A stretch of DNA of 64,000 nucleotides, taken from the NCBI GenBank assembly GCA_036488875.1, contig DASXGW010000013.1, positions 231,281 through 295,280 on the forward strand, read 5' to 3'. The notes beneath the pieces are model-generated. The model made no database searches and was not told where the DNA came from. It worked only from the letters and a program-made list of their open reading frames with translations. Below, in pieces: positions 1 to 64,000 of the stretch. Source of the stretch: Candidatus Baltobacteraceae bacterium. GTDB lineage: Bacteria > Vulcanimicrobiota > Vulcanimicrobiia > Vulcanimicrobiales > Vulcanimicrobiaceae. Both the position numbers and the translations under genes were made by a program. How positions within the stretch are numbered: the stretch's first letter is position 1; every line of letters starts with the position of its first letter.

Positions 1-681
1 CAGAGCGAGGTTGTCGACGGTGCGCAAGAGCAGTTCCCGCAGGATGGAGAGCGTCTGTTCTTTGAAGACGCCCGCCAGCGCGCGTTCAATGTCGCCGTCA
101 TTGACGATTTTGCCGGCACGCACCCGGCTTCGCAGAAGCCGCGAGGAGACGTCGAGCGCGACGACCTCATCGGCCGATTGCAAAAACGAGAGCGGAATGA
201 TTTCCCGGATGGGATATCCGATCAGGCCTTCCGCGACTGGCGCTACGGTTTCGACGTGTGCGATGTTGAAAGCACCGTAAACGCTGATACCGTGCTCCTT
301 CAACGCAAGCGCATCCTGCCAACGCTTAGCGTGCGTACCGCCGTCGAGGTTGTCATGCGCGAGTTCGTCGAGAATGACGACATCGAACTTGCTCTGAAGT
401 GCCGTCTCGTAATCGAAATCTTCGAAGAAGCTGTCGCCGAGCTTCACCTTTCGCGGGGGGATGCGCGACAGCTGCGCGGCCACGCGCTCGAGATCGGGAC
501 GTCCCTTCGTCTCGATCCACCCGATCGCGACGTGTCGTCCCGCAGCTTGCATGCGGCGGGCGTCCTCAAGTAAACGGCGGGTCTTGCCGGCGCCCGGCGC
601 GCTCGCGACATAGACTACCAGACGCGCGCGGCCGCCGAGCTCGCGCAACAGCTCCTCGGCCTTCTCGGAACGATCCTTCAC
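1..681 (-). CDS. kdpD: KdpD-type sensor protein, N-terminal domain (partial)
   Basis: The reading frame is open from a GTG at 681 to the window edge (227 codons), so the gene is cut at its 3' end. The translation matches the KdpD N-terminal cytoplasmic domain. It has a Walker A-like stretch APGAGKTRRLL at residues 28-38, IETKGRP at 56-62, and a Walker B-like block ILDELAHDNL at 103-112, then the KRWQD/GISVYGAFNIAHVE region. In full KdpD this domain senses K+ status and is followed by four membrane helices and a histidine kinase. Whether those parts exist lies outside the window; stand-alone KdpD N-domains also occur. The start is chosen because homology begins right after it and no in-frame start lies upstream. 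The gene begins 7 bp from the divergent histidine kinase. Family call firm; start and full architecture uncertain. Confidence 0.85.
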   Translation of the reverse strand, partial: MKDRSEKAEELLRELGGRARLVVYVASAPGAGKTRRLLEDARRMQAAGRHVAIGWIETKGRPDLERVAAQLSRIPPRKVKLGDSFFEDFDYETALQSKFDVVILDELAHDNLDGGTHAKRWQDALALKEHGISVYGAFNIAHVETVAPVAEGLIGYPIREIIPLSFLQSADEVVALDVSSRLLRSRVRAGKIVNDGDIERALAGVFKEQTLSILRELLLRTVDNLAL

Positions 682-688
682 AAGGCGG

Positions 689-2269
689 GTGCTTCGCGAG
701 CGAGAAGGCCATCCCGTGCTGCCGCTGCTCTGTTACGGTCTGGTGGCCGCCGTGTGGGTCCTGGACCTCGTGACCCCGCAGCTCCTCGTGGCGGCGATTC
801 TCTTCAACGGGCCGATCGCGTTGAGCAGCACGGCCCTGCGAAGCGCGCTGACGGCGCGTCTCGTCATCCTGGCGGAAATCGCAAACGCGGTCTCGGGATA
901 CGTGAACGGCGTTCAATCCGGATACCGCTGGGACGTTATCGCGTTAGGCGATCGCCTGCTGCTCGCAGCGTCGTTCGTGCTCGTCGGCTACCTTAGCGTC
1001 AAAGCGCAGGAGTTCGCGCGCGAAGCCGGCGAGTCGTCGGGCCGCGCTCGGCAGGTCGAAATAGAGCGAGCCCTTCGTGAGTCCACCGGCCGCGTTCGCG
1101 GCAGTCTCAACGTCGATTTGGTGCTGCGCGGCGTTCTCCGCGAGTCCATGAAACTGCTTGGAGCCTCGCAGACCCGCCTGGTCGTTCGCGAATCCACGTT
1201 TGCTCTTCCGCTGATCATGGTGCTCGAAGCAGTTGACGGCGACGTTTCCTACGGGCGCAAGAGTCTGTCGATGGAGCTCGCGTCGCTCGTGACTCGCGCT
1301 CTCGAAGCCAAAGCGCCGTTTCGGTTGACACCGGACGACGCGCTGGGTCGGTTAACGCTCGAAGTGCTGGGCGCAAAAGAAGCGATCGTCGCGACCGTCG
1401 CAGCGGTAGGCGAGATGGAGTGCGTCCTCATCGGGTCCGTCGCCGGTTCGGCTTCCCTGGCGGCCGACGCGCTGGTCGTAACAGAAGCGTTCTCCGAACA
1501 GGCGGGCGCGGCGCTCGAGCAGGCGCGCCTCTTCACGCAGCTCGGCGAGCAAAACCGTGAAATCGCGCGACAGAGCGATGAGATCGGTCGCCGCGGCGAC
1601 GTCATTCGGGACATCGTCTACGCACTGGCGCACGACCTCCGCACGCCGTTGTCTGCGGCCGAGCTAACGATGAATCAGGCGCTTTCGGGAGCCTACGGCG
1701 AACTGCCCGAACGGTATCAGCCGATTCTTCGCGCCACACTGTCCGCCAATGCCGACGAACGCCGGATCGTTGAGACGTTGCTTCTGGTGGCACGCTACGA
1801 AGCGGGGGAAGAGTCGAACGTTCGCGAGCGCCTCGCCGGCAACGAGTTGGTGACCCGGATTGCCGAGGACTTTCGCCCCATTGCCGAAGCGAAGGGAATC
1901 GCGCTTGAACTAGAGACGGCGCAGCCGTTTTCGGTCATGGGCGACGCGCACGAGATCCGCCGCGCCGTCATCAACTTAGTCGCCAACGCCGTCGAAGCGA
2001 CGCCGAAACATGGTACGATTCGCATTAGTGCCGAGCGACGCGGCGCCGACGTAGTCATTACAGTCGCCGACACCGGCTACGGCGTGCCGCCGGGGCGGCG
2101 TGCGTCGCTATTCGAGCGCTTCTCGGGCGTACGCGGTGGCGCCGGCACCGGCTTGGGCCTCTACATCGTTAGACGTGTTGCGGAAAAGCACGCCGGGTCG
2201 GTGGCGTACGCGCCGAACGGGCCGCAAGGCAGCGTCTTTACCTTGACGCTTCCCAATGGAGATGAATAG
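689..2269 (+). CDS. Membrane-bound sensor histidine kinase
   Basis: A 526-residue sensor kinase starting at GTG 689. Three to four hydrophobic segments lie within residues 9-110, followed by a charged coiled linker and a GAF-like region to about 285. The H box is AHDLRTPLS with the phosphoacceptor His near residue 315. The N box is NLVANAVEA near 430, and the G boxes are DTGYGVPP and GAGTGLGLYIV near 455-490. It overlaps the downstream response regulator by 14 bp, so the two form a cognate pair. It starts 7 bp from the divergent kdpD fragment, so the two may share a regulatory region. The extracellular signal is unknown. Histidine kinase assignment is secure; the start could be slightly downstream. 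Confidence 0.9.
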   Translation: MLREREGHPVLPLLCYGLVAAVWVLDLVTPQLLVAAILFNGPIALSSTALRSALTARLVILAEIANAVSGYVNGVQSGYRWDVIALGDRLLLAASFVLVGYLSVKAQEFAREAGESSGRARQVEIERALRESTGRVRGSLNVDLVLRGVLRESMKLLGASQTRLVVRESTFALPLIMVLEAVDGDVSYGRKSLSMELASLVTRALEAKAPFRLTPDDALGRLTLEVLGAKEAIVATVAAVGEMECVLIGSVAGSASLAADALVVTEAFSEQAGAALEQARLFTQLGEQNREIARQSDEIGRRGDVIRDIVYALAHDLRTPLSAAELTMNQALSGAYGELPERYQPILRATLSANADERRIVETLLLVARYEAGEESNVRERLAGNELVTRIAEDFRPIAEAKGIALELETAQPFSVMGDAHEIRRAVINLVANAVEATPKHGTIRISAERRGADVVITVADTGYGVPPGRRASLFERFSGVRGGAGTGLGLYIVRRVAEKHAGSVAYAPNGPQGSVFTLTLPNGDE

Positions 2270-2906
2270 CGTGGAAGCGCGCATACGGGTTGCAATCGTC
2301 GAAGACCACGCATTGACGCGCGCGGGCTTGCGCACAACGCTCGAATCGACCTTCGACGTCGTCGCGGAAGCGCCCGATGGGATTGCCGGGTTCGAAGCCA
2401 TCGCGCGCGAGCATCCGGACGTGGCGGTCGTCGACATCGGCTTGCCCGGTATCGACGGCATCGCGCTCACACAACGTATCCGAGCGGAGCTGCCCGCAAC
2501 GCACGTCGTGATCGTCACGATGATCGACCTGCAAGAAGAAGTCGTCGCGGCGCTGGCCGCAGGCGCCGACGCGTATTGCCTCAAGAGCTCCGACCCCGAA
2601 CGCATCGTCGACGCCGTGCGAATTGCCGCCGAAGGGGGCGCCTATTTCGATCCGCAGATCGCACACGTCGTACTCGCAAGATTCTCGCCGAATGCAAAAG
2701 ACGCGCTAAGTCAATCGCCGCTGACGCCGCGCGAAACGGAGATCTTGCGCCTCATCGCCGACGGTCACGCAAACACGGAAATAGCGGATAGCCTGCATAT
2801 CGGGCTCGGTACCGTCAAGGGACACATTCGCGACATCCTCGAGAAGCTGTCGGCTGCGGATCGCACACAAGCGGCCGTTACCGCTTTACGAAAGGGTTAT
2901 ATCTAG
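2256..2906 (+). CDS. NarL/FixJ-family response regulator
   Basis: A 216-residue regulator with an N-terminal receiver domain (residues 11-125) and a C-terminal LuxR-type helix-turn-helix (about 153-210; LTPRETEILRLIADG, then GTVKGHIRDIL). The acidic pocket is VEDH near 15-18, the phosphoacceptor is D60 in VVDIGLPG, and the conserved Lys is in CLKSSDP. It overlaps the sensor kinase, which should phosphorylate it. ATG 2256 is the most upstream start; GTG 2271, 7 bp after a GGAGATG, gives MEARIRVAIVEDH and may be the true one. Its stop overlaps the convergent trkA gene by a few bases. The target promoters are not evident. Confidence 0.92.
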   Translation: MEMNSVEARIRVAIVEDHALTRAGLRTTLESTFDVVAEAPDGIAGFEAIAREHPDVAVVDIGLPGIDGIALTQRIRAELPATHVVIVTMIDLQEEVVAALAAGADAYCLKSSDPERIVDAVRIAAEGGAYFDPQIAHVVLARFSPNAKDALSQSPLTPRETEILRLIADGHANTEIADSLHIGLGTVKGHIRDILEKLSAADRTQAAVTALRKGYI

Positions 2907-3583
2907 CGAGAAACGATGGCCCGGATTCGCTCCGCGGCGCCGTTCTTGACGATCACGATCATCGAATCGCCAGCGTGCAGCACGGTGTCTCCCGTTGGAA
3001 TTTCCAAATCGCGGTTGGGCCGATCGACAGCTACGACGACGGAATTGTGCGGAAGGTTGATCTCGGCGAGCATGCGGCCGTCGACCGGCGATTGCTCGGG
3101 AATGGCGACCTTTACGAGCTGCATGTTGCCCTTGCCGAACAGATGCATCGTCTCGAGCATCGAGCGGTACTTCGAGGCGTTGACTTGCTCGTTGAGGACG
3201 TCGAGAATGAGTTCGGTCGAGGAAATAACCGTGACGGGATCTTCGGTATCGAGCGAATCGAAGATGAGTTTGTTGGCCGGATTGTTCACGCGCGCGATGC
3301 AGCGGGCCTTCGATTTCTTTTTCGAGAGCAGCACGACCACGAGATTGTCTTCGTCGTCGCCCGTATCGGCGACGACGACGTCCGCGCGCGCGACGCCGGC
3401 GTTTTCGAGCACCAAGGGATCGCAGCCGTCGCCCACGACCGTTACCTGACGATCGATGAGCCGCTCGAGCATCTTGGCTTTGCGCTCGTCCTTCTCGACG
3501 ACGACGACTTCGTGGCCTTGATTGACCAAGGCTCGCGAGAGATACGACCCGACCTTGCCGCCACCCACGATCAGAATGAACAC
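2903..3583 (-). CDS. trkA: TrkA-family potassium channel/transporter regulatory subunit (second copy)
   Basis: A 226-residue protein with an N-terminal RCK/Rossmann domain (LIVGGGKVGSYLSRAL near residues 3-18, acidic ribose-binding E31) and a C-terminal RCK_C (TrkA_C) domain from about 140. Proteins of this type gate K+ transport (TrkH/KtrB or Ktn channels) in response to bound nucleotides. It lies 1 bp after the stop of a second TrkA-like gene in the same direction, so the two are certainly cotranscribed. No membrane K+ transporter is present in the window. With kdpD nearby, this suggests a local potassium-homeostasis cluster. The family is clear; the transported-ion partner is inferred. Confidence 0.9.
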   Translation of the reverse strand: MFILIVGGGKVGSYLSRALVNQGHEVVVVEKDERKAKMLERLIDRQVTVVGDGCDPLVLENAGVARADVVVADTGDDEDNLVVVLLSKKKSKARCIARVNNPANKLIFDSLDTEDPVTVISSTELILDVLNEQVNASKYRSMLETMHLFGKGNMQLVKVAIPEQSPVDGRMLAEINLPHNSVVVAVDRPNRDLEIPTGDTVLHAGDSMIVIVKNGAAERIRAIVSR

Positions 3584-3584
3584 G

Positions 3585-4262
3585 CTACGCCGTCATTCGC
3601 TGTTGCGGAGCCGCGCTGTGAAAGCGCTTCGCAAACTCGCTGATCGCTTCGGGCGCCACGACCGCGTTGAGTTCGTCGCCTTCTTCGAGCACCAGGTCGT
3701 TGGAGGCGACCATCACGCCGCCGGTTCCGCGCCGAACCGCCGCGATGCGGATGCGGCCCGGTTCCTCGATGTCGCTCACGTGTTTGCCGGCGTCCTCGGG
3801 CGTCACGATCGCCGAGAGCGACGTCAGCTTTCCGAGGTCGAAAGATTGCAGCGAGTCCCACGGTGCTTCCATCAAAACGTCGCGGATCAGCTTGGCGCCT
3901 ACGGTCGTCGGGCAGACGGTCTGCACGCCCAGCTCGCGGTACATCTGTCCGCGCGGCGGGTCGTAAATCCGCGCGACGATTCGCTTGATCTTGAACATCC
4001 GCTGCGCGATCAGCGCCGCCATGATGTTGCGATTGTCGCCGTTGGTAACGGCGATGAAGCCGTCGGCCGTCGCGGCACCGGCGCGCTTGAGGACGTCGTA
4101 GTCGATGCCGGTGCCGACGACGACGCGCCCTTTGAATTTCTGACCGAGCCGTTTGAATGCGGAAGCGTTTTCGTCGACGACGATAACTTCGTGTCCGTCC
4201 GCGTCCAGGTACTTCGCAAGCGCGGAACCGACGCGGCCGCACCCCACGATGAGGTATCTCAT
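3585..4262 (-). CDS. trkA: TrkA-family potassium channel/transporter regulatory subunit (first copy)
   Basis: A 225-residue paralogue of the next gene: Rossmann motif LIVGCGRVGSALAKYL near residues 4-19, conserved D in VVDENASAF, and a C-terminal RCK_C domain ending in EEGDELNAVVAPEA. It is probably a cytoplasmic nucleotide-binding regulator of a K+ uptake or efflux system. It is the promoter-proximal gene of a two-gene minus-strand operon. Paired single-RCK TrkA proteins are known in lineages where TrkA is split or duplicated, and they may form hetero-octameric rings; that is inference here. The start ATG 4262 fits the Rossmann position. Confidence 0.9.
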   Translation of the reverse strand: MRYLIVGCGRVGSALAKYLDADGHEVIVVDENASAFKRLGQKFKGRVVVGTGIDYDVLKRAGAATADGFIAVTNGDNRNIMAALIAQRMFKIKRIVARIYDPPRGQMYRELGVQTVCPTTVGAKLIRDVLMEAPWDSLQSFDLGKLTSLSAIVTPEDAGKHVSDIEEPGRIRIAAVRRGTGGVMVASNDLVLEEGDELNAVVAPEAISEFAKRFHSAAPQQRMTA

Positions 4263-4290
4263 GAATCACGGGCTGGCTTACCCAGGGACC

Positions 4291-4323
4291 CTCCCGCATC
4301 CCTGCGAATAAGCGGGAGTTTTT
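4291..4323 (+). terminator. Possible hairpin with T tract
   Basis: CTCCCGC (4291-4297) and GCGGGAG (4312-4318) form a 7-bp stem with a 14-nt loop, followed by five T. It resembles a plus-strand rho-independent terminator. It sits between the start of a minus-strand operon and tRNA-Pro, with no plus-strand gene close upstream to terminate. It might block antisense readthrough or be chance. Confidence 0.3.
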
Positions 4324-4325
4324 AT

Positions 4326-4399
<74 letters not shown>

Positions 4400-4435
4400 T
4401 ATTTCCAGCCCGACCGCTCGAGCCGTGGAGCAGGC

Positions 4436-4843
4436 TTGTTTTCTAGGTTCAATCCAGCCTCGCGGCGCGTACTCCGTATCGCAGAGCAAGAGTGCCGCAA
4501 TCATAGCCAATACTACGTTGGCGCGGAACACCTCTTGGTGGCCTTGCTCGAAGAGCGCGACCCCTCGGTTCTGCATAATCTCGACGCGACCGGCATCGAC
4601 GCTCGCGAAGTGCACGCGGAAGTTCGCCGGGCGCTGGGCATGGGCGAAGACCGGCTGTGGGAAGGAATCCTGGTGACGCCTCGCTTGCGTAAAATCGTCG
4701 CGCTGGCCGAGCAGCGAGCCGGGGACCGGGAAATCGCCCCAATCGACTTGTACGAGGCGCTCCGCGCGGAGGGCTCGAGCCTGGCAGCGGAGATCCTTCG
4801 CCGCGCTCAGGATAACCGAAACACGGCACCCGCCGCGGAGTAG
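4436..4843 (+). CDS. Clp N-domain (ClpC/ClpA N-terminal repeat) protein
   Basis: A 135-residue protein consisting almost entirely of a Clp_N repeat domain. MFSRFNPASRRVLRIAEQE resembles the start of ClpC, followed by YYVGAEHLLVALLEE and a second half-repeat from about residue 78. No AAA+ ATPase module follows. Stand-alone Clp_N proteins may act as adaptor-like or peptide-binding proteins, but the function here is unknown. The start is TTG 4436 after GTGGAG. A later start is unlikely because homology begins at the first residue. It is followed 10 bp later by the DedA gene. Confidence 0.75.
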   Translation: MFSRFNPASRRVLRIAEQECRNHSQYYVGAEHLLVALLEERDPSVLHNLDATGIDAREVHAEVRRALGMGEDRLWEGILVTPRLRKIVALAEQRAGDREIAPIDLYEALRAEGSSLAAEILRRAQDNRNTAPAAE

Positions 4844-4853
4844 CATCACCGGC

Positions 4854-5477
4854 ATGGCAAACATCGAGCACGCAGTCGTCAGCTTCGTCGACCAGTACGG
4901 ATACTTCGGCCTCTTCATCGCCTTGGTGCTCGGAAATATCGGAGCGCCGATCGGAAGCGAGCTGGTGCTGCCTGCAGCGGGCGGCCTTACCGCCACCGGG
5001 CATCTGAGCAACCTCTGGCTCACCATCGTGGTGGCCGTCGCGGGCGAGCTCGGCGGCAATACGATCGCCTACGCCATCGGCCGGTACGGCGGCGAACCGC
5101 TGCTCGAGCGATACGGAAAATACGTCCACGTCACGCACGAGCGACTGGGAATCATGCACCGGTTTTTCGAGCGCTGGGGAACGTTTGCCATGTTCATCTG
5201 CCGGTTCTTGCCGGTGATTCGCGGCATCGCCGGATTTCCGGCCGGCATCGCGGAGATGAATCTCGTGCAGTTCTACCTGTGGACGCTGGCCGGTTCGGCT
5301 ATTTTCTGCGGCGGACTGGTTCTGCTCGGCTACTCCGCCGGCGGTCACCTCGACGTCATCCTTCCGCTCGTGCGCAAGGGCGGGTACGTTGCATTAGCGG
5401 TTGCGATCGTCGCGATCGCCGGCGCAGTGGTTTTCCTGCGCTCGCGCGCGAGGGGTGACTCCGCAGCGTCGCCATGA
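4854..5477 (+). CDS. DedA-family membrane protein
   Basis: A 207-residue integral membrane protein of the DedA/SNARE-associated (VTT) family. It has the conserved N-terminal FGLFIALVLGNIGAPIGSELVLP segment near residues 18-40, the F-R-P-type motif ICRFLPVIRGIAGFPAG near 118-134, and a final hydrophobic helix at about 175-197. DedA proteins are linked to lipid carrier recycling and envelope homeostasis; a specific substrate cannot be read from the sequence. Its stop overlaps the uvrC start (ATGA), so translation is probably coupled. Confidence 0.9.
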   Translation: MANIEHAVVSFVDQYGYFGLFIALVLGNIGAPIGSELVLPAAGGLTATGHLSNLWLTIVVAVAGELGGNTIAYAIGRYGGEPLLERYGKYVHVTHERLGIMHRFFERWGTFAMFICRFLPVIRGIAGFPAGIAEMNLVQFYLWTLAGSAIFCGGLVLLGYSAGGHLDVILPLVRKGGYVALAVAIVAIAGAVVFLRSRARGDSAASP

Positions 5478-7438
5478 CGCCGCTCGAGCAGACCCTCTCG
5501 CAAATTCCCGACGCGCCCGGCGTCTATCAGATGATCGGAGCCGACGGCGAGATTCTCTATATCGGAAAAGCGATCTCGCTGCGCAACCGCGTGCGGTCGT
5601 ATTTTCAGGAAAGCGCCGTCCATCATATCCGGACGACGGCGATGGTCGAGAAGGTTCGGGACGTTCGCACGATCGTGGTCACCAACGAAGTCGAAGCGCT
5701 CATCCTCGAAGCCAACCTCATCAAACGGCATCAGCCGCCGTTCAACGTTCGGCTGCGCGACGATAAACGCTACCCCTATCTGAAGGTGACGAACGAACCG
5801 TTTCCGCGCGTCGTATTCACGCGCTTCGTAAAGGACGACGGCGCCCGTTACTTTGGCCCGTACACCAACGCGCACGGGCTGCGCGAGCTGATCGACCTCG
5901 TGCGGCTGGTCTTCCCGCTGCGTACGTGCCGCGAGCCGATCGACGGGCGGCGCAAACGGCCCTGCCTGCAGTATCATATCAAGCGCTGCCTCGCGCCGTG
6001 CGTCGGCTATCAGACCGAAGACGACTACAATCGCATGATCGATGAGGTCGTACTCTTTCTCGAAGGCAAGCAAGAGTCGCTGCTCGCGCGGTTGCAGCAA
6101 GACATGGCTGACGCCGCGGAGCTGTTTAACTTCGAGTCGGCCGCGCGTCTGCGCGATCGGATCGTGCAAGTGCGGCGCGTGACCGAAAATCAAAAGGTCG
6201 TCTGGAAATCGCGGCTCGACATGGATCTCATCGCGGTGGCGCGCGGTCGCGGTCAGGCTTGCATGCAAGTCTTCCTCGTGCGCGGCGGAAAACTCATCGG
6301 CCAGGAACATTTCATCCTCGACGGCGTGCACGAACAGTCCGACGCACTGTTGATGGGAGAGTTCCTCAAGCTGTTCTATACCGCGCGTACGGCCGCGGCG
6401 CCCGAAGGCGAACCGCTCTCGACGGTGCGCATTGCGCGGGACAACGAGGTTCCGATTCCGCTCAAGACGCGCCGGCGCCTCACGACCGCGCAATCGAGCG
6501 CGGTGCCCAAAGAGATTCTCGCGGAGGTCCTTCCCGAGGATCGTGCGACGATCGAAACGTGGCTGTCGCAGACCAAGGGCCAGCGCGTGCGCGTCCTTCA
6601 GCCGCAGCGCGGCGCGCGCGCCGAGTACATGCGTCTGGTGCGCAAGAACGCCGAACAAAATCTCAAGGCGTTCCTGGCGCATCAGGAAGTGCAGGAAACG
6701 GCTCAGGCGCGCTCGCTCACCGACCTGGCCGACGCGCTCGAGCTTCCCGAACCGCCGCATCGCATCGAGTGCTACGACATCTCGAACATTGCGGGAACGA
6801 ATCCCGTCGCGTCGATGGTCGTGTTTGCGGAAGGCCGGCCGCGCAAGAGCGACTACCGCCGTTTCAAGATTCAATACGATCGCGGGCCTAACGACTTTGC
6901 GATGATGCAGGAGACGCTGCGCCGCCGGCTGCGCTATTTGCGTAAAGCGACCGACGAAAAGGACACGCCGCTCGAGCGCGAGCTCGCCAAGAAGGAGAAG
7001 TTCAACAAAAAGCCCGACCTGCTGCTCATCGACGGCGGCAAGGGGCAACTCAGCGCGGTCGTCGAGGTGATGGAAGAACTCGACATGACGGGCCTTCCCG
7101 TTGCCGGACTCGCCAAAGAGCACGAGTGGCTCTATCTTCCGGGTCAGTCGGAGCCGATCGTGTTACCCGCCAACTCGCCGGCGCTGCACCTCGTGCAGCG
7201 TATTCGCGACGAAGCGCATCGCTTTGCGGTTACCTACCATCGCCAGCGGCGCGCGAAAGCCATGACCGTATCGGCGCTCGACGGCCTCGAAGGCGTGGGC
7301 CCGGTCCGAAAGAAGCGACTCCTCACTACCTTTGGGTCGGCAGCCGGAATTCGGCGCGCCAGCATCGACGAAATCGCCGCCGTCAAAGGGATGACCGCGA
7401 GCTTGGCCGCAAAGGTGAAACAGGCGCTCGAGCGCTAA
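5474..7438 (+). CDS. uvrC: UvrABC system protein C
   Basis: A full-length 654-residue nucleotide excision repair endonuclease subunit. The N-terminal GIY-YIG nuclease domain is visible (PGVYQM near 15-20, ILYIGKA near 28-34), with the R in LRNRVRSYF. A Cys-rich loop follows (CLQYHIKRCLAPCVGY), then the UVR domain (FESAARLRDRI), and the RNase H-like C-terminal nuclease domain with IECYDISNIAGTNPVASM and DLLLIDGGKGQL. Tandem helix-hairpin-helix motifs close the protein (LEGVGPVRKKRLLTTFG). It makes the 3' and 5' incisions after damage recognition by UvrAB. It overlaps dedA by 4 bp. Confidence 0.97.
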   Translation: MTPLEQTLSQIPDAPGVYQMIGADGEILYIGKAISLRNRVRSYFQESAVHHIRTTAMVEKVRDVRTIVVTNEVEALILEANLIKRHQPPFNVRLRDDKRYPYLKVTNEPFPRVVFTRFVKDDGARYFGPYTNAHGLRELIDLVRLVFPLRTCREPIDGRRKRPCLQYHIKRCLAPCVGYQTEDDYNRMIDEVVLFLEGKQESLLARLQQDMADAAELFNFESAARLRDRIVQVRRVTENQKVVWKSRLDMDLIAVARGRGQACMQVFLVRGGKLIGQEHFILDGVHEQSDALLMGEFLKLFYTARTAAAPEGEPLSTVRIARDNEVPIPLKTRRRLTTAQSSAVPKEILAEVLPEDRATIETWLSQTKGQRVRVLQPQRGARAEYMRLVRKNAEQNLKAFLAHQEVQETAQARSLTDLADALELPEPPHRIECYDISNIAGTNPVASMVVFAEGRPRKSDYRRFKIQYDRGPNDFAMMQETLRRRLRYLRKATDEKDTPLERELAKKEKFNKKPDLLLIDGGKGQLSAVVEVMEELDMTGLPVAGLAKEHEWLYLPGQSEPIVLPANSPALHLVQRIRDEAHRFAVTYHRQRRAKAMTVSALDGLEGVGPVRKKRLLTTFGSAAGIRRASIDEIAAVKGMTASLAAKVKQALER

Positions 7439-7461
7439 GCCCGGTCGCAGAAGGGGGTACG

Positions 7462-7833
7462 ATGCACTTGATCGTTCGCTTTATCGTCAACGCAGTAGCG
7501 TTGTACTGCATCGCACGATTCGTGCCCGGATTCAATCACAACATCACGGTGACGTCGGCGGTCATCGCCGCCGTCATCTTTGGCCTCGTCAACGCGATCC
7601 TCGGTCCCATTCTGCGGTTCATCACCTTCCCGATTACGTTCCTCACGCTCGGGCTGTTCTCTATCGTCGTGAACTTCATACTCTTCGCGATCGTCGTCAA
7701 GGTCTCGCCCGGTTTCTACACGACGGGCCAGATCAGCTGGTGGTTAGCGGATCTCTACGGCGCGATCATCATGATGATCGTTTCGACGTTCATGCACGCG
7801 GCCACGCGACCGCCGGAAGGCGCGACGCGCTAA
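7462..7833 (+). CDS. YvlD-like small membrane protein (phage holin 4 family)
   Basis: A 123-residue membrane protein starting at ATG 7462 after a good AAGGGGG ribosome site. It has four hydrophobic segments: IVRFIVNAVALYCIARFVPG, SAVIAAVIFGLVNAIL, ITFPITFLTLGLFSIVVNFI and a C-terminal segment. The order FGLVNAILGPILRFITFPIT is typical of the YvlD/Phage_holin_4_2 family, known from envelope-stress loci. It lies 23 bp after uvrC. Its last bases overlap the convergent GGDEF-EAL gene. Role unknown. Confidence 0.85.
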   Translation: MHLIVRFIVNAVALYCIARFVPGFNHNITVTSAVIAAVIFGLVNAILGPILRFITFPITFLTLGLFSIVVNFILFAIVVKVSPGFYTTGQISWWLADLYGAIIMMIVSTFMHAATRPPEGATR

Positions 7834-9701
7834 CGCGTTTCGGCGGCTAGCGCGCAGAAACGCTCGAACTCAGGGAGCGCCATCGGGCGCCCCGTCAGAT
7901 ATCCCTGAATGTGATCGCAGCGTGAGTCGGCCAGGATCTCAAACTGCATCCGGCTCTCGACGCCTTCGGCCGTCACTTTCATTCCGAGCGCCTGCGCGAC
8001 CGTGATGAGCGATCGCACGATGGCACGGTCCTCGCGGTGCTCGATGCCGGTCACGAACGTGCGATCGAGCTTGAGCGAGTCGAGCGGGAAGCGCTTGAGG
8101 TAACCGAACGAGCTGTAGCCGGTGCCGAAATCGTCGACGGTCACGTTGACGCCCAGTGTCTTGATCTCGTGCAGGCGTGAAAGAATCTCGTCGACGTAGT
8201 TCATCATCGTCGTCTCGGTGATTTCGATCTCTAGGCCCGACGGGTCGACGCCGCTTTCGCGCAATACGTGCTCGAGGTCGTGAAGAAACTCCGGATGCGC
8301 GAGCTGGTGTGCCGAGATATTGACGGCAACGGTCATCGGTACGCGAGCATCCTGCCAGGTGCGCAGCTGCGCGCACGCCGTGCGCAGAACCCACAGTCCG
8401 ATGGGCACGATCAGCCCGCTGTCTTCGGCGATCGGAATGAACTGATCGGGATCCAGAAGCCGGCCGTCGGGTTGACGCCAGCGCAGCAGCGCTTCCGCTC
8501 CGACGATGCGCGTCGTCGTCGTTTCGACGATCGGCTGGTAGTAGAGCTCGAGGCTGCCGTTCTCCGGCGCTTTGCGCAGCTCGCTACGAATTTGTTGGCG
8601 CAGCAGCGCCGCTTGATGCATCTGCGGCTCGAAGAACGTGTAGCGCGGGCCGTTGGGCTCTTTCGAGCGATACATCGCGGCGTCGGCGTTGCGAATGAGC
8701 GTGTCACCGTCCACGCCGTGCTCGGGCGAAATCGCGATGCCGATACTCGCCGACACTACGAACTCGTACTCATCGACAAACAGCGGCTCGCTAACCGCAG
8801 CGATGAGTCGTTTGGAGAGGTCTTCGGCGGCCGGCGCGCCGTCCGCCGCGGGAAGCGCAACGACGAACTCATCGCCGCCCCAACGCGCGAGCAGTGCGTT
8901 CGGCGGCATGACCGAACGCAGTCGCAGCGCGAGGGCGTGGAGCAGCACGTCGCCGACTGCATGTCCCAGCGTGTCGTTGACGTCTTTGAAGCGGTCGAGA
9001 TCGAGGAAAAGCACCGCGCACTGGGAGCCGTGATTGGTTCGCAGGCTCTGCTCCAGGCCTTCCATGAGCGTCTGACGATTCGGCAGTTCCGTGAGCGTGT
9101 CGAAGTGCGCCAGGCGGTCGAGGTGCTCTCTCATGCGAAGCGCTTCGAACCGGCTCTTGAGCTCGTTGTACTGAATGCGAATGCGCAGAGCACCGATCGT
9201 GACCGCGATGACGTAACCGCTCGCCACAATCGCCAGCGCGACGATGTTTGCCGGCTGCGTCAATACGCCGGCCCAGACAGAATAGAGGAGCTCGGTGACG
9301 CACGCGACGACCGCCGTGGCGACGAGATACGACGTGCGATAAAACGCCTGCTGAACGCCGACGGCGACCAGTAGGCTGGCCGCGATGTAATACGGATGAT
9401 TGCCGCTATCGACGACGAGAATCGGGACGACGATCGCGACCGGCAGCATATTGACCAGCTGCAGTTCGGCCGAGTGGCGCCGAAGCGCCGGGAAGGCGAG
9501 TACGGCCAGGGCGACCGTGGCCGAGACGGCCGAAGCTGCCAGCCGCAAGGTCAGCGAGTCGGGTGGCATGCCGGGGATCGCCAACAAGACGAAGTGGAAC
9601 GCCGGCAGCAAAACCACGATCAAGGCGCTGTAAATCCACAGCGTCGCGGTCGCAGTACGCTGAAGCCAAGGCCTATAAAGGCCTGGTTCGAAGGAAGGCA
9701 T
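7830..9701 (-). CDS. Membrane GGDEF-EAL protein (c-di-GMP turnover)
   Basis: A 623-residue protein with about six hydrophobic segments in residues 15-175, a short coiled linker, a GGDEF domain at roughly 190-355 and an EAL domain at 370-615. The cyclase signature is intact (RWGGDEFVVAL near 270) and so is the phosphodiesterase signature (GAEALLRW near 400, followed by DDFGTGYSS). The protein could therefore make or degrade cyclic di-GMP. The membrane module resembles MASE-type sensors, but its ligand is unknown. Start ATG 9701, close to the divergent tmRNA. The two domains are clear; net activity cannot be read from sequence. Confidence 0.93.
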   Translation of the reverse strand: MPSFEPGLYRPWLQRTATATLWIYSALIVVLLPAFHFVLLAIPGMPPDSLTLRLAASAVSATVALAVLAFPALRRHSAELQLVNMLPVAIVVPILVVDSGNHPYYIAASLLVAVGVQQAFYRTSYLVATAVVACVTELLYSVWAGVLTQPANIVALAIVASGYVIAVTIGALRIRIQYNELKSRFEALRMREHLDRLAHFDTLTELPNRQTLMEGLEQSLRTNHGSQCAVLFLDLDRFKDVNDTLGHAVGDVLLHALALRLRSVMPPNALLARWGGDEFVVALPAADGAPAAEDLSKRLIAAVSEPLFVDEYEFVVSASIGIAISPEHGVDGDTLIRNADAAMYRSKEPNGPRYTFFEPQMHQAALLRQQIRSELRKAPENGSLELYYQPIVETTTTRIVGAEALLRWRQPDGRLLDPDQFIPIAEDSGLIVPIGLWVLRTACAQLRTWQDARVPMTVAVNISAHQLAHPEFLHDLEHVLRESGVDPSGLEIEITETTMMNYVDEILSRLHEIKTLGVNVTVDDFGTGYSSFGYLKRFPLDSLKLDRTFVTGIEHREDRAIVRSLITVAQALGMKVTAEGVESRMQFEILADSRCDHIQGYLTGRPMALPEFERFCALAAETR

Positions 9702-9753
9702 GCTTGTTCACTTTATCGGCAGAAGCCCCCCGCAACCCGCGCTTGCCTGGCCG

Positions 9754-9762
9754 TGTTACAAT
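9754..9762 (+). promoter_or_regulatory. Extended -10 promoter element for tmRNA
   Basis: TGTTACAAT is an extended -10 box (TGn followed by TACAAT) 14 bp before the mature tmRNA 5' end. That distance suits a short precursor trimmed by RNase P. A matching -35 box is not obvious. Confidence 0.45.
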
Positions 9763-9776
9763 TTCTGTCTGGCTAC

Positions 9777-10131
9777 GGGGCTGAAATAGGTTCGACAGGG
9801 AGATCCGTGGTCGGCGTCAGCAGGCGGAGTTGCGAGCCCTCCTTAAACGATCGCAACGGCAATATCTGCCAACAACGAATACGCACTGGCTGCCTAATTT
9901 AGGTTAGTCACCGGACGCAGAGGGTCGGCCCGAATCGCTCTGCCCTCCGGTCAATAACTCGGGCTGGTGCGAGCGCGTGATTCGACGCTCGTACGAGAAA
10001 AAGGGTCTGCAGCGCGCGGTAAGCCCCGCTTTGAGGCGTACGCGCGATCAAGTTAAAATCGAAGCTGAGCCTGGAGAACGCGCCGGTTAGGCTTTCTGGA
10101 CTCGGGGGGCAGTACCCCGACAGCTCCACCA
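9777..10131 (+). ncRNA. ssrA: Transfer-messenger RNA (tmRNA)
   Basis: A 355-nt one-piece tmRNA. The 5' end GGGGCTGAAATAGGTTCGAC is the conserved tRNA-like half. The 3' end has a T arm in CTCGGGGGGCAGTACCCCGA and acceptor CAGCTCC, with ACCA encoded; the acceptor pairs with GGGGCTG. The tag frame reads GCC AAC AAC GAA TAC GCA CTG GCT GCC TAA, giving ANNEYALAA, a normal ALAA-ending degron. It rescues stalled ribosomes with SmpB and marks the products for proteolysis. Its last 69 nt are duplicated at 13136-13204. Confidence 0.95.
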
Positions 10132-10172
10132 AAACTTCAATCTATCGGTTGTTGATCCCGAGTAAACGCGAC

Positions 10173-10196
10173 GCACTAGTTCGTTAGAACTAGTGC
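10173..10196. repeat. Perfect inverted repeat downstream of tmRNA
   Basis: GCACTAGTTC and GAACTAGTGC are exact 10-bp arms around GTTA. No T tract follows. In the second copy of this flank (near 13243-13258) the left arm is mostly kept, but the sequence similarity ends inside the right arm. The hairpin therefore marks a rearrangement boundary. Confidence 0.75.
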
Positions 10197-10256
10197 CGAT
10201 TGCGCTTACAAAAATCAGCGGAAGCCCGGCAACATTGTGCGAAGGGGAAGCCCGGC

Positions 10257-10835
10257 ATGAGTTCTTTCCTTCCAGCACCGAGAATGTTCGAGAGTTATGG
10301 CATCCGCTCGACCGATTTGCTGTGGACCGGTCGACCCGCGAGTGGATTGAGATTTCATCGCAACGATGCGCTCTACGTTCCTTTTAGCCTAATGTGGGGC
10401 GGATTCGCGATCTTTTGGGAGACGATGGCCGTCAGCATCGGTACGCCCTGGTTTTTTAAGCTGTGGGGCATTCCGTTTGTCCTCGCTGGCCTTTACATGA
10501 TTGCCGGTCGATTCTTTGTCGACGCATACCGTCGTAGCCAAACCTGGTATGGAGTGACGTCCGATTCGGCGCTCATCTTGCGTCAAGGCTGGGCCGGAAA
10601 ACTTCAACGACTCTACCTGCCCAGCATCAATAAAATCGATCTTGAGCTCGCGCCGGCGGGGACCGGCACCATAACGTTTGGCGACGCGCCCGCAGCGACG
10701 TGGTTCAGCGGTAGGCAGAACTGGTCGGGAGGGCCTGATGCTCCATCATTCGAGGGTATCGGCGAGGCGCAGAGGGTCTACGACCTATGCGTTAAGGCTC
10801 AACGATCTTCCGCCGCTGCCATGCAGCCGGCTTAG
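10257..10835 (+). CDS. Membrane protein with PH-like domain
   Basis: A 192-residue protein starting at ATG 10257 after GAAGGGGAAG; an upstream in-frame extension has no ribosome site. There are two hydrophobic helices (YVPFSLMWGGFAIFWETMAV and WGIPFVLAGLYMIAGRFFV), then a beta-rich region. The stretch YGVTSDSALILRQGWAGKLQRLYLPSIN resembles bacterial PH (bPH/DUF304-like) domains that follow paired helices. Function is not known. It is the first gene after tmRNA inside the rearranged segment and probably stands alone. Confidence 0.65.
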   Translation: MSSFLPAPRMFESYGIRSTDLLWTGRPASGLRFHRNDALYVPFSLMWGGFAIFWETMAVSIGTPWFFKLWGIPFVLAGLYMIAGRFFVDAYRRSQTWYGVTSDSALILRQGWAGKLQRLYLPSINKIDLELAPAGTGTITFGDAPAATWFSGRQNWSGGPDAPSFEGIGEAQRVYDLCVKAQRSSAAAMQPA

Positions 10836-10898
10836 TTCAATCAAGCACGCGGCTAGCGCATTTTTGGATTTAGAAAAGCTCAGAGATCGTTCAACTGA

Positions 10899-11609
10899 AT
10901 GAATTCGCTGTGCGCGCGGGTCATCACCGCAATCACCGTCACCGCATCGCTCACCGGGTGCTCGAGAACGGGAGCGATCGTTCCCGGCGCTTCGCAGCAG
11001 CCACCCGTAATGCGACAACCACTCGTTTCAATTCCAAGCGTAGCGCGAGAAGCCGCCGCAAGTTCTCCCTGCGACTTCAAAGGAAATTTTGACCTCCACG
11101 GTTCCTGTATCAAATATGCCATGCAGAAAAAGGGAACGACCGTAGCCCTCGCTGCCTACCATGGTATCGCGCTCACGATGCTATGGCCGCCGCCCAATCC
11201 GCCACTATCCAACACCTTTGTCAGTGGGGACGCCACCGGCAACGGAGACATCACGGGAGCCTATCACGGAAGCCGATTCCCGAAGTACGGCTCGGTCAAG
11301 TGCATCGACCCTTTCTTTCACCCGATCACCTGTCCGGGTAAAGCGTTTCTCTACAGCTTCACGTTAAACGCGACGTCGTTTGAGATCGGTTTCCACACCT
11401 CACCGAAAATGAAAATAACGAACACCCGGCCATATCCTGGAACCAAGTGCATCATCGCCAACCTCGAGCACCTCAAAACGTGGGTATGGCAAATCCTCAA
11501 CATGCCGTACGCGGAGCCGGTCGGCGGCAGGCTCTCGATAAGGAGTGGCCCCCCTCTCACTTTTTCGGGTTCCGGAGGAGCATACTTTTTTGCCTACGTC
11601 TGCAAATAG
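10899..11609 (+). CDS. Hypothetical lipoprotein
   Basis: A 236-residue protein of no recognised family. The N-terminus MNSLCARVITAITVTASLTGC has a short hydrophobic stretch and a lipobox (LTGC), so it is probably a diacylglyceryl-modified lipoprotein. The mature part contains paired cysteines (SPCDFKGNFDLHGSC, KCIDPFFHPITC) and is likely beta-rich and extracytoplasmic. Its 3' end overlaps the convergent lnt gene by 16 bp. A lipoprotein next to a lipoprotein-modifying enzyme may be functional or chance. Confidence 0.6.
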   Translation: MNSLCARVITAITVTASLTGCSRTGAIVPGASQQPPVMRQPLVSIPSVAREAAASSPCDFKGNFDLHGSCIKYAMQKKGTTVALAAYHGIALTMLWPPPNPPLSNTFVSGDATGNGDITGAYHGSRFPKYGSVKCIDPFFHPITCPGKAFLYSFTLNATSFEIGFHTSPKMKITNTRPYPGTKCIIANLEHLKTWVWQILNMPYAEPVGGRLSIRSGPPLTFSGSGGAYFFAYVCK

Positions 11610-13039
11610 GCGAACAGCGGCGGTCGTGGAGCGCTGCGATGGAACATTCCAACGCCGGCACAAACGAGCGTGAAGGCAACGCAGAGCCAGTCGAACGAAT
11701 CGCCGATTGACAGATAGAGACTGTGGCCGGGGCCAAGCGGCACGTCGGCTACAATCGCGCGCACCAAGCCTGTATCTGACGCGGCCGAGGCGATGACACG
11801 GCCGTTCGCATCGGTAACCGTCAAGAGTCCGAAGCGCGACGCCCTAACTACCGCGAAACCGTCTTCGACACCACGCATGATCGCGAGTCGCGCGTGCGCG
11901 TCCACGTCGAGGCTGAAGTCGAGGGCCGGCACGAAGACAACGTTGATATCGCGACCGCGAACGTCGTTCCTCACTCCGTGCGGATAATCCATGTCTTTGC
12001 AGATCTCGACGGCTTGGCCGTCCCCGATGATACCCGGCGTGGTTCCGGCCGGGTAGTTCTCGAAACCCAGCAGCAAGCGTTGCTTGACGTATCGAAGCAT
12101 CGATCCGTCGGGCCTAAAAACTAATGCGACGTTTTGTACTTCCGTTCCGTGCTCTTCAAAACCGGCGATCAACGTCGTTTTGGTTACGCGGGCGCTCTGG
12201 CGGAGCACCTCGTATACCGGAAGCCATTGGGGTTGAATCTCCGCAGCCTTTTCTGAGAACACGACGACGTGTGCGCCTTGCGCTGCTAATTGTGTCGTCA
12301 ACCTAGCATAGCTGCGAGCGATGCCAAGCGTTTGCGCTTCGGTCCAGCCAAAGCGCACTCGATCGTCTGCGGCGGCCGCAACGCGGTATCGCGGCGGCGC
12401 CGGCCCGTCGAGTCGAACGAAACCGAACGCAACGTTGGCAAGCACAAGTGAGGCCGCTATGACCGCCGGCCAAAGCGCGCGGCGTGGTTCTCGTGCAATC
12501 ATCGCGATGGCATTTGCAACGACGCAGATAAGAAACGTCACGCCGCCTAACCCGACCAGGGCTGCGCTTTGGATGAGCACCGGAACGAAAGTCTGGCTGT
12601 AGGCGATCGACCCATACGATCCGTTCGGCGAAAGGTGCGTAAACGCGAACTCGAACGCCGTCCAGTATGCCGGAAATACAAGTATGGCGGCCGCGGGCGG
12701 TAGTCGTCGGTAAGCCAGCCGCGCGAGCAACACGCCGGCGGCGAATGCGGCCGAAGTCACCACCAATAGGACGGCCAGAGTGGCCGCCATGATTCCGTAG
12801 GCTTCGAACAGCGTAAGCTGCCCGAGCGCAAACGCCGCAAACGCCGCTGCCAAGACTTGCCACGACCGAGCCCGGCCGTATGCGAGCCATAACACCGGTG
12901 TGGCGGCGAGCCATGCTAACGGCCAAATGGACCCGAGATTCGTCGAGAAAAAGAACAGTGCGCCGCTGGCGATCGCGCACATGCCGGCGGTTATGGCGCT
13001 TCTCGCACCCACGGATGTCATCGTTACGAACATACCCAC
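11594..13039 (-). CDS. lnt: Apolipoprotein N-acyltransferase-like protein
   Basis: A 481-residue protein with about six membrane segments in residues 10-205, followed by a nitrilase-fold (carbon-nitrogen hydrolase) domain. The catalytic triad positions are visible: Glu in VVFSEKAAE, Lys in LRYVKQRLLLGFENYPAG, and Cys in VEICKDMDYP. Lnt N-acylates the lipidated N-terminal Cys of lipoproteins in the cytoplasmic membrane. The sequence around the Cys (CKDMDYPHGVR) differs from classic Lnt, so another acyltransferase of the family is possible. It lies inside the segment bounded by the duplicated tmRNA end and could be an accessory copy. Confidence 0.8.
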   Translation of the reverse strand: MGMFVTMTSVGARSAITAGMCAIASGALFFFSTNLGSIWPLAWLAATPVLWLAYGRARSWQVLAAAFAAFALGQLTLFEAYGIMAATLAVLLVVTSAAFAAGVLLARLAYRRLPPAAAILVFPAYWTAFEFAFTHLSPNGSYGSIAYSQTFVPVLIQSAALVGLGGVTFLICVVANAIAMIAREPRRALWPAVIAASLVLANVAFGFVRLDGPAPPRYRVAAAADDRVRFGWTEAQTLGIARSYARLTTQLAAQGAHVVVFSEKAAEIQPQWLPVYEVLRQSARVTKTTLIAGFEEHGTEVQNVALVFRPDGSMLRYVKQRLLLGFENYPAGTTPGIIGDGQAVEICKDMDYPHGVRNDVRGRDINVVFVPALDFSLDVDAHARLAIMRGVEDGFAVVRASRFGLLTVTDANGRVIASAASDTGLVRAIVADVPLGPGHSLYLSIGDSFDWLCVAFTLVCAGVGMFHRSAPRPPLFAYLQT

Positions 13040-13050
13040 CCTCTCAATCT

Positions 13051-13129
13051 ACGATCTGGGTACATCCAGATTAATGCGCGTCGTGTTGATTCCGGGATGG
13101 AACGAGAGCGGGAAAGGCATGCCGGTCTT
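13051..13129 (+). repeat. Duplicated 5' fragment of the lipase-like gene
   Basis: These 79 bp match 13929-14007, the start region of the intact hydrolase gene, at 77 positions. The match includes about 20 bp of upstream sequence (GATCTGGGTACATCCAGATT) and the first 18 codons. It ends abruptly 6 bp before a tmRNA 3'-end copy. It now encodes only a chimeric 29-codon frame (13074-13163) that runs into the tmRNA fragment. Confidence 0.9.
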
Positions 13130-13135
13130 CGAGGG

Positions 13136-13258
13136 AGCTGAGCCTGGAGAACGCGCCGGTTAGGATTTCTGGAGTCGGGGGGCAGTACCCCGACAGCTCC
13201 ACCAAAATTCGACTCTATCGGTTGATCCTGAGAAAACGCGATGCACGAGTTCGTTAGA
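13136..13258 (+). pseudogene. tmRNA 3'-end fragment plus downstream flank (duplicate)
   Basis: Positions 13136-13204 equal 10063-10131 of tmRNA, 69 nt with two substitutions, including the full T arm, acceptor 3' strand and ACCA. The next 54 bp resemble the tmRNA flank (10132-10188) at clearly lower identity with a 3-bp gap. The tag-coding region and 5' half are absent, so this cannot be a functional tmRNA. It marks a duplication or attachment-site copy. Confidence 0.88.
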
Positions 13259-13270
13259 AAGCACCGCGTT

Positions 13271-13762
13271 TTAAACGATGCAGCGGGTTCCGTTGACGAT
13301 AACGGCGGTGCCACCGAGGCCGTCGGGATACCAGCAGAACCTGACCATCGTATTTCTGGGTCCCGAGTTCCGCACTACCCACGCAGTATGGACCTTCTTC
13401 GTGAACTGGATATCGAACTTTCCGCCCGGCGCTCCCGTGTAAGTCGTGTAGTACACCGACTGCCGTGTCAGGCACCGGCCGCCGGCGCTCGTGGTGATCC
13501 TCACATCCGCGGTGCGTTGCGGGCGGATCGACATCTCGGGCGGAATGCGGCTCATGCACTGGCTGCCGAACGATTTCAGGTGAATCGTCGAGCGCGTGTA
13601 GTTGAGATACACGAAAACGTACGGTAGGTGGGGATGCAGTGCGGCGTCCTGTGCCGGTATGACGGCTCGATCGCCGCTCGACGTGATGGGGCCGCTGCAA
13701 GCGACGGTGAGGCTTACTAGCAGAAAAAGAACGCGCGTCATCAATCGTCGAGTGAACGTCAT
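13271..13762 (-). CDS. Hypothetical lipoprotein
   Basis: A 163-residue protein. The start ATG 13762 is chosen because it follows GGGAGGAGG at a good distance and begins a clear signal peptide, MTFTRRLMTRVLFLLVSLTVAC, with lipobox-like TVAC. The mature part has several cysteines (QCMSRIPP, RCLTRQ, RFCWYP, TRCIV) and beta-strand-like segments. No family is recognised. It is isolated between the tmRNA fragment and the divergent hydrolase gene. Confidence 0.55.
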   Translation of the reverse strand: MTFTRRLMTRVLFLLVSLTVACSGPITSSGDRAVIPAQDAALHPHLPYVFVYLNYTRSTIHLKSFGSQCMSRIPPEMSIRPQRTADVRITTSAGGRCLTRQSVYYTTYTGAPGGKFDIQFTKKVHTAWVVRNSGPRNTMVRFCWYPDGLGGTAVIVNGTRCIV

Positions 13763-13928
13763 AAGAGTTCCTCCTCCCGCTTTGCTTCCGTAGCATATGA
13801 AGGCGTCCTTCACCGTCGCCGAGTTCGAGTTCGATGCCGTAGATTCACGCCAAATCTACCGACAGGTCTTTCTCGCAAAGGGCTCTGCCGGGATGCGGGT
13901 TTGCCAGTTCGCGGGAATTCTGGTGCGG

Positions 13929-14007
13929 ACGATCTGGGTACATCCAGATTGATGCGCGTCGTGTTGATTCCGGGATGGAACGAGAGCGGGAAAGGCATGC
14001 GGGTCTT
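13929..14007 (+). repeat. Intact-gene copy of the 79-bp duplicated segment
   Basis: Partner of 13051-13129 (two mismatches). It spans the upstream region and the first codons of the intact lipase-like gene. The sequences before 13051 and before 13929 are unrelated, so the left border of the repeat is sharp. Confidence 0.9.
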
Positions 14008-14764
14008 TGCGGAAGGCCGCAATGGGTTGCCGGGGTTGGCGGCAGTTGGGTACGAGTGCGTGTCGTTCGACGGCGGCAGGGGCGGCCTGAACGAACGGAT
14101 CGATCAGCTCGCGGAGTTTCTGTCAGGCGTGCGTGCCAACGGAAACTCGGGCGACCCTACGCTCCTTTTCGGTTACAGCGCCGGCGGAATCATCGCACGT
14201 GGGTTGATGCGCTCGCGACAAGCGTCAGAATGGAAGATCGGCGCGCTCTTCCAACTCGGCGCCCCAAACGGCGGTATCGTCACCGACCATGTCGCCGGGC
14301 TGCTGCACCGGATCCATTTCTCCATGGACGTCATCGAGGATCTGGATTTGGAGTCGCCCTTCATGCAGTGGCTCAACGGCACGGCCGGTCATTGGGAGAC
14401 GGACTCTGCTACGCATGAAAAGCACTGGCGTCCGAATAAGAAGCCGTGGGTTACGGCTCGCGACGTACCGATTCTCAATCTCATTGGACGCGTTCCACGC
14501 TACCGGCATCTCACCGACGGCGTCGTCTTCGTCGATTTAGCGACTCTCGGCGGGCACGTGCCCCATGCGTTCGTCGACGATCCGCGAGCCAATCATCTCA
14601 ACCTTAGCGGCAGCTGGAACCCAATGACCCTCACGTTGCGCCGCTGGTTCTGCGACGATCGCCTATGGCCAAAAGCGGTCGACGCCGCCGCGCGGTTTTT
14701 CTCGGGCGCCGGGTTCCCGGCGGCTAGAGAGGCGAAATCCAGCGCCGCCATCAAAACGTCCTAG
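13952..14764 (+). CDS. Alpha/beta hydrolase, lipase-like
   Basis: A 270-residue protein beginning MRVVLIPGWNESG, a typical first strand and oxyanion loop of alpha/beta hydrolases. The nucleophile elbow is FGYSAGG (G-x-S-x-G), followed by FQLGAPNGG. The acid may be in VVFVD, and a His lies near GGHVPHAFV. It could be an esterase or lipase; the substrate is unknown. There is no signal peptide, so it is probably cytoplasmic. ATG 13952 is preferred over upstream TTG starts because the conserved fold begins there. It is separated by 2 bp from the ABC-F gene, so likely cotranscribed. Its first 18 codons are duplicated at 13074. Confidence 0.8.
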   Translation: MRVVLIPGWNESGKGMRVFAEGRNGLPGLAAVGYECVSFDGGRGGLNERIDQLAEFLSGVRANGNSGDPTLLFGYSAGGIIARGLMRSRQASEWKIGALFQLGAPNGGIVTDHVAGLLHRIHFSMDVIEDLDLESPFMQWLNGTAGHWETDSATHEKHWRPNKKPWVTARDVPILNLIGRVPRYRHLTDGVVFVDLATLGGHVPHAFVDDPRANHLNLSGSWNPMTLTLRRWFCDDRLWPKAVDAAARFFSGAGFPAAREAKSSAAIKTS

Positions 14765-14766
14765 CC

Positions 14767-16587
14767 TTGGAACTGTTGCGATTTTCGGACCTCGAGTGTC
14801 ATTACGGGGCGCGCGAAGTCTTCGCCGGTGCGACCGGTGTTTTCAACGATGGCGAGCGGATCGGCCTGGTCGGTGCGAACGGCGCAGGAAAGACGTCGCT
14901 ATTACGCCTGCTCGCGGGCGTCGAGCCCCCGTTCGGTGGGAAGATCGTTAGGGCGAAAGACGTTCGGCTCGGCTATCTCGCGCAGGGTGTCGCCGATGAA
15001 ACCGAATCTACGCTGCAAGAACTGATCGATCTGGCGCTTGCGAAGGTCGACGCGGAATCGTGGGCGCAGCGCAATAAAGCGCTGCACGTCATGTTAGCGG
15101 CATTCGGCTTTACACCGGCCGAATACCAGCGCCCGCTGCGCGCCTTTTCCGGCGGTCAGCGAGCCAAGGCGGCGCTTGCACATCTTTTGATCGACGAGCC
15201 GGACTTCTTCCTTCTCGACGAGCCGACCAACCATCTCGATATAGGGACGGTGCGATGGCTGGAAACGTTCATCGCAAACGATCGCCGCGGGTATATCGTC
15301 GTTTCGCACGACCGCTATTTTCTCGATCGAATCGCGACGCGAATTTGGGAAATCGAGCGCGCACGATTGCACGCTTACGCGCCTTCGGCCGCGGCCTATA
15401 CCGCATACGTCGCTCAGAAACAAACGCGACTGGAAGAAGAACGGCGAGCCTATGAACGTTTCGTTGCCGAGCGTGATAAGCGACGCGCGACGATCGCCGG
15501 ATTGCGTACCACGCACACCTCGTCGGACTACAGCCAAGTGCGCAGCCGCGAGAAGCAACTTGCGCGCGTCGAGGCGACGGTAGAAGCGCCGGCACCGGTC
15601 GCAGCTCCACGCGGTATCGCGGTACGGCTGGAGAAGGTGCGCCGCGGCGGCGGGTACGTTTTCGAGACGACTGACGTTGGGAAGTCGTACGCCCGCGCGT
15701 TGTTTTCCAATCTCACCGTCCGCGTTGACCGAGGGGAATGTCTTGCCGTCGTCGGCCCGAATGGGTCGGGGAAGTCGACGCTTCTCAAAATCTTGTCCGG
15801 CGAACTTGCGCCCGATGCCGGCTCGGTGCGGTTCAATCCGGCGGCTCAGGTGGCGTACTACGCGCAAAACTCCCACGAGCAACTCAACATGGACGCCAGC
15901 GCCGTAGAAGCTGTGCTGGCGGCATCCGGTGGGACGAATTGGGAGGCGCGAACGTTGCTGGGGCGCATGCGGATCGGCGGCGACGCGGCCGATAAACCGG
16001 TGCGTGACTTTTCAGGCGGCGAGCGGCGGCGAATTATGCTCGCGTGCCTGACGGCCCGCAAAGCCGACGTTCTGTTGCTCGACGAGCCCACTAACGATCT
16101 CGACATCGATAGCCGCGAAGCGTTGGAAAGCGTTCTGAGCGACTACGCGGGTGCGATCGTCGTCGTGTCGCACGACCGCTTCCTGCTCTCACGATTATGC
16201 GATCGCGTCCTTTGGATCGAAAGCGGACAGTGGGGAATCGTCGAGGGTGCCTACGACGATTACGAAGCATCTCAGCGAGACCGCGAGCGTGCTTCCCTCG
16301 AGCAGACGGCCCCCGACACGGAAGAGCGCCCCAAGACGTCGCGCCAAACGCCGTTGCGGATTCGGTCGCAGCTGCAAACGCGAATCGACCGGATCGAACG
16401 CGAGATCGAACGGCTCGACGCTCGGACTGCCGAAATCGAGGCACTATTCGAACAGCCCGAAGTCAACACCGACCACGTGCGATCGTTAGCGCTAAGTAAA
16501 GAACTCGCCGACGTGCGATCGCAAAGCGGCGAACTCGTCGCACGCTGGGAGTCGCTGCACGCCGAGCTCGAAGCGATGGACGCTTAA
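14767..16587 (+). CDS. ABC-F family ATP-binding protein
   Basis: A 606-residue soluble protein with two ABC ATPase domains and no membrane part. Walker A motifs are GANGAGKT (36-43) and GPNGSGKST; signatures are FSGGQRAKAAL and FSGGERRRIML; Walker B motifs are LLDEPTNHLD and LLDEPTNDLD. An interdomain linker rich in charged residues (about 205-255) and a C-terminal coiled coil (about 520-605) complete the Uup/EttA/YdiF-type layout. ABC-F proteins act on the ribosome as translation factors or give antibiotic protection. TTG 14767 is used as the start because the first beta-strand follows directly. Its stop overlaps that of the convergent gene. Confidence 0.92.
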   Translation: MELLRFSDLECHYGAREVFAGATGVFNDGERIGLVGANGAGKTSLLRLLAGVEPPFGGKIVRAKDVRLGYLAQGVADETESTLQELIDLALAKVDAESWAQRNKALHVMLAAFGFTPAEYQRPLRAFSGGQRAKAALAHLLIDEPDFFLLDEPTNHLDIGTVRWLETFIANDRRGYIVVSHDRYFLDRIATRIWEIERARLHAYAPSAAAYTAYVAQKQTRLEEERRAYERFVAERDKRRATIAGLRTTHTSSDYSQVRSREKQLARVEATVEAPAPVAAPRGIAVRLEKVRRGGGYVFETTDVGKSYARALFSNLTVRVDRGECLAVVGPNGSGKSTLLKILSGELAPDAGSVRFNPAAQVAYYAQNSHEQLNMDASAVEAVLAASGGTNWEARTLLGRMRIGGDAADKPVRDFSGGERRRIMLACLTARKADVLLLDEPTNDLDIDSREALESVLSDYAGAIVVVSHDRFLLSRLCDRVLWIESGQWGIVEGAYDDYEASQRDRERASLEQTAPDTEERPKTSRQTPLRIRSQLQTRIDRIEREIERLDARTAEIEALFEQPEVNTDHVRSLALSKELADVRSQSGELVARWESLHAELEAMDA

Positions 16588-17555
16588 AGCGTCGACTGCA
16601 CTTCTCCGTAGAACGACGGCCACTTGGTCGATGGAACGAGATCCTCCGCGGCGTACCACCAGAAGCCGGCGCGGGTGAAGCGCGTCAAACTCGGCGGAAC
16701 GATCGACATATAGTACGAGAAGATGCTCTGCGCGTCCGAAAGCGAGCCGGTGGTAATGGGGGCAGCCATGCCGATCTCGCCAAAGCCGACCCTGGCGTTG
16801 GGAAAGTCGGCTGCCAAACGCGCGAAAATCTTGTTCCACTGCGCGACGCTGGGCCGCGCACCGTAGTTCCCGGCTTCGTAATACGAAACCAGTACGTAGC
16901 GCAGGCCGCGATGCATCGAAGCCGGCACGTAGGTGCGCTCCCACGAAATCATGTCGTATCCGGGCGTCACCCACTTCGGGACCTGGTAGTAGAGCGTCAT
17001 TTCCGTCGTCAGCCCGCGCGCGCTGACGATGTCGTACATGGCCTTCACCTTCGACATCACGTCGTTCGCCTGGGCGGCGCATTCGTGCGACGAAGGGCAG
17101 CGCACTCTGCTCAGCCATTCGCCATTGACTTCGTTGCCGATCTCCCAGAGATCCGTATCGCTCGCGAGTGCGTTCACGTACGCCTTCGTGCGCGCCTTGA
17201 TTTGAGCGAGCGAATAGCGTTTGATCGAAGAACTGTCGGCCAGTTCGCCCATGGTATGCGCCGATTGGTGCAAGGCGTGCATCCCCGACGCGTAGCACGA
17301 CGGCCCGATTGGATCGAACACCACGCGAACCGTCGGACGATTCAGCGCCTTCACTGTCGCCAGCTCGTCCGAACTCACGCCGCACCGGCTCGAGAGATCG
17401 TCGTAGGTTATGCCGCGCAGGTTCGCAGGCAGCGCGAATGCGTTGCGCGCGGCCACGCCCGGTTGCGGCATTTGAGCGATCGGCGGAGCGCCCGCGGGAC
17501 CGCCAGTGCATGCCGCAACGCCGAGAAGCAAAACGACTGCGATAGTTCTACGCAT
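16584..17555 (-). CDS. Glycoside hydrolase-like lipoprotein (TIM-barrel, clan GH-A type)
   Basis: A 323-residue protein starting at ATG 17555 with signal peptide MRRTIAVVLLLGVAAC and lipobox (VAAC). An upstream extension is not supported. The mature part looks like a (beta/alpha)8 glycosidase. LWEIGNEVNGEW puts a candidate acid/base Glu at residue 142 after Asn141, and VGFGEIGM a candidate nucleophile at Glu260. Such enzymes hydrolyse glycosides at the cell surface; the substrate cannot be deduced. Overlaps the end of the ABC-F gene. A TATAA-like AT-rich patch at 17560-17590 may carry the promoter. Confidence 0.7.
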   Translation of the reverse strand: MRRTIAVVLLLGVAACTGGPAGAPPIAQMPQPGVAARNAFALPANLRGITYDDLSSRCGVSSDELATVKALNRPTVRVVFDPIGPSCYASGMHALHQSAHTMGELADSSSIKRYSLAQIKARTKAYVNALASDTDLWEIGNEVNGEWLSRVRCPSSHECAAQANDVMSKVKAMYDIVSARGLTTEMTLYYQVPKWVTPGYDMISWERTYVPASMHRGLRYVLVSYYEAGNYGARPSVAQWNKIFARLAADFPNARVGFGEIGMAAPITTGSLSDAQSIFSYYMSIVPPSLTRFTRAGFWWYAAEDLVPSTKWPSFYGEVQSTL

Positions 17556-17610
17556 GCAGTTGTATTTATACTCGGGGCGATATGATAACCTTTGCCGGCC
17601 TGTAGTCGTT

Positions 17611-19365
17611 TCACTCTTGTTTGCCGCCCTGGATCCAATCGGCAAAAGCCGCGACCTTTTCTGGTGTCCAAGCGCCGTCGCACGGCATCGTACCAGCTTT
17701 GACCCGCTCGAGTATCGCGTCGGCATGAGCGCTTACGTCGGCATACGCCCACAGATCGAATGCAAATTGCATCGATTTGCGATCGCGCTCTCGAAAAAGC
17801 GCTTTAACGTGCTTGGCGAAACTGACCGGCTCGCCCGGAGCCGGCAAGTCCACTTGAACTTCTTCGTGCGGCGCTAGCGCCGATACACGGCTGCCCGGCG
17901 GTCCGGCGCTGGTGGTCCACTCCCAGTGAGGCATCGGCATGTGCTGCGGAGGCTGCGCGTTGGTCTGCGAGTTTTCAACGGCCAAGCGCGATCCCCACTC
18001 GATGTACGCCTGGAACGCGGAGCGGAACTCGGGATCGTTCGGAAGACCGGATTCACGCGCAGATTGCAACAAGAGCGTGACCCAGCGAGCGCGCATTTCT
18101 TCGGTGAGGCATTTGCCGAGATGCTGCGAGAGCATACGCGGATAGCCGCCGTACTCCGAGCTATAACGTTTTGGGCCGCCGAAGACCTCGCCTAACCACT
18201 TCGCCACTCGTTGCGGATGATCGGCGGACATATTTGCGAACAGCGGTGCAAGCAAATCGTCCGCGGGCACGAATTTTTCGTAAAATAGGCGAGTCATGCG
18301 CGTGAGTGCGGGCAGCCCTCCCGCCCACTCGAAAATCGAAGGCTGGCGGTCCGGCGGCGGTAGGGGATCACGAAACTCGACGTACCAGTGCATCCCGGTA
18401 CAAAATGGTTTATTCTGCGCGTGACCGCACCGGCATAACGCGCAGTGTTCGAAGGACGCACCGGCATTACGAACGACATCGTTGCCTTGGTCGTCACGTA
18501 GCGCAATCGGACCGGTGACGCGATACGGGCCGTCTTTAGAGACTTCAATCGCCGGTTGTCGCCGGCCGTGCCAATTGACATCTGCTCGCGCCTCGACGCC
18601 ATCGACCGCATAGCTCAGAGCACCGGACGGGCAGTCGCGAACCGCGCGAATAATCTCGTCCATGCGGCCGCCGCTCGGCGCGACGAACGGCTCGCTTTTC
18701 GTCCGGAACACCTTGCTCAGGCGGTCGCTGCAGTAGCCGGAATGCTGACACGTGCCGCGATTATCCAAGATCGTGACCTGCTGACCCACGTAGACGTCTT
18801 GGCGGTCCGGTACCCGTTTGGGATCCTTCGCATCATCGAAGCCGATCTTCGCGTGGCTGCCGTCGCAGTACGGTTTGATCGCGGACGCACCGCAACGGCA
18901 AAGAGCCATCTGCGGAAATGCAGACAACGGCTCGCCCAGCCACGTGACCAGGTTCTTTACATTGGTAACTAACAGCGGACCGTTGTGTGAAAGGCGTATT
19001 TCGGCATCTAACCCGTTATAGAGCGCTTCGAGTTCGGCAATGCGTGCCGCGACTGCGTTCGCGTCCGACGACACTTCGGCGCATGCAAGCTGCGCAAGCG
19101 CGGCAGTAGCCTCAAGCAACGCAGTCGGCGGAAGTCCCTCGCGACGCCACGCTGCTGCGCGTTTCGCCAGATCCCATAGCGACTCGGCCGGCTCGTGCGC
19201 GAGCTGAGGTAGATCGTCTTCGCTACCGGCTAGTGCCGTCAATGGGCGAATAACCGAATCATCGAGCCGCGCGGCGACGCCATCGCTGCCTCCATCGTCT
19301 AAAGAAGCGCGCAACCGGCGCACGCCGGAAAGTAGGTCTCTATAGGTCGAAGCGGTTGTGGGCAT
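17611..19365 (-). CDS. Multidomain CDGSH iron-sulfur / truncated haemoglobin fusion protein
   Basis: A 584-residue cytoplasmic protein; ATG 19365 follows AAGGAGAG. The N-terminal helical region (1-130) is of unknown type. The first CDGSH-type 2Fe-2S motif has ligands C156, C158, C167 and H171. A divergent ferredoxin-like segment (C206, C212, C245 in DCPSGAL) follows. The second CDGSH-like motif (C311, C313, C322, H326) has TGMH in place of DGSH. A group-2 truncated globin spans about 343-465 (candidate proximal His415), and the C-terminal tail carries MPCDGAWTPEKVAAFADWI, reminiscent of the end of cytochrome c domains but without CXXCH. Redox sensing or NO/O2 chemistry is plausible but unproven. 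Confidence 0.85.
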   Translation of the reverse strand: MPTTASTYRDLLSGVRRLRASLDDGGSDGVAARLDDSVIRPLTALAGSEDDLPQLAHEPAESLWDLAKRAAAWRREGLPPTALLEATAALAQLACAEVSSDANAVAARIAELEALYNGLDAEIRLSHNGPLLVTNVKNLVTWLGEPLSAFPQMALCRCGASAIKPYCDGSHAKIGFDDAKDPKRVPDRQDVYVGQQVTILDNRGTCQHSGYCSDRLSKVFRTKSEPFVAPSGGRMDEIIRAVRDCPSGALSYAVDGVEARADVNWHGRRQPAIEVSKDGPYRVTGPIALRDDQGNDVVRNAGASFEHCALCRCGHAQNKPFCTGMHWYVEFRDPLPPPDRQPSIFEWAGGLPALTRMTRLFYEKFVPADDLLAPLFANMSADHPQRVAKWLGEVFGGPKRYSSEYGGYPRMLSQHLGKCLTEEMRARWVTLLLQSARESGLPNDPEFRSAFQAYIEWGSRLAVENSQTNAQPPQHMPMPHWEWTTSAGPPGSRVSALAPHEEVQVDLPAPGEPVSFAKHVKALFRERDRKSMQFAFDLWAYADVSAHADAILERVKAGTMPCDGAWTPEKVAAFADWIQGGKQE

Positions 19366-19479
19366 TTTCTCTCCTTGGCACCCTAGAATGTCGGGTCGCC
19401 TCCGTTCGGTTGCGCCCATAATCGCCGGGGCAGGCTAGCTAGCGACGCACTACTAATCCAAAATGCAAAAGGAGCTCCA

Positions 19480-19677
19480 ATGCACGTGATTTTATCAACA
19501 ACGCTCCTCGCGGTTCTCGTCATGCCGGTCTATCCGGAAGCGCAGCCCGGAACTGCAGCGCCTCCGCTAGCTTCGGCGCGCGGGACGCGTTCGATGCACG
19601 GTAAGCGATTCGATGTGGTCGAGTATTGCGTCGACCGCGGCCTCCAACGGTTTGGTATTGCGCCGAAGCTGCGTTAA
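19480..19677 (+). pseudogene. Possible truncated secreted-protein gene (signal peptide only)
   Basis: An AAGGAGCTCCA ribosome site precedes ATG 19480. The first 20 codons encode a signal-peptide-like stretch (MHVILSTTLLAVLVMPVYPE) and then low-complexity sequence. The frame soon runs antisense into the 3' end of the tetR gene (19567 onward). This looks like the leftover start of an exported-protein gene cut by arrival of the tetR operon; chance is also possible. Confidence 0.3.
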
Positions 19678-20214
19678 TACCAACCCGCCCTGAACGGCCG
19701 CAAGCAGCGCCGTCGCCAACCGATCGGGATCGGCATCCCTTCGCAACTGCCCGCCGGCGTGCATCTCGCGCAATCCGCTTCGAATTCCGTCTTCCCAACG
19801 CGAAAACGCTCGGTTGAGGTCGATTCGGAACTCCGGAACGATCTCGACGATTTCACTCGAAAGGGTTCCCAGCGGACAGCCGCCGGCGCAATGCCCCCCG
19901 CGCTGAATGCGCACGAGCAGATCCCGCCATTCGCGCAAGGCCCGCATGCTGTTGAGATGCCCCAAGAACTCTTTTTGTGCCCCGATGACCGCGTCGGTCT
20001 GGTGGGCGATCACGGCGCGCACGAGAGCCATCTTATCTTTAAAGTAATGGTAGAGTTGCGACGAGCTCACTGCGGCCGCATCGCGGACTTCCTCGGTCGT
20101 CGTCCCCGCTACCCCGCGCTCGTGAATGAGGCGGGCGGCCGCGGCCACGATGCGCTCCCGCGTCGCAAGCCCCTTGGGAGTAAAGCTCTGATCTTTGGCT
20201 GTTAGCGTCCTCAT
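19567..20214 (-). CDS. TetR/AcrR-family transcriptional regulator
   Basis: A 215-residue repressor. The N-terminal helix-turn-helix runs from about residue 15 to 62 (ATRERIVAAAARLIHERG, then TTTEEVRDAAAVSSSQLYHYFKDK). The C-terminal ligand/dimer domain includes GGHCAGGCPLGTL, close to the pattern of TetR_C_11-like regulators (QacR/YxaF type). ATG 20214 is preferred because an upstream TTG at 20250 would overlap the operator. It is divergent from the SDR-DUF417-peroxiredoxin operon and probably represses it and itself through the palindrome at 20244-20272. Confidence 0.9.
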   Translation of the reverse strand: MRTLTAKDQSFTPKGLATRERIVAAAARLIHERGVAGTTTEEVRDAAAVSSSQLYHYFKDKMALVRAVIAHQTDAVIGAQKEFLGHLNSMRALREWRDLLVRIQRGGHCAGGCPLGTLSSEIVEIVPEFRIDLNRAFSRWEDGIRSGLREMHAGGQLRRDADPDRLATALLAAVQGGLVLTQLRRNTKPLEAAVDAILDHIESLTVHRTRPARRS

Positions 20215-20243
20215 CGTTCGAAATCGCCCTTTTTGGAGTTGAT

Positions 20244-20272
20244 AATCCAATTTAGCACACTTATATTGGATT
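20244..20272. promoter_or_regulatory. Palindromic operator between tetR and the redox operon
   Basis: AATCCAAT (20244-20251) and ATTGGATT (20265-20272) are exact 8-bp inverted arms separated by 13 bp. They are centred in the 83-bp divergent intergenic region, which suits binding by the adjacent TetR protein. The AT-rich spacer probably overlaps promoter elements. Confidence 0.7.
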
Positions 20273-20297
20273 TACCACTCCAGTTTAAGGAAAGGCA

Positions 20298-21059
20298 ATG
20301 GATAACAACCGCACCCTTCAAGATCTCAACGGCCGTACCGCCCTCGTCACCGGCGCAACCAGCGGCATCGGCAAAGCAACCGCGCTCGCGCTCGCGCGGC
20401 GTGGAGCGCGTGTTCTTATCTCAGGCCGCGACGAAGTTCGGGGTCAATCCGTCGTGTCGGCTATCCGGGCTGAAAACGGGGCCGCCGATTTCTTGCAAGC
20501 GGACCTCAGCGACGCCGATTCTACGCGGAAGCTAGCGCAGCGCGCACTGGAAATCGCCGGTCGTGTCGACATCCTCGTGAATAACGCCGGCGCCTTCCCG
20601 TTCGGGCCGACCGCGCAAACGCCGCCGGATGTGTTCGACGACGTTTTCGCTACCAACGTGCGGGCGCCGTTTATTCTCGTTGGGGAGTTGGCGCCGAAAA
20701 TGGCGGACCGCGGCAAAGGCGCCATCATCAACCTGAGCAGCATGGTCAGTGAGTTTGGTATGGCGGGAATGGCGCTGTACGGTTCGAGTAAAGCGGCGAT
20801 CAATTTGCTTACGAAGGCGTGGGCCGCGGAGTTTGGCCCCAGTGGCGTGCGAGTGAACGCCGTCAGCCCGGGCCCGACTCGCACGGAAGGAACGGCCGCG
20901 ATGGGGGACGGTCTCGCGCAGCTTGCCGCCGCAGCGCCCGCCGGCCATCCGGCGTCTCCTGAAGAGATCGCCGACGCGATCGTCTATCTTGCTTCCGATC
21001 GCGCAAGTTTCGTGCACGGCGTCGTGCTGCCGGTCGACGGCGGCCGAACGGCCGTATAA
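20298..21059 (+). CDS. Short-chain dehydrogenase/reductase
   Basis: A 253-residue classical SDR. The cofactor loop is TGATSGIGKATAL (18-30), with NNAGAFPFG near 95. The catalytic Ser lies in NLSSMVSEFG, and Tyr/Lys in LYGSSKAAI. The C-terminal HGVVLPVDGGRTAV tail is standard. It oxidises or reduces an unknown carbonyl/alcohol substrate with NAD(P). AAGGAAAGG precedes the ATG. It is the first gene of an operon (next gene 11 bp downstream) under the divergent TetR regulator. Such TetR-SDR pairs usually respond to electrophiles or xenobiotics; that is inference. Confidence 0.93.
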   Translation: MDNNRTLQDLNGRTALVTGATSGIGKATALALARRGARVLISGRDEVRGQSVVSAIRAENGAADFLQADLSDADSTRKLAQRALEIAGRVDILVNNAGAFPFGPTAQTPPDVFDDVFATNVRAPFILVGELAPKMADRGKGAIINLSSMVSEFGMAGMALYGSSKAAINLLTKAWAAEFGPSGVRVNAVSPGPTRTEGTAAMGDGLAQLAAAAPAGHPASPEEIADAIVYLASDRASFVHGVVLPVDGGRTAV

Positions 21060-21070
21060 AGGAGCGATCA

Positions 21071-21562
21071 ATGACGACGACAACCCTTCGGAGATCTCGC
21101 ACGACCGACGTAGCCGCTTTCTCAACGAGAGCCGGGTTATGGATCGGACGCTATGGACTAGTCGCGATACTCCTACTTATCGGAGGCTTGAAGTTCACGC
21201 ACGGCGAGGCTTTAGGAATCCAGCCGCTGGTCTCTCACAGCCCGCTCATGTCTTGGATGTACTCGCTGACCGGCGTGGACGGCGTTTCACGCGCGATCGG
21301 TACGATCGAGATCGCGGTAGCGTTACTCATCGCGTCGCGGCCGATATCGGCGATCGCGTCGGCGGCCGGCAGCCTTTTGGCAATCGTCACCTTTCTCACC
21401 ACGCTCTCTTTTCTGCTGAGTACTCCCGGCGTATGGGCACCGGCCTTCCCCGCACTATCGGGTACGGGCGCATTCCTCATCAAGGACCTTTGCCTGTTGG
21501 CCTGTGCCGCGTTCACGGCCGGGGAAGCACTCGCAGCTGCGGCGAGCAAAGGAGCGGTGTAA
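21071..21562 (+). CDS. DUF417 (YkgB/RclC-like) membrane protein
   Basis: A 163-residue inner membrane protein with four hydrophobic segments (LVAILLLIGGLKFTHGEALGI; AIGTIEIAVALLIAS; AGSLLAIVTFLTTLSFLLS; C-terminal DLCLLACAAFTAGEAL). The pattern GGLKFTHGEA...PLVSHSPLMSW and the late TPGVW...GTGAFLIKDL match DUF417. The family includes RclC, part of the reactive-chlorine response of enteric bacteria. Its place between an SDR and a peroxiredoxin-like gene supports an oxidative-stress role. The next start is 2 bp after its stop. Confidence 0.85.
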   Translation: MTTTTLRRSRTTDVAAFSTRAGLWIGRYGLVAILLLIGGLKFTHGEALGIQPLVSHSPLMSWMYSLTGVDGVSRAIGTIEIAVALLIASRPISAIASAAGSLLAIVTFLTTLSFLLSTPGVWAPAFPALSGTGAFLIKDLCLLACAAFTAGEALAAAASKGAV

Positions 21563-21563
21563 C

Positions 21564-22256
21564 GTGTCGTTGGCAGATCAGCTAGCTAAACTAAAGCACG
21601 ATTTCGAGGCAAAAGCACCGCCGGAGACGATAGAAAAAATACACCGAGCTACGGCGGAGCTCGCGCGCTCCGGGATCCTCGAGCGCACGCTGAAGAAAGG
21701 CGATCTCGCTCCCGAGTTCGTGCTTCCCGACGTCAACGGCGTCCCGGTATCCTCGGCGGACCTCCGGCGAAACGGTCCCTTAATCGTCAGCTTCTTCCGA
21801 GGTAAATGGTGCCCGTACTGCAATCTGGAGTTGTCGGCGCTGGCTAAAATCTATCCGCGCGTCAAAGAGCTTGGGGCGGAGCTGGTCGTGATCTCGCCGC
21901 AAAAAAGTGAGTTCAGCGCCGACCTCGTGAAGCCATATCGCATCGGGTTTCCCATACTGCGCGATTTCCACAACGAAATCGCGGAACAATTCGGAATCGC
22001 TTTTACGCTGCCGGAGTATCTCGACGCACTCTACCGTGAGTTCGGGAACGACTCAAAGGCCTGGAACGAGACCGAGGTTTGGCAGTTGCCGATACCGGCG
22101 CGGTTCCTCATCACGCCTGACGGAACGATTGCCGATGCGGAGGTTAACCCGGACTACACCGTTCGACCGGAGCCCGAAACGATTCTCGAGCGGCTCAAAG
22201 CGCTGAAAGCACCGGGAGTCATCCAAAATCCTACGAAGGACGTATTGCGAGCATGA
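21564..22256 (+). CDS. Peroxiredoxin-like protein (AhpC/TSA family)
   Basis: A 230-residue thioredoxin-fold protein. GTG 21564 is chosen since AAAGGAGC lies just upstream and the helical N-terminus starts there. The active site is FFRGKWCPYCNLEL (CxxC), like the PRX-like2/AhpC-TSA subgroup rather than typical 2-Cys peroxiredoxins. The C-terminus includes PARFLITPDGTIADAEVNPDYT. It probably reduces peroxides or thiols in the cytoplasm. It overlaps the next start by 4 bp (ATGA). Confidence 0.88.
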   Translation: MSLADQLAKLKHDFEAKAPPETIEKIHRATAELARSGILERTLKKGDLAPEFVLPDVNGVPVSSADLRRNGPLIVSFFRGKWCPYCNLELSALAKIYPRVKELGAELVVISPQKSEFSADLVKPYRIGFPILRDFHNEIAEQFGIAFTLPEYLDALYREFGNDSKAWNETEVWQLPIPARFLITPDGTIADAEVNPDYTVRPEPETILERLKALKAPGVIQNPTKDVLRA

Positions 22257-23272
22257 AAGCACTTTTTGCGGCGTCTTTCGCCGCCCTCATTTGCGCAGGA
22301 ACCGGCTTTGCGGACGCTGCGTCCGAACCGGCCTCAGCGTTTTTCTTCCCCAGCGTCATCTCGGTCGACACGTCGACGCACACCGCGACGTTTCCGCTTC
22401 GCCGCGGCGAGTCGCACGGACAGACGGTCTGGTACGTCGTCACCGACGCGTCCGACGCCGGAGTAGCAAAGCGTTACGGTGTCGTCTACGCACCCGGCAT
22501 CGCCAAGCTTGGCGATAGCGCGATCGTCGCGGCGACGATGCACAACGGTATCGTAGCGTTTGCCGGTAAGCCCGATTTTTCACCGGAACGCTCGTACGTT
22601 GCCGGAACCGGCGGATTTCCGCCCGCGTCGGCAAAACCCGGCGCGATTGGCGACGACGGGTATTCACCGTTCGTGCGTGTTGATGGTACGGCCGGAGTTC
22701 TCAACGCGCCGATCGTTGCGAGCGGGAACGGACCGTTCGACGTAACGACGCACTCCGATACCGAAGACCGCGTCGTTGCCATCGACACCACTAAAGGTAC
22801 CGTTACTCTCGCGCTGGCGCGTGGATTCTTTAACGGTAAGCCAATCTATTACGTGAGCACCGACGCGTCCGACCCGACCGCCGCAGCAGTCGAGCGCGCA
22901 ACCTACGTGCCGCGCCTAGCGAAGGCCGATTCGGCGGGTGAAATCCCGATCGGTGTCGTTGCCAACGGACCGCAGACCGGCGACGCCGTTCAGGGCTTGG
23001 CATACCTCGCGCTCAAAACGCCAATAGGCGACGATGCCACGGCGGCAAACGCGGCGACGATCGGCTCCCCGTTCAACGTCCTCTCGCTGGTGCCGGATAC
23101 ATCCAAGCCGTATGCGTCCAACGCCTACACGCCGCTGTGGTCGGTATTCGTCGTCGGCGAGGCGCAAAGCAAACGTCTCACCTCATACGCCGACGTCGGA
23201 CCGCTCGCCACGCCCGCGGGATTCGCCGTCAACTGTCCGGCGATCGCGTTGGACACGAGCGGCGGATACTAG
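22253..23272 (+). CDS. Secreted protein with internally duplicated domain
   Basis: A 339-residue exported protein with signal peptide MKALFAASFAALICAGTGFADA. Two similar units are visible. VISVDTSTHTATFPLRRGESHGQTVWYVVTDASD (about 34-67) and VVAIDTTKGTVTLALARGFFNGKPIYYVSTDASD (about 172-205) share order and spacing, each followed by ...YAPGIAKL or YVPRLAKA. This looks like the DUF7482-type proteins annotated in many soil bacteria. No catalytic motif is evident. It is coupled to the peroxiredoxin-like gene by an ATGA overlap, so it belongs to the TetR operon. Function unknown. Confidence 0.7.
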   Translation: MKALFAASFAALICAGTGFADAASEPASAFFFPSVISVDTSTHTATFPLRRGESHGQTVWYVVTDASDAGVAKRYGVVYAPGIAKLGDSAIVAATMHNGIVAFAGKPDFSPERSYVAGTGGFPPASAKPGAIGDDGYSPFVRVDGTAGVLNAPIVASGNGPFDVTTHSDTEDRVVAIDTTKGTVTLALARGFFNGKPIYYVSTDASDPTAAAVERATYVPRLAKADSAGEIPIGVVANGPQTGDAVQGLAYLALKTPIGDDATAANAATIGSPFNVLSLVPDTSKPYASNAYTPLWSVFVVGEAQSKRLTSYADVGPLATPAGFAVNCPAIALDTSGGY

Positions 23273-23279
23273 TCGAGCC

Positions 23280-24194
23280 ATGGCGATGCGCATACTCGTC
23301 GTGGGTGCGGGGGCGGTCGGCGGCTACTTCGGCGGCCGCCTCGCACAAGCCGGACGTGACGTTACGTTTCTCGTGCGCGACGGCCGCGCCGCAGTGCTGC
23401 GCACGAACGGGCTCGAGATCGTGAGCCCGCACGGCGACGCAAAAATAACTCCCGGCATCGTCACGAAGGCCGAGCTGAACGAGCCGTATGGCCTGGTGCT
23501 GCTAGCCGTCAAACAGTACGCACTGGAATCCGCGATCGGCGAATTCGCACCCGCAATCGGCCCAGACACGGTGATTTTGCCGGTCCTCAACGGCGTTCGT
23601 CACATCGACTTGCTCAGTGCGAAATTCGGCAGGTCACACGTCTTGGGCGGCGTCTGCATCGTCGCGACGACGCTCGACGAAAAAGGACGTATCGTTCAGC
23701 TTCGCGAGATGCAAGAACTGACCTACGGTGAGCTCGACGGCAGCAACTCCGCGCGCGTGCTCGATGTCGATCGCAGCCTCCAGGGCGCCGGTTTCACCGC
23801 ACGGTTGTCTTCGAGCATCGAGTTGGAGATGTGGGAGAAGTGGGTTTTCATCGCGACGCTCGGCACCATTACGTGTCTGCTTCGCGGAAGCGTCGGTCAG
23901 ATTGCGCGGGCACCCCGAGGTCGCGACCTAACAGGCGCGGCGATAGACGAGTGCGTATCGGTGGCAACGGCGGCCGGATACGCGCCGCGCGCGCCGGCCT
24001 TGGAACGAATCCGCACGACATTAACGGACCCCGATTCCAACCTAACCTCGTCGCTGTATCGCGACCTGCAAAGCGGCGCGAAGCTCGAAGCCGACGCCAT
24101 CATCGGCGATATGTGCGTTCGCGGCGAAGCCGCGGGCGTGAAACTCCCGCTGCTCGCCGCTGCCTACGCCCAGCTGTCGATAGCTATGGCGTGA
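23280..24194 (+). CDS. 2-dehydropantoate 2-reductase-like protein
   Basis: A 304-residue ApbA/PanE-family protein. The Rossmann motif is ILVVGAGAVGGYFGGRLAQAG (about 4-24), with LAVKQY near 77 and LNGVRH near 100. A C-terminal helical domain contains EMWEKWVFIATLGTITCLLRG with the conserved Lys. True PanE reduces ketopantoate for pantothenate synthesis. Proteins of this subgroup often act on other 2-oxoacids, and the operon context (redox enzymes) does not point to pantothenate. It starts 7 bp after the previous stop. Its 3' end overlaps the convergent aldehyde dehydrogenase by 11 bp. Confidence 0.85.
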   Translation: MAMRILVVGAGAVGGYFGGRLAQAGRDVTFLVRDGRAAVLRTNGLEIVSPHGDAKITPGIVTKAELNEPYGLVLLAVKQYALESAIGEFAPAIGPDTVILPVLNGVRHIDLLSAKFGRSHVLGGVCIVATTLDEKGRIVQLREMQELTYGELDGSNSARVLDVDRSLQGAGFTARLSSSIELEMWEKWVFIATLGTITCLLRGSVGQIARAPRGRDLTGAAIDECVSVATAAGYAPRAPALERIRTTLTDPDSNLTSSLYRDLQSGAKLEADAIIGDMCVRGEAAGVKLPLLAAAYAQLSIAMA

Positions 24195-25686
24195 AGTTCA
24201 CGCCCTGCGAGAGTACCAATCCGTTTGCGTAGTTGATCGTGGCCGTGACGCGGCGCATGTAGGCCTTCCAGCAATCCGACCCGGACTCGCGACCGCCGCC
24301 CGTCTCCTTTTCGCCGCCGAAGGCGCCGCCGATTTCGGCCCCCGAAGGAGACGTGTTGACGTTGACGATGCCGCAGTCGCTGCCTTGCGCGGACATGAAC
24401 GTTTCGGCTTCGGCCAGATCTCGCGTGACGATCGCCGAAGAGAGACCTTGCCGAACGCCGTTATTCGTTGCAATGGCTTCGCGAAGCTCTCGATAATGCA
24501 TCGCGTAGAGAATCGGCGCAAACGTCTCCTGACGAACGATCTCGGTTTGACCGGGCATCTCGACGAGCGCGGGTTCGACGTAAAACGCGTGCGGGAAGCG
24601 ATCCTCGAGAACGCGCCGTCCGCCGTACACCGTGCCGCCTTCTCGACGCGCGGCCGCCAGGGCATCGGTCATTCGCTCGAACGCGCCGGCGTCGATGAGC
24701 GGCCCCACGAGCGTTTCATCATCCAGCGGGTTGCCGATCGAAATGCGGGCGTAGGCCGATCGTATTTTTGCGACGAGTTCCTCGTAGACGGTTTCGTCAA
24801 TCAGCACGCGTCGCAATGTAGTGCAGCGCTGGCCGGCCGTTCCGGCGGCGCCGAACACAATCGCTTGCAGTGCCAGATCCAAGTCGGCCGTTGCGGTCAC
24901 GATCATCGCGTTGTTGCCGCCGAGCTCCAGCAGGCTGCGCCCAAACCGGCGAGCGACGCGCGTCCCGACGTCGCGGCCCATCGCGGTCGAACCAGTCGCC
25001 GAGACGAGGTCGACGCCTTGGTTTTCAACTAGAGCCATGCCGGCTTCGCGGTCGCCGACGAGAAGCTGATGAAGTCCGTCAGGCGCGCCAAACGCTTTGC
25101 CTGCGCGGTCGAGCAGCGCGGACGAGGCGAGTGCGGTAAGCGGCGCTTTTTCGGAGGGCTTCCATATCACGGCATCGCCGCAGATCAATGCGAGGGCCGT
25201 ATTCCAAGCCCACACCGCTCCGGGGAAATTGAACGCCGTGATGACCGCGACCACGCCCAACGGATGCCAAAGCTCGCGTAGCGCGTGATCCGCGCGCTCG
25301 GACGCGATCGTTCGTCCGTAGAGCTGACGCGATAATCCGACCGCGAAGTCGCAGATGTCGATCATCTCCTGAACCTCGCCGAGACTCTCAGTCGCGATCT
25401 TCCCGACCTCGAGACTGATGAGGAGCGCCAGATCCGTTTTATGCTTGCGCAGCTCCTCGCCGAATCGGCGAACGAGCTCGCCGCGTCGCGGTGCCGGTGA
25501 CTGCGACCACGCCGTAAATCCGGCTCGCGCCTTTTCGATCGCGAGTTCGGCCGCGCGCCCGTCCTCCGTGGCAATCGACGCCAGCGGCGAACCGTCGATC
25601 GGCGAATGTACTTTTGCGCTACCGGAGCGAATCGACGCTCCCATGCGCGCGAGCGCTTGCGCCGCCTCTTGTGCGTACTGCGACAT
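24184..25686 (-). CDS. Aldehyde dehydrogenase, ALDH7-type
   Basis: A 500-residue NAD(P)-dependent aldehyde dehydrogenase. Signatures: GVVAVITAFNFPGAVWAWN for the cofactor fold, WKPSEKAPLT, GSTAMGRDV, the general base in LLELGGNNAMIV, and the catalytic Cys in GTAGQRCTTLRR. ELGGNNA with GQRCTTLRR is typical of ALDH7 (alpha-aminoadipate semialdehyde dehydrogenase, antiquitin/AmaB), suggesting lysine degradation or aldehyde detoxification. The assignment within ALDH7 is by motif only. ATG 25686 is chosen because upstream sequence has no homology. It is divergent from a quinone oxidoreductase 69 bp away. Confidence 0.9.
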   Translation of the reverse strand: MSQYAQEAAQALARMGASIRSGSAKVHSPIDGSPLASIATEDGRAAELAIEKARAGFTAWSQSPAPRRGELVRRFGEELRKHKTDLALLISLEVGKIATESLGEVQEMIDICDFAVGLSRQLYGRTIASERADHALRELWHPLGVVAVITAFNFPGAVWAWNTALALICGDAVIWKPSEKAPLTALASSALLDRAGKAFGAPDGLHQLLVGDREAGMALVENQGVDLVSATGSTAMGRDVGTRVARRFGRSLLELGGNNAMIVTATADLDLALQAIVFGAAGTAGQRCTTLRRVLIDETVYEELVAKIRSAYARISIGNPLDDETLVGPLIDAGAFERMTDALAAARREGGTVYGGRRVLEDRFPHAFYVEPALVEMPGQTEIVRQETFAPILYAMHYRELREAIATNNGVRQGLSSAIVTRDLAEAETFMSAQGSDCGIVNVNTSPSGAEIGGAFGGEKETGGGRESGSDCWKAYMRRVTATINYANGLVLSQGVNFTP

Positions 25687-25755
25687 AGGGTCACGTTTGC
25701 CGAGCGATTTTTCCGATTCCTCTGTAGAGAGCTGCCGCGCTTGGCGGCGAACGTT

Positions 25756-26715
25756 ATGGCCAACGTGAAAGCGCTCTACTTCGAACGATTCGGCGGACCC
25801 GACGTACTGACATACGGCGACATTGCCGATCCGGTGTCGTCGCGCGGTCACGCGCTCGTGGAAACGGCCGCGATCGGTTTGAACTTTGCGGACGTCTACC
25901 GCCGGCGCGGAAACTATCATCTCGCGGGCGAGCCTCCGTTCGTCGCAGGGTACGAAGCGGCCGGCACCGTCGTGCAGTGCGGCGACGGAGCGCCGCCGTC
26001 AATACAACCGGGTACGCGCGTGGCCTTCGCCGACAGTCCGTTTGCCAACGCCGAGCTCGTCGCCGTTCCGTACGACAAACTGGTCGTGCTGCCGGACGGC
26101 ATCGACTTCAACACTGCGGCCGCAGTGCTGCTGCAAGGGCTGACCGCACAGTACCTGATCTCAGACAGCTACACTGCGATGCCGAACGATACGGCCGTCG
26201 TGCACGCCGCGGCCGGCGGCGTCGGGCTGCTGCTCGTCCAACTTCTCGTGCACGCCGGCGCGCGCGCGATCGCGTTCGCCTCGACGGCCGAAAAGTGCGC
26301 GGCCGCACGGCACTATGGCGCGGCGGAAGCGTACACGTATGCCGAGGGATGGCCCGAACGGGCGCACGGCGCCAACGTTGTCTACGACTCGGTCGGCTCG
26401 ACGCTCGATGCGTCCATCGACAGCGTTCGAACCGGCGGTACGGTCGTGTTTTACGGCTTTGCCGGCGGCGATCCGAAGCCGGTCGACCCACGCGTGCTGA
26501 TGGACGGCTCGAAGCGACTCGTCGGAGGCGATCTCTGGAACGTCCTGACGTCTCACGACGAGCGCGAACGGCGAACGAGCAAGCTCTTCGAACTCATCCT
26601 CACCGGCGCACTGCGCGTTCCGATCGCAAGGACGTTCGCGCTGAGCGACGGATCGGCAGCGCACGAGTACCTCGAGAATCGCTCGGCGATTGGCAAAGTG
26701 CTGCTCATCCCATGA
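25756..26715 (+). CDS. NADPH:quinone oxidoreductase, zinc-independent MDR family
   Basis: A 319-residue medium-chain dehydrogenase/reductase starting MANVKALYFERFGGPDVL, typical of quinone oxidoreductase (QOR, ZTA1). It has GLNFADVYRRRGNY near 38-51 and the cofactor-binding HAAAGGVGLLLVQL near 146-159. No zinc ligands are seen. It reduces quinones or alpha,beta-unsaturated carbonyls with NADPH in the cytosol. Divergent from the ALDH gene, it may share control with it. An upstream in-frame extension lacks similarity and overlaps the ALDH start. Confidence 0.9.
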   Translation: MANVKALYFERFGGPDVLTYGDIADPVSSRGHALVETAAIGLNFADVYRRRGNYHLAGEPPFVAGYEAAGTVVQCGDGAPPSIQPGTRVAFADSPFANAELVAVPYDKLVVLPDGIDFNTAAAVLLQGLTAQYLISDSYTAMPNDTAVVHAAAGGVGLLLVQLLVHAGARAIAFASTAEKCAAARHYGAAEAYTYAEGWPERAHGANVVYDSVGSTLDASIDSVRTGGTVVFYGFAGGDPKPVDPRVLMDGSKRLVGGDLWNVLTSHDERERRTSKLFELILTGALRVPIARTFALSDGSAAHEYLENRSAIGKVLLIP

Positions 26716-26815
26716 CCGGGAACCAGATACTGATTCTTTCGCCTACGCGGTCTACCCCGAGCCTTTGCACCACCGAGGGGGCACTCGCACCCAGCTTAAT
26801 GCCCGATTGCGCGCG

Positions 26816-27175
26816 TTACTTCTCGTTGGCGAGGATGGCAAAGGCGAGTGCGCCGAACGCCGCGCCCACGAGAATGTCGCTGCCGGCATCGCGATCGATC
26901 CGCGGCGCGACGAGCATCATCAGCGAGGCGTTGAACAAGAGACCTGCGAGCGCTCCGGAGAGCGCACCGGCGAAGGACGCCACGAAGACCATGAAGTTGC
27001 GATCGCCCTCAATAGCCGGCAGCGCAGCGGCTTCGATGCCAAGCGAAGTCACCCGCCGGCGACAGCGCTCGACCAACTCCGGCCACTGGCGACGGAATTG
27101 CAGATTCGTCACCACGACGTACGCCGCGCTCGCAAGAAGCACGATGGTTGTAAACACCCGGACAGGTTCGTCCAT
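26816..27175 (-). CDS. Small membrane protein of unknown function
   Basis: A roughly 119-residue protein with one N-terminal hydrophobic segment (VFTTIVLLASAAYVVVTNL) and two more in the C-terminal half (VFVASFAGALSGALAGLLFNASLMMLVA; ILVGAAFGALAFAILA). A cytoplasmic loop with RRQWPELVERCRRRV lies between. ATG 27175 follows GGGGGATGGGA; an ATG at 27211 is also in frame. No family is recognised. The 100 bp between it and the quinone oxidoreductase stop show no further gene. Confidence 0.5.
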   Translation of the reverse strand: MDEPVRVFTTIVLLASAAYVVVTNLQFRRQWPELVERCRRRVTSLGIEAAALPAIEGDRNFMVFVASFAGALSGALAGLLFNASLMMLVAPRIDRDAGSDILVGAAFGALAFAILANEK

Positions 27176-27235
27176 TCCCATCCCCCAGACGGCACGAGCC
27201 GCCAGCCACACCGCAAAATCTTGTAGAATGGCGGG

Positions 27236-27316
27236 ATGAACACCTCTCCCGAGCCCCGTCCGCCGCTGCCCCCGTTACCCGGTGGCCGTTGGGTCCGCGT
27301 CCCGCCGAAGGCATGA
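27236..27316 (+). CDS. 26-codon proline-rich small ORF
   Basis: An ATG after GGCGGG opens a 26-codon frame beginning MNTSPEPRPPLPPLPGG. Its TGA overlaps the ATG of the downstream secreted-protein gene (ATGA at 27313-27316). It could be a translated leader that couples initiation of the next gene, or a short protein. There is no independent evidence of expression. Confidence 0.35.
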   Translation: MNTSPEPRPPLPPLPGGRWVRVPPKA

Positions 27317-28356
27317 AACCGTTCGCGCTTACCCTTGCGCTGCTGACGCTAGCGGCGACCGGTAGGGCTTTGCCGTTAGGCGAGTCTCAGGAATCGTTCA
27401 TCACTCGCGCGGTGGTTAGCGAAAGCCGCCTTTGGTTACTTTCGGACGGCGGGGCGTTGTCGAGTGTCGCACTCGACACGCGCCGGCGATCGATTGAAAC
27501 GTTCGCAGGCCGTGTTCTAGACATTTGCGCCGCGAACCACACGCTCTTCGCCATCTCGGAGGCGCCCGGCGATGACGGCGTCTGGGTTGAGTCCCACCGT
27601 CGAGCGCAGGCGTGGGTCGAAGACGTAAAGGTGCCGAAAGGCGGCGAAAAATTCATTGGTTTCGGATGCGACGAATCCGGGACGGTCCTCGTAACCAATC
27701 GTCGCCTTATCGTCGCCACCGGCTCCTCGTTCTCTGCCGTCCGGCTGTCGAAAGATCTGCCGATCCATTCCGAGGTCGCGACCGTTTTCGCGACCTCCAA
27801 GTACGTGTTCGTCGGCATAAACCGAGGTGAGTGGGGCGGCGGGTTACGACGAATCGATCGAAGCACGGGCGAAACCAGCGTGATCGAGCGCAACGAGAGC
27901 GGCGCACTTTGCGGAGGTCCGCTGAACACCGCATGCGATCCCGTTAACGCGATCGCCGCCGATCCTTGGGCGCCAGACTGTATCATTGTGGCGGTCGGAC
28001 TCGTCCATATGGCGCCGCACGGGAGAATCGACGAGGTGTGCGGGGACAACGTCAGGCGTCTGTATTTCAAGGTGTGGGAGAACGGCGGTCCCCAACATCC
28101 CGGCGAGGATGAACCTTTCATGACTGTAGCGTTCTACGGTCTGATCGTCGACGGCGCAACGGTGGGGGCTTTGGGAATAGACGGGATCTATAATATTCAT
28201 CGCGACGGAACCGCCACGGTGACACCTCTACCGAAATTCGAGGATGACGGAGGAGTCTACGTCGGCGTGGCGCTTCCTAACGCGATTGTAGTCTTGACCG
28301 ACGCTAACCGTCGCCGCGCCGTCGGCGGCAGCGTCCCGATTCTCGCTCAACGGTAG
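27313..28356 (+). CDS. Hypothetical secreted protein, probably beta-propeller
   Basis: A 347-residue protein with signal peptide MKPFALTLALLTLAATGRALP. The mature part consists of repeated short strands (RLWLLSDGGALSSVAL, TLFAISEAPGDDGVWV, YVFVGINRGEWGGGLRRID) suggesting a WD/NHL-like propeller, but no repeat family can be named. Several Cys occur (CAANH, GCDES, CGGPLNTACDP, CGDN). ATG 27313 is favoured over an upstream TTG at 27289 because the signal peptide starts there and it overlaps a small upstream ORF. Confidence 0.6.
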   Translation: MKPFALTLALLTLAATGRALPLGESQESFITRAVVSESRLWLLSDGGALSSVALDTRRRSIETFAGRVLDICAANHTLFAISEAPGDDGVWVESHRRAQAWVEDVKVPKGGEKFIGFGCDESGTVLVTNRRLIVATGSSFSAVRLSKDLPIHSEVATVFATSKYVFVGINRGEWGGGLRRIDRSTGETSVIERNESGALCGGPLNTACDPVNAIAADPWAPDCIIVAVGLVHMAPHGRIDEVCGDNVRRLYFKVWENGGPQHPGEDEPFMTVAFYGLIVDGATVGALGIDGIYNIHRDGTATVTPLPKFEDDGGVYVGVALPNAIVVLTDANRRRAVGGSVPILAQR

Positions 28357-28408
28357 AATCGCCCCGCGTTGGACGGTTTGTGGACGCACCGCGGTTTACC
28401 ATGGGAGC

Positions 28409-28678
28409 ATGAAGTATACGACCATCGTCTACGAGCGCACGTGCGAGCAGCTCGAAGCTGCCACGCTCGAGGCGCTCAACGAGGGCCGCAACGTTATCGT
28501 TAACCTCGACTACGTGCCGGTGTTGGGTATTGAAGACATGCGCCGCCTGATCAAACTCTTGCGGCAGAGCCGCGACATCGGCGGCGAGTTCGCGCTGCGC
28601 GCGACGCGGCCCGACGTGCGCAAGACGCTGGCCGTGACGGCGCTCGATCGCGTCTTTACGGTCGTCGACGCCGCCTAA
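28409..28678 (+). CDS. STAS-domain protein
   Basis: An 89-residue single-domain protein. NVIVNLDYVPVLGIEDMRRLIKLLRQSRDIGGEFALRATRPDVRKTLAVTAL follows the anti-sigma-factor antagonist (STAS) fold. The residue aligned to the usual phospho-Ser of SpoIIAA is replaced: the D-S-S-G-type loop reads VLGIEDMRRL. A phosphorylation switch is therefore doubtful. No anti-sigma factor is adjacent. GGGAGC precedes the ATG. Its stop overlaps the convergent marR gene. Confidence 0.75.
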   Translation: MKYTTIVYERTCEQLEAATLEALNEGRNVIVNLDYVPVLGIEDMRRLIKLLRQSRDIGGEFALRATRPDVRKTLAVTALDRVFTVVDAA

Positions 28679-29166
28679 ACGTCGCCCAAACTCATCAATA
28701 GCTTACGCAGCAGCTCGTTGAGCTGCTGGCGTTCGCGCGCGTTCAGCGCCGACAGCAGACGCTCTTCGTTGGCGACGTGTTTGCTCGTTGCCGTATCGAT
28801 GAGCGTCTTGCCTTTGGCCGTCAATCGGACGAGCGTTCCGCGGCGATCGTCGGGATCCGGGCGCCGCGCGACGAGGCCGGCCTCTTCCAGGCGATCGATG
28901 CGGTTAGTCATGGCGCCCGAGGTCAGCATCATCTCGCGGTAGAGCTCGGTCGGCGACAACTGATACGGCGCGCCCGAGCGGCGCAGCGACGCGAGGACGT
29001 CGAAGGTTTCGCCCTGCAGCCCAGACGCGCCGTGCGTCTCGTCCAGCTTTGGGCGCAGCGCAGCCGCCGCGCGCTGTAAGCGTCCGACCACGGCCATGGC
29101 GTGGGTATCGAGATCGGGGCGTTCGCCCTTCCATTGGGCGACGATGGCATCGATTCGGTCACGCAT
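28675..29166 (-). CDS. MarR-family transcriptional regulator
   Basis: A 163-residue winged-helix regulator. The DNA-binding core is LSPTELYREMMLTSGAMTNRIDRLEEAGLVARRPDPDDRRGTLVRLTAKG (about 70-120), with dimerisation helices at both ends. The wing DPDDRRGTLVRLT is classic. Two near-identical palindromes at 29166-29183 (overlapping its own start codon) and 29209-29226 suggest autoregulation and control of the divergent VOC gene. Ligand unknown; neighbouring glyoxalase-like enzymes often mean electrophile sensing. Confidence 0.92.
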   Translation of the reverse strand: MRDRIDAIVAQWKGERPDLDTHAMAVVGRLQRAAAALRPKLDETHGASGLQGETFDVLASLRRSGAPYQLSPTELYREMMLTSGAMTNRIDRLEEAGLVARRPDPDDRRGTLVRLTAKGKTLIDTATSKHVANEERLLSALNARERQQLNELLRKLLMSLGDV

Positions 29167-29183
29167 ATCTTAGCGTTAAGACA
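29166..29183. promoter_or_regulatory. MarR operator copy 1
   Basis: TATCTTAGCGTTAAGACA is an imperfect palindrome (TCTTA/TAAGA arms) sharing TATCTT and TTAAGA with the second copy at 29209. It covers the first base of the marR start codon, so binding would block marR transcription or initiation. Confidence 0.6.
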
Positions 29184-29208
29184 CTTGACAGCCCGAGACC
29201 TCTAGATG

Positions 29209-29226
29209 TATCTTGATATTAAGATA
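29209..29226. promoter_or_regulatory. MarR operator copy 2
   Basis: TATCTTGATATTAAGATA is a palindrome with 16 of 18 positions symmetric. It resembles the TATCTTGATATCAAGATA class seen in front of marR/glyoxalase-type genes. It lies 15 bp before the VOC gene start and 43 bp centre-to-centre from copy 1. Confidence 0.75.
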
Positions 29227-29241
29227 ATGAGGATGAAGCCA

Positions 29242-29694
29242 ATGTCGAAGATCGCCGTCAAATCCCTCGACCACGTCGTATTCAACGTCGCCGACCCCGA
29301 ACGCAGCGTCGCGTTCTATGCCGGGGTGCTGGGGTTGCAGCCGGAGCGCCTCGACCAGTACCGCGCCGGTACGGTACCCTTCCCGTCGGTGCGGGTCAAC
29401 GGGCAGACCATCCTCGATTTCTTCCCCCCGAGCTATCACCGCGCGACGCCCGGCGGCAACAACGTCAATCACATTGCGCTCTCGCTCGACAACGCTCCGT
29501 ACGAAATCGAGGCGTTTCTGCGCGATCGCGGCGTTCCGGTCGTGCGCGAAATGGAGGGCAATTTCGGCGCGCGAGGCGACGACGCGCACGCGTTCCAGGT
29601 GCTCGATCCCGACGGGAATACCATCGAACTGAGTGCTTATGTCTCAAACGTGCCGCGAGAGCAGGACGTTCTGGAACGACAGCCGATCCGATAA
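29242..29694 (+). CDS. VOC-family (glyoxalase/dioxygenase fold) protein
   Basis: A 150-residue vicinal-oxygen-chelate protein. SLDHVVFNVADPERSVAFYAGVLGL carries the first metal ligand His. NNVNHIALSLDN has the second, and the acidic ligand is in DPDGNTIELSAY. It probably binds a divalent metal and acts as an isomerase, dioxygenase or thiol transferase. ATG 29242 is chosen for spacing after GAGGATG; earlier ATGs at 29227 and 29233 are possible. Divergent from marR and likely its target. Its last 51 bp overlap the convergent sulP gene, which is unusually long. Confidence 0.88.
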   Translation: MSKIAVKSLDHVVFNVADPERSVAFYAGVLGLQPERLDQYRAGTVPFPSVRVNGQTILDFFPPSYHRATPGGNNVNHIALSLDNAPYEIEAFLRDRGVPVVREMEGNFGARGDDAHAFQVLDPDGNTIELSAYVSNVPREQDVLERQPIR

Positions 29695-31797
29695 CGTGCG
29701 GACGATCGTGCGGTGAATGGTTCCGGCAAGCTCGGGATCCGCGCGCTCGATGTTCGCGAACGCTTCGCGCGTAAGTTCGAAGACGACGCTAGGTTTTTCC
29801 GCGACGGCCGACGCGCTGCGCGGGGTCTGGCGATAGAGACCCATCTCGCCGAGCATCGTGTGCTCGCCCAGGCTGCGCAACCGCTGCATCGATCCGTCGT
29901 CTCTGCGCACGACGATACCGATATGCCCGCTCTCGATGAAGAACATCGAATCCGCCGCTTCGCCTTCACGACACAGCGTTTCGCCGGCAGCGATTTCGCG
30001 TCGCTGTAATACGGCAACCAAACGCGCGGCCACCCCGGCGTCACCGAACTCCGTCTCGAGCCATCCGCGCAGTGTCGGATCGTCGCCGGGCACCGTCGCA
30101 TAGCGCTCGATGAGCTGGTCTTCGCCCCATTCCATGGCGTGATCGAGATCCGTAAAGCGCTTGACCCCATCGTCGAGCGGACCTGCCGCCGCAGCCCATT
30201 GCCGCGCAACGCCGTCGCTCATGGCGGCAAAGGCAATCGCCACGTCGGCGCGGTCAGCCGCTCGGGCCATTTTCACGAAGCTCGTTGCCGCCGCGGCGTC
30301 GATTCCGTTGACCCGGCTGAAATCGAGAATCGCAAATCGCGCCTTTCCGTCGATGACGGTATCCAAGAATCGCCGATACAGCCGGTCGGCAACGGCGAAA
30401 AAGAGAAATCCATGCAACGCGATCGCGCGAATCTCGTCACCGTGCTCGACGAGCGCCGCGAACTCCGACGGCGACCGCACGAGCGTGCTGCGATACTGCG
30501 CTCCGGACTGCACCGATGCGATTGCGGTCGTGCGGCTGTAGTTGAACGCAAAGATGGCCGTGCACGCGACCAGTCCGGCGATGATTCCGTAGAAAAAGCC
30601 GAAGCTCACGATGACGACGACGATGATCAAAAGCGCGACCCACTCCAACGCCGGCAGCGGTCGTCGCGTTTTGACGATCCACGTGTCGAGCATCGTGTAA
30701 CCGATGTAGAGCAACAAACCGGCTAGCAGGTACACCGGTACGTACCTGCCGATGCTCGAACCGGCAAAGACGAGCGCCGCGCCGATGGCGGCGACGGTGT
30801 AGCCGGAGAGCCGGCCCTTCGCTCCGAGCCGAACGTTGAGGACGCTGCGCGCCAGCGCGAAGTATCCCACGAATCCGCCGAGTACGAGAGAGGCGATGTT
30901 TCCGATGCCGTCGGCACGCAGCTGTGCGTCGAGGTCGGCATCGGTTTGCGAAACGAGCTCGAAGGCGGTGGCGTTAATGAGAATCGTGATGGTGGATATG
31001 GCGGCGACGGTCACGATTTCGGGCCAAACCTGCCAGATTGCCGGCCACGCAATGTCGTGAAGGTTGAGGTTGAGATACCACAGCGACCAGCCCGCGCGAT
31101 CGTTGGCTAACGGAAACCATCCCGCCGCTGCGGCCGCGTGCAATCCGCCCGGAAGCAGGCCTAGAACGGTGTCGCCGATGGCGACCGCGGCGACGAGCAC
31201 CAGCGAGATGGCGGCGGCCGAGACGATGCGTCTGGCCGCGACGATAAGCGCCGCGGCGAGTGCGACGGTCGCAATCAGTTGAGCGAGCGGGGTCCCGTGC
31301 GTAAGCCCAGCGGCGTTCGCAGCGGTTGCCGGCATTCCGGTGGCGACACGCACCGAGCCGACGACGAGCAGCCATCCAACCGCGGCGATGAATCCACCCA
31401 TCACGGGATACGGAATAATACGCACCCATCGCGCGCCGCGTACGAAACCAAGAAACGCGAGCAGCATCGCGGTGCACAGCGTGGCGATCGCGATCGCGGC
31501 CATAACCGTGACCAGCTGCGGCCCGGGCGGCGTGCCGCTCTGGCCCAGCGACAACGCCATTGCCGCGGCCATGGCCGCGAGAACGGCGGCGGCGTTACCG
31601 TCGACGCCGGCGATCGCCCGAGGAAACGGACCGAGCAGCGCGGTCGCGAGCATGCAGGTCGCCATCGCGATCAGCGATGCGGCGACGCCGACGCTCAAAC
31701 CGTAAGACAGCGGTCCCGAAAAGATCAGCGCCGCGCACGACAAGGTGTAAGCCAGCGAAACGATCGCCGTTAAGATGCCGCTGGAAACGTCGCGCAC
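29644..31797 (-). CDS. SulP-type anion transporter with STAS and cyclic-nucleotide-binding domains
   Basis: A 717-residue membrane protein. About twelve hydrophobic segments (residues 5-425) match the SulP/SLC26 transporter core, including PYPVMGGFIAAVGWLLV and a second-half segment SLVLGGFVGYFALARSVLN. A STAS domain follows (about 440-545; ARFAILDFSRVNGIDAAAATSF). A cNMP-binding domain lies at about 585-705 (GETLCREGEAADSMFFIESGHIGIVV, LGEMGLYRQTPRSASAVAEK). Substrate may be sulfate, bicarbonate or another anion. The C-terminal domain suggests allosteric control by a cyclic nucleotide. Such SulP-STAS-cNMP fusions are known in other bacteria. ATG 31797 is preceded by AAGGAGG. Confidence 0.92.
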   Translation of the reverse strand: MRDVSSGILTAIVSLAYTLSCAALIFSGPLSYGLSVGVAASLIAMATCMLATALLGPFPRAIAGVDGNAAAVLAAMAAAMALSLGQSGTPPGPQLVTVMAAIAIATLCTAMLLAFLGFVRGARWVRIIPYPVMGGFIAAVGWLLVVGSVRVATGMPATAANAAGLTHGTPLAQLIATVALAAALIVAARRIVSAAAISLVLVAAVAIGDTVLGLLPGGLHAAAAAGWFPLANDRAGWSLWYLNLNLHDIAWPAIWQVWPEIVTVAAISTITILINATAFELVSQTDADLDAQLRADGIGNIASLVLGGFVGYFALARSVLNVRLGAKGRLSGYTVAAIGAALVFAGSSIGRYVPVYLLAGLLLYIGYTMLDTWIVKTRRPLPALEWVALLIIVVVIVSFGFFYGIIAGLVACTAIFAFNYSRTTAIASVQSGAQYRSTLVRSPSEFAALVEHGDEIRAIALHGFLFFAVADRLYRRFLDTVIDGKARFAILDFSRVNGIDAAAATSFVKMARAADRADVAIAFAAMSDGVARQWAAAAGPLDDGVKRFTDLDHAMEWGEDQLIERYATVPGDDPTLRGWLETEFGDAGVAARLVAVLQRREIAAGETLCREGEAADSMFFIESGHIGIVVRRDDGSMQRLRSLGEHTMLGEMGLYRQTPRSASAVAEKPSVVFELTREAFANIERADPELAGTIHRTIVRTLSDRLSFQNVLLSRHV

Positions 31798-31838
31798 GAC
31801 CGCGCCTCCTTACACCGAGGGTGTAAGGGTATTCGCGC

Positions 31839-33182
31839 TTAGAGCCCGGCAACTCCGTTGGGCGTACCGAGACCCGTCGGTCCGTCGTATCCCAGCCCCG
31901 AGGTGCACAGATACGTCAGGCACAAGGCGTTGGCTCCCAGTAGGATGTCGTTGAAGCCGGACCTCGGCGCAGAATACAGTGTCGATGCGCCCGTTCCCGA
32001 GCGATTCGCCGACATCGCGTACAGTGCAGCGACGATTGGCGTCGAGACGCTCGTGCCGCCGTACGCGGCCCATCCCTGCATCGACTGGTTAGCGAAATAG
32101 GTGTCGTAGACCGAGACGCCGGGAACGGGATTTGCGATCGCAGCCACATCGTTGAGCGTACGCATCTTGCAACCCGCGTCGCGTTGCCACGCCGGCTTCG
32201 ATACGTACTTGCTGCAGCCGCTGCCCGTGCTGCCCCACGCCGTTTCAAGCCACGCGAAACCGCTCAGAATCGGCAGCAGCGTCGTGCCGCCGACCGCCGT
32301 CACGTACGACGACGATGCCGGCCAGCCAACGCCGTATCCCGAATCTCCGGCGCCCGCCACGATCGGCGTGCCCGGATGGTTCCACTTGGGATTGTCCGCA
32401 GCGAGGGTCGCGCTTTCGGGCGTGGTGTAACTGTTGCTGACTACCGTCGCGCCCTTTTGGATCGCAATCTGCATCGCGGTCGTGAGCGCCTCGATGTCGG
32501 CCGACGGCGCTTCCGATACCAGCAGCTTGCAGTTCGGGCAAATCGCCGACGCCATATCGAGATCGATGGACAGCTCTTGCGCCCACGTTTCGCTGCCCGC
32601 GGGTAACGTGCTCGAACCGTCGGCACCGTTGACGAAGCGTAGGCAACCGTCGCTCGTGCCGCACGGCGGCAAACCGAACGTCGAACGGTAGGTGGAGAGA
32701 TCGTTCTCGGCGTTAGGATCGCCGTAAGCGATCACGATGCCGATCGTTCCGCCGGCTGCGCCTTGCGGGACGTTATACGCGCTGGCCAGATCCGACGGTT
32801 GATATCCTGCAATTAGCGACGGCAGGAGCCCCAGTTGCGGCAATACGTCGAGGCGGCGAATCGCGCCGCACGAGACGCGTCCGACGATCGGCAATCCGCA
32901 GATGTTCAGCAGTTGCGGCAAGGCCGCGAAGTTGATGGGAATGGCGCGCGAAGAGATCGGGATCGCGCGCGAGCTGATCGGAATCGCACGCGAGCTGATC
33001 GGAAGGGCCTCGGTGTCGTGTCGGTGCATCCGGTGATGCGCCGCCTCCGGTGCGCCAGGCGCCGCCGTATCGTCCGACGGTAAAGCCGGTCCGGTTGCGG
33101 CCGCCGAACAGGCGGAAAGCAAAAAGCTCAGCGCGGCCACACAGGCCATGCTGGAGCGAGAGTTCCCTAGTTGCCACACCAT
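31839..33182 (-). CDS. S53-family serine-carboxyl peptidase (sedolisin-like) lipoprotein
   Basis: A 447-residue exported peptidase. The signal peptide ends in lipobox LLSAC (about residue 25). Residues 61-81 are three exact PISSRAI heptads. The catalytic domain follows: E203 and D207 in WAQELSIDLDMA, oxyanion D280 in GAGDSGYG, and nucleophile S378 in YGGTSVSTP, matching the Ser-Glu-Asp triad of sedolisins. The Pro-kumamolisin activation domain, normally about 150 residues, is absent or replaced by the repeat region. Sedolisins work at low pH outside the cell. The final residues (GYDGPTGLGTPNGV) fit the calcium-site end of the fold. Confidence 0.88.
   Translation of the reverse strand: MVWQLGNSRSSMACVAALSFLLSACSAAATGPALPSDDTAAPGAPEAAHHRMHRHDTEALPISSRAIPISSRAIPISSRAIPINFAALPQLLNICGLPIVGRVSCGAIRRLDVLPQLGLLPSLIAGYQPSDLASAYNVPQGAAGGTIGIVIAYGDPNAENDLSTYRSTFGLPPCGTSDGCLRFVNGADGSSTLPAGSETWAQELSIDLDMASAICPNCKLLVSEAPSADIEALTTAMQIAIQKGATVVSNSYTTPESATLAADNPKWNHPGTPIVAGAGDSGYGVGWPASSSYVTAVGGTTLLPILSGFAWLETAWGSTGSGCSKYVSKPAWQRDAGCKMRTLNDVAAIANPVPGVSVYDTYFANQSMQGWAAYGGTSVSTPIVAALYAMSANRSGTGASTLYSAPRSGFNDILLGANALCLTYLCTSGLGYDGPTGLGTPNGVAGL
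32940..33002 (-). repeat. Three tandem 21-bp repeats encoding PISSRAI
   Basis: Three in-frame 21-bp units within the S53 peptidase gene, with a fourth degenerate unit (PINFAAL, 32919-32939). The DNA copies differ at a few third positions, so the amino acids are conserved more strictly than the DNA. Confidence 0.9.
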
Positions 33183-33298
33183 GCGCGCTCTCGATCTGCT
33201 GAGGTAAGGTATCGTCTCCTACCTAACAGTATTTCCAACCGAGCGCTTCTTCAAGCAATGTAAAGCAATCGTTACACGGCGGTTATGGCAGGAAAGAC

Positions 33299-34231
33299 CT
33301 ACCCTGTCACGATCGCCCGCATCGCAGCGACAATCTCGGGGTCAAGGTGCGTCCCCGCGGCTTTATCGAGCAGCTCCAAGGCGCGTGAGGGTGCCATCGG
33401 CGGTCGGTAAGGCCGCCGCCCGATCATCGCGTTGAAGCAGTCGGCGACCGCCACGATTCGGGCGCTCAGCGGGATGTCGTCACCTCGCAAACCGTCCGGG
33501 TACCCCGCTCCGTCGAGGCGCTCGTGGTGGCTGCGGATTGCGGGCAAGAGCTCGGCCAGGAGCGGAAGGTCGGCCACGATCTCGGCGCCGTCGATCGTGT
33601 GTCGTCGCATGACGGCCCACTCGTCGTCATTGAGCGAGCGCGGAGCCAGCAGAATCGTTTCCGGAGTGCCGATTTTGCCCACGTCGTGGGCGAGGCCGCC
33701 GCGTTTAACCAGCAGGGTGTCGGCCGGTGATAAGCCGAGCTTGCGCGCCAGTCGCGCGCACCACGACGAGACCGCCTTGGAGTGTTCTGCGGTGATCGGG
33801 TCGTGCTCGAACAGGCGCACGATCAAGTCCGCCAAACACGCATCGATTTCATCGAACGGTTCGTCGCGTGCGATCGAAAGCGGCCGCGGCTTGCGCGCCG
33901 CCGCGTCGATCGTCTCGCCTAGCGCCATCAGCATAGTCTTGTCGGCAATACGCCCCTCGAGCGCCCCATTCTCAAGGACTTGCCGCCACGTCGCCGATAG
34001 CAGCACGCTCAAGCAGCCCAACTCCGGATGGCGTGCCGAGATATCTTCGAGCCACTGCATCAACCGCGCTGCGCTCGCACCGTCGGCGACTTCTGCGATG
34101 CGATCGAGCAACTGCATGACGACGATCTCGGTTGCCAGCGTTCGCTCCTGCGGCAAGATCGCGCGTTCCAACACCGCCGAAGCGACCTCGGGGCGCGAGC
34201 CCGAAGCGGTGCCTTCGACGCCGGCCCTCAT
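33299..34231 (-). CDS. HD-GYP domain protein (probable c-di-GMP phosphodiesterase)
   Basis: A 310-residue cytoplasmic protein. The N-terminal 130 residues are helical without a recognised domain. The C-terminal HD-GYP domain has the metal-binding HD at 182-183 (GGLAHDVGKIGTPE), SHHERLDGAGYPDGLRGDDIP with GYP at 243-245, and IVAVADCFNAM. Members hydrolyse cyclic di-GMP to GMP. Its start overlaps the STAND ATPase stop by 4 bp, so the ATPase may be its upstream signalling partner. With the GGDEF-EAL protein at 7830 it shows active c-di-GMP signalling here. Confidence 0.9.
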   Translation of the reverse strand: MRAGVEGTASGSRPEVASAVLERAILPQERTLATEIVVMQLLDRIAEVADGASAARLMQWLEDISARHPELGCLSVLLSATWRQVLENGALEGRIADKTMLMALGETIDAAARKPRPLSIARDEPFDEIDACLADLIVRLFEHDPITAEHSKAVSSWCARLARKLGLSPADTLLVKRGGLAHDVGKIGTPETILLAPRSLNDDEWAVMRRHTIDGAEIVADLPLLAELLPAIRSHHERLDGAGYPDGLRGDDIPLSARIVAVADCFNAMIGRRPYRPPMAPSRALELLDKAAGTHLDPEIVAAMRAIVTG

Positions 34232-36573
34232 GCGTGCGCCGCCAGCGGGAGGGGAAGCGCTTCGAGCATGCGCGCGAAGCCGCCGAAGTTGTTTGCATAG
34301 AGTGCGCGCAGCGCGCGATCCACCGCATCGTGGTTGGACGCCCCGTCGATGTGTTCGCCGATCGCGCGGACTGCATCGTGCAGAGCCGTCAGCCGCGCGG
34401 GCAGGCGCGATGCATCCAGCTCCGCAACGAATCGCTCTGCTTCGCCATTTCCTATTACGAGCGCTGCTGCAAGATACGCGAGCAGACGCGCTCGTGCCGA
34501 GCGGCTCGATTCTTGCTCGATCGAGCCGAGGGTTTCGGACACGCGGTCGATCGCCTCGCGCGCTTCGGCCGGCCGGCGCGCCGCGGCGGCGTAGAACGCC
34601 ACTTCGCCCCAGCGGAGTGCGGTGCGGTCGGTTCCGGCTTGCTGCGCCGCCGTCGGGAACAACAAACGGTAAGCGTAATCGAACTCACCGCTCCACGAAG
34701 CGCGCAGCGCTTGCGCCGGCAGCAGTGATTCGTGCGAATCGGCGTCATCGTAGTGCAGATCGAAGGCGCGCAGCCCAGCCTCGCTGCGCGCTAACTCCGT
34801 CAGGTCGTGGCGCTCCACGGCAATCTCGAACGCATTGGTGAAATAATAGAGAAGAAACCCAAGGTTACCGGACTTTAGGCCATTTTCCAGCAACCGATCC
34901 AAGTACGTATGACCAGCTGTGGAGTCTTCGTCATCCATTGCTATCGCGAAGAGCGTGCTATAGGCGGCCGCCGCGACGTTAAACGACGAGGCTCGCTCCG
35001 CGGCTTCGACGGCCGCAATCGCATAGCGAGCACCTTCCTCGTTCTGCGAATCGCTATGATACACGTACGCGGCTCGCGCGAGAACGCGCGCTTTCATGGC
35101 ATCGTCGCCGAGCGTGTGGGCGAGCGATAGGGATTTCCCGACGGCGTCGTGCGCACGATCGGAGTCGCCCGAGAGCATGTACGCCTCACCCAGCGCCGAT
35201 AAGATCCCGGCCCGCAGGGAGGCCGGAAGCTCCTCGTTGGCCGCGTGCGGCGCGATCAAATCCAACGCGTCGGGGCGATACCGCCGCATCAGGTCGCATG
35301 CGAACAGATACTTGATTTCGATCATGCGCGTGTCGTTGTCGGCGGCGCGCGCGAGCGCCTGATTGAACCAGGATTCGGCCGCATCGAATCGGCCTAAACG
35401 CGAGGTGACGATCGCGCGCAAGGCCAGGACGATCGCCGATTCGACGTGCCCGCTGCGTTCGGAACAGGCCAACGCGCGTTCGACGACGTCGGCGTATCCT
35501 TGTTCCAAAAGCCTCAAGCCTTGCAATTCGAGCAATTTTGCCACCTGGTCGGGGTGATTGGCCTCCGCGTAAAGCTCCAGCGCTTCGGCAAAACGCTCGC
35601 GGCGGCGCAGCGCCTGTCCCGCTACGCCAATCGCGGTTTGCAGATCGCGCGGGTCTATCGATTGCATGCGTCCGCGCAGCGCTTCGGCCACTAAGTCGTG
35701 ATACCGCTCGCCGGAGGCGCCTAAGAAAAGGTAGGGCGCGCGACGGCGCAGGTTGCCAACTGCGTCGCTCGCCGGGCCGGTTCCGAGCAGCTCTTCGGAG
35801 AGGTCGGGCATCAGCGCCGTGCCGATCAGTGCGCGCAGCTCCCAAGAGTCGCATTGAGCCAGAAGTGCGTCGATCATGGGTTCGAACGCCGAAAAGCGGG
35901 TCATCGAGCTCGTCCCGGCCGTGGAGAGGGCGTGCACGGTGGCGGCGACGCCCGTCGCCCACCCGCCGGTTTCTTCGACGATGCGGTCGCAAGCGGCGGC
36001 ACCGAGAGCGACGCCGGCGTTACGTCCGAGCGCGGCCACGTCGTCGCGGTCGAACGCCAAGTCGGTGCCTTCCAGCGGAACGTCCATCCAACGGAACGCC
36101 ATCCACACGGGCAGCGAAAAACCGTCGGCGTCGCGCGTCGATACGATCCAGCGCACGTTGTCCGCCATGCGGTCGATCAGCGACGCCACGAACGCCTCCG
36201 ATTGCGGATCGCCGGCGGCGTTGTGGAGGTTGTCGATTGCGATAACGACGTCGAGTGCCTTGATGTGCTCGTGCAGCCACGCCGCCAGATCCTCGGCCGG
36301 GCGCTGCGAAACGACGGCCTTTTCGTAGGCGCCCGCGAACGCACTCCTGGCGCCCGGCGCTCTTGCCGCCAGCGCTTCGGTAAACCCATAGACGAAGCGC
36401 GCAAACGTGCTCCGCTCGCGCTTGAGGTCGTAGAGAACCCAATCTTGCCCGCTCGCCGCAAGGTAGTCGCGTAACGCCACGCTCTTCCCGCAACCGGCCG
36501 GACCCCGCACGAAGAGAATGGGGAAGTCAGCCCGCCGTTGGAACTCGCGCGTCACGCGGTCGCGCTTGACCAT
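34228..36573 (-). CDS. STAND-type ATPase with TPR-like repeats (MalT/LuxR-like, no HTH)
   Basis: A 781-residue protein. The P-loop is FVRGPAGCGKSVALRDYL near residues 22-39 and Walker B VVIAIDNLHNA near 109-119, followed by a WIVSTRD sensor and a winged-helix-like segment. From about 330 to the end are helical repeats (ALALRAIVTSRLGRFDAAESWFNQAL and others) like the TPRs of MalT-type regulators. The LuxR helix-turn-helix normally at the C-terminus is missing; the protein ends in LPLPLAAHA and runs straight into the HD-GYP gene. It may regulate by protein contacts, perhaps on the HD-GYP protein. The MCO gene lies 38 bp upstream on the same strand. Confidence 0.8.
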   Translation of the reverse strand: MVKRDRVTREFQRRADFPILFVRGPAGCGKSVALRDYLAASGQDWVLYDLKRERSTFARFVYGFTEALAARAPGARSAFAGAYEKAVVSQRPAEDLAAWLHEHIKALDVVIAIDNLHNAAGDPQSEAFVASLIDRMADNVRWIVSTRDADGFSLPVWMAFRWMDVPLEGTDLAFDRDDVAALGRNAGVALGAAACDRIVEETGGWATGVAATVHALSTAGTSSMTRFSAFEPMIDALLAQCDSWELRALIGTALMPDLSEELLGTGPASDAVGNLRRRAPYLFLGASGERYHDLVAEALRGRMQSIDPRDLQTAIGVAGQALRRRERFAEALELYAEANHPDQVAKLLELQGLRLLEQGYADVVERALACSERSGHVESAIVLALRAIVTSRLGRFDAAESWFNQALARAADNDTRMIEIKYLFACDLMRRYRPDALDLIAPHAANEELPASLRAGILSALGEAYMLSGDSDRAHDAVGKSLSLAHTLGDDAMKARVLARAAYVYHSDSQNEEGARYAIAAVEAAERASSFNVAAAAYSTLFAIAMDDEDSTAGHTYLDRLLENGLKSGNLGFLLYYFTNAFEIAVERHDLTELARSEAGLRAFDLHYDDADSHESLLPAQALRASWSGEFDYAYRLLFPTAAQQAGTDRTALRWGEVAFYAAAARRPAEAREAIDRVSETLGSIEQESSRSARARLLAYLAAALVIGNGEAERFVAELDASRLPARLTALHDAVRAIGEHIDGASNHDAVDRALRALYANNFGGFARMLEALPLPLAAHA

Positions 36574-36610
36574 GACGCTTTTCTATTTCGGCGCCCCGGA
36601 GGGCAGTACT

Positions 36611-38401
36611 TTACTGGATCAGGAAATTCTGCATCATGCCGGTGTCCTCGTGGCTGAGGAAGTGGCAGTGGTGCACCGTTTTTCCACGCCATTGCAGCCA
36701 GCGAACCCGAATCGTGATACTGCCGTTCTTACCGTCGTCCCGGCTGCGTTTGGGCGGAACGTAGAACGTGTCCCAGATTTCCGGCTCGTCGAGCACTTTG
36801 TCGTTAATGGCGACCAGCCAAAATGAGTTGACGTGGAGGTGGAACGGATGAATGCTGCCCGTGGCGTTCTCGATGCGCCATTCGACCGTGTCGCCGAGCT
36901 TCACCGTCGTCGGGCACACCTCTTCCATATAGTGCACGCCGTTGACCAAGAAGTCGAATCCGGTGAGGATCGTATTACTATCGCCTTTGAAGCTAAACTC
37001 GAACGTCTTACCCTCCGCCGACGGTTTTTCGATGAACGGATACTCGCGCTCGGGTAAGGGCAGCGATTTCGGAAACTCCATCGCCTTCGGCGTTCCGGCT
37101 ACAACGAATGTCATGAACGCGATCTTGGTTCCCGGGCCGTGCAGATCGTCGGCTTTTAACGACGAGAGCGTATAGGTTCCGGGCGTGTTGGGCGCTTGGA
37201 TCAAGAACTCGATGCGATTCCCCGGCACCGTCATGCGAACGGGCGCATCGATGAAGTTCTTCACGGTGAGTCCACCGAGTAGACCGAGCTTCCCGCTCAT
37301 GTCGATCTTCTTGGGTGCCTTTAAGTTCACGCCGTCGAATGCGATTTGCCTGACGTCCATGGTTGCGCCGGTGGTATCGTTGACCAAGACCAGTGGAAGC
37401 GCGTGCTGATTGCAGCCGTTGAGCAGCCGCAGGCGGATAATTTCGCCGGGCTGCATCGTAAAGGTTGGGGTCGGGAGGACCGGTTCGTAGGTCTTTTTGC
37501 CGTACACGCTGGCGTCTTCCCACATCACGCCGCGGGCGTCGGTGCGCCCCTCGGATCCATCGGTGGACACGGTAAACATCGTGTAGTCGGTATCGACGTA
37601 GTATCCGCCTTCGTTCCTTGGCTTATACGCGATGGGTTCGAGGTCGTAATGATTCGTCTTCTTGCCTTTGTTCACTTGAAGCGACTGGATCACCAAAAAG
37701 AGTTCGCGTGCGGCCGCAATCTCCGGAACCGCGTCGATCGGTCCGCGCACGACGATGAGCCCGGCCATGCCGTTGGATACCTGAACGTCGGTCGAACCGT
37801 GGTGGTGAGGATGATACCAGTGTAAACCCGACGGATGATTCTGAGGAACCGGAAGCGGAAAGTGGAACTGGTGACCGGGCTCGATCCCAAGCATCGGCGC
37901 AGCCGGATTCGAGGTACCGAGCGGCTCGAACAGATGCGGTATCGTCTGGATGCCGTGCGTGTGCAGGTTCGTCGTGTTGAAGTCGTGGGGATTGTTCATG
38001 CAATCGATGGGGCCGGTTGCCATTCGGTAGTGCCGCGGATTGGGTTCCGCATCTTCCATCTCGTCGTGGATGGCGGGCGCCCGCATCGGCCCTTTCGGGC
38101 ACGGAGCTTTCGGGTTTCGCGGCAACTTATTGACGATCGTGACGTCGAGCAGTTCGCCCGTCCGCGTCACGAGCGTCGGGCCTGGAATGTGGCCGTCGTA
38201 CGTGCGGGTTCGGAAAATCTTACCGTCGATACTCGTGGTTGCGTACTTTACGGTAACCGAGTATTTGCGTCCTGAAGCGCGTCCGGTAACGAGCGGCTCA
38301 AGCTCGCTTACCGGCCCACCAAAGCGACCGCTGCAAGCGGCAACCGCGGCTGCCGATACGCCTGCGGCAGCGGCAACAACGACAAAGCGGCGACGATTCA
38401 T
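36611..38401 (-). CDS. Tat-exported multicopper oxidase
   Basis: A 596-residue three-cupredoxin oxidase. The N-terminus MNRRRFVVVAAAAGVSAAAVAAC has a twin-arginine motif and a possible lipobox. Copper motifs: NLHTHG, HWYHPHHHGS, HPFHLHVNSF, and HHCHFLSHEDTGMMQNF with the T1 Cys and a Met axial ligand. These form the T1 site and trinuclear T2/T3 cluster. Likely substrates are phenolics, Cu(I), Mn(II) or bilirubin-type molecules; the CueO Met-rich insertion is not seen. Probably cotranscribed with the downstream STAND ATPase. A second, different multicopper oxidase lies at 44501. Confidence 0.93.
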   Translation of the reverse strand: MNRRRFVVVAAAAGVSAAAVAACSGRFGGPVSELEPLVTGRASGRKYSVTVKYATTSIDGKIFRTRTYDGHIPGPTLVTRTGELLDVTIVNKLPRNPKAPCPKGPMRAPAIHDEMEDAEPNPRHYRMATGPIDCMNNPHDFNTTNLHTHGIQTIPHLFEPLGTSNPAAPMLGIEPGHQFHFPLPVPQNHPSGLHWYHPHHHGSTDVQVSNGMAGLIVVRGPIDAVPEIAAARELFLVIQSLQVNKGKKTNHYDLEPIAYKPRNEGGYYVDTDYTMFTVSTDGSEGRTDARGVMWEDASVYGKKTYEPVLPTPTFTMQPGEIIRLRLLNGCNQHALPLVLVNDTTGATMDVRQIAFDGVNLKAPKKIDMSGKLGLLGGLTVKNFIDAPVRMTVPGNRIEFLIQAPNTPGTYTLSSLKADDLHGPGTKIAFMTFVVAGTPKAMEFPKSLPLPEREYPFIEKPSAEGKTFEFSFKGDSNTILTGFDFLVNGVHYMEEVCPTTVKLGDTVEWRIENATGSIHPFHLHVNSFWLVAINDKVLDEPEIWDTFYVPPKRSRDDGKNGSITIRVRWLQWRGKTVHHCHFLSHEDTGMMQNFLIQ

Positions 38402-38556
38402 ACACGAACCTCCCGAAATTAGAAAACGTTCCCAGCAGAATCAAAAGTTCCAGACGAAAGCGCCTGCGCCTGCTACGTTAGACCCAGGACGATGATGTCC
38501 GAAATCGCCGCTTTCCGGTCATTGCGGCCATGGCCGGTTCTCTCTAGACTTTAGTC

Positions 38557-39519
38557 ATGAAAACGCGACGCATTGGAATCGTCGGATACGACGGAGTTCA
38601 GGCGCTCGACGTCATCGGCCCCGCCGATACGTTCGCAGCCGCGAACGCCGAGGCCGGCGGGAAGGTCCCGCCGTACGAGGTCGTCCTGGTGGGCGTCCGC
38701 AAAGGACGCGTCAAAACCGAATCGGGACTCAGTCTGTTCGCGGAGGAAACGCTCGCCGAAGGCGGCTTGTTCGATACGATCGTCGTTCCCGGCGGTCGCG
38801 GAATTCGCGTCGACCCGAAGGTGCGCGAGGCCGTTTCGCGCTGGCTTCGCGCCAACGCCGCGAAGGCGAGGCGCGTCGCCTCCGTATGCACCGGAATTTA
38901 CGCCCTCGCCGATGCCGGCCTGCTCGACGGACGCTTCGCCACCACGCATTGGCGCTATGCAAGCGACGTGCGCGATACGTGGAAGAAGGTCAGCATGAAT
39001 GCCGATGCCATCTTCGTCAAAGACGGCAAGTACTACACTTCGGCCGGGATTACCGCGGGTATCGATCTCTGCTTGTCGTTCGTCGAAGAAGATTGCGGAC
39101 AGGAAGTCGCGCTCAAAGTCGCACGCGAGCTGGTCGTTTATCTCAAACGCTCGGGCGGCCAGATGCAGTATTCGCAGCCGCTCCTACTGCAGACGCAGGC
39201 GAAAGAGCACTTCGGCGACATCGCCGGCTGGATTCGCGGACATCTCGCGGACAACTTGACGATCGAGTCGATCGCCGAACATGCCAATCTTAGCCCGCGC
39301 CACTTCACGCGCAAGTTCAAGCATTTGCTCGGCGTTACGCCGGCTGATTTCGTGGAGGAGCTGAGGCTCGACGAAGCGCGCTGGCTGCTCGTCAACGCGC
39401 GCGATTCCATTAGCAAGGTCGCAGAAAACGTCGGATACTCGAGCGACGATACGTTCCGCCGGGCGTTCGAGCGCCGGTTCGGAGTCGCGCCAACGGAATA
39501 CAGGAGCCGTTTCGGGTGA
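38557..39519 (+). CDS. GlxA-type AraC-family regulator with DJ-1/PfpI domain
   Basis: A 320-residue regulator. The N-terminal class I glutamine amidotransferase-like (DJ-1/PfpI) domain spans about 1-185, with VPGGRGIR and ASVCTGIYALADAG giving a nucleophile-elbow Cys. The C-terminal AraC helix-turn-helix pair spans about 220-318 (TIESIAEHANLSPRHFTRKFKHLLGVTPADFVEELRLDEAR, then GYSSDDTFRRAFERRFGVAPTEYR). Relatives control amino-compound catabolism; the inducer is unknown here. It overlaps the next gene by 4 bp, so both are probably one transcript. Confidence 0.92.
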   Translation: MKTRRIGIVGYDGVQALDVIGPADTFAAANAEAGGKVPPYEVVLVGVRKGRVKTESGLSLFAEETLAEGGLFDTIVVPGGRGIRVDPKVREAVSRWLRANAAKARRVASVCTGIYALADAGLLDGRFATTHWRYASDVRDTWKKVSMNADAIFVKDGKYYTSAGITAGIDLCLSFVEEDCGQEVALKVARELVVYLKRSGGQMQYSQPLLLQTQAKEHFGDIAGWIRGHLADNLTIESIAEHANLSPRHFTRKFKHLLGVTPADFVEELRLDEARWLLVNARDSISKVAENVGYSSDDTFRRAFERRFGVAPTEYRSRFG

Positions 39520-41030
39520 ACGCGGCCCGCGTTCCGTTCGTCGCGGCGCTGGTGGCGCTGGCGGTTCACCTCGCCGGCAATCCGCATTACGGATTCTTCC
39601 GCGACGAGTTGTACTTTATTATTTGCGGCTTTCATCCGGCGTGGGGCTACGTCGACCAACCGCCGGTGACGCCGCTGCTTGCGGCCGGCTCGCAGCTGTT
39701 CGGCCACTCGCTGTTTTTACTGCGCGCGGTGCCGGCAATCTTCGCCGCCGCGGGCGCATACGTCACGTGCAAGATCGTGCTCGAGCTTGGCGGCGATGCG
39801 TTCGCAGAAGTCGTCGCTACGCTGGCCTACCTCTTTTGCAACGTGCTATTGGCCTTCGGCATGAAAGTGGGCCCCGACATGGTTGGGCTCTGGCTGTGGC
39901 CGCTGGCCGCGCTTTTCGTGCTGCGCATCGCCAAAGGCGGCGATCCGCGACTCTGGCTCGCCGCCGGCGCCGCAATAGGCTTCAGCCTCGAAAGCAAGTA
40001 CAGCGTGATTTTCTTTACCGTCGCGCTGATCGCCGGCATTGCGCTGACGCCGCAGCGCCGGATGCTGTTCTCGCGCTGGTGTCTCGCCGGTGCTGCGCTC
40101 GCCGTCGTCATCGCGCTGCCGAACTTCATCTGGCAAGCCGTTCACGGCTACCCGATGTTCGAGTTGCTGCGCAATGCGCAAACGATGGGCAAGAACGTCG
40201 TCGTCAGCCCCGGCGTTTACCTCTTCCAGCAGCTGCTTCTGACGAATCTGTTTCTCTCGCCGGTGTGGATCGTGGGTTTGATCCGGCTGTTCCGCGACGG
40301 ATCCGCACGGTTTTTGGCGTGGACATACGCGATCCTCATCCTGCTGATGATCGTCGCGCACGGCAAGCACTACTATCCCGGCGACGTGTACCCGATCGTC
40401 ATTGCCGCCGGCGGCGTCGCAATCGAGCGCTGGACGCAAAACGTTAGACTCGTACGCGTCGCGCTCGTGCCGGTAATGATCGTCGCGGGATTGTTCTTCC
40501 TGCCGTTCTCGCTGCCGGTTCTCGGCGAGACGCAAATGGTCGATTATCAGCAGTGGGTCGGCAACGTGCTGCACATCAGCCGCTCGACGATGGCGACGGA
40601 ACACGGCCAAACCGCGCAGTTACCGACCGACTGGGCGGACATGCACGGTTGGCCGGAGCTCGTCGCGACGATCGCCGGTATCTATAACGCGCTGCCGCCC
40701 GATCACCGGCGCCAGGCGGCAATCGTCGCCAGTAACTATGGCGAAGCCGCCGCCGTCGATTTCTTTGGAAGCGCTTATGGCTTACCGCCGGCCGTCTCCG
40801 GTCACAACAACTACTGGCTATGGGGAACCCACGGCTACACGGGCAACGTCATCATCGACGTGCACGGCGACTGCGGTGCCCGCGATCACCTTTTCGCGTC
40901 GTCCCGCCGCGCCGCGGTGTTCGACGCACCATGGGTCATTTCGTACGAGCACGATGTTCCGATCATGGTCTGCAACGGTATCAAGATTCCGCTCGCCACG
41001 TTGTGGCCGAAACTCAGAAAGTACATTTAG
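39516..41030 (+). CDS. Glycosyltransferase family 39 (ArnT/PMT-like) membrane protein
   Basis: A 504-residue polytopic protein. The N-terminal loop GFFRDELYFIICGFHPAWGYVDQPPVTPL, with the acidic FRDE and the D-Q-P-P loop, is typical of the GT-C fold. About eleven hydrophobic segments follow to residue 340, then a soluble C-terminal part with SNYGEAAAVDFFG and SGHNNYWLWG. Enzymes of this type transfer sugars from polyprenyl-phosphate donors to lipids or proteins outside the membrane. Start GTG 39516 overlaps the glxA-like stop; DHFR-like gene 14 bp downstream. Confidence 0.85.
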   Translation: MNAARVPFVAALVALAVHLAGNPHYGFFRDELYFIICGFHPAWGYVDQPPVTPLLAAGSQLFGHSLFLLRAVPAIFAAAGAYVTCKIVLELGGDAFAEVVATLAYLFCNVLLAFGMKVGPDMVGLWLWPLAALFVLRIAKGGDPRLWLAAGAAIGFSLESKYSVIFFTVALIAGIALTPQRRMLFSRWCLAGAALAVVIALPNFIWQAVHGYPMFELLRNAQTMGKNVVVSPGVYLFQQLLLTNLFLSPVWIVGLIRLFRDGSARFLAWTYAILILLMIVAHGKHYYPGDVYPIVIAAGGVAIERWTQNVRLVRVALVPVMIVAGLFFLPFSLPVLGETQMVDYQQWVGNVLHISRSTMATEHGQTAQLPTDWADMHGWPELVATIAGIYNALPPDHRRQAAIVASNYGEAAAVDFFGSAYGLPPAVSGHNNYWLWGTHGYTGNVIIDVHGDCGARDHLFASSRRAAVFDAPWVISYEHDVPIMVCNGIKIPLATLWPKLRKYI

Positions 41031-41044
41031 AGTTCTTACTGCGT

Positions 41045-41599
41045 ATGTCGAAGCTGATTTACATCACCAATACGTCGCTGGACGGGTACATCGAGGACGA
41101 AACCGGTAACTTTAACTGGCTCAGTGCCGATCAGGTGCACGCGTTTGCCGGTGAGTTGTTGCGGCCTGTCGGAACGTATCTCTACGGAAGGCGCCTTTAT
41201 GAGACGATGGCCTACTGGGACGGACCGGTCGAGGACTATCGGCCCGAACACCGTGAGTTCGCTCGGATCTGGCAGAAGCCTGAGAAGATCGTTTTCTCAC
41301 GAACGTTGACGAGCGCTGCGACACGCAGCACACGTATCGAACGGGACTTCAACCCGGAGACGATTCGAAAGCTCAAGCGGGAATCGGATCGCGACATCAC
41401 CATCGGCGGTGCGGAGCTTGCCGCGGTTGCGATTGAAGCCGATCTCGTCGACGAATGTCACCTGCTGCTCCACTCGACGATCTTGGGTGACGGAAAGCCG
41501 GCATTTCGGCCCGGCGGCCTACGGCGTAGTCTCGAGCTCCTTGAGACGCGCCGAATCGGCACCGCAGTCGTTTACTTGCGTTACCGGATTGCCAAGTAA
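41045..41599 (+). CDS. Dihydrofolate reductase-family protein (RibD C-terminal-like)
   Basis: A 184-residue protein starting MSKLIYITNTSLDGYIEDETGNFNW, the hallmark of the RibD_C/DHFR-like family annotated as YyaP/YwjB. It has GTYLYGRRLYETM, KIVFSRTL and DITIGGAELAAVAIEADLVDECHLLLHSTILGDG. The fold binds NADPH; the substrate is unknown and it is not a classical DHFR. ATG 41045 is chosen at the conserved first strand although the ribosome site is weak. The last 81 bp overlap the convergent EamA gene. Confidence 0.88.
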   Translation: MSKLIYITNTSLDGYIEDETGNFNWLSADQVHAFAGELLRPVGTYLYGRRLYETMAYWDGPVEDYRPEHREFARIWQKPEKIVFSRTLTSAATRSTRIERDFNPETIRKLKRESDRDITIGGAELAAVAIEADLVDECHLLLHSTILGDGKPAFRPGGLRRSLELLETRRIGTAVVYLRYRIAK

Positions 41600-42472
41600 A
41601 ATCACCACGACCGACGCGATCACGGCAACGCCGCCTGCGGCGACGTTCCACGTCATGGGTTCGTGCAGAAACGTAACGCCCAGCAGCACCGCCACGACCG
41701 GATTCACGTAGTTAAAGGTAGCGACCGTTGCAGCCGGCAGCGTGCGCAGGATGAACGCGAATGCCGTATATCCCGCCAGCGCCCCGCCGATAATCAGCCA
41801 CAGCATCCCGAGCCACGATTGCAGCGAAACGGCCGCAAGGTTGAGATGTGAGGCTTCACCCAAGAACAAGCCGACGATCACCGCCAAAGCGCCGCCGGTG
41901 AGCATTTCTAAAGGCGCCGCGAGCGGATGATGCTCAGAACCACGCGCGTAGACCGAGCCGAGCGCCCACGAAAACGCACTGACGAGTAAAAGGACCATGT
42001 ACCACGCGTCCGACCCACCCAAAGGGTGCCCGACGAGCAGTGCGATCCCTAGCGTACCCAACACTAAGCCCGCTGCCGACGCTGTGCCGATCGGTTTGCG
42101 TACGCGAATCGCTTCGAGCAGCAGCATCCAGATCGACGTGCTCGCTACCAAGAGCGCTGCGATGCTCGTATCGACGCGCGTCTCGGACACCGCCAATAAT
42201 CCATTGCCGATCGTCAGCAGCAACACGCCGGTAACGGCGATGTGAAAAAGCTGCCGCGGCGTCGGCAGCGGCGGCTTCTTGTCGCGCGGCGCCAGCGCTC
42301 GCAAAATGGCGAACAACACCACCCCCGCGATAACGTACCGCGTACCGATCATTAAATAGGGCGGAAGCGTTTCGACACCGACACGAATCGCTAGATACGT
42401 CGATCCCCAGAGGAACCAAACGGCTACGAGCGCGATCGAGGGCAAATAGCGGCGAGCGGGCATCGCCCTCAC
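41519..42472 (-). CDS. EamA/DMT-family transporter
   Basis: A 317-residue membrane protein with ten hydrophobic helices in two EamA repeats: LVAVWFLWGSTYLAIRVGVETLPPYLMIGTRY for the first, and AFSWALGSVYARGSEHH starting the second. The final PVVAVLLGVTFLHEPMTWN is a strong family mark. These transporters export metabolites such as amino acids or related compounds; substrate unknown. Because its 3' end overlaps the DHFR-like gene by 81 bp, the C-terminal tail after the last helix (about residues 295-317) is encoded opposite that gene. Confidence 0.9.
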   Translation of the reverse strand: MRAMPARRYLPSIALVAVWFLWGSTYLAIRVGVETLPPYLMIGTRYVIAGVVLFAILRALAPRDKKPPLPTPRQLFHIAVTGVLLLTIGNGLLAVSETRVDTSIAALLVASTSIWMLLLEAIRVRKPIGTASAAGLVLGTLGIALLVGHPLGGSDAWYMVLLLVSAFSWALGSVYARGSEHHPLAAPLEMLTGGALAVIVGLFLGEASHLNLAAVSLQSWLGMLWLIIGGALAGYTAFAFILRTLPAATVATFNYVNPVVAVLLGVTFLHEPMTWNVAAGGVAVIASVVVILLGNPVTQVNDCGADSARLKELETTP

Positions 42473-42503
42473 AACACCGCGCGGCGGCGGCGAGTTTCGA
42501 GCG

Positions 42504-44387
42504 CTAAGGTTTTATTCGCCAGACCAAGTGATCGTTGTAGTTTGCGAGCCAGACGGTGCCGTAGCCGAAGTCGATAGCGTCGCCGCCGCGGCCGTACCAC
42601 TGCTTGATGATGCGGGTGTTTTCTGCGTCGATTTTCGTAAACGGAACGCCCACCAGCGTCGTCCAGACGTACCCCGCGCCATACCTGACGTCGCCTCCGA
42701 AACCGGCGATATTCGCATAGATGCGCGCGGCCACGCGCTTATTCTTGGCATCGACGCGCGTCACCACGCCGTCACCCTGACCGATCGTCCAAATCGCGCC
42801 GCCGCCGGCCGCCACGAAGTGCGGACCGCCGGGAATCGGAATCGTCGTCAGCACTTGCCCGCTACTCGCGTCGACTGCCGTGAGCGCGTTCGACGCTTTG
42901 CTGGTGATCCACACCGTCCCATCGGCATAGACGGGATTCTGCGAGCCGGCGGCGACCGGAACGCGCTGACGAACCTTGCCGGTCGACGGGTCGATGCGCG
43001 ACAGCTCGCGATCGCCGGTCGCCATCCACACGCTATCGGAGCTCGCGGTGATACCGCCTTCAGAGTTTGCGGGCGCGATAGGCAGCGTTGCGACGACGCG
43101 ATTGGTCGCGGCATCGATCCGGGCCAGCGACGTTCCCTTACCGTTCGCGCACAGGGGAATCCAGACGCTCGAGAAACCGAACGCGGCGCCCGAACAGGGC
43201 ACGCCCTTTACCGGAATGCGCGCCGCGATCTTACTGCCGGCGGCGTCGATGCGCTCGACTTCCTTTAAACTGATGTTTGCGATCCACATCGCGCCGGCGC
43301 CCGTCGCCATCCAATCGGGCCCTCCGCCCGTGACGATCGTCGTGCGCGGCACGTCGATCGAGGCGGCCGTCGGCGTCACGTGCAGTGAGAACAGCTGCGA
43401 CGGTGACGCTTGGCGGCCGTCGCTATCCACCGCCATGTAGAACGCGCCGTCGGCGTTCTGCGCGAACTCCGCCGGCAGCAGATGTTTCTGCGGCAGATCG
43501 AACGTCGAGAGCTTGCCGCCGGCCGAGACGGTGGCAACCGCACCGGTGCCGTCGCGCTTGATCACGCCGAGGAAGACGCCGCCCAAACGGCTGCCGAAAA
43601 TCGCTCCCGAATCGACGACGTTGGCGAGCTTGTACTCCGTGAGCGCTCCGGTCGTCGTCATCCGCGTCACCGCGTCGCGCTTACCGAACCAGAACGAATC
43701 GTCGATGGCGGTCGTAACGTCGCCGGTCAGATCGCCGCGTCCGGCGCTGAAATGGCGTACCTGGCCCGATGTCGTCAGGCGACCGATCGTGTGCGTGCCG
43801 ACCTCGGTGAACCACAACGCCTTATCCGGCCCGGTGATCAGCGCGGTCGGATGGCTCGCGGCGCTTCCGACGCGGAACTCGGTGAACTTGCCGTCGGGGG
43901 CGACGCGCCCGATCTTGCCCGTCGCCCACTCGACGAACCACATAGCACCGTCGGGGCCGCGCGTAATGTCGAGCGGATGTGCGTTCTTCGTCGGCACCGG
44001 ATACTCGATAATCTTCCGGTCGTACGTGATTTGCGCGAGTTTGTTCGCGGCGCTTTCCGTAAACCAGATCGTGTGATCCGCGGCGATATTGATCGAACCC
44101 GGCTGCGACCCCGGCGTCGGCGTGAGATAGCGTCGCTGCGTTCCATTCGTTGCGAACGCGACCACGCCCGACGTGCCGTCGGTCGTTCTATTATCGAACC
44201 AGATGCCTTTGAGCGGACCCTCGGGGTTGTAGACGATCCCGTGCGGATGCGCTTCCGGCACCGGAAACGCGGCAAATGTCGCGCAGGGCGTCGCGCAGCG
44301 AACGGGTGGCGCAGTGTCGCTCGAGGCAGCAGTCGTCACAAGTGCAAAAATGCACCCGCTCCAAACGATATAGGCAGGCAAGCGCAT
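42504..44387 (-). CDS. Secreted streptogramin lyase-like (Vgb) beta-propeller protein
   Basis: A 627-residue exported protein (signal peptide in residues 1-22). The N-terminal half has Vgb/NHL-type blades: ADHTIWFTESAANKLAQIT, PDGAMWFVEWATGKIGRVAPDG, PDKALWFTEVGTHTIGRLTTSG. The C-terminal half (about 365-627) is a second propeller-like region with SSVWIPLC, DSVWMATG, GTVWITSK and GYVWTTLVGVPF blades. That half closely resembles the C-terminal two thirds of the protein encoded at 53602. True Vgb linearises streptogramin B antibiotics; most environmental homologues have unknown roles, so the enzyme name should not be transferred. It is 113 bp from the divergent MCO operon. Confidence 0.75.
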   Translation of the reverse strand: MRLPAYIVWSGCIFALVTTAASSDTAPPVRCATPCATFAAFPVPEAHPHGIVYNPEGPLKGIWFDNRTTDGTSGVVAFATNGTQRRYLTPTPGSQPGSINIAADHTIWFTESAANKLAQITYDRKIIEYPVPTKNAHPLDITRGPDGAMWFVEWATGKIGRVAPDGKFTEFRVGSAASHPTALITGPDKALWFTEVGTHTIGRLTTSGQVRHFSAGRGDLTGDVTTAIDDSFWFGKRDAVTRMTTTGALTEYKLANVVDSGAIFGSRLGGVFLGVIKRDGTGAVATVSAGGKLSTFDLPQKHLLPAEFAQNADGAFYMAVDSDGRQASPSQLFSLHVTPTAASIDVPRTTIVTGGGPDWMATGAGAMWIANISLKEVERIDAAGSKIAARIPVKGVPCSGAAFGFSSVWIPLCANGKGTSLARIDAATNRVVATLPIAPANSEGGITASSDSVWMATGDRELSRIDPSTGKVRQRVPVAAGSQNPVYADGTVWITSKASNALTAVDASSGQVLTTIPIPGGPHFVAAGGGAIWTIGQGDGVVTRVDAKNKRVAARIYANIAGFGGDVRYGAGYVWTTLVGVPFTKIDAENTRIIKQWYGRGGDAIDFGYGTVWLANYNDHLVWRIKP

Positions 44388-44500
44388 AACGAAAGTTTAC
44401 GTTTCGACGTAACCGAGCCGTGCCCCGCCGAAGGACCCCGTTGCTCTCGCACAAAACGGTCACGCTCTAATCGCGCCTTGAACGAGGGGGGCTTCTTACC

Positions 44501-47500
44501 ATGCCGCGGATTTTTGGCGTGTCGGTATTGCTCGTTATGCTCGCGTTTGCGACCGGAGCGGCTGCCGATCCCCCAATGGGCGCTCGCCCGTTTAAAGAAC
44601 CGGTGATCCTTTCGAGCCGGGACGGGATTCTCGAAGTCACGCTGATTCCACGACAAGATACCGGGTCTCTCGACACCGTCGCAAAGCCCGTAAAGAACAT
44701 GTTGCTCTTCGACTACACACTGCAACGCGGTACTGCGTCGGACGGTCGGATGTCGGGCAACCATATGTATCCCGGGCCGACCCTGCGGGTCGCGCCCGGC
44801 GAACGTCTCATCGTTCACCTCAACAACGAGTTGCGTAATCTCTCGATCGCGGACTATTACGATCCGCAATACACGCCCGCGGGCCGGCCGGTGCCAAAGT
44901 ATCCAACGATGTTGACGTCGTCGCCGATCAACCTGCACGTGCACGGCGCGCACGTTAGCCCGCGCGGAAACGCCGACAACGTGCTGCTGCACATCGATGC
45001 CGGCATGGCGAACACCTACGTCTACGACATTCCCAAGAACATGACGCCCGGCACGTTCTGGTATCACAGCCACTTGCACACGCTGACGGCATCGCAGACG
45101 TTCTACGGACTGGCCGGCATGCTGCTCGTCGGCCGCGCCGACAGCGAGATCCCCCTCGTAACGGAAAAGAACATTCCGATCCGCACGATGATGCTGCAAT
45201 ATAATACGGTCTTCGATCGTAAAGACGGTTTGGCGCAGATGACCAATCCGAACTGGCCGCAGTGGGTGAGCACGCTGATCCCGCCCAAAGGCAACGAGCT
45301 CGCCGACGGCACGTATCGGCCGTTGCTCGCGCCGGTGAACTTCTTGGATTCGCCCAAGGGCACGCAGTGGGCGACGGTGTGGTACTCGGGACCGCTGTCG
45401 ATTCACAACACGCGGGGCCGTTTCCAGTTCGTACCGATGAACCTGCAGCGGTTCACGCCGTTTAAGGCCGGCGAGCCCGTCTTGAAGGCGAACTTGAAGC
45501 TTCCCGACTACGAGCGCGACACGCAGTTCACCGTCAACGGACAGTTCGAACCGGTGCTCAAGATCAAACCGGGTCAAACCGAGATCTGGGTGCTCGCCAA
45601 CGTCAGCGACATTGCCTATATGAACGTTCGCTTGACCGAGACCGCAACCGGCTACCACCCCAAGATTGCCATCGTCGGGCAAGACGGCATCGCCTACGGC
45701 AAAGTCGAGTATCCGCACGAAACGGATGGAACCGAGCTGCTGATTCCGCCGGCGTCGCGCTACGCGATTGCCGTGACGATGCCCGAAAAAGGCGGCCTGC
45801 GCATGGAGCTGCCGGGCTTAGGCTCGGGCGCGCGTTCGATTTCGGCGCCGGGCATTCTGTACACCAACGACGGCACGAAGAACCCGCCGGGTCATTTAGG
45901 CTCGTTGAGCATTTTACCCCGGTCGATCAGCTACGCCGACGGATTCTTCATCTTTCCGTCACAGACGCTGCTCGACGCCGCTCCCGACGAAGGTAAGGGT
46001 GTCACCACCGCGTTCGTACCGGGACAGGAACTCAACGCGCCGACGCCGTTCCACGACCTCTCAAAAGTCAAGCCCGACGTGAGCCGCACGCTGCTCATCA
46101 ACGGCGGATTTCTCAACAATCACGCCAGCAAGCAAGATCCCAAGGCGTTCGTCTACGCGTTCTTCGGAAACGCGTTCCCCAACGTGCCGCTGATTCAAGC
46201 GCGGCTGGGATCGGTGGAAGAGTGGAACTTCGTCAACCACAATAACGACGCGCACCCGATTCACGTGCACGTCAACGATTTCCAAGTAACCAAATACGAC
46301 GATCCGACGGTAGGCCTGAAACTCGGACCGCAGATGCACGGCGAAGACAACGCCAACGTTCCGGCCCCCGAGCTGGGACCGGAAGAATCGCTCATCGCGC
46401 CCGGCACTTTGACGATGCGCACGAAGTTCATCGACTACTTGGGTTTATACGTACTGCACTGCCACCGGCTCAACCACGAAGACAACGGGCTGATGATGCT
46501 GGTGAACGTCATACCCGCCGTCTCGGATTACGCAGTCGCCGTTGGGGGTTCGCCGGGTCATCCTGCAACCGTCAACGTCTTCGACGGTGACGGCGATCGT
46601 TTGATCGCGACCGTTACGCCGTTTCCCGACTTTTACGGAACGCCCAGCGTCGCCATCGGCGACGTCGACGGCGACGGCATCTACGATCTCATCGTGGGTG
46701 CCGGTAAGGGACATGCGCCCGAAGTCGTCGCGTATTCGGGCGCGCAGAGCGGCGGTAAACCGTTTACAACCGAGCTCGCGCGCTTCCAAGCGTTCGATGC
46801 CGCGCAGACCGGCGGCGTGTCGGTCGCCTCCACGCAGATCGACGGACGCTCGCCGGACAACATCATCGTCGGATCCGGCGCCGGCGTGACCGACCAGGTG
46901 AAGATCTTCAGCAGCGAACTGGGCGCGCGCGGTACGGCACCCGCGACGTTCGCAACGTTCGAGCCGTACGGAAGCGACACGTCCGGTTTGAATCTCGCGG
47001 CGGGTTTCGTCGACTTTTTAACCGGGCGCGACAGCATCGTAACGGCACCCGGCGCGGGCGGCCAAGTCAAGGTGTTCTCGTACTCGCTCATGACGCCGAT
47101 CGGCGCACCGCCGGCGTGGCCGAACAATCCGGGTACGCCGCACATGGATGCGGTTTTCACCCCCTTTGGCGCGAGCTATCGCGGTCCGATGTCGATCGCT
47201 ACCGGATGGCTTGCAGGCCCATACGGCGGCGCCGAGGCCATTACCGCCGGACAGCTTTCGGGAGCGGGCACGGTGAAGGTGTTCTCGACGACGACGACGC
47301 TCGTAGGCGCTCCGACGATGTATTTGCACAGTGCGATGATGCACGAGCTGGTTTCGAACTTCAGCGAAGTCGCCTCGTTCAAGCCGTTCGCGGGTGCCTT
47401 CTCGGTTCGCGTCGCAACGACGTCGACGACCATTGGCGCCGATCTGCTCGTTAGCGGCGGTTCCGGCGACCGCGTGCAGATTCAGAAGTACCGGCTAAAG

Positions 47501-47596
47501 TGGGCGCATCCGCAAGACCATCTCTTCACCGCGTTGCCGGTGCATGACGTCTGGTCCGGAACGGGAACGCAGCCGGCGGTCATCGGTGGAGACTGA
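44501..47596 (+). CDS. Secreted multicopper oxidase fused to an FG-GAP-type propeller
   Basis: A 1031-residue exported protein. Signal peptide in residues 1-22. The multicopper oxidase part spans about 30-680, with NLHVHGAHVSP, TFWYHSHLHTLTA, HPIHVHVNDF and LYVLHCHRLNHEDNGLM holding all copper ligands including the T1 Cys. The remaining 330 residues form a repeat domain whose first unit has a calcium-loop-like GDVDGDGIYDLIVGAGKG. Further units are IIVGSGAGVTDQVKIFS, IVTAPGAGGQVKVFS and LLVSGGSGDRVQIQKY, as in FG-GAP/integrin-like propellers. The propeller may bind a surface or polymer. It is the first gene of a coupled four-gene operon. Confidence 0.92.
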   Translation: MPRIFGVSVLLVMLAFATGAAADPPMGARPFKEPVILSSRDGILEVTLIPRQDTGSLDTVAKPVKNMLLFDYTLQRGTASDGRMSGNHMYPGPTLRVAPGERLIVHLNNELRNLSIADYYDPQYTPAGRPVPKYPTMLTSSPINLHVHGAHVSPRGNADNVLLHIDAGMANTYVYDIPKNMTPGTFWYHSHLHTLTASQTFYGLAGMLLVGRADSEIPLVTEKNIPIRTMMLQYNTVFDRKDGLAQMTNPNWPQWVSTLIPPKGNELADGTYRPLLAPVNFLDSPKGTQWATVWYSGPLSIHNTRGRFQFVPMNLQRFTPFKAGEPVLKANLKLPDYERDTQFTVNGQFEPVLKIKPGQTEIWVLANVSDIAYMNVRLTETATGYHPKIAIVGQDGIAYGKVEYPHETDGTELLIPPASRYAIAVTMPEKGGLRMELPGLGSGARSISAPGILYTNDGTKNPPGHLGSLSILPRSISYADGFFIFPSQTLLDAAPDEGKGVTTAFVPGQELNAPTPFHDLSKVKPDVSRTLLINGGFLNNHASKQDPKAFVYAFFGNAFPNVPLIQARLGSVEEWNFVNHNNDAHPIHVHVNDFQVTKYDDPTVGLKLGPQMHGEDNANVPAPELGPEESLIAPGTLTMRTKFIDYLGLYVLHCHRLNHEDNGLMMLVNVIPAVSDYAVAVGGSPGHPATVNVFDGDGDRLIATVTPFPDFYGTPSVAIGDVDGDGIYDLIVGAGKGHAPEVVAYSGAQSGGKPFTTELARFQAFDAAQTGGVSVASTQIDGRSPDNIIVGSGAGVTDQVKIFSSELGARGTAPATFATFEPYGSDTSGLNLAAGFVDFLTGRDSIVTAPGAGGQVKVFSYSLMTPIGAPPAWPNNPGTPHMDAVFTPFGASYRGPMSIATGWLAGPYGGAEAITAGQLSGAGTVKVFSTTTTLVGAPTMYLHSAMMHELVSNFSEVASFKPFAGAFSVRVATTSTTIGADLLVSGGSGDRVQIQKYRLKWAHPQDHLFTALPVHDVWSGTGTQPAVIGGD

Positions 47597-48521
47597 AACC
47601 CTCCTGCTGTGCGCGCGCGTGCGCGACGGCAAAGACTCGGAGTTTCGCGCCTGGCAAGCGCGCTGGCAAGACGCGCTGCTGCGTTCGCCGGGTGCGGAAA
47701 GTTTCGAGATCATTCCGCAGACGCCGGATCAAGACGAGACCGTCGGGATTGCGCGGTTCTCAACGTTCGACGCGCTGCGCGTTTGGCGGCACAGCGAAAC
47801 CAACCGCGACTTGATTGCTGAGGCGAGCGGTCTCGTCGACGGCGGCGTGCTGATGCAGCTAACGGGCGGTGCCGCGGCTGAATATTACGTTGCGCACACC
47901 GCGACCGAAGTCATCATCACGCGCATCAAACCCGGCAAAGACACCGAGTATCGAGCCTTCGCCGATCGCATCCAGCGCGCGCAGCAGGTGTTTCCGGGCT
48001 ATATCGGTTCGTTCGTGCAGCCGCCGCACCAAAACGAGACGGGGTGGACGACCGTACTGCGCTTTCAAGCGCAGCGCGATCTCGATCGCTGGATGAACTC
48101 GCCGGAACGTAAGGCGCTGCTCCAAGAAGCCGAAGATCTCATCGAAGGCTTCGAAGCGCAACGCGTCGATACGTCGTTCCCGGGCTGGGTGCCCGCCGAT
48201 CCGGCGACCGGCAAACCGCCGAACATGTGGAAGACGGCTGCGCTGGTGCTGATGACGTTGTTCCCCGTCGTCATGCTCGAGCTACGCTTTCTCAATCCCG
48301 TGCTCAAAACGCTGGCGACTCCGCCGGCGCTGGGCACGTTCATTGGCAACGCGATCAGCGTCGCGCTCACGACGTGGCCGCTCATGCCGCTGGCGATTCG
48401 TCTGTTCCACGCGTGGCTCTTCCCGGAGAAGCAGCCGAAGTGGCTCGTACTCACCAGCCCCGTTTTGGTTGTCGCGTGTTATGGCGCGGAGCTGGCGATC
48501 CTTTGGAGATTGCTGTCGTGA
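47586..48521 (+). CDS. Double ABM-domain protein with C-terminal membrane helices
   Basis: A 311-residue protein. Two antibiotic-biosynthesis-monooxygenase-like ferredoxin folds lie at about 1-95 (VRDGKDSEFRAWQARWQDALLRSPG) and 105-200 (IKPGKDTEYRAFADRIQRAQQVFPGY). Three hydrophobic helices follow (MWKTAALVLMTLFPVVMLELRFL; FIGNAISVALTTWPLMPLAI; LVLTSPVLVVACYGAELAILW). This layout matches known ABM-membrane proteins of unclear function. GTG 47586 overlaps the multicopper oxidase end by 11 bp; an upstream in-frame start would overlap more. Its own stop overlaps the next GTG. Confidence 0.82.
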   Translation: METETLLLCARVRDGKDSEFRAWQARWQDALLRSPGAESFEIIPQTPDQDETVGIARFSTFDALRVWRHSETNRDLIAEASGLVDGGVLMQLTGGAAAEYYVAHTATEVIITRIKPGKDTEYRAFADRIQRAQQVFPGYIGSFVQPPHQNETGWTTVLRFQAQRDLDRWMNSPERKALLQEAEDLIEGFEAQRVDTSFPGWVPADPATGKPPNMWKTAALVLMTLFPVVMLELRFLNPVLKTLATPPALGTFIGNAISVALTTWPLMPLAIRLFHAWLFPEKQPKWLVLTSPVLVVACYGAELAILWRLLS

Positions 48522-49330
48522 ATCTCAACACCGTTACCGAGGTGAAGCGGCCGCGCAGCCTCGATGAGATCCAAGGTTGGCGCGCCGGCAACGCGTGGCT
48601 TGCCGGCGGAACGTGGCTATTTTCCGAGCCGCAGGTGCATACCGACACGCTCATCGATCTCGAAACGCTCGATTGGCCGTCGCTGATCGCAAGTGACGAC
48701 GGTCTCGAAATCGCCGCAACCTGCAAAATTGCCGAGCTGTACGCGTACGAGCCGCCCAAAGAGTGGCCGGCCGGCGGCCTCATCGGCGAATGTTGCCGCT
48801 CCTTTCTCTCGTCGTTCAAGATTTGGAACGAAGCGACGATCGGCGGCAACATCGTCATGTCGCTCCCGGCCGGCCCGATGATCTCGCTGACCGTCGCGCT
48901 GGAAGCCGAGTACGAGCTCTGGCCGCGCGACGGCGGCGCGCGCCGAGTCCCCGCGGCAGAGTTCGTCAACGGTAATCATGCCAACGTGCTCGCTCCCGGC
49001 GAACTGCTTCGCGCGATTCGGGTCAGGAGCGACGTGCTGAGGAAGCGGCACGCGTTCCGCCGAGCATCGCTCACGCATCTCGGGCGCTCGTCGGTGCTGT
49101 TGATCGGCACGCTTGGCGACAACGGCGTGCTGGTTACCATCACGGCCGCGACCGTCAAGCCGGTGCAGATTTCGTTTGAAAAAGCGATGAGCGAACGCGA
49201 TCTGCGAGCGGCGATCGACGCCGCCATCGCTCCGGACGTCTATCTCGACGACGTCCACGGCTCGCCGGCGCACCGCCGTCACCTCACCTATCACTTTGCC
49301 AAAGAAATCTGCGGGGAGCTCTTCGCGTGA
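48518..49330 (+). CDS. Xanthine dehydrogenase family FAD-binding subunit
   Basis: A 270-residue FAD subunit of a molybdenum hydroxylase (CoxM/XdhB-like). AGNAWLAGGTWLF stands for the first FAD-binding GGT loop. SSFKIWNEATIGGNIVMSLPAGPM corresponds to the N-x-A-T-x-G-G-N signature. The substrate-side C-terminal CO_deh_flav_C domain follows from about 165. GTG 48518 overlaps the ABM gene stop (GTGA) and the stop overlaps the next ATG, so all three subunits are translationally coupled. It transfers electrons from the Fe-S domains to an acceptor. Confidence 0.88.
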   Translation: MNLNTVTEVKRPRSLDEIQGWRAGNAWLAGGTWLFSEPQVHTDTLIDLETLDWPSLIASDDGLEIAATCKIAELYAYEPPKEWPAGGLIGECCRSFLSSFKIWNEATIGGNIVMSLPAGPMISLTVALEAEYELWPRDGGARRVPAAEFVNGNHANVLAPGELLRAIRVRSDVLRKRHAFRRASLTHLGRSSVLLIGTLGDNGVLVTITAATVKPVQISFEKAMSERDLRAAIDAAIAPDVYLDDVHGSPAHRRHLTYHFAKEICGELFA

Positions 49331-52044
49331 ACTTCCGCGTAAACGGTAAGCAGTACGCCGCGTCGCCGGCACCGGGGCAGTGTCTGCGCACGTTCGTGCG
49401 CGACCTCGGGTTTTTCGGCACGAAAAAGGGCTGCGACGGCGGCGACTGCGGGGCGTGCACGGTCTGGGTGGACGGCAAGCCCGTCCACAGTTGCCTCTAC
49501 CCTGCAGTTCGCGCCGACGGCAAGTCGGTCACGACGATCGAGGGCCTCGCCAGTCCCGATGGCACGCTGCATCCAATGCAGCAGGCGTTTCTAGACGCGC
49601 AGGCGTTTCAGTGCGGTTATTGCACCGCCGGTATGATCATGACGGGCGCGTCGCTGACCGACGAACAAAAGCACGACCTTCCGCGCGCGCTCAAGGGGAA
49701 TCTCTGCCGCTGCACCGGTTACGGTGCGATCCGCGACGCGTTCGCCGGACAAACGAACGTCAAACGCGACGACGCGGGCAAATCGCAAGGCGAGAGCGTG
49801 CCCAATCCGTTCGCGCGCGACATCGTGACGGGGCACGCGCGTTACACCAGCGACATTCCGCTGCCCGAGGGCATTTTGCACCTCAAGGTGCTGCGTTCGC
49901 CGCACGCGTACGCGCGCATTACGTCGATCGACAAGTCGAAAGCGCTCGGCGTGCCCGGCGTCGTCGACGTCTTTACGTGGGAAGACGTACCCCGCAAGCT
50001 CTTCACGACGGCCATTCACGAAGACAACCGCGTGGATCCCGACGATACCTACGTGCTCGACAACGTCGCGCGCTTCGTCGGCCAGCGCATCGCAGCGGTC
50101 GTCGCCGATACCGAAGCGGCTGCCGAGGAGGGCGTGCGCAAGCTCGAGGTAGGGTATGAAGTTCTCCCCGCCGTTTTCGATCCCGAAGAAGCGATGCTGC
50201 CCGGCGCGCCGCGCCTGCACGATAAGGGCGAGTTTTCCCGCGCAATGCATCCCGAGCAAAACATTTTTCTCGAACTGCACGGCGAGGTAGGTAACGTCGA
50301 AAGGGGCTTCGCAGCAGCCGACGCGATCTACGAAGACACGTACTTTGCTCCGCGCCAGCAGCACGTCCACCTCGAGACGATGCAGGCGATCAGCTGGCGG
50401 GGCGACGACGGCCGTTACCACATTCGCACCAGCGTCCAAGGCCCGTTTATCGTCAAGTCCAAGCTGTGCTTCATCTTCGGACTCAACCTGAGCGACGTGC
50501 ACGTTTTCTGCGAACGCGTGGGCGGCGGCTTTGGCGGCAAGCAAGACATGATGAGCGAGGATTTGCCGCTGCTCGCCACGCTCAAGACCGGACGTCCCGT
50601 GAAGTGGGAGTTCACCCGCGAAGAGCAGTTCATCGGCGCGACCACCAAACACCCCGTGAAGATTCACCTGAAGCTCGGCGCGAAAAAAGACGGCACGCTC
50701 ACGGCCATGCAATATCGCGTCGTTTCGAACACGGGCGCGTACGGAAATCACGGCGGCGAGACGCTTGCGAACGGCATGTCGGGCCCGTGGGCGCTCTACA
50801 AGTGTCCCAATAAAAAGGGCGACGGTTACGCCGTCTACACCAACACGCACTGCGGCGGCGGCTTCCGAGGATACGGCACGTCGCAAACGACCTTTGCAAT
50901 AGAATCCGCGATCGACGAGCTCGCACATTCCCTGGGCATCGATCCTATCGCAATGCGCCGCAAGAACATGGTGGGCGCCTACGACAACCTTCAAGCGGTG
51001 TTCGAGGAAGTGAGCGATCTCACGATCAGCAGCTACGGCTTGGATCAATGCGTCGATGCAATCGAGGACGGCTTGCGCAGCGGTCGAGGGAAGAAGAAGC
51101 CCGACGGCGAGCATTGGCTCGAGGGCAACGGCATGGCGATCACGATGCTCGACTGCGTGCCGCCCACGGAGCAGCGTTCCGGTTCCGAAATCGAGCTTCT
51201 CGAAAACGGAAGCTATCACTTCACCGTCGGATCGACGGAGATCGGCAATGGACTCGTCACGGCGCAGCAGCAGATCGTCGCACAGATCATGGGTTGCTCG
51301 ACCTCGCGCGTTTCGGTGCTCAACGCCGATACCGACAAAACGCCGTACGATAGCGGTACGTTTGCCAGCGTCGGCATGATGGTGCCGGCGAAGGCCGTCG
51401 AGCTCGCCGCAACAGCCCTTCGCGAAAAAATTCTCGGATATGCCAGCCGCGCGACCGGCGAAAAACTCGAGCACTGCCGCATCGAGGATGACCGCGTCAT
51501 TTGCGGCCGTCACAAGATGCCGCTCACCGAGCTTCGCGCCAAAGGCGTGCAAGAAGGGGTCGATTTCCGGGCGTTCCGCAAAGCGTACGGCGCACCGCGA
51601 ACCGTTTCGTTCATGGCGTACGGCGTTCGTCTTGCCGTGCATCGAATCACGGGCGAGATCGCGATCCTCTACAGCGCGCAGGCCGTCGATGCGGGCGTCG
51701 TCATGAATCCGCACCAGCTGCGCGGTCAGGTCGTGGGCGGCGTCGTAATGGGCATCGGCTATGCGCTGCAGGAGAAGATGGTGTACGATGCGGCCGGAGC
51801 GGTCGTCAATCCCACCTTGCGCAACTATCGTATACCTGCAATCGCCGACGCTCCCGAGACGGAGGTCTTCTTCGCGAACACCCACGACAAAATTGGTCCT
51901 CTGGGCACGAAGTCCGTCGCGGAGAATACCAACAACGCGATTCCGCCGGCCATCGGCAACGCGCTGCGTAATGCCACCGGCGTGCGCTTCACGTCACTCC
52001 CGTTTACCGAAGACCGAATCTTCGAAAAGCTTAGCGCGCGCTAG
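49327..52044 (+). CDS. Molybdenum hydroxylase: fused 2Fe-2S and molybdopterin subunits
   Basis: A 905-residue fusion of the small and large subunits of a xanthine dehydrogenase-family enzyme. The N-terminal ferredoxin has GCDGGDCGACTVWVDGKPVHSC (first cluster); the second cluster is FQCGYCTAGMI...GNLCRCTGY near 98-135. From about 155 to the end is the Mo-binding part: GGGFGGKQD, GGGFRGYGTSQ, and GPLGTKSVAENTNNAIPPAIGNAL carrying the catalytic Glu in AEN. No FAD domain is present, supplied instead by the previous gene. Substrate unknown (purines, aldehydes or aromatic N-heterocycles are all possible). XdhC and MobA-like genes converge on it. Confidence 0.93.
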   Translation: MNFRVNGKQYAASPAPGQCLRTFVRDLGFFGTKKGCDGGDCGACTVWVDGKPVHSCLYPAVRADGKSVTTIEGLASPDGTLHPMQQAFLDAQAFQCGYCTAGMIMTGASLTDEQKHDLPRALKGNLCRCTGYGAIRDAFAGQTNVKRDDAGKSQGESVPNPFARDIVTGHARYTSDIPLPEGILHLKVLRSPHAYARITSIDKSKALGVPGVVDVFTWEDVPRKLFTTAIHEDNRVDPDDTYVLDNVARFVGQRIAAVVADTEAAAEEGVRKLEVGYEVLPAVFDPEEAMLPGAPRLHDKGEFSRAMHPEQNIFLELHGEVGNVERGFAAADAIYEDTYFAPRQQHVHLETMQAISWRGDDGRYHIRTSVQGPFIVKSKLCFIFGLNLSDVHVFCERVGGGFGGKQDMMSEDLPLLATLKTGRPVKWEFTREEQFIGATTKHPVKIHLKLGAKKDGTLTAMQYRVVSNTGAYGNHGGETLANGMSGPWALYKCPNKKGDGYAVYTNTHCGGGFRGYGTSQTTFAIESAIDELAHSLGIDPIAMRRKNMVGAYDNLQAVFEEVSDLTISSYGLDQCVDAIEDGLRSGRGKKKPDGEHWLEGNGMAITMLDCVPPTEQRSGSEIELLENGSYHFTVGSTEIGNGLVTAQQQIVAQIMGCSTSRVSVLNADTDKTPYDSGTFASVGMMVPAKAVELAATALREKILGYASRATGEKLEHCRIEDDRVICGRHKMPLTELRAKGVQEGVDFRAFRKAYGAPRTVSFMAYGVRLAVHRITGEIAILYSAQAVDAGVVMNPHQLRGQVVGGVVMGIGYALQEKMVYDAAGAVVNPTLRNYRIPAIADAPETEVFFANTHDKIGPLGTKSVAENTNNAIPPAIGNALRNATGVRFTSLPFTEDRIFEKLSAR

Positions 52045-52948
52045 GTTGCGGTTGCGGGCCGCTGATGCGGCCCGACGTCTCGCGCAACGGTAGACCGCTG
52101 CGTCCGTTGAGGACGGTCAGCACCTCAGCGAGAATCGAACACGCCACTTGGCCGTTCGTCACCGCGCCGATGTCGAGGCCGGTCGGTCCCGCAATTCGAT
52201 CCAAGCTCGCGTCATCGTAGCCGTCCTGCGCGAGCACTTCGCGCCGGTAACGTTGGTTGCGCCGGCTTCCCAGCACTCCGATGTAAGCGACGTCGGTGTC
52301 GAGCGCGCAGCGAAGCGCCGGCAAATCGATCTTGGCGTCGTGCGAGACGACGACGATCGCATCGGCTTGCGGCAGCAACTCCGGCAGCGCGTCTTGCGGC
52401 CACGCCACCACGAGACGATCGACGTTCGGAAGCCGCTTCGACGTCGCAAACTCCGCTCGCGGATCGACGACGGTGACCGTGAAGTCCGCCGCTTGCGCCA
52501 GCGCCGAGAGTTGCGCGGCTAAATCCGTCGCTCCCACGACGAGCAACGACCGCTGCGCTGGAACGATGACTCCGTGACCGTCGCAATCGTATTCCACGTC
52601 TTCTAGTCCCTCCGCGATCCGTTGTGCGAGTGATTCGAACGCTGCGCCGGGCCTCCAAACAACGACAGTCATCGCTGCGCCGCAAGCAGAGCCGTCGAGC
52701 AGTTCGTCGGCGAGATCGAAATCGATCGTCCGCGCCCGACCGTCGCGCAAGGTCGCGCGCGCGGCTTCGACCAGCTCGCCCTCGTGACAACCCGCGCCGA
52801 CGTTACCGAGAAACGATCCGTCGGACGCGACGAGCAGCGACGTCCCAATGGGCGCAGGCGCGGCGTTGCGCGTCGAAACCAGCGTCGCGACCGCAAACGA
52901 GAACCCGTCGCGCAGGCGTGCAGCTATTTCGCGATAGACGTCACGCAC
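52031..52948 (-). CDS. xdhC: XdhC/CoxI-family molybdenum cofactor insertion protein
   Basis: A 305-residue protein. GTG 52948 is chosen as the start because it begins VRDVYREIAARL, overlaps the preceding MobA-like stop by 8 bp, and no homology lies upstream. The N-terminal XdhC_CoxI domain contains ATLVSTRNAAPAPIGTSLLV and NVGAGCHEGELVEAA with the conserved Cys. The C-terminal Rossmann domain contains LLVVGATDLAAQL, VVSHD and YIGVLGSRRNQ. XdhC sulfurates and inserts Moco into the hydroxylase, here the convergent gene at 49327. The usual GAGHV loop is GATDL, so cofactor binding may differ. Overlaps the oxidase gene by 14 bp. Confidence 0.88.
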   Translation of the reverse strand: MRDVYREIAARLRDGFSFAVATLVSTRNAAPAPIGTSLLVASDGSFLGNVGAGCHEGELVEAARATLRDGRARTIDFDLADELLDGSACGAAMTVVVWRPGAAFESLAQRIAEGLEDVEYDCDGHGVIVPAQRSLLVVGATDLAAQLSALAQAADFTVTVVDPRAEFATSKRLPNVDRLVVAWPQDALPELLPQADAIVVVSHDAKIDLPALRCALDTDVAYIGVLGSRRNQRYRREVLAQDGYDDASLDRIAGPTGLDIGAVTNGQVACSILAEVLTVLNGRSGLPLRETSGRISGPQPQPSAR

Positions 52949-53501
52949 GAAACGCCTCCCACTCCGCGGGAACGTCGAGATCGAGAAACGCCGACGCGCC
53001 AGTGCAGATCCACGTCGCACGAACCAGCGACGCGTCGTCGCGCGCGTGCCGCAAGGTATCGCCTTCGCGCAACGAGTCGACGACTGCCCGCGACCGCGCG
53101 GAGAAGAGTACCGGGTGACCTGGTACCCCGTCTGCGCGAACCGGAAAGGCCACGTCGATGCCGTCGCCGAGCAGCGCCTCGGTCTGCGCGATCGTCGCTT
53201 CGGTCATTGCCGGCATGTCGCCCAGCAGCACGCCGAACGGCTCGCTCGTGGGAACCGCGCTCAAACCAATGCGCAGAGAATGCGTCATTCCGCGTCGCGG
53301 TTCGTCGTTGGTCACGACCTCGGCGTGCGGCATCATCTCTGAGGCGAACGCGCGCAGCCGGGTCGGAACGACCAGGATCGTGCGTCGTTTGCCGAGCGCA
53401 TGAGCGATGCGTTCGAGCGGCGTCGTTTCGCCCAGGCGCGTCGTCGTTTTATCGAAGCCCATGCGCCCGGATTCGCCGGCCGCCAGCACGACGTAGTTCA
53501 C
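52941..53501 (-). CDS. mocA: MobA/MocA-like nucleotidyltransferase
   Basis: A 186-residue NTP transferase with the signature VVLAAGESGRMGFDKTTTRL (residues 4-23), LLGDMPAMTEATI near 92-104, and GHPVLFSARSR near 126. This is the MocA pattern: molybdopterin cytosine dinucleotide synthesis for xanthine dehydrogenase-type enzymes. MobA (guanylyl) and MocA (cytidylyl) are hard to separate by eye, but pairing with XdhC and a CoxL-type hydroxylase favours MocA. It is the first gene of a two-gene maturation operon. Confidence 0.85.
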   Translation of the reverse strand: MNYVVLAAGESGRMGFDKTTTRLGETTPLERIAHALGKRRTILVVPTRLRAFASEMMPHAEVVTNDEPRRGMTHSLRIGLSAVPTSEPFGVLLGDMPAMTEATIAQTEALLGDGIDVAFPVRADGVPGHPVLFSARSRAVVDSLREGDTLRHARDDASLVRATWICTGASAFLDLDVPAEWEAFRA

Positions 53502-53601
53502 GCCGCACGTTTACCCGGCGTCGAGCAAAATTCATCTCAGCGAACGCAAATGCGGGCGCCGGCAAGAAGGGGCTCGCGCTCGAGGGTCGGATTAGCACGC
53601 C

Positions 53602-54933
53602 ATGCGGACTCTTTTTGCGTTGGCGGCTATTGTTTTTTGTTGCGCAGCCGCTGCCGCCCCTTCGGACGTCGCGCAAATCCGTGCCCTGCGGCTTGAGAAC
53701 AACCGCGCTATCTTCGAGCGCGACGTCGCCGCGTTGCGCAAACCGTGGAAGGCGAATATACATCTTCTCGAAAGCGATGGAAGTGAGTGGACCGGTGCTG
53801 ATCAGTTGGCCAAAAGCTACGCCACCGTTGAGTTCAAGGACCCGAACTTCGTCGAGTACGTTCGCATTCCAACGAGTATCAGGATCGCCGCGAACGGCAA
53901 GCACGCGGCCGAGCGCGGGGAGTGGACGGCAATAAACAGGGCGCCCGAGCGAGTGCGGTCGGGCACGTATCTCGCATCCTGGGAGAAGACCGCCGGCACG
54001 TGGAAAATCGTTTACGAGGCCTACGTTGCGTTGGACTTCGTTCCGCAAAGCGTCGCGGACGTTTTACATCCGCTGGCCACGCTCCGCCTCGGCGGCACTC
54101 CGGATTGGCTTGCGGTCACGCCGGATTCCGTGTGGGTCGCAAACGACGCACTCAAATCGATTCAGCGCGTGGACCTCGCCGCGAACGCACTCGTCGCTCG
54201 TGTCAGGCTGCCGGCTGAACCATGTTCGGGGCTCGTCTTCGGATTCGGAAGTTTGTGGGTGCCGCTCTGCGGCTCGCATCCTTCGCTCGCACGCATCGAC
54301 CCCCGGCACAATACCGTAGCCGCGCTTCTTCCCATCGGGCCGGCCTTCTCCGAGGGAGGAATAACGGCGAGCGACGACAGCGTATGGCTGGTCGTCAACG
54401 ACGGCGTGCTGGCTCGTATCGATCCGGCGACGAATCGCATCCGCCAAACCGTAGCGGTTCCTCCGGGCTCCTATAATCCACTATTTGCCGACGGCATCGT
54501 TTGGGTTACCAGCGGTAAGCGCAACCTCTTGACGGGGGTCGATTCGGCCAGCGGAAAAATGGTATCGACCATTCCCGTAGGTCTCAAGCCACGTTTCCTC
54601 GCCGCCGGTGACGGGCTGGTATGGACGCTCAATCAAGGTGATGGCACGGTCAGTAAGGTTGACGCGCGTGCCAAACGTTTGATCGCAAACGTTCAAACGC
54701 TGATACCAGGCGGCGGTGGGGAGATAACTTACGGCGCAGGCGCGGCGTGGGCGACGATCGTCGGCGTTCCCTTGACGCAAATCGACTCCGCGACCAACGC
54801 GGTTCGCCACTGGGGCGGTCGTGGCGGGGACGCCGTCCGCTATGGCGCCGGTTCGATCTGGCTCACCGACTATCACGATGGCTTGTTGTGGCGATTCGCG
54901 GCGCCGCAAAAATCGAGCAGACCTGTCTTGTGA
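53602..54933 (+). CDS. Secreted SnoaL-like domain fused to beta-propeller
   Basis: A 443-residue exported protein (signal peptide in residues 1-18). Residues 20-145 look like a SnoaL/DUF4440 nuclear-transport-factor-2 fold (IRALRLENNRAIFERDVAAL...RGTYLASWEKTAGTWKIVYE-like order, with RGEWTAI). From about 153 to the end is a propeller: PDSVWVANDALKSIQRVDLA, GSLWVPLCGSHPSLARID, DSVWLVVNDGVLARIDPATN and GSIWLTDYHDGLLWRF. This region is collinear with the C-terminal half of the protein at 42504. The combination suggests domain shuffling of an unknown exported module. ATG 53602 follows no strong ribosome site. Confidence 0.75.
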   Translation: MRTLFALAAIVFCCAAAAAPSDVAQIRALRLENNRAIFERDVAALRKPWKANIHLLESDGSEWTGADQLAKSYATVEFKDPNFVEYVRIPTSIRIAANGKHAAERGEWTAINRAPERVRSGTYLASWEKTAGTWKIVYEAYVALDFVPQSVADVLHPLATLRLGGTPDWLAVTPDSVWVANDALKSIQRVDLAANALVARVRLPAEPCSGLVFGFGSLWVPLCGSHPSLARIDPRHNTVAALLPIGPAFSEGGITASDDSVWLVVNDGVLARIDPATNRIRQTVAVPPGSYNPLFADGIVWVTSGKRNLLTGVDSASGKMVSTIPVGLKPRFLAAGDGLVWTLNQGDGTVSKVDARAKRLIANVQTLIPGGGGEITYGAGAAWATIVGVPLTQIDSATNAVRHWGGRGGDAVRYGAGSIWLTDYHDGLLWRFAAPQKSSRPVL

Positions 54934-54975
54934 GGCGGCTAGGGGCGCGCTCGCCCGGCGTCCAAACACATCGTC

Positions 54976-55416
54976 GTGAACAAACATCGGCTTGTTTTGA
55001 TCTTGCTTTTATCTTTCGCACTGAGCGCATGCGGCAGCAGTCAGTCGCTCACGCCTGTGAACCCGAACGTCACCGCGTTGAACATGTCGGTTACGAATGC
55101 AACGGGCATCACCATAACGATGGCTCCGCAGACGCAGGACGACGTGTGCGTGAAGCGCGCTCCATCTCACGTGACGCTTGCGCCGAATCAGCGCTGGAAC
55201 GGCACGATCGCGCTCGATAAGTTATGTCCGGGGCAGCACTGGTCGTTCGGGGTCACGCTTACGAGCGGTTCGACCGTCGCCGCGAGCGCCGAGTGGGCGA
55301 AATCAAACGGTCAATGGAGGCTCTTCTATCTCACCAGCGAGCTGCTGTTAAAACCGAATAAGAACCAGGGCGGCATCTTCAACATCACGTTAGTGAAGGG
55401 CACCCCGCCGCGATGA
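54976..55416 (+). CDS. Hypothetical lipoprotein
   Basis: A 146-residue protein. The GTG start is followed by MNKHRLVLILLLSFALSAC, a classic lipoprotein signal with lipobox LSAC. The mature part (DDVCVKRAPSHVTLAPNQRWNGTIALDKLCPGQHWSFGVTL) is likely a small beta-sandwich with two Cys that may form a disulfide. No family is recognised. It lies 42 bp after the propeller gene and may be cotranscribed with it. Confidence 0.62.
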   Translation: MNKHRLVLILLLSFALSACGSSQSLTPVNPNVTALNMSVTNATGITITMAPQTQDDVCVKRAPSHVTLAPNQRWNGTIALDKLCPGQHWSFGVTLTSGSTVAASAEWAKSNGQWRLFYLTSELLLKPNKNQGGIFNITLVKGTPPR

Positions 55417-55451
55417 AGCGGTGCCGGTCCTTTTCTAAACTCGCGTCGCCG

Positions 55452-55479
55452 TTGACAATCACACTTTTCGTGTTAGACT
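55452..55479 (+). promoter_or_regulatory. Strong sigma-70-like promoter before a small ORF
   Basis: TTGACA is a consensus -35 box. A 16-bp spacer separates it from TAGACT (four of six -10 positions). The ATG of a 27-codon ORF follows within 10 bp, leaving almost no 5' leader. It is the clearest consensus-type promoter in the window. Confidence 0.7.
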
Positions 55480-55488
55480 AAGGTCGCT

Positions 55489-55572
55489 ATGCGTAAGCAG
55501 AGTTTAGAAAAACGATATTTGTGCGAGCCGAATTTCGACTGTCTCGTCGCGACGGGTATGGTCGTCACGTAA
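55489..55572 (+). CDS. 27-codon small ORF in a self-contained transcription unit
   Basis: The frame begins MRKQSLEKRYLCEPNFDC and ends VATGMVVT. It is bounded by a TTGACA promoter and a strong terminator 29 bp after the stop, giving a transcript of roughly 160 nt. The basic N-terminus, two Cys and the Y-x-x-x-P-x-F order faintly recall RiPP leader peptides, but no maturation enzyme is nearby. The RNA itself may be the product. No clear ribosome site is present ahead of the ATG (AAGG is 5 bp upstream). Confidence 0.45.
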   Translation: MRKQSLEKRYLCEPNFDCLVATGMVVT

Positions 55573-55600
55573 GTTCGAGCTATTTCTGCTGACGGATTCC

Positions 55601-55646
55601 CCGAGGGGATCGTAGCGGAAACGCTCGATCCCCTCGGTCTTTTTCT
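55601..55646 (+). terminator. Rho-independent terminator of the small unit
   Basis: CCGAGGGGATCGTAGCG, a GAAA tetraloop and CGCTCGATCCCCTCGG form a roughly 16-bp stem with one bulge, followed by TCTTTTT. It is by far the most stable hairpin-plus-T-tract in the region and ends just 13 bp before tRNA-Val. Confidence 0.85.
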
Positions 55647-55658
55647 GCAGTGTAGTTT

Positions 55659-55733
55659 CGGCGCTTAGATCAACGGGAGATCGCCTGTCTAACAAGCAGG
55701 TCGTCGCGTGTTCGACTCACGCAGCGCCGACCA
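55659..55733 (+). tRNA. tRNA-Val with anticodon AAC
   Basis: Acceptor CGGCGCT pairs with AGCGCCG; discriminator A; CCA is encoded, unlike tRNA-Pro at 4326. The D arm is GATC/GATC. Anticodon stem CCTGT/GCAGG (one T-G pair) encloses loop CTAACAA with anticodon AAC at 55691-55693. The T arm GCGTG/CACGC has loop TTCGACT. The CCTG-loop-GCAGG arm is very like bacterial tRNA-Val(TAC), whose loop is CTTACAA. A35, C36 and A73 agree with valine identity. An A at position 34 is rare in bacteria outside tRNA-Arg(ACG). Confidence 0.85.
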
Positions 55734-55739
55734 AATCAA

Positions 55740-55769
55740 GGGGTGCACCGTTTGGTGCGCCCCTTTTTT
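55740..55769 (+). terminator. Terminator downstream of tRNA-Val
   Basis: GGGGTGCACC, loop GTTT and GGTGCGCCCC form a 10-bp stem (one mismatch) followed by six T. It ends the tRNA transcript. Confidence 0.88.
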
Positions 55770-55787
55770 GCGGTAGGACCTGAAGCA

Positions 55788-56081
55788 ATGGCCGTTACGA
55801 CGTGCGACTGCCCAAACGCGAACTGTGAAGCGCCTCCCCACAAAGGGAGAGTGAACTGCACGACGCCCAAGCCGCCGATGTGGGAAGATGGTTCGCCGTT
55901 CGTTGAGACCCCGCCGGAAACGTGGGCGGATCCCAAGGCCTGGGCGCACATAGCCGAAGGTCTTGAGTGTCCCGCGTGCGACGCGGCGAATCCGTCGCAG
56001 CGAACTGAGGCGCAAGCGAACATCGATACCGGCGGCGTCACACCGGCATCGGTCCAGTCCAAAGAGGAGAGTCCCGGCTAA
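55788..56081 (+). CDS. Small Cys-rich hypothetical protein
   Basis: A 97-residue protein starting MAVTTCDCPNANCEAPPHKG. It has two clusters of cysteines (CDCPNANC near residues 6-13, CPACDAANPSQ near 62-72) that might bind zinc. It is otherwise hydrophilic and Pro-rich, and ends in a disordered tail. No family is known. Start ATG 55788 lies after a terminator and GAAGCA is a weak ribosome site. Coding potential is plausible from codon use but not proven. Confidence 0.4.
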   Translation: MAVTTCDCPNANCEAPPHKGRVNCTTPKPPMWEDGSPFVETPPETWADPKAWAHIAEGLECPACDAANPSQRTEAQANIDTGGVTPASVQSKEESPG

Positions 56082-56162
56082 ACGTACGGCGATTGCCGAC
56101 AAATGATTCAGAAGTTCTTCACGTCTTGGGAGTAGCCCTAAATGCGTGGAGGATTGACGGAT

Positions 56163-56585
56163 ATGAAGACCTTTGGCGTTTCACGTTCGACGGCGGCGTC
56201 GCCGCAGACGCTCTGGAGGCTCTGGGCCGACGCCAATAACTGGAGCGCGTGGAACTCGGGAATACGCTCCGCGCAGGTCGACGGGCCGATTTCCGACGGC
56301 GTCAGAGGCGTTATGACCACGAATCGCGGCAGCGTCCACGACGTAACGTTTCACAGCGTGATTGCAGGGCAAGGCTTCAGCCTCTCGATGGCGGGTCCGC
56401 CGCTGACCACGATCACGTTTTCGTGCGACATCGTACCCGACGGTCAGGGCAGCACGATCGCGCAGAACGTCGCGTTTGCCGGTCCGCTGGGCTTTCTCTT
56501 CGGTGCGATGATGGGCGCCGAAATGGCCAAGCACTTCGTGTCCGTGCTCGACGATCTCGCTCGTACCGCCGAAGCGCAGTCATAA
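56163..56585 (+). CDS. SRPBCC-family (START/Bet v1-like) protein
   Basis: A 140-residue protein. FGVSRSTAASPQTLWRLWADANNWSAWNSGIRSAQVDGP is the standard opening of polyketide-cyclase/dehydrase (SRPBCC) proteins, and the C-terminal long helix (FLFGAMMGAEMAKHFVSVLDDLARTAE) closes the pocket. It binds a hydrophobic ligand or acts in stress response; substrate unknown. ATG 56163 is preferred after GGAGG; an in-frame ATG at 56142 also exists. Confidence 0.85.
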   Translation: MKTFGVSRSTAASPQTLWRLWADANNWSAWNSGIRSAQVDGPISDGVRGVMTTNRGSVHDVTFHSVIAGQGFSLSMAGPPLTTITFSCDIVPDGQGSTIAQNVAFAGPLGFLFGAMMGAEMAKHFVSVLDDLARTAEAQS

Positions 56586-56616
56586 CTGATGGCATTTTGA
56601 GAGCCCATTTTCGTTA

Positions 56617-56634
56617 CACCTAGTATACTAGGTG
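56617..56634. promoter_or_regulatory. Perfect 18-bp palindrome next to a start codon
   Basis: CACCTAGTATACTAGGTG is its own reverse complement and ends 1 bp before ATG 56636. No ribosome site is present between them. The central TATACT resembles a -10 box at the right distance for a leaderless transcript, so the palindrome may be an operator (PadR-like sites are similar) over the promoter. Confidence 0.7.
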
Positions 56635-56635
56635 C

Positions 56636-58759
56636 ATGTTAGCGCTAATCTTTGCGACCACGATCGCCGGCAGCGTTCCGTTCTCGCTGCAAGACCACCG
56701 CATCTTCGTCAGCGCCACGATCGGCAACGCCGGGCCGTTCGCGATGATCGTCGACACGGGATCGTCGGGTTTGGTCGTAACGCCCGACGTAGCGCGACGT
56801 ATCGGGCTCGCCGGAAAGCCGGCCGGCTACATGACGGGCGCGGGAAGCGGTCGCGTCGCCGCCACCGCGGTCACCGTGCGCGGGCTGCGGCTGGGCAGCG
56901 TGCGCTTCGACGCGGCACAAGCCTTCGTCGGCGATCTGTCGGCGATTCGAAAGGCGATTGGCTTCAAACGCCTCGACGGCGTCATCGGCTACGACCAGTT
57001 CAAGAACCTTCGCATGCTCGTCGACGCGGATCGACGGCGCTTGACGTTTTCGAGCGCGCCGCTGACCGTACCGGCGACCGCGGCGGTGACGCCGTTTACG
57101 GTCGATGGCGGATTACCGTTCGTTGCGGCCGCGGTCGACGGCGTGCATGGCACGTTTCTCGTCGATACCGGGGACCGCTCGCAGCTCACCCTGTTTAAGC
57201 CGTTCGCGCAAGCCAACGACTTCTTTGCGTTTGCGACCGTGCGCAACGCCCTGACCGGTCAAGGCGTCGGCGGTCCACTTTACGCCGACCTGCTGCGCAC
57301 CACGCTCCAAGCTTTCAATACGACCTCGACCGGCGTTCCGACGCGCTTGCCGGTCGCGTCGAAGGGTGCTTTTGCAAGCGCCGATTATGCGGGCAGCATC
57401 GGCTACGGCTTCCTCGAGCGCTTCAACGTCGTCTTCGACTATCCGGATCGGCGCATCGTCTCGTGGTCCGCGCAGCATGCGCCGGCGGACACGTCGCTCT
57501 TTCACGTGACGGAGATTCCGCCGGCGCCGGCCGATCGACTCGTACGGCATGCGCTGTTCGGTGCGGCGGCGATGCAAAAGCCCGGCGGCGTAACGTTGAC
57601 CTTCGTCCCACAAGGCGGCGCGGCGTATGTTGCCGGTTTGCGCACGGGCGACGTGCTGCAGCAGATGGGAGAACGTGCGATCGTGACGACGGCCGACTAT
57701 TACACGGCCGTACACGACGCACGCGCCGGCACGCCGATCGACGTCACGTTCGTTCGCAAGAGCGTATCGCAACACGCAACCATCACGCTAGGCACGGCGT
57801 CGAACGAAGCCGACCCCACCGTGAAAACGATTTACCAAAGCGTCGACGTCGACGACTCGCTGCGCCGCACGATCGTCACCGTGCCGCAAAGCGCGAGCGG
57901 GAAGCTGCCCGCCGTACTGATTATCGGCGGCATCGGCTGCTTCTCGGTCGACGTCGCTTCCAATCCCAACGACGCGTACCTGCACGTCGCACACGACCTG
58001 TCGCGCGCCGGTTTCGCGGTCATGCGGCTGGAGAAGAGCGGCATCGGCGACAGTCAGGGGCCACCGTGCGCGAAGGTCGATTTTGAAGCGGAACGCCGCG
58101 GCTACGAAGCTGCGCTGCAATCGCTCGCATCCAACGAGCTCGTCGATCCCAAACGCGTCTATCTCTTTGGGCACAGCATCGGTTCCGTGATCGCACCCCA
58201 GTTGGCGACGACAAATCGCGTTGCCGGGATCATCGTCGCAGAGGCGGTCGGGCGCGATTGGCCCGAATACGAAATTCGCAATCTCCGGCGCCAACTCGAG
58301 CTGGGCGGCGAAACGCCTGCCAACGTCGATCGCCTGCTGCTCGAAAAGACGCGCTGCATGCAGATGCTGCTCTTTGAAAACCAGCCCGAAGCGACGATCG
58401 AATCCACGATGCCCCAATGCGGCGCGCACAACGGTGTCTATCCCGTCGATCCGTGGTACGTGCGGCAAGTGGCTCGGCTCAACGTCATCGAGCCGTGGAC
58501 GCGCGTCAACGTTCCGGTGTTGGCCATATACGGCACCGCCGACGTCGTTACCGAACGCGCCGACCACGAACGCATCGTCGACATCGTCAACGCGGGGCAT
58601 TCCGGTTTCGCGTCGTTCGTCGCAATCGACAACATGTCACATTTGCTCGCCGTCGCCGCCTCGGCGAAGGACGCTGCGGCCGCAGACACCAACGGTACGC
58701 CCCAAACATATGACCAGGAGCTGAGCAAGACGATCATCGAATGGCTAAGCCACTCCTAA
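56636..58759 (+). CDS. Fusion of retropepsin-like protease, PDZ and alpha/beta hydrolase domains
   Basis: A 707-residue protein, probably exported (hydrophobic MLALIFATTIAGSVPF start). Two aspartyl-protease-like units carry IVDTGSSGLVV (Asp40) and FLVDTGDRSQL (Asp177), each with a following hydrophobic-G flap/psi-loop (GVIGYDQ, GSIGYGF). A PDZ domain follows (about 305-385; AAYVAGLRTGDVLQQMGERAI). Then comes an alpha/beta hydrolase (about 400-705) with nucleophile Ser near 514 in FGHSIGSV, Asp in IYGTADVV and His in DNMSHLL. Both proteolytic and esterase activity are possible. It is adjacent to a palindrome (56617-56634) at the start codon. Confidence 0.88.
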   Translation: MLALIFATTIAGSVPFSLQDHRIFVSATIGNAGPFAMIVDTGSSGLVVTPDVARRIGLAGKPAGYMTGAGSGRVAATAVTVRGLRLGSVRFDAAQAFVGDLSAIRKAIGFKRLDGVIGYDQFKNLRMLVDADRRRLTFSSAPLTVPATAAVTPFTVDGGLPFVAAAVDGVHGTFLVDTGDRSQLTLFKPFAQANDFFAFATVRNALTGQGVGGPLYADLLRTTLQAFNTTSTGVPTRLPVASKGAFASADYAGSIGYGFLERFNVVFDYPDRRIVSWSAQHAPADTSLFHVTEIPPAPADRLVRHALFGAAAMQKPGGVTLTFVPQGGAAYVAGLRTGDVLQQMGERAIVTTADYYTAVHDARAGTPIDVTFVRKSVSQHATITLGTASNEADPTVKTIYQSVDVDDSLRRTIVTVPQSASGKLPAVLIIGGIGCFSVDVASNPNDAYLHVAHDLSRAGFAVMRLEKSGIGDSQGPPCAKVDFEAERRGYEAALQSLASNELVDPKRVYLFGHSIGSVIAPQLATTNRVAGIIVAEAVGRDWPEYEIRNLRRQLELGGETPANVDRLLLEKTRCMQMLLFENQPEATIESTMPQCGAHNGVYPVDPWYVRQVARLNVIEPWTRVNVPVLAIYGTADVVTERADHERIVDIVNAGHSGFASFVAIDNMSHLLAVAASAKDAAAADTNGTPQTYDQELSKTIIEWLSHS

Positions 58760-58778
58760 ATCTTCCAGGAATGGTGCA

Positions 58779-59378
58779 ATGCATAAAGTTTCCGTCGTCT
58801 TTTTATTGGCGCTCGCCGCCTGTGCGGGCGTCTCGAATCCGCCCGTAGCCCAGATCGCCGCTCCGGCGACCGCCGCTCGCGCCGCGGCCCCCGACAGTCT
58901 CACGGCCGCGTCGAACTACTGCCGCAAGACCGGCGGAAAAGTTCAAGTGCGCGATGCGTGGTACACGAACAACGCGGGCGGACAAGTCCGCCTCAACGCA
59001 TCGGCTACCTTCTGCCACTACCAGGCGAAAGACAAATCGACGATCGATCTCGACGTCAACACGCTGTATTCGACCAAACCGACGTTGGCGGCGCTCGCCT
59101 ATTTCGCCGAACTCAAACTGAAAAAGGAGTGCAGTAAGTACCTGGCCGATCCGGCGGTGTGCTATTGCCGGCAAGAGCTCTTTGGAGCCGATTTCTTTAC
59201 GATCGGCGGGAGCTGGGTGCCCGAAGGCCAGCGTCCCAGCGGCAATAACCGGACGCCGTTTTGCGTCTTCTCGGATTTCTCGGTCATCGATTCGTGGGGT
59301 CTCACGTATCACTCGGCCGGTATCGTCCGCGGAATGGATCTCTCGAAGGTCTTGCGGTACAAGCTACCCCAGAGCTAG
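58779..59378 (+). CDS. Hypothetical lipoprotein with DUF333-like segment
   Basis: A 199-residue protein with signal MHKVSVVFLLALAAC and lipobox LAAC. SNYCRKTGGKVQVRDAW resembles the start of DUF333 (putative hemolysin-inhibitor) repeats, but the similarity is short. Several Cys (FCHYQ, KKECSKY, VCYCRQE, FCVFSD) suggest disulfides. 19 bp after the fusion gene, so likely cotranscribed. The 3' end overlaps the convergent STAND gene by 15 bp. Confidence 0.6.
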   Translation: MHKVSVVFLLALAACAGVSNPPVAQIAAPATAARAAAPDSLTAASNYCRKTGGKVQVRDAWYTNNAGGQVRLNASATFCHYQAKDKSTIDLDVNTLYSTKPTLAALAYFAELKLKKECSKYLADPAVCYCRQELFGADFFTIGGSWVPEGQRPSGNNRTPFCVFSDFSVIDSWGLTYHSAGIVRGMDLSKVLRYKLPQS

Positions 59379-61427
59379 GTGGATCGCTTGGCGTTCAACT
59401 AGCGCTCGACCGGCGCGATGTTCTTCGTCGAAGCGGCGTTCGCCGAGCGGCTGCAGCAAGGCGAGCAAACGCTTTTGCACCAGCGTCTCGGTCGGCTCGC
59501 GTTTGCTCGCCGTAAACTCGACGTACTCGTCGACGTAACCCAAGAGCCGCGCCGCCACCTCCGTTCGGCCGCGGTTGGCCAGCACGAGCGCCACCGTTTG
59601 GATGCACCAGGCGACGCAGAAATGGAGATCGCGGGCGATCGACGCCGCAATGGCGTGGCGCCCGCGGTCGTAGGCCTCGTCCAGCGCGCCTTGTACCGCA
59701 AGGTAGGCGGCGAGGTTAGTCAGCGCGAGGGCGTACATAGCGGTAGCGCTGCGCGCCTCCAGCGTTTCCACGAGCCGCCGCCCTCGCTCAACTGCCGACG
59801 CTGCTTCACCGCTGCGAAACTCGAGCTCGGCGAGATTGATCTCCAGGTGCGCGCTGAGATGCGGCCAGTCCAGCGCCATGGTCGCGGCTTCTGCTTCACG
59901 CAGGATCGCTCGGCCGCCCTCGCCGTCGCCGCTGTCGACCAACTCGAAACCGTAATCGGTCAGGGTGCGAGCGACGCGATACGGATTGCCTTCTTTTCGA
60001 ATGACTTCGAGCGCGTCGCGCAGCTCGGGAACGCACCGCTGCGTTTCGTTGCCCAGAATTCGGCGCGCCCGTGCTCCGATGCGCAGGGCTTCGGCAAACC
60101 CGCGTTCGTCCTCGTAGCGCCGCGCCAACGCCTTCGAGCGTTCGTAGAGTTCGAAGCTGTGCCAATACACGTGTGAGATCATCGCCAGTCGCGCGATCGC
60201 CAGCAGAATCGGCAGCGCCTCGTGACTTTCAGGATCGCGCGTCACCGCCAAAATCGTCTCCGAACGCCGCAGACCTTCGGGAGCGAGATTAGCGAGTTCC
60301 CAAAAATCCACGAGACTCGCTACCAGCTTCCTCGCGAGCGGCACGTCGTGATCGTGCGTCCACTCCAAGGCCGCGCGAAAATGTTCGAGCTCCGGCTCGA
60401 GAGCGCCCAGCCATCCTTCTTGCGTATCGAATCCGAATTTGCGGGTTGCCTCTTCGGCGAGCTGCGTGTAATAGGCCGCGAATACGCGGCGCGTCGCAGC
60501 CTCCTCGCCTTCACCGCGTAAACGCTCGAGCGCGAACTGACGAATAGGCTCGAGCATGCGATACCGTTCGCCGGAGCGCACCAGCATCGACTTCTCAGCG
60601 ATGACCTCAATAGCGCCGCCCGCAATCGCGCACGCGGCGTGCGCCGTGAAGCTTCCGGCGAAGACTCCGCACCGGCGAAAGACCGCGCGCTCGTTCTCAG
60701 GCAAACGTTCGTAACTCCACGCCACCACCGACTCGATGCGGCCGGAGCCGACGCTCAAACGAAAGTGTCCGTCCAGACGCGAGCGCAGCTGGCCGAGCGT
60801 CATCGAGTGCACGTACGGCGCCGTTAGCTCGATTGCCAGCGCCAGCCCGTCAAGACGTTTACAAATCTCACGTACGGCACCGTACTCCGCTTCTGCGAAC
60901 GAAAACTCGGGATGATCGCGGCGCGCGTACATCTCGAAGAGCGTAAGTGCGGACCTCTCGTCGAGTGGTCCAAGCCGATAGACGAGCTCACCATCGACGC
61001 CGAGCGGCTCGCGCCTCGTGGCTAGGATACTGACCCCGGGACATTCGCGCAACAACGCTGAGGCGACGCGCACGCAGTCGGCTGTGAGGTGTTCGCAGTT
61101 GTCGAGCACGATCAGCAGCGAGCGTTGGCGTAAGCTCGCGATCAAGGCTTCGAGCGGATCGCTCTGGGAACCCAACTCGAGTCCGGCGCTGCGCGTGATC
61201 GCGTCGGGAATCAGATCGCCTTGCCCCAGCGAGGCAAGATCGACAAATGCGAGTCCGTTATCGTGGCGCGCGGCCGCGCCGGCCAACTCTTCGGCCACGC
61301 GCGTCTTGCCTATTCCGCCCGGCCCGGAAATCGTGACGAGCCGCGCGCGCTCCATCAACGCCGCAACGTCGGCAATAGCGTCGTCACGCCCGATCAGAGC
61401 AACCGTTTGCTGGAGCTGCAGGGCCAC
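59364..61427 (-). CDS. AfsR/LuxR-like STAND ATPase with TPR-like repeats
   Basis: A 687-residue protein. P-loop VTISGPGGIGKTRVAEEL and Walker B LLIVLDNCEHL are strong, with ILATRREPLGVDGE as the sensor region and GLALAIELTAPYV as the winged-helix lid. C-terminal helical repeats run from about 300 to 670. No DNA-binding domain is visible at either end, unlike AfsR/SARP or LuxR-type relatives. GTG 61427 is favoured as start because it leaves 28 bp to the divergent MBL-cupin gene; a further-upstream frame (61529) would overlap that gene. Probably a signalling ATPase. Confidence 0.75.
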   Translation of the reverse strand: MALQLQQTVALIGRDDAIADVAALMERARLVTISGPGGIGKTRVAEELAGAAARHDNGLAFVDLASLGQGDLIPDAITRSAGLELGSQSDPLEALIASLRQRSLLIVLDNCEHLTADCVRVASALLRECPGVSILATRREPLGVDGELVYRLGPLDERSALTLFEMYARRDHPEFSFAEAEYGAVREICKRLDGLALAIELTAPYVHSMTLGQLRSRLDGHFRLSVGSGRIESVVAWSYERLPENERAVFRRCGVFAGSFTAHAACAIAGGAIEVIAEKSMLVRSGERYRMLEPIRQFALERLRGEGEEAATRRVFAAYYTQLAEEATRKFGFDTQEGWLGALEPELEHFRAALEWTHDHDVPLARKLVASLVDFWELANLAPEGLRRSETILAVTRDPESHEALPILLAIARLAMISHVYWHSFELYERSKALARRYEDERGFAEALRIGARARRILGNETQRCVPELRDALEVIRKEGNPYRVARTLTDYGFELVDSGDGEGGRAILREAEAATMALDWPHLSAHLEINLAELEFRSGEAASAVERGRRLVETLEARSATAMYALALTNLAAYLAVQGALDEAYDRGRHAIAASIARDLHFCVAWCIQTVALVLANRGRTEVAARLLGYVDEYVEFTASKREPTETLVQKRLLALLQPLGERRFDEEHRAGRALVERQAIHLALG

Positions 61428-61455
61428 GCGGACGCGTTCGGCAACACCGGCGCCT

Positions 61456-62490
61456 ATGCTTGCACGTCTCGATATTCCGGGCGCGTGGATGTGGTCGTCG
61501 TGGCAGCCCGACCGCGGCATGGCCTTCAACAGCTATCTCTTCGAGCGCGAAGGCGGCTGTATCGCGGTCGACCCGCTTCCGCTGGACGATCAATCGCTCG
61601 ATCAAATCGCCAAGCTCGGCGGCGTTCGCACGATCGTAATCACCAACCGCGATCACGAACGCGGCGCGCAAGCGCTTCGCGATCGGTTTGGCGCGCGCAA
61701 CGCGACGCTCGAACCGGAAGGCGAAGTCTTTCCGGGTGCGTTCGTCGTGCCGTTGCCGCACGGGAAGACCGAAGATGAAGTCGCGCTGTATTTGCCCGAC
61801 AACCAAGCCGCGGTCGTGGGCGACGCGCTTATCGGCACGCCGGCGGGGTCGTTGAGCTTGCTTCCGGCTGAGAAACTGGCCGACCGCGATCGTTTCGTCA
61901 CGACGTTGCAGAGATTGTGGGGTTTGCAGCTGCAAACGCTGCTGCTTGGCGACGGACAGCCGCTCTTTACGGGCGCCGATGCCGCCATCGGCGCGCTCTT
62001 AGAACGCGAAGGCCCCGTCGCGCTCCATCGCGTCAATCTCGATGAGATCACCTTTCGTCACGCCGGCGCCGGCACGAAGTGGGAATGTTACGACGGCGAA
62101 ATCGGGTTGCCGCTCGGTGCGCGCGATCTGGGCTATCGCGTCGCCCGTATCCCGCCGGGCAAGGCCTTCTGTCCGCTGCATTGGCACGTGCGGTGCGAAG
62201 AGTTCTTTTACGTCATCGAAGGCCGCCCGTCGATTCGCACGCACAAAGGGACGTTCGAGTGTCGTCCCGGTGACTTCATCGCGTTTCCGACCGGAGAATC
62301 CGGCGCACATCAACTGCTCAACGAAAGCAACGAGTCCGCGCTGGTGCTGCTGGTCGGAATGGAAGACTCGGCCGCCGGTCTCGAGGCGTGCTTCTATCCC
62401 GATTCAGAAAAAGTCGGACTGTGGACCGCCGAACGCGGCCTCGGCCTTATCCGTTCGTCCCCCAAACTCGACTATTACGACGGCGAGTAG
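61456..62490 (+). CDS. Metallo-beta-lactamase-like domain fused to cupin
   Basis: A 344-residue protein. The N-terminal 200 residues follow the MBL fold (NSYLFEREGGCIAVDPLPL; VITNRDHERGAQALRDRFG; AALVVGDALIGTP-type strand). However the HxHxDH metal motif is reduced to TNRDHERGA, so a dinuclear zinc site is unlikely. The C-terminal cupin (about 205-320) has HWHVRCEEFFYVIEG and PTGESGAHQLLNES, the usual H-H-E-H metal ligands. It may be a sugar or lactone enzyme, or a ligand sensor. It is divergent from the STAND gene and convergent with the last gene (7 bp apart). Confidence 0.8.
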   Translation: MLARLDIPGAWMWSSWQPDRGMAFNSYLFEREGGCIAVDPLPLDDQSLDQIAKLGGVRTIVITNRDHERGAQALRDRFGARNATLEPEGEVFPGAFVVPLPHGKTEDEVALYLPDNQAAVVGDALIGTPAGSLSLLPAEKLADRDRFVTTLQRLWGLQLQTLLLGDGQPLFTGADAAIGALLEREGPVALHRVNLDEITFRHAGAGTKWECYDGEIGLPLGARDLGYRVARIPPGKAFCPLHWHVRCEEFFYVIEGRPSIRTHKGTFECRPGDFIAFPTGESGAHQLLNESNESALVLLVGMEDSAAGLEACFYPDSEKVGLWTAERGLGLIRSSPKLDYYDGE

Positions 62491-62496
62491 CGCGAG

Positions 62497-64000
62497 CTAC
62501 GTCGGGAGCATGACGTTAAGCGATTCCGACACGTGCATGCGGCGCGCACGCGCACGAGTTTCGGCGGTAGCGCGACTTAGAACGTCGCCCATCACCGACA
62601 GCGCTCGTTTGGCGCGCGCGTGGAAGCCGAGGCGTTCGCACGCTTCGATCGCGATAAGCTGGGCGTCGCACGCCCACGCGTCGATTCCCAAACGGAAGAA
62701 GGAGGCCGCTGCGTCTTCGGCGCGCTCGAGCGCCGAGCGGTAGTCGCCGGCACGTGCCGCGATCTTCGCATCGCCGAGTTGTAAGTAGAGCGTGTCGCGC
62801 AAGCCCAAGCGGTCTTGTCGCGCGTTAACCATCGCACGCTCGGCCCCTTCCGCGCCGCGCTCGTGCAGCAGCAACGGCAGCGCCGCGAGCGTGAGCTCCG
62901 AAAGACGATCTCCCGGATAAAAGCGCCGCGCGATCTCTAAGCCGTAGTCTGCGTACGTGAGCGCGGTTTGCGCGTCGTCCGGCGCCAACGCTGCCGCGAA
63001 GCGAATCGCGGTGTCCGAGACGCCTCCCAACTCGCCCGACGCTCGGGCCGCGTCGAGCGCGGCGCGAAAACCGAGAACCGATCGCGGCCGATCGCCGTCG
63101 GCGTGGAGCGCGAGCTGCGACGAAACGCGGAAAATCAGCGCCGAAAGGCGGGACATCGATTGCGGTCTTGCCGCCGTGCCGTTTTGTAAGAGGTTCGAGG
63201 CGCGCGCGATCAGCGATCGTGCCCGATCCCAGCGACCGCAATCGATCTCGAGACGCGCCGCTCCGCTGAGCATCATGCCCAGTAAGGTGGCTTCTTTTCC
63301 GTGCAGCGTTCGTTCGTCGGGCCCCGCACCAACGGCGCGCTCGAACGTCGCCCGGGCTGCGGCGCTCTCACCGCGCACCCACTGCAGACTCATCGCGCTG
63401 CCGGCTATCCACAGCGATCGCCAGTACGAGTCACCGCGCGTCGCAAGGCACAGGTCGAGGGCCTGCTGCGACCGTTTTACGTCGCCGAGAAAGCGTGCCG
63501 CTTCGGATGCGACGAGCCAGAAGTCGACCTCGCGCGCATCGCCTGGATTGCGTCCCGCCAGCGAAAACGCTTCCTCAAATACCAAGCCATGCTGGCCTGC
63601 GGCGCGAAGGGCTTCGATGTATGCCTCGGCCGCGTCGCCGAGATCGACGAGCGTCGCCGACGAAGGCGCCGGTTCGGCTTGGCCTTGCGCCTTATCGACG
63701 TGTTGCCGGACGGTTGCCGCCAAACGCAACAGCGCTTCGTGCCTTTCGCGATAGAACTGGCGCCGCGAGAGCGCCATCGATTTGATAACTGATTTATGAA
63801 CCTCGCCGTTGAGGTCACAGCGTACTAAAATGGTGCACAGCCGGCGCTCTCGCTGCGCGGCGGGCCCTCCGCTGGCGGGCGCGAGCGATTGCAGCGAGTT
63901 GAGCACGATGAAACGAAGCGTGCCGTACGACAGCCGGTGGTCGCGCGGCAGGAGCGAATTGCGCAGCAGCAGTTGCTCGTTCTCGACGTTGGCAAGGGCA
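62497..64000 (-). CDS. HTH/TPR-like protein (partial)
   Basis: The frame is open to the window edge, so the start lies outside (at least 501 codons). Near the visible N-terminus VHKSVIKSMALSRRQFYRERHEALLRLA looks like a helix-turn-helix of the sigma/LuxR kind. It is followed by Ala-rich helical repeats resembling TPRs (FGVSDTAIRFAAALAPDDAQTALTYADYGLEIARRF-type units). It could be a transcription factor or a signalling scaffold. An internal GTG at 63906 is unlikely to be the start since homology-like helices continue upstream. Confidence 0.55.
   Translation of the reverse strand, partial: ALANVENEQLLLRNSLLPRDHRLSYGTLRFIVLNSLQSLAPASGGPAAQRERRLCTILVRCDLNGEVHKSVIKSMALSRRQFYRERHEALLRLAATVRQHVDKAQGQAEPAPSSATLVDLGDAAEAYIEALRAAGQHGLVFEEAFSLAGRNPGDAREVDFWLVASEAARFLGDVKRSQQALDLCLATRGDSYWRSLWIAGSAMSLQWVRGESAAARATFERAVGAGPDERTLHGKEATLLGMMLSGAARLEIDCGRWDRARSLIARASNLLQNGTAARPQSMSRLSALIFRVSSQLALHADGDRPRSVLGFRAALDAARASGELGGVSDTAIRFAAALAPDDAQTALTYADYGLEIARRFYPGDRLSELTLAALPLLLHERGAEGAERAMVNARQDRLGLRDTLYLQLGDAKIAARAGDYRSALERAEDAAASFFRLGIDAWACDAQLIAIEACERLGFHARAKRALSVMGDVLSRATAETRARARRMHVSESLNVMLPT

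Follow-up and report, generated by a model that had tools for sequence, protein, structure and literature searches.

Repeats and genes at the locus

Within the window, i.e. the whole stretch of 64,000 nucleotides that was analysed from the chromosome of a soil-type bacterium, an intact tmRNA gene is followed by an intact gene for an alpha/beta-hydrolase-like protein, and partial copies of both are located between them. The following features were assigned, in the order in which they occur:

9777-10131, plus strand: tmRNA gene (ssrA), intact and CCA-terminated (Rfam RF00023, 127.9 bits, model positions 1-374)
10063-10189, plus strand: left repeat, copy 1, the working tmRNA 3' end and a 58-nt flank bearing a strong hairpin (repeat search, BLAST)
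10257-10835, plus strand: small protein of 192 aa, patchy, in 6 of 99 family genomes including the window's own
10899-11609, plus strand: putative lipoprotein of 236 aa (hydrophobic start followed by Cys)
11594-13039, minus strand: apolipoprotein N-acyltransferase-like (Lnt-like) protein (LNT_N; TIGR00546 below cut-off)
13051-13137, plus strand: right repeat, copy 1, a truncated hydrolase start running into the tmRNA fragment (repeat search, BLAST)
13134-13137, no strand: junction of the hydrolase 5' fragment and the tmRNA 3' fragment (direct sequence reading)
13136-13259, plus strand: left repeat, copy 2, a decayed tmRNA 3' fragment and flank (repeat search, BLAST)
13271-13813, minus strand: second putative lipoprotein of 180 aa, rare, in 3 of 99 genomes at E<=0.001 including the window's own
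13929-14015, plus strand: right repeat, copy 2, the region before the intact hydrolase gene together with its start (repeat search, BLAST)
13952-14764, plus strand: alpha/beta-hydrolase-like gene, intact, 270 aa (weak Abhydrolase_6 and Palm_thioest matches)

The left repeat consists of the last 69 nt of the tmRNA and 58 nt of flank, and its copies are identical in 114 of 127 columns (90%), with one 3-nt gap and an E value of ~1e-44 (BLAST within the window). The original prediction had matched 10063-10131 to 13136-13204 with 67 of 69 positions identical; this match was recovered exactly and extends to 10189 and 13259. The match claimed between 13051-13129 and 13929-14007 (77 of 79 identical) was likewise found in place and continues to 13137 and 14015, the whole right repeat showing 82 of 87 identical positions (94%, E ~1e-34, BLAST within the window). 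Given these E values, both repeats are far beyond chance. Each is present in two copies in total, no further good copy being found in the whole 3.7-Mb genome (15 contigs). A third tmRNA 3' copy bounding a larger island was found neither in the window nor in the genome, and the matches at 24595-24618 (E 0.9 genome-wide) and 63662-63680, which might have been further copies, do not exceed chance.

In each pair one member belongs to an intact gene, while the inner piece is decayed. The tmRNA fragment at 13136-13204 lacks the 5' half, has no 5' partner, and scores 17.2 bits in Rfam, under the cut-off of 47. With the same-genus tmRNA as reference (L048 of genome G001), both differences in the tmRNA part could be assigned to the inner copy, and one of them breaks a GGAC motif that is kept in the relatives' listed tmRNAs. 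Folding of the sequence past the CCA of the intact gene revealed the hairpin (10132-10230, z = -4.1), and the second copy of the left repeat is followed by a terminator-like AAAACGCG...CGCGTTTT. Despite its Rfam score, the gene at 9777-10131 was unreported by ARAGORN.

The first copy of the right repeat is composed of an upstream part of ~22 nt with a small inverted repeat, followed by ~21 codons of the hydrolase. This stub reads into the tmRNA fragment, giving a fused frame of 29 codons before a stop. An R that is retained in the intact gene and in the homolog of the same genus has changed to P in the stub. The inverted repeat, ATCTGG-GTACAT-CCAGAT, is situated directly before the hydrolase start in both copies (13051-13073 and 13929-13951) and represents a possible operator. 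The hydrolase is patchy in the family, being found in 16 of the 60 relatives searched, and one scan of GTDB genome contigs yielded only a 43% homolog in Candidatus Eremiobacterota palsa_1490.

The first interior (10190-13050) encodes the 192-aa protein, the 236-aa putative lipoprotein and the Lnt-like protein, and the second (13260-13928) the other putative lipoprotein. For the 192-aa protein a 'PH-like' label had been proposed, for which little support was obtained: there was no Pfam match, and NCBIfam gave a match to PuhB under the cut-off. The 236-aa protein had no family match in the profile search. The Lnt-like protein was detected at E<=1e-10 in 8 of 99 family genomes, the window's own counted, with no match at this threshold in the same-genus genome. 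The G+C content of the interiors is 58.6% and 59.3%, compared with ~62.5% in the surroundings. Since the genes are rare in the family and the G+C content is lower, both units hold accessory cargo. Searches for a phage or plasmid origin of this cargo gave no match to PHROG, plasmids or viral contigs. Between the two interiors no alignment rose above the shuffled background (BLAST, shuffles), and homology past the repeat ends did not exceed that of shuffled sequences either.

Junction and divergence of the copies

The hydrolase homology runs to 13137 and the tmRNA homology begins at 13136. That the hydrolase start abuts the tmRNA end was correctly predicted; the position was originally given as 13129-13136 and is ~13134-13137 here. 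Both parent sequences have GAAG at this point, whereas the junction today has GGAG. At the corresponding site the same-genus hydrolase reads CGACGAAGGCC / TTCGACGAAGGCC and the tmRNA ATCGAAGCTGAGCC, which makes a common CGAAG (GAAG in the window's own hydrolase) a plausible crossover site. The junction now reads GAGGGAGCTGAGCC, which requires the assumption of one or more later changes, and the exact crossover is therefore uncertain.

Substitutions were counted at 8 of 55 aligned positions in the flank (in addition to the gap), at 2 of 69 in the tmRNA part and at 5 of 87 in the hydrolase part (Fisher p = 0.02 for flank against tmRNA part, p = 0.13 for flank against hydrolase part). Divergence is thus greatest in the flank, where neither copy is constrained. 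Such a pattern would fit one old event, after which selection preserved one copy in each pair, coding or RNA; it would also fit two alleles that had diverged prior to joining.

These differences also bear on the possibility that the assembly fused two strains that carried different cargo. The genome is a draft of 15 contigs with a contamination estimate of 1.96%, and the interiors resemble alternative alleles. However, artefacts of contig overlap yield identical repeats, while the copies found here differ at 10 and 5 positions and by a gap. A mixture bubble of tmRNA-A-hydrolase and tmRNA-B-hydrolase contains no path leading from hydrolase to tmRNA, and the junction sequence is unique with signs of later mutation. 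An artefact is accordingly regarded as quite improbable.

The tmRNA 3' end as a boundary in the family

Variable regions linked to tmRNA are well known. In a pairwise translated comparison of 22 family genomes, 48% of the 5.5 kb upstream of the tmRNA gene was common, as opposed to 1.1% of the 10 kb downstream. The synteny break of the window lies at the tmRNA end in the loci of the tmRNA-bearing relatives that were compared, and the sequence right past the CCA varies even within genera. Towards the same-genus genome the upstream region showed 77% DNA identity, while window positions 10132-30131 were almost unmatched, the matches in this interval being the tmRNA end and a hydrolase located elsewhere. 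In that genome the hydrolase is on a different contig from the tmRNA; this contig is cut off inside the hydrolase gene, and no tmRNA is present in the 3.8 kb upstream of it. Based on the family-wide synteny and the same-genus comparison, the tmRNA end is the edge of a variable region. Genus g24 forms an exception, with a conserved downstream side (G024-G084, 77%). Some sharpness of the break is to be expected, because the tmRNA gene also closes a conserved gene block. A GGDEF/EAL-like gene (7830-9701), situated between the uvrC block and the tmRNA gene, was matched in the same-genus genome and in none of the other relatives compared, so the spot immediately upstream of the tmRNA varies as well.

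Conservation with genome G002 is clear again from ~47-50 kb, and a variable region some tens of kilobases long seems to occupy the window from 10132 to ~47000. This stretch includes a gene (17611-19419) for a predicted protein in which a bacterial globin domain is combined with CDGSH iron-sulphur domains and a divergent 4Fe-4S domain.

Three relatives have a contig end close to the tmRNA 3' end: exactly at the CCA in G001 (C272, L048), 1 base past it in G096 (C73, L121) and 10 nt short of it in G070 (C15, L123). Three genomes with a contig end within 11 nt compare with ~0.1-0.2 expected (p ~0.0002-0.0016, for a count made post hoc), and this suggests strain variation or repeats at that spot. 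Since synteny ends sharply at the tmRNA 3' end and contigs stop there in a few assemblies, turnover or integration at this site is likely.

A rival reading that draws on these observations is that two related elements inserted serially at the tmRNA 3' end; attL and a displaced att would be represented by the 127-nt repeat. The integrase would then have been lost or have acted in trans, and faulty excision would have captured the hydrolase start at the end of an element. The tmRNA gene is a known integration site, tandem ssrA islands occur in Dehalococcoides, some of them without integration modules (PMC3146451), and here the flanks past the CCA differ within genera, while the cargo is patchy and slightly lower in G+C than its surroundings. 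A direct repeat of the gene's 3' end, as found at the far boundary of islands, is also present (13136-13204, 67 of 69). However, it is not confined to an att core with an undisturbed far flank, as it continues for 58 nt past the CCA and is preceded by the hydrolase start. The hydrolase repeat is not predicted by integration: the second hydrolase start is followed by the rest of its gene and not by another att. The earlier remark that no integrase is seen holds for a wider search, no match to PF00589 (tyrosine recombinases) or PF00239 (serine recombinases) being found on the window's whole contig (C13). Neither did the cargo match plasmids or viral contigs, and no displaced tmRNA 3' piece was detected in the downstream arms of 27 relatives (2-52 kb each). 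The second tmRNAs of G095 and G021 are full-length and not fragments, and seem to reflect mixed genomes.

A simple island insertion therefore fits poorly: from it one would expect a single att repeat at the far edge with unrelated DNA to its left and right, and an integrase in at least some copies, whereas two head-to-tail units account for all that was found. We consider serial integration unlikely. The alternative of repeated integration, as originally put forward, gains no support for this repeat pair, while the tmRNA 3' end does act as a variable boundary across the family.

Origin and meaning of the arrangement

The locus is probably an old scar of the tandem-duplication type, with two head-to-tail units that each run from inside the tmRNA to inside the hydrolase. 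Where the distal end of one unit meets the proximal end of the following one, a novel junction fuses the hydrolase 5' part to the tmRNA 3' part, and homology extends inward from both ends, 58 nt past the CCA and ~22 nt before the hydrolase ATG. Such homology is expected of duplicated units, and not of a lone att repeat.

Each unit would have started within the tmRNA, passed the flank hairpin and accessory genes and ended within the hydrolase gene. The hydrolase start of one unit would then have been linked with the tmRNA end of the following unit by an illegitimate exchange, for which we infer from the junction a probable microhomology of 4-5 bp (GAAG or CGAAG). This exchange may have taken place between sister copies, as a tandem duplication with subsequent reciprocal loss of cargo, or between allelic units whose cargo was already different. 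The outer tmRNA and the distal hydrolase would have remained intact, leaving the inner tmRNA end and the inner hydrolase start as relics. The order of these events and the source of the differing interiors are what we infer from the present arrangement.

Duplicated interiors should be alike or leave remnants, and neither was found here. As the interiors have no sequence in common, extra gene loss or an allelic difference must be assumed, and the classification goes no further than two head-to-tail units, which may be sister or allelic. Both routes predict an identical present structure, and the unrelated interiors slightly favour allelic joining. A single tmRNA-X-hydrolase unit was not found in the relatives, where one same-genus genome was compared and its tmRNA contig ends at the CCA. 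The tandem duplication originally predicted is thus upheld in so far as the fused junction and inward homology make a duplication scar the best fit, while its unrelated interiors are explained equally by allelic joining. Similarly, each copy may have lost or gained different genes, as had been suggested, and two already different allelic units fit equally. It is also conceivable, with little probability, that the space between tmRNA and hydrolase serves this lineage as an exchange locus, where alternative accessory cassettes are swapped by homologous recombination through the tmRNA end and the hydrolase start, without an integrase, and that two of them were caught in tandem.

Bacteria commonly undergo spontaneous duplication where the junctions share short homology. 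In Salmonella, experimentally verified spontaneous duplications gave a deduced cut-off for junction homology of at least 11 bp, and beside this value a microhomology of 4 bp is short, which is a point against a duplication scar (PMC3411829). As in these spontaneous tandem duplications, the window has head-to-tail units joined at a short common sequence and one intact copy of each end gene; in contrast to them, its scar is old, its interiors are unrelated and its junction homology is shorter, with 4-5 bp (PMC3411829). The tandem ssrA islands of Dehalococcoides are inserted in the T-loop and show 20-bp repeats, serine recombinase modules and multiple copies (PMC3146451). The window shares with them a variable region behind the tmRNA, a direct repeat of the 3' end with conserved flank, accessory genes and, with some of them, the lack of an integrase; it differs in its 69 nt plus 58 nt of flank, its two copies, its lack of any integrase and the partner repeat of the hydrolase start (PMC3146451). 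Islands and prophages also leave tmRNA 3' fragments, with a truncated 3' end downstream of the intact gene as seen here, whereas the homology in the window passes the gene end and the end of a second, unrelated gene is co-duplicated.

The locus is a real and ordinary scar of known kinds rather than a new system at work. We propose no active function for it; its effect is limited to extra genes placed behind the tmRNA. It is a clear case of a single illegitimate exchange beside tmRNA giving rise to decoy fragments of an essential RNA gene. Such a decoy tmRNA 3' piece can mislead annotation, as well as island finders that take displaced tmRNA ends as att sites. As a family-wide synteny break, the tmRNA 3' end is useful for the mapping of variable regions in this under-studied phylum.

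Follow-up and report, generated by a model that had tools for sequence, protein, structure and literature searches.

The window, a 64,000-nucleotide stretch of a Candidatus Baltobacteraceae genome (G000:C13:231281-295280), contains on its minus strand a gene at 17611-19365, with its ATG at 19365 and a TGA stop codon at 17611-17613. The gene is located inside a large contig and codes for a protein of 584 residues that shares 60-71% identity with six relatives. An AAGGAG sequence directly upstream of the ATG (19371-19376, minus strand) is a likely ribosome-binding site. The first-pass annotation had placed a single coding sequence in this interval and had singled out residues C206, C212, C245, C311, C313, C322, H326 and H415; the coordinates are correct and all eight residues are present. 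A 380-residue frame with no Pfam match lies at 16584-17726 on the same strand, and its first possible start overlaps the end of the gene.

Pfam searches returned two zf-CDGSH domains (E-value 1.6e-30), a Fer4_19 domain (residues 192-253, 3.3e-17) and a Bac_globin domain (residues 343-439, 1.1e-9), all above the curated cut-offs. This profile search agrees with the earlier description of two CDGSH motifs, a ferredoxin-like segment and a group-2 truncated globin in one chain. No matches above the Pfam cut-offs were found for the first 118 and the last 72 residues, and no NCBIfam family matches the fusion protein. Starting from the N terminus, the protein is composed of a helical stub with five predicted helices (residues 1-118, 19012-19365), a first CDGSH domain (residues 122-177, 18835-19002; PF09360, detected in two stretches), a single-cluster ferredoxin-like Fer4_19 domain (residues 192-253, 18607-18792; PF06902), a second CDGSH domain (residues 278-327, 18385-18534; PF09360), a group II truncated globin with a C-terminal extension that ends in PHWEW (residues 338-490, 17896-18354; PF01152) and a helical tail (residues 513-584, 17614-17829), whose model has a pLDDT of 75.6. 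The mean pLDDT of the full-length model is 63, with values below 50 over residues 175-267 and 314-341. The Fer4_19 and second CDGSH domains are thus modelled with low confidence, and neither the cluster sites nor the distances between domains can be read from the model.

The same fusion is present in 13 genomes of Candidatus Eremiobacterota, Chloroflexota and Actinomycetota. Seven of them are the window genome, a Candidatus Eremiobacterota MAG (L001, whose protein is the same as that of L010), a Chloroflexota MAG, Actinacidiphila, Nocardia, a Geodermatophilaceae MAG and an actinobacterial MAG. Six more fusions were collected, seeds excluded, from 2 of 394 sampled genomes of the class of Actinacidiphila and 4 of 301 sampled genomes of the phylum to which the Chloroflexota MAG belongs. 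The full form is harboured by 2 of the 149 genomes of the window's own phylum. In a 34-row tree of the Fe-S core, the 13 fusions form a single clade with support of 100/98. The nearest rows to this clade are three proteins devoid of globin, two of them from genomes of the Chloroflexota sample and one from the L002 genome. Eighteen Eremiobacterota non-globin rows are set apart (support 100/99, midpoint root); they represent 18 of the 24 such genomes that matched at E<=1e-60. The window gene and L060 group with the Nocardia row (support 90/83), and based on this pairing the window gene was likely acquired horizontally. A chance or artefactual joining of neighbouring genes is hardly credible, given the identical domain order in 13 genomes of three phyla, the single clade and the position of the gene inside a large contig; nothing was found in favour of such an origin, and we consider the fusion genuine. 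The 13 proteins differ in their front ends: five carry a Ferritin-like domain (L049, L050, L051, L052 and L057), seven are short and one frame begins with a kinase domain.

Both CDGSH copies of the window protein have the complete C-x-C-x8-C-x3-H ligand set (C156, C158, C167 and H171 in the first, C311, C313, C322 and H326 in the second). The second copy reads CTGMH, and a C(S/T)GMH motif is found at this position in all 13 fusions. Among the 21 non-globin rows, three have CSGMH or CSGQH and the other 18 CDG(S/T)H; the altered motif is therefore not tied to the globin. The Fer4_19 domain scores 62.7 bits against a cut-off of 24 and includes the cysteines of C-x5-C and CPSGAL motifs. Its three Cys residues (C206, C212 and C245) are a feature of all 13 fusions, shared by the three non-globin rows nearest to them, and 17 of the 18 Eremiobacterota non-globin rows (L011-L028) have an additional Cys next to the first one. 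Three-Cys versions also occur in a Roseobacter plasmid protein and in L105, so this number is not odd for Fer4_19. The suggestion that the altered second CDGSH motif binds an unusual cluster was not borne out, as its three-Cys, one-His set is intact. The same three Cys recur in other Fer4_19 proteins, and the cluster of this domain may be of the [3Fe-4S] or the [4Fe-4S] type. In two relatives, L049:2187-5528 (CDGAC) and L033:384-2447 (CDGTC), the first CDGSH motif ends in Cys rather than His, and judging from this motif it could be a four-Cys cluster site.

This arrangement of two CDGSH motifs and one Fer4_19 domain with complete ligands is shared with the class II CDGSH proteins with Fer4_19 of the NEET family (PMC5859297). 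Combinations of CDGSH with Fer4_19 and with Ferritin-like domains are already published there. The partners of CDGSH domains named in that paper include Ferritin-like, Rieske and Glu_synthase domains, and nowhere does its text use the word globin. CDGSH proteins are also able to transfer whole clusters (PMC5859297), a process that would not need electron flow to a haem. It is conceivable that the protein senses or supplies iron-sulfur through its CDGSH and Fer4_19 clusters, its globin detecting O2 or NO but having no catalytic role. Cluster transfer by CDGSH domains is in keeping with such a sensor or cluster-repair function, as is a Ser/Thr kinase domain that precedes the Fe-S and globin parts in frame in one relative (L005/L033, L005:4329-6392). 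However, that frame comes from a single metagenome contig, its kinase domain is cut off, it has no tail and it is possibly an assembly fault; in Pfam scans, the remaining 12 fusions show no domain for signalling. We therefore consider a sensor or repair role quite improbable.

The model of the globin part matches 5d1v with a TM-score of 0.84 by target length, a Z-score of 15.7 and an rmsd of 2.1 over 121 residues. Further fold matches are the group II truncated globins 5v3t and 2bmm, and the globin part also matches this group by sequence. Structure prediction thus bears out the proposed group-2 assignment. We take Tyr362 to be B10, Phe376 to be CD1, His415 to be the proximal F8 residue and Trp428 to be G8. 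Tyr362, His415 and Trp428 are invariant in our alignment A1; across the 13 fusions, the haem-pocket Tyr and His are present in 12 and the Trp in all. The fusion is the only PF01152 match in the window genome. Since Fe-S sites and a haem globin are found side by side in a single chain that is real and conserved, intramolecular electron transfer between them, as the first-pass annotation had proposed, is a reasonable inference from the domain content, in either direction.

Pairing a globin with a built-in electron supply is known from flavohaemoglobins and from nitrate reductase-truncated globin fusions (PMC3820574). Those fusions use flavin reductase domains, whereas the window protein has Fe-S domains and, by Pfam, no FAD- or NAD-binding domain. 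The same source argues for donors of the ferredoxin-reductase type for truncated globins. The protein might act in stress defence as a hydroperoxide peroxidase or NO dioxygenase, the globin working like free group II globins and the Fe-S module serving as its built-in reductant. In Bacillus subtilis, the group II globin YjbI guards against protein hydroperoxidation (PMC9536834), and a truncated globin of Roseobacter has peroxidase activity (PMC4319818). The genetic environment could point the same way: upstream of the fusion gene, at 19567-22256, a TetR gene shares its strand and SDR, DUF417 and AhpC-TSA genes are divergent, together a possible redox-stress unit, although this is a weak hint. 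Nevertheless, this neighbourhood is not conserved in the relatives. When 16 neighbourhoods were compared all against all, matches beyond the family itself were scattered, with no recurring direct neighbour and no conserved electron supplier. In addition, the globin domain is closer to free globins of the HolF type (51-58% identity) than to the group II globins in the PDB (20-29%). A role in stress defence is thus possible, but we consider it rather unlikely.

The nearest free-standing globins that we found are those of Nonomuraea (58%), Streptomyces finlayi (54%) and the thiomarinol plasmid pTML1 of Pseudoalteromonas SANK 73390 (51%). They share with the window globin a C-terminal extension with a P-x-W-x-W-like end. 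Downstream of an NRPS gene on pTML1, the globin gene is flanked by an acetyltransferase and a flavoprotein gene, and from this position we identify it as holF. HlmG, Hom2 and HolF are listed as globin in Table 3 of a paper on dithiolopyrrolone clusters (PMC3826145), which elsewhere names HolF a flavin-dependent oxygenase. The three proteins share the globin subtype and the P-x-W-x-W extension with the window globin. HolF, which is 51% identical, is free-standing with 154 residues and has neither Fe-S module nor tail, unlike the window protein. The S. finlayi gene (L090:5004-5468) is located on a plasmid, near genes for a SARP regulator, methyltransferases, an FAD oxidoreductase and a flavoprotein, possibly in a biosynthetic cluster.

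The tail had been described as cytochrome-like but lacking CXXCH. The absence of CXXCH was confirmed; the likeness to cytochromes was not, as the tail matches nothing in Pfam at E<=1 and gave no match to the cytochrome c fold (none in Foldseek at E<=0.001, best Z-score 2.3), and a cytochrome identity is not supported. A profile of seven tails (A2) run against the PDB instead matched residues 659-744 of AsqI (5yy2), with E-values of 1e-5 for the whole chain and 1.4e-4 for the stretch; the next match was at 0.81. AsqI is a hemocyanin-like Aspergillus enzyme (PMC6053404) whose C-terminal ~85 residues are thus akin to the tail. No other part of the window protein matches it, and the main text of PMC6053404 never uses the term C-terminal. 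5yy2 is absent from the Foldseek list of the tail model, so the relation to AsqI is one of sequence, from the profile match.

Free-standing frames of 79-104 residues resembling the tail are found at five Eremiobacterota loci, one of them in the window genome (L062:6048-6284; the others are L063-L066). They have no common partner, and no tyrosinase was found among 20 flanking frames scanned. Six records of a plasmid collection also contain tail matches, and we analysed the neighbourhoods of five of them, all but Caballeronia SBC2. In each of the three annotated ones, two from one Bradyrhizobium species and one from Mesorhizobium, a tyrosinase gene lies a few genes away from the tail at most. 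The tail on the Embleya plasmid adjoins a Ferritin-like frame, and neither a tyrosinase nor a Ferritin-like frame was found near that of Caballeronia SBC1. Based on these associations, the tail may serve metal-dependent oxygen enzymes as an accessory.

Together, the relatives of the globin and of the tail raise the prospect of oxidative tailoring, in which the haem, or the ancestral di-iron site, would oxidize a small molecule, as may hold for HolF, and the tail would be an accessory domain that AsqI and tyrosinase-linked proteins have too. The kinship of the globin to HolF and to the S. finlayi gene, which has a SARP regulator, methyltransferases and an FAD oxidoreductase as neighbours, is consistent with such a function, as is that of the tail to AsqI and to copies near tyrosinase genes. 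However, no biosynthetic cluster lies beside the window gene and the relatives have no conserved neighbour, and the literature consulted does not establish what HolF itself does. This makes tailoring unlikely in our view.

The helical stub, which had been regarded as an unknown domain, has relatives. In globin-less proteins, among them the sister rows of the fusion clade and those of Eremiobacterota, the same Fe-S module comes after a helical stretch that is itself preceded by a Ferritin-like domain (PF12902). Residues 6-333 of the window protein align with the helical stretch and the CDGSH-Fer4_19-CDGSH core of three of them (L012, L013 and L021), and residues 1-118 match the helices that follow the Ferritin-like domain. 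The window protein thus has the Fe-S core and preceding helical stretch of these proteins, with a globin and a tail instead of the Ferritin-like domain. Based on this alignment, the stub appears to be the remnant of an older protein's front half. A resemblance of residues 1-105 to mini-bacterioferritin was set aside, with a VIA-align Z-score (9.8) under the level that the tool considers meaningful for helical bundles.

PF12902 has no match in the window protein by Pfam, nor in the window genome. In the 1035 bases upstream of the window gene, where the TetR gene is located, no Ferritin-like remnant was recognized by eye in three frames. Among the eight genomes with short or kinase-fronted forms, PF12902 is absent elsewhere in six and present in two (G149 and G151). 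The idea that a separate gene supplies a Ferritin-like partner to the short forms was given up on this count.

We aligned the Ferritin-like domains of 25 long forms with three separate PF12902 proteins; L101 is not part of the counts, and L057, whose open frame was used from beyond the first part of the domain, has no column 194. Columns 194, 241, 424 and 439 are those that we take to be iron ligands, from the E-x-x-H pattern of ferritin-like proteins. All four are changed in two fusions, L050 and L051: the Glu of column 194 to Ala or Lys, the Glu of E-x-x-H in column 241 to Arg in both, the Glu of QGE in column 424 to Thr or Asp, and the His of AHF in column 439 to Arg or Ser. The other readable rows retain column 194 in 25 of 25 cases and columns 241, 424 and 439 in 26 of 26. 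L050 and L051 are the earliest branch of the fusion clade and sister rows, and the loss may thus be a single event. The Ferritin-like domain of L049, L052 and L057, fused before the helical stub, is a different one and its E-x-x-H motif looks intact; replacement is therefore not universal. The globin of L052 (L052:7615-11253, G690) is devoid of the proximal His and the B10 Tyr and falls below Pfam detection at E<=0.01. Thus, among the five long fusions, a small set, two have the haem site alone, one the Ferritin-like motif alone and two have both.

These features are consistent with the reading that we prefer, and to which we give about an even chance: the fusion would be a haem-based redox enzyme that carries its own Fe-S wiring, descended from Ferritin-like-fronted Fe-S proteins, in which the haem took over from a di-iron centre. 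The ancestor would have had the same Fe-S module behind a Ferritin-like, probably di-iron, domain; a globin would then have been added, after which the di-iron site would have decayed and the Ferritin-like domain been lost, leaving the helical stub. An outside reductase would feed electrons into the CDGSH/Fer4_19/CDGSH module, from which they would reach the group II truncated globin and its haem. Such electrons could keep the haem iron ferrous and drive the reduction of O2 or a peroxide, or return the haem to its reduced state once NO has been dioxygenated. The occupancy of the metal sites, the direction of electron flow, the reaction and the role of the tail are what we infer. Pfam detects no reductase, flavin or nucleotide domain in the fusion chain; the missing reductase counts against this model, as do the lack of a conserved neighbour gene that might provide electrons, the globins with a tail but no Fe-S module, and the capacity of CDGSH proteins for cluster transfer.

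More tentatively, and short of an even chance, the haem globin and the non-haem di-iron domain may be interchangeable heads on one Fe-S relay, one being dispensable as long as the other is intact, and the Fe-S module may be the natural donor of group II truncated globins. If so, the family would record the replacement of a di-iron by a haem centre within one polypeptide, suggesting that oxygen-reacting iron centres were swapped on the same electrical wiring during evolution. The long and short forms would then offer a rare test of whether a haem site can assume the task of a di-iron site on one scaffold. Each of the domains is known singly. Our search of largely open literature yielded no paper on a CDGSH-globin fusion; the most interesting aspect of this fusion is the proposed exchange of centres. 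What naturally supplies electrons to most truncated globins is a matter of debate, and a fusion conserved across phyla represents a concrete candidate that can be expressed.

Lastly, two genomes of the Chloroflexota sample (G789 and G845) encode a globin with a tail and have no relative of the CDGSH-Fer4_19 module at E<=1e-4, indicating that the haem part can exist without the relay. On the contig of L052, a separate Ferritin-like frame of 538 residues is located ~9 kb from the fusion.
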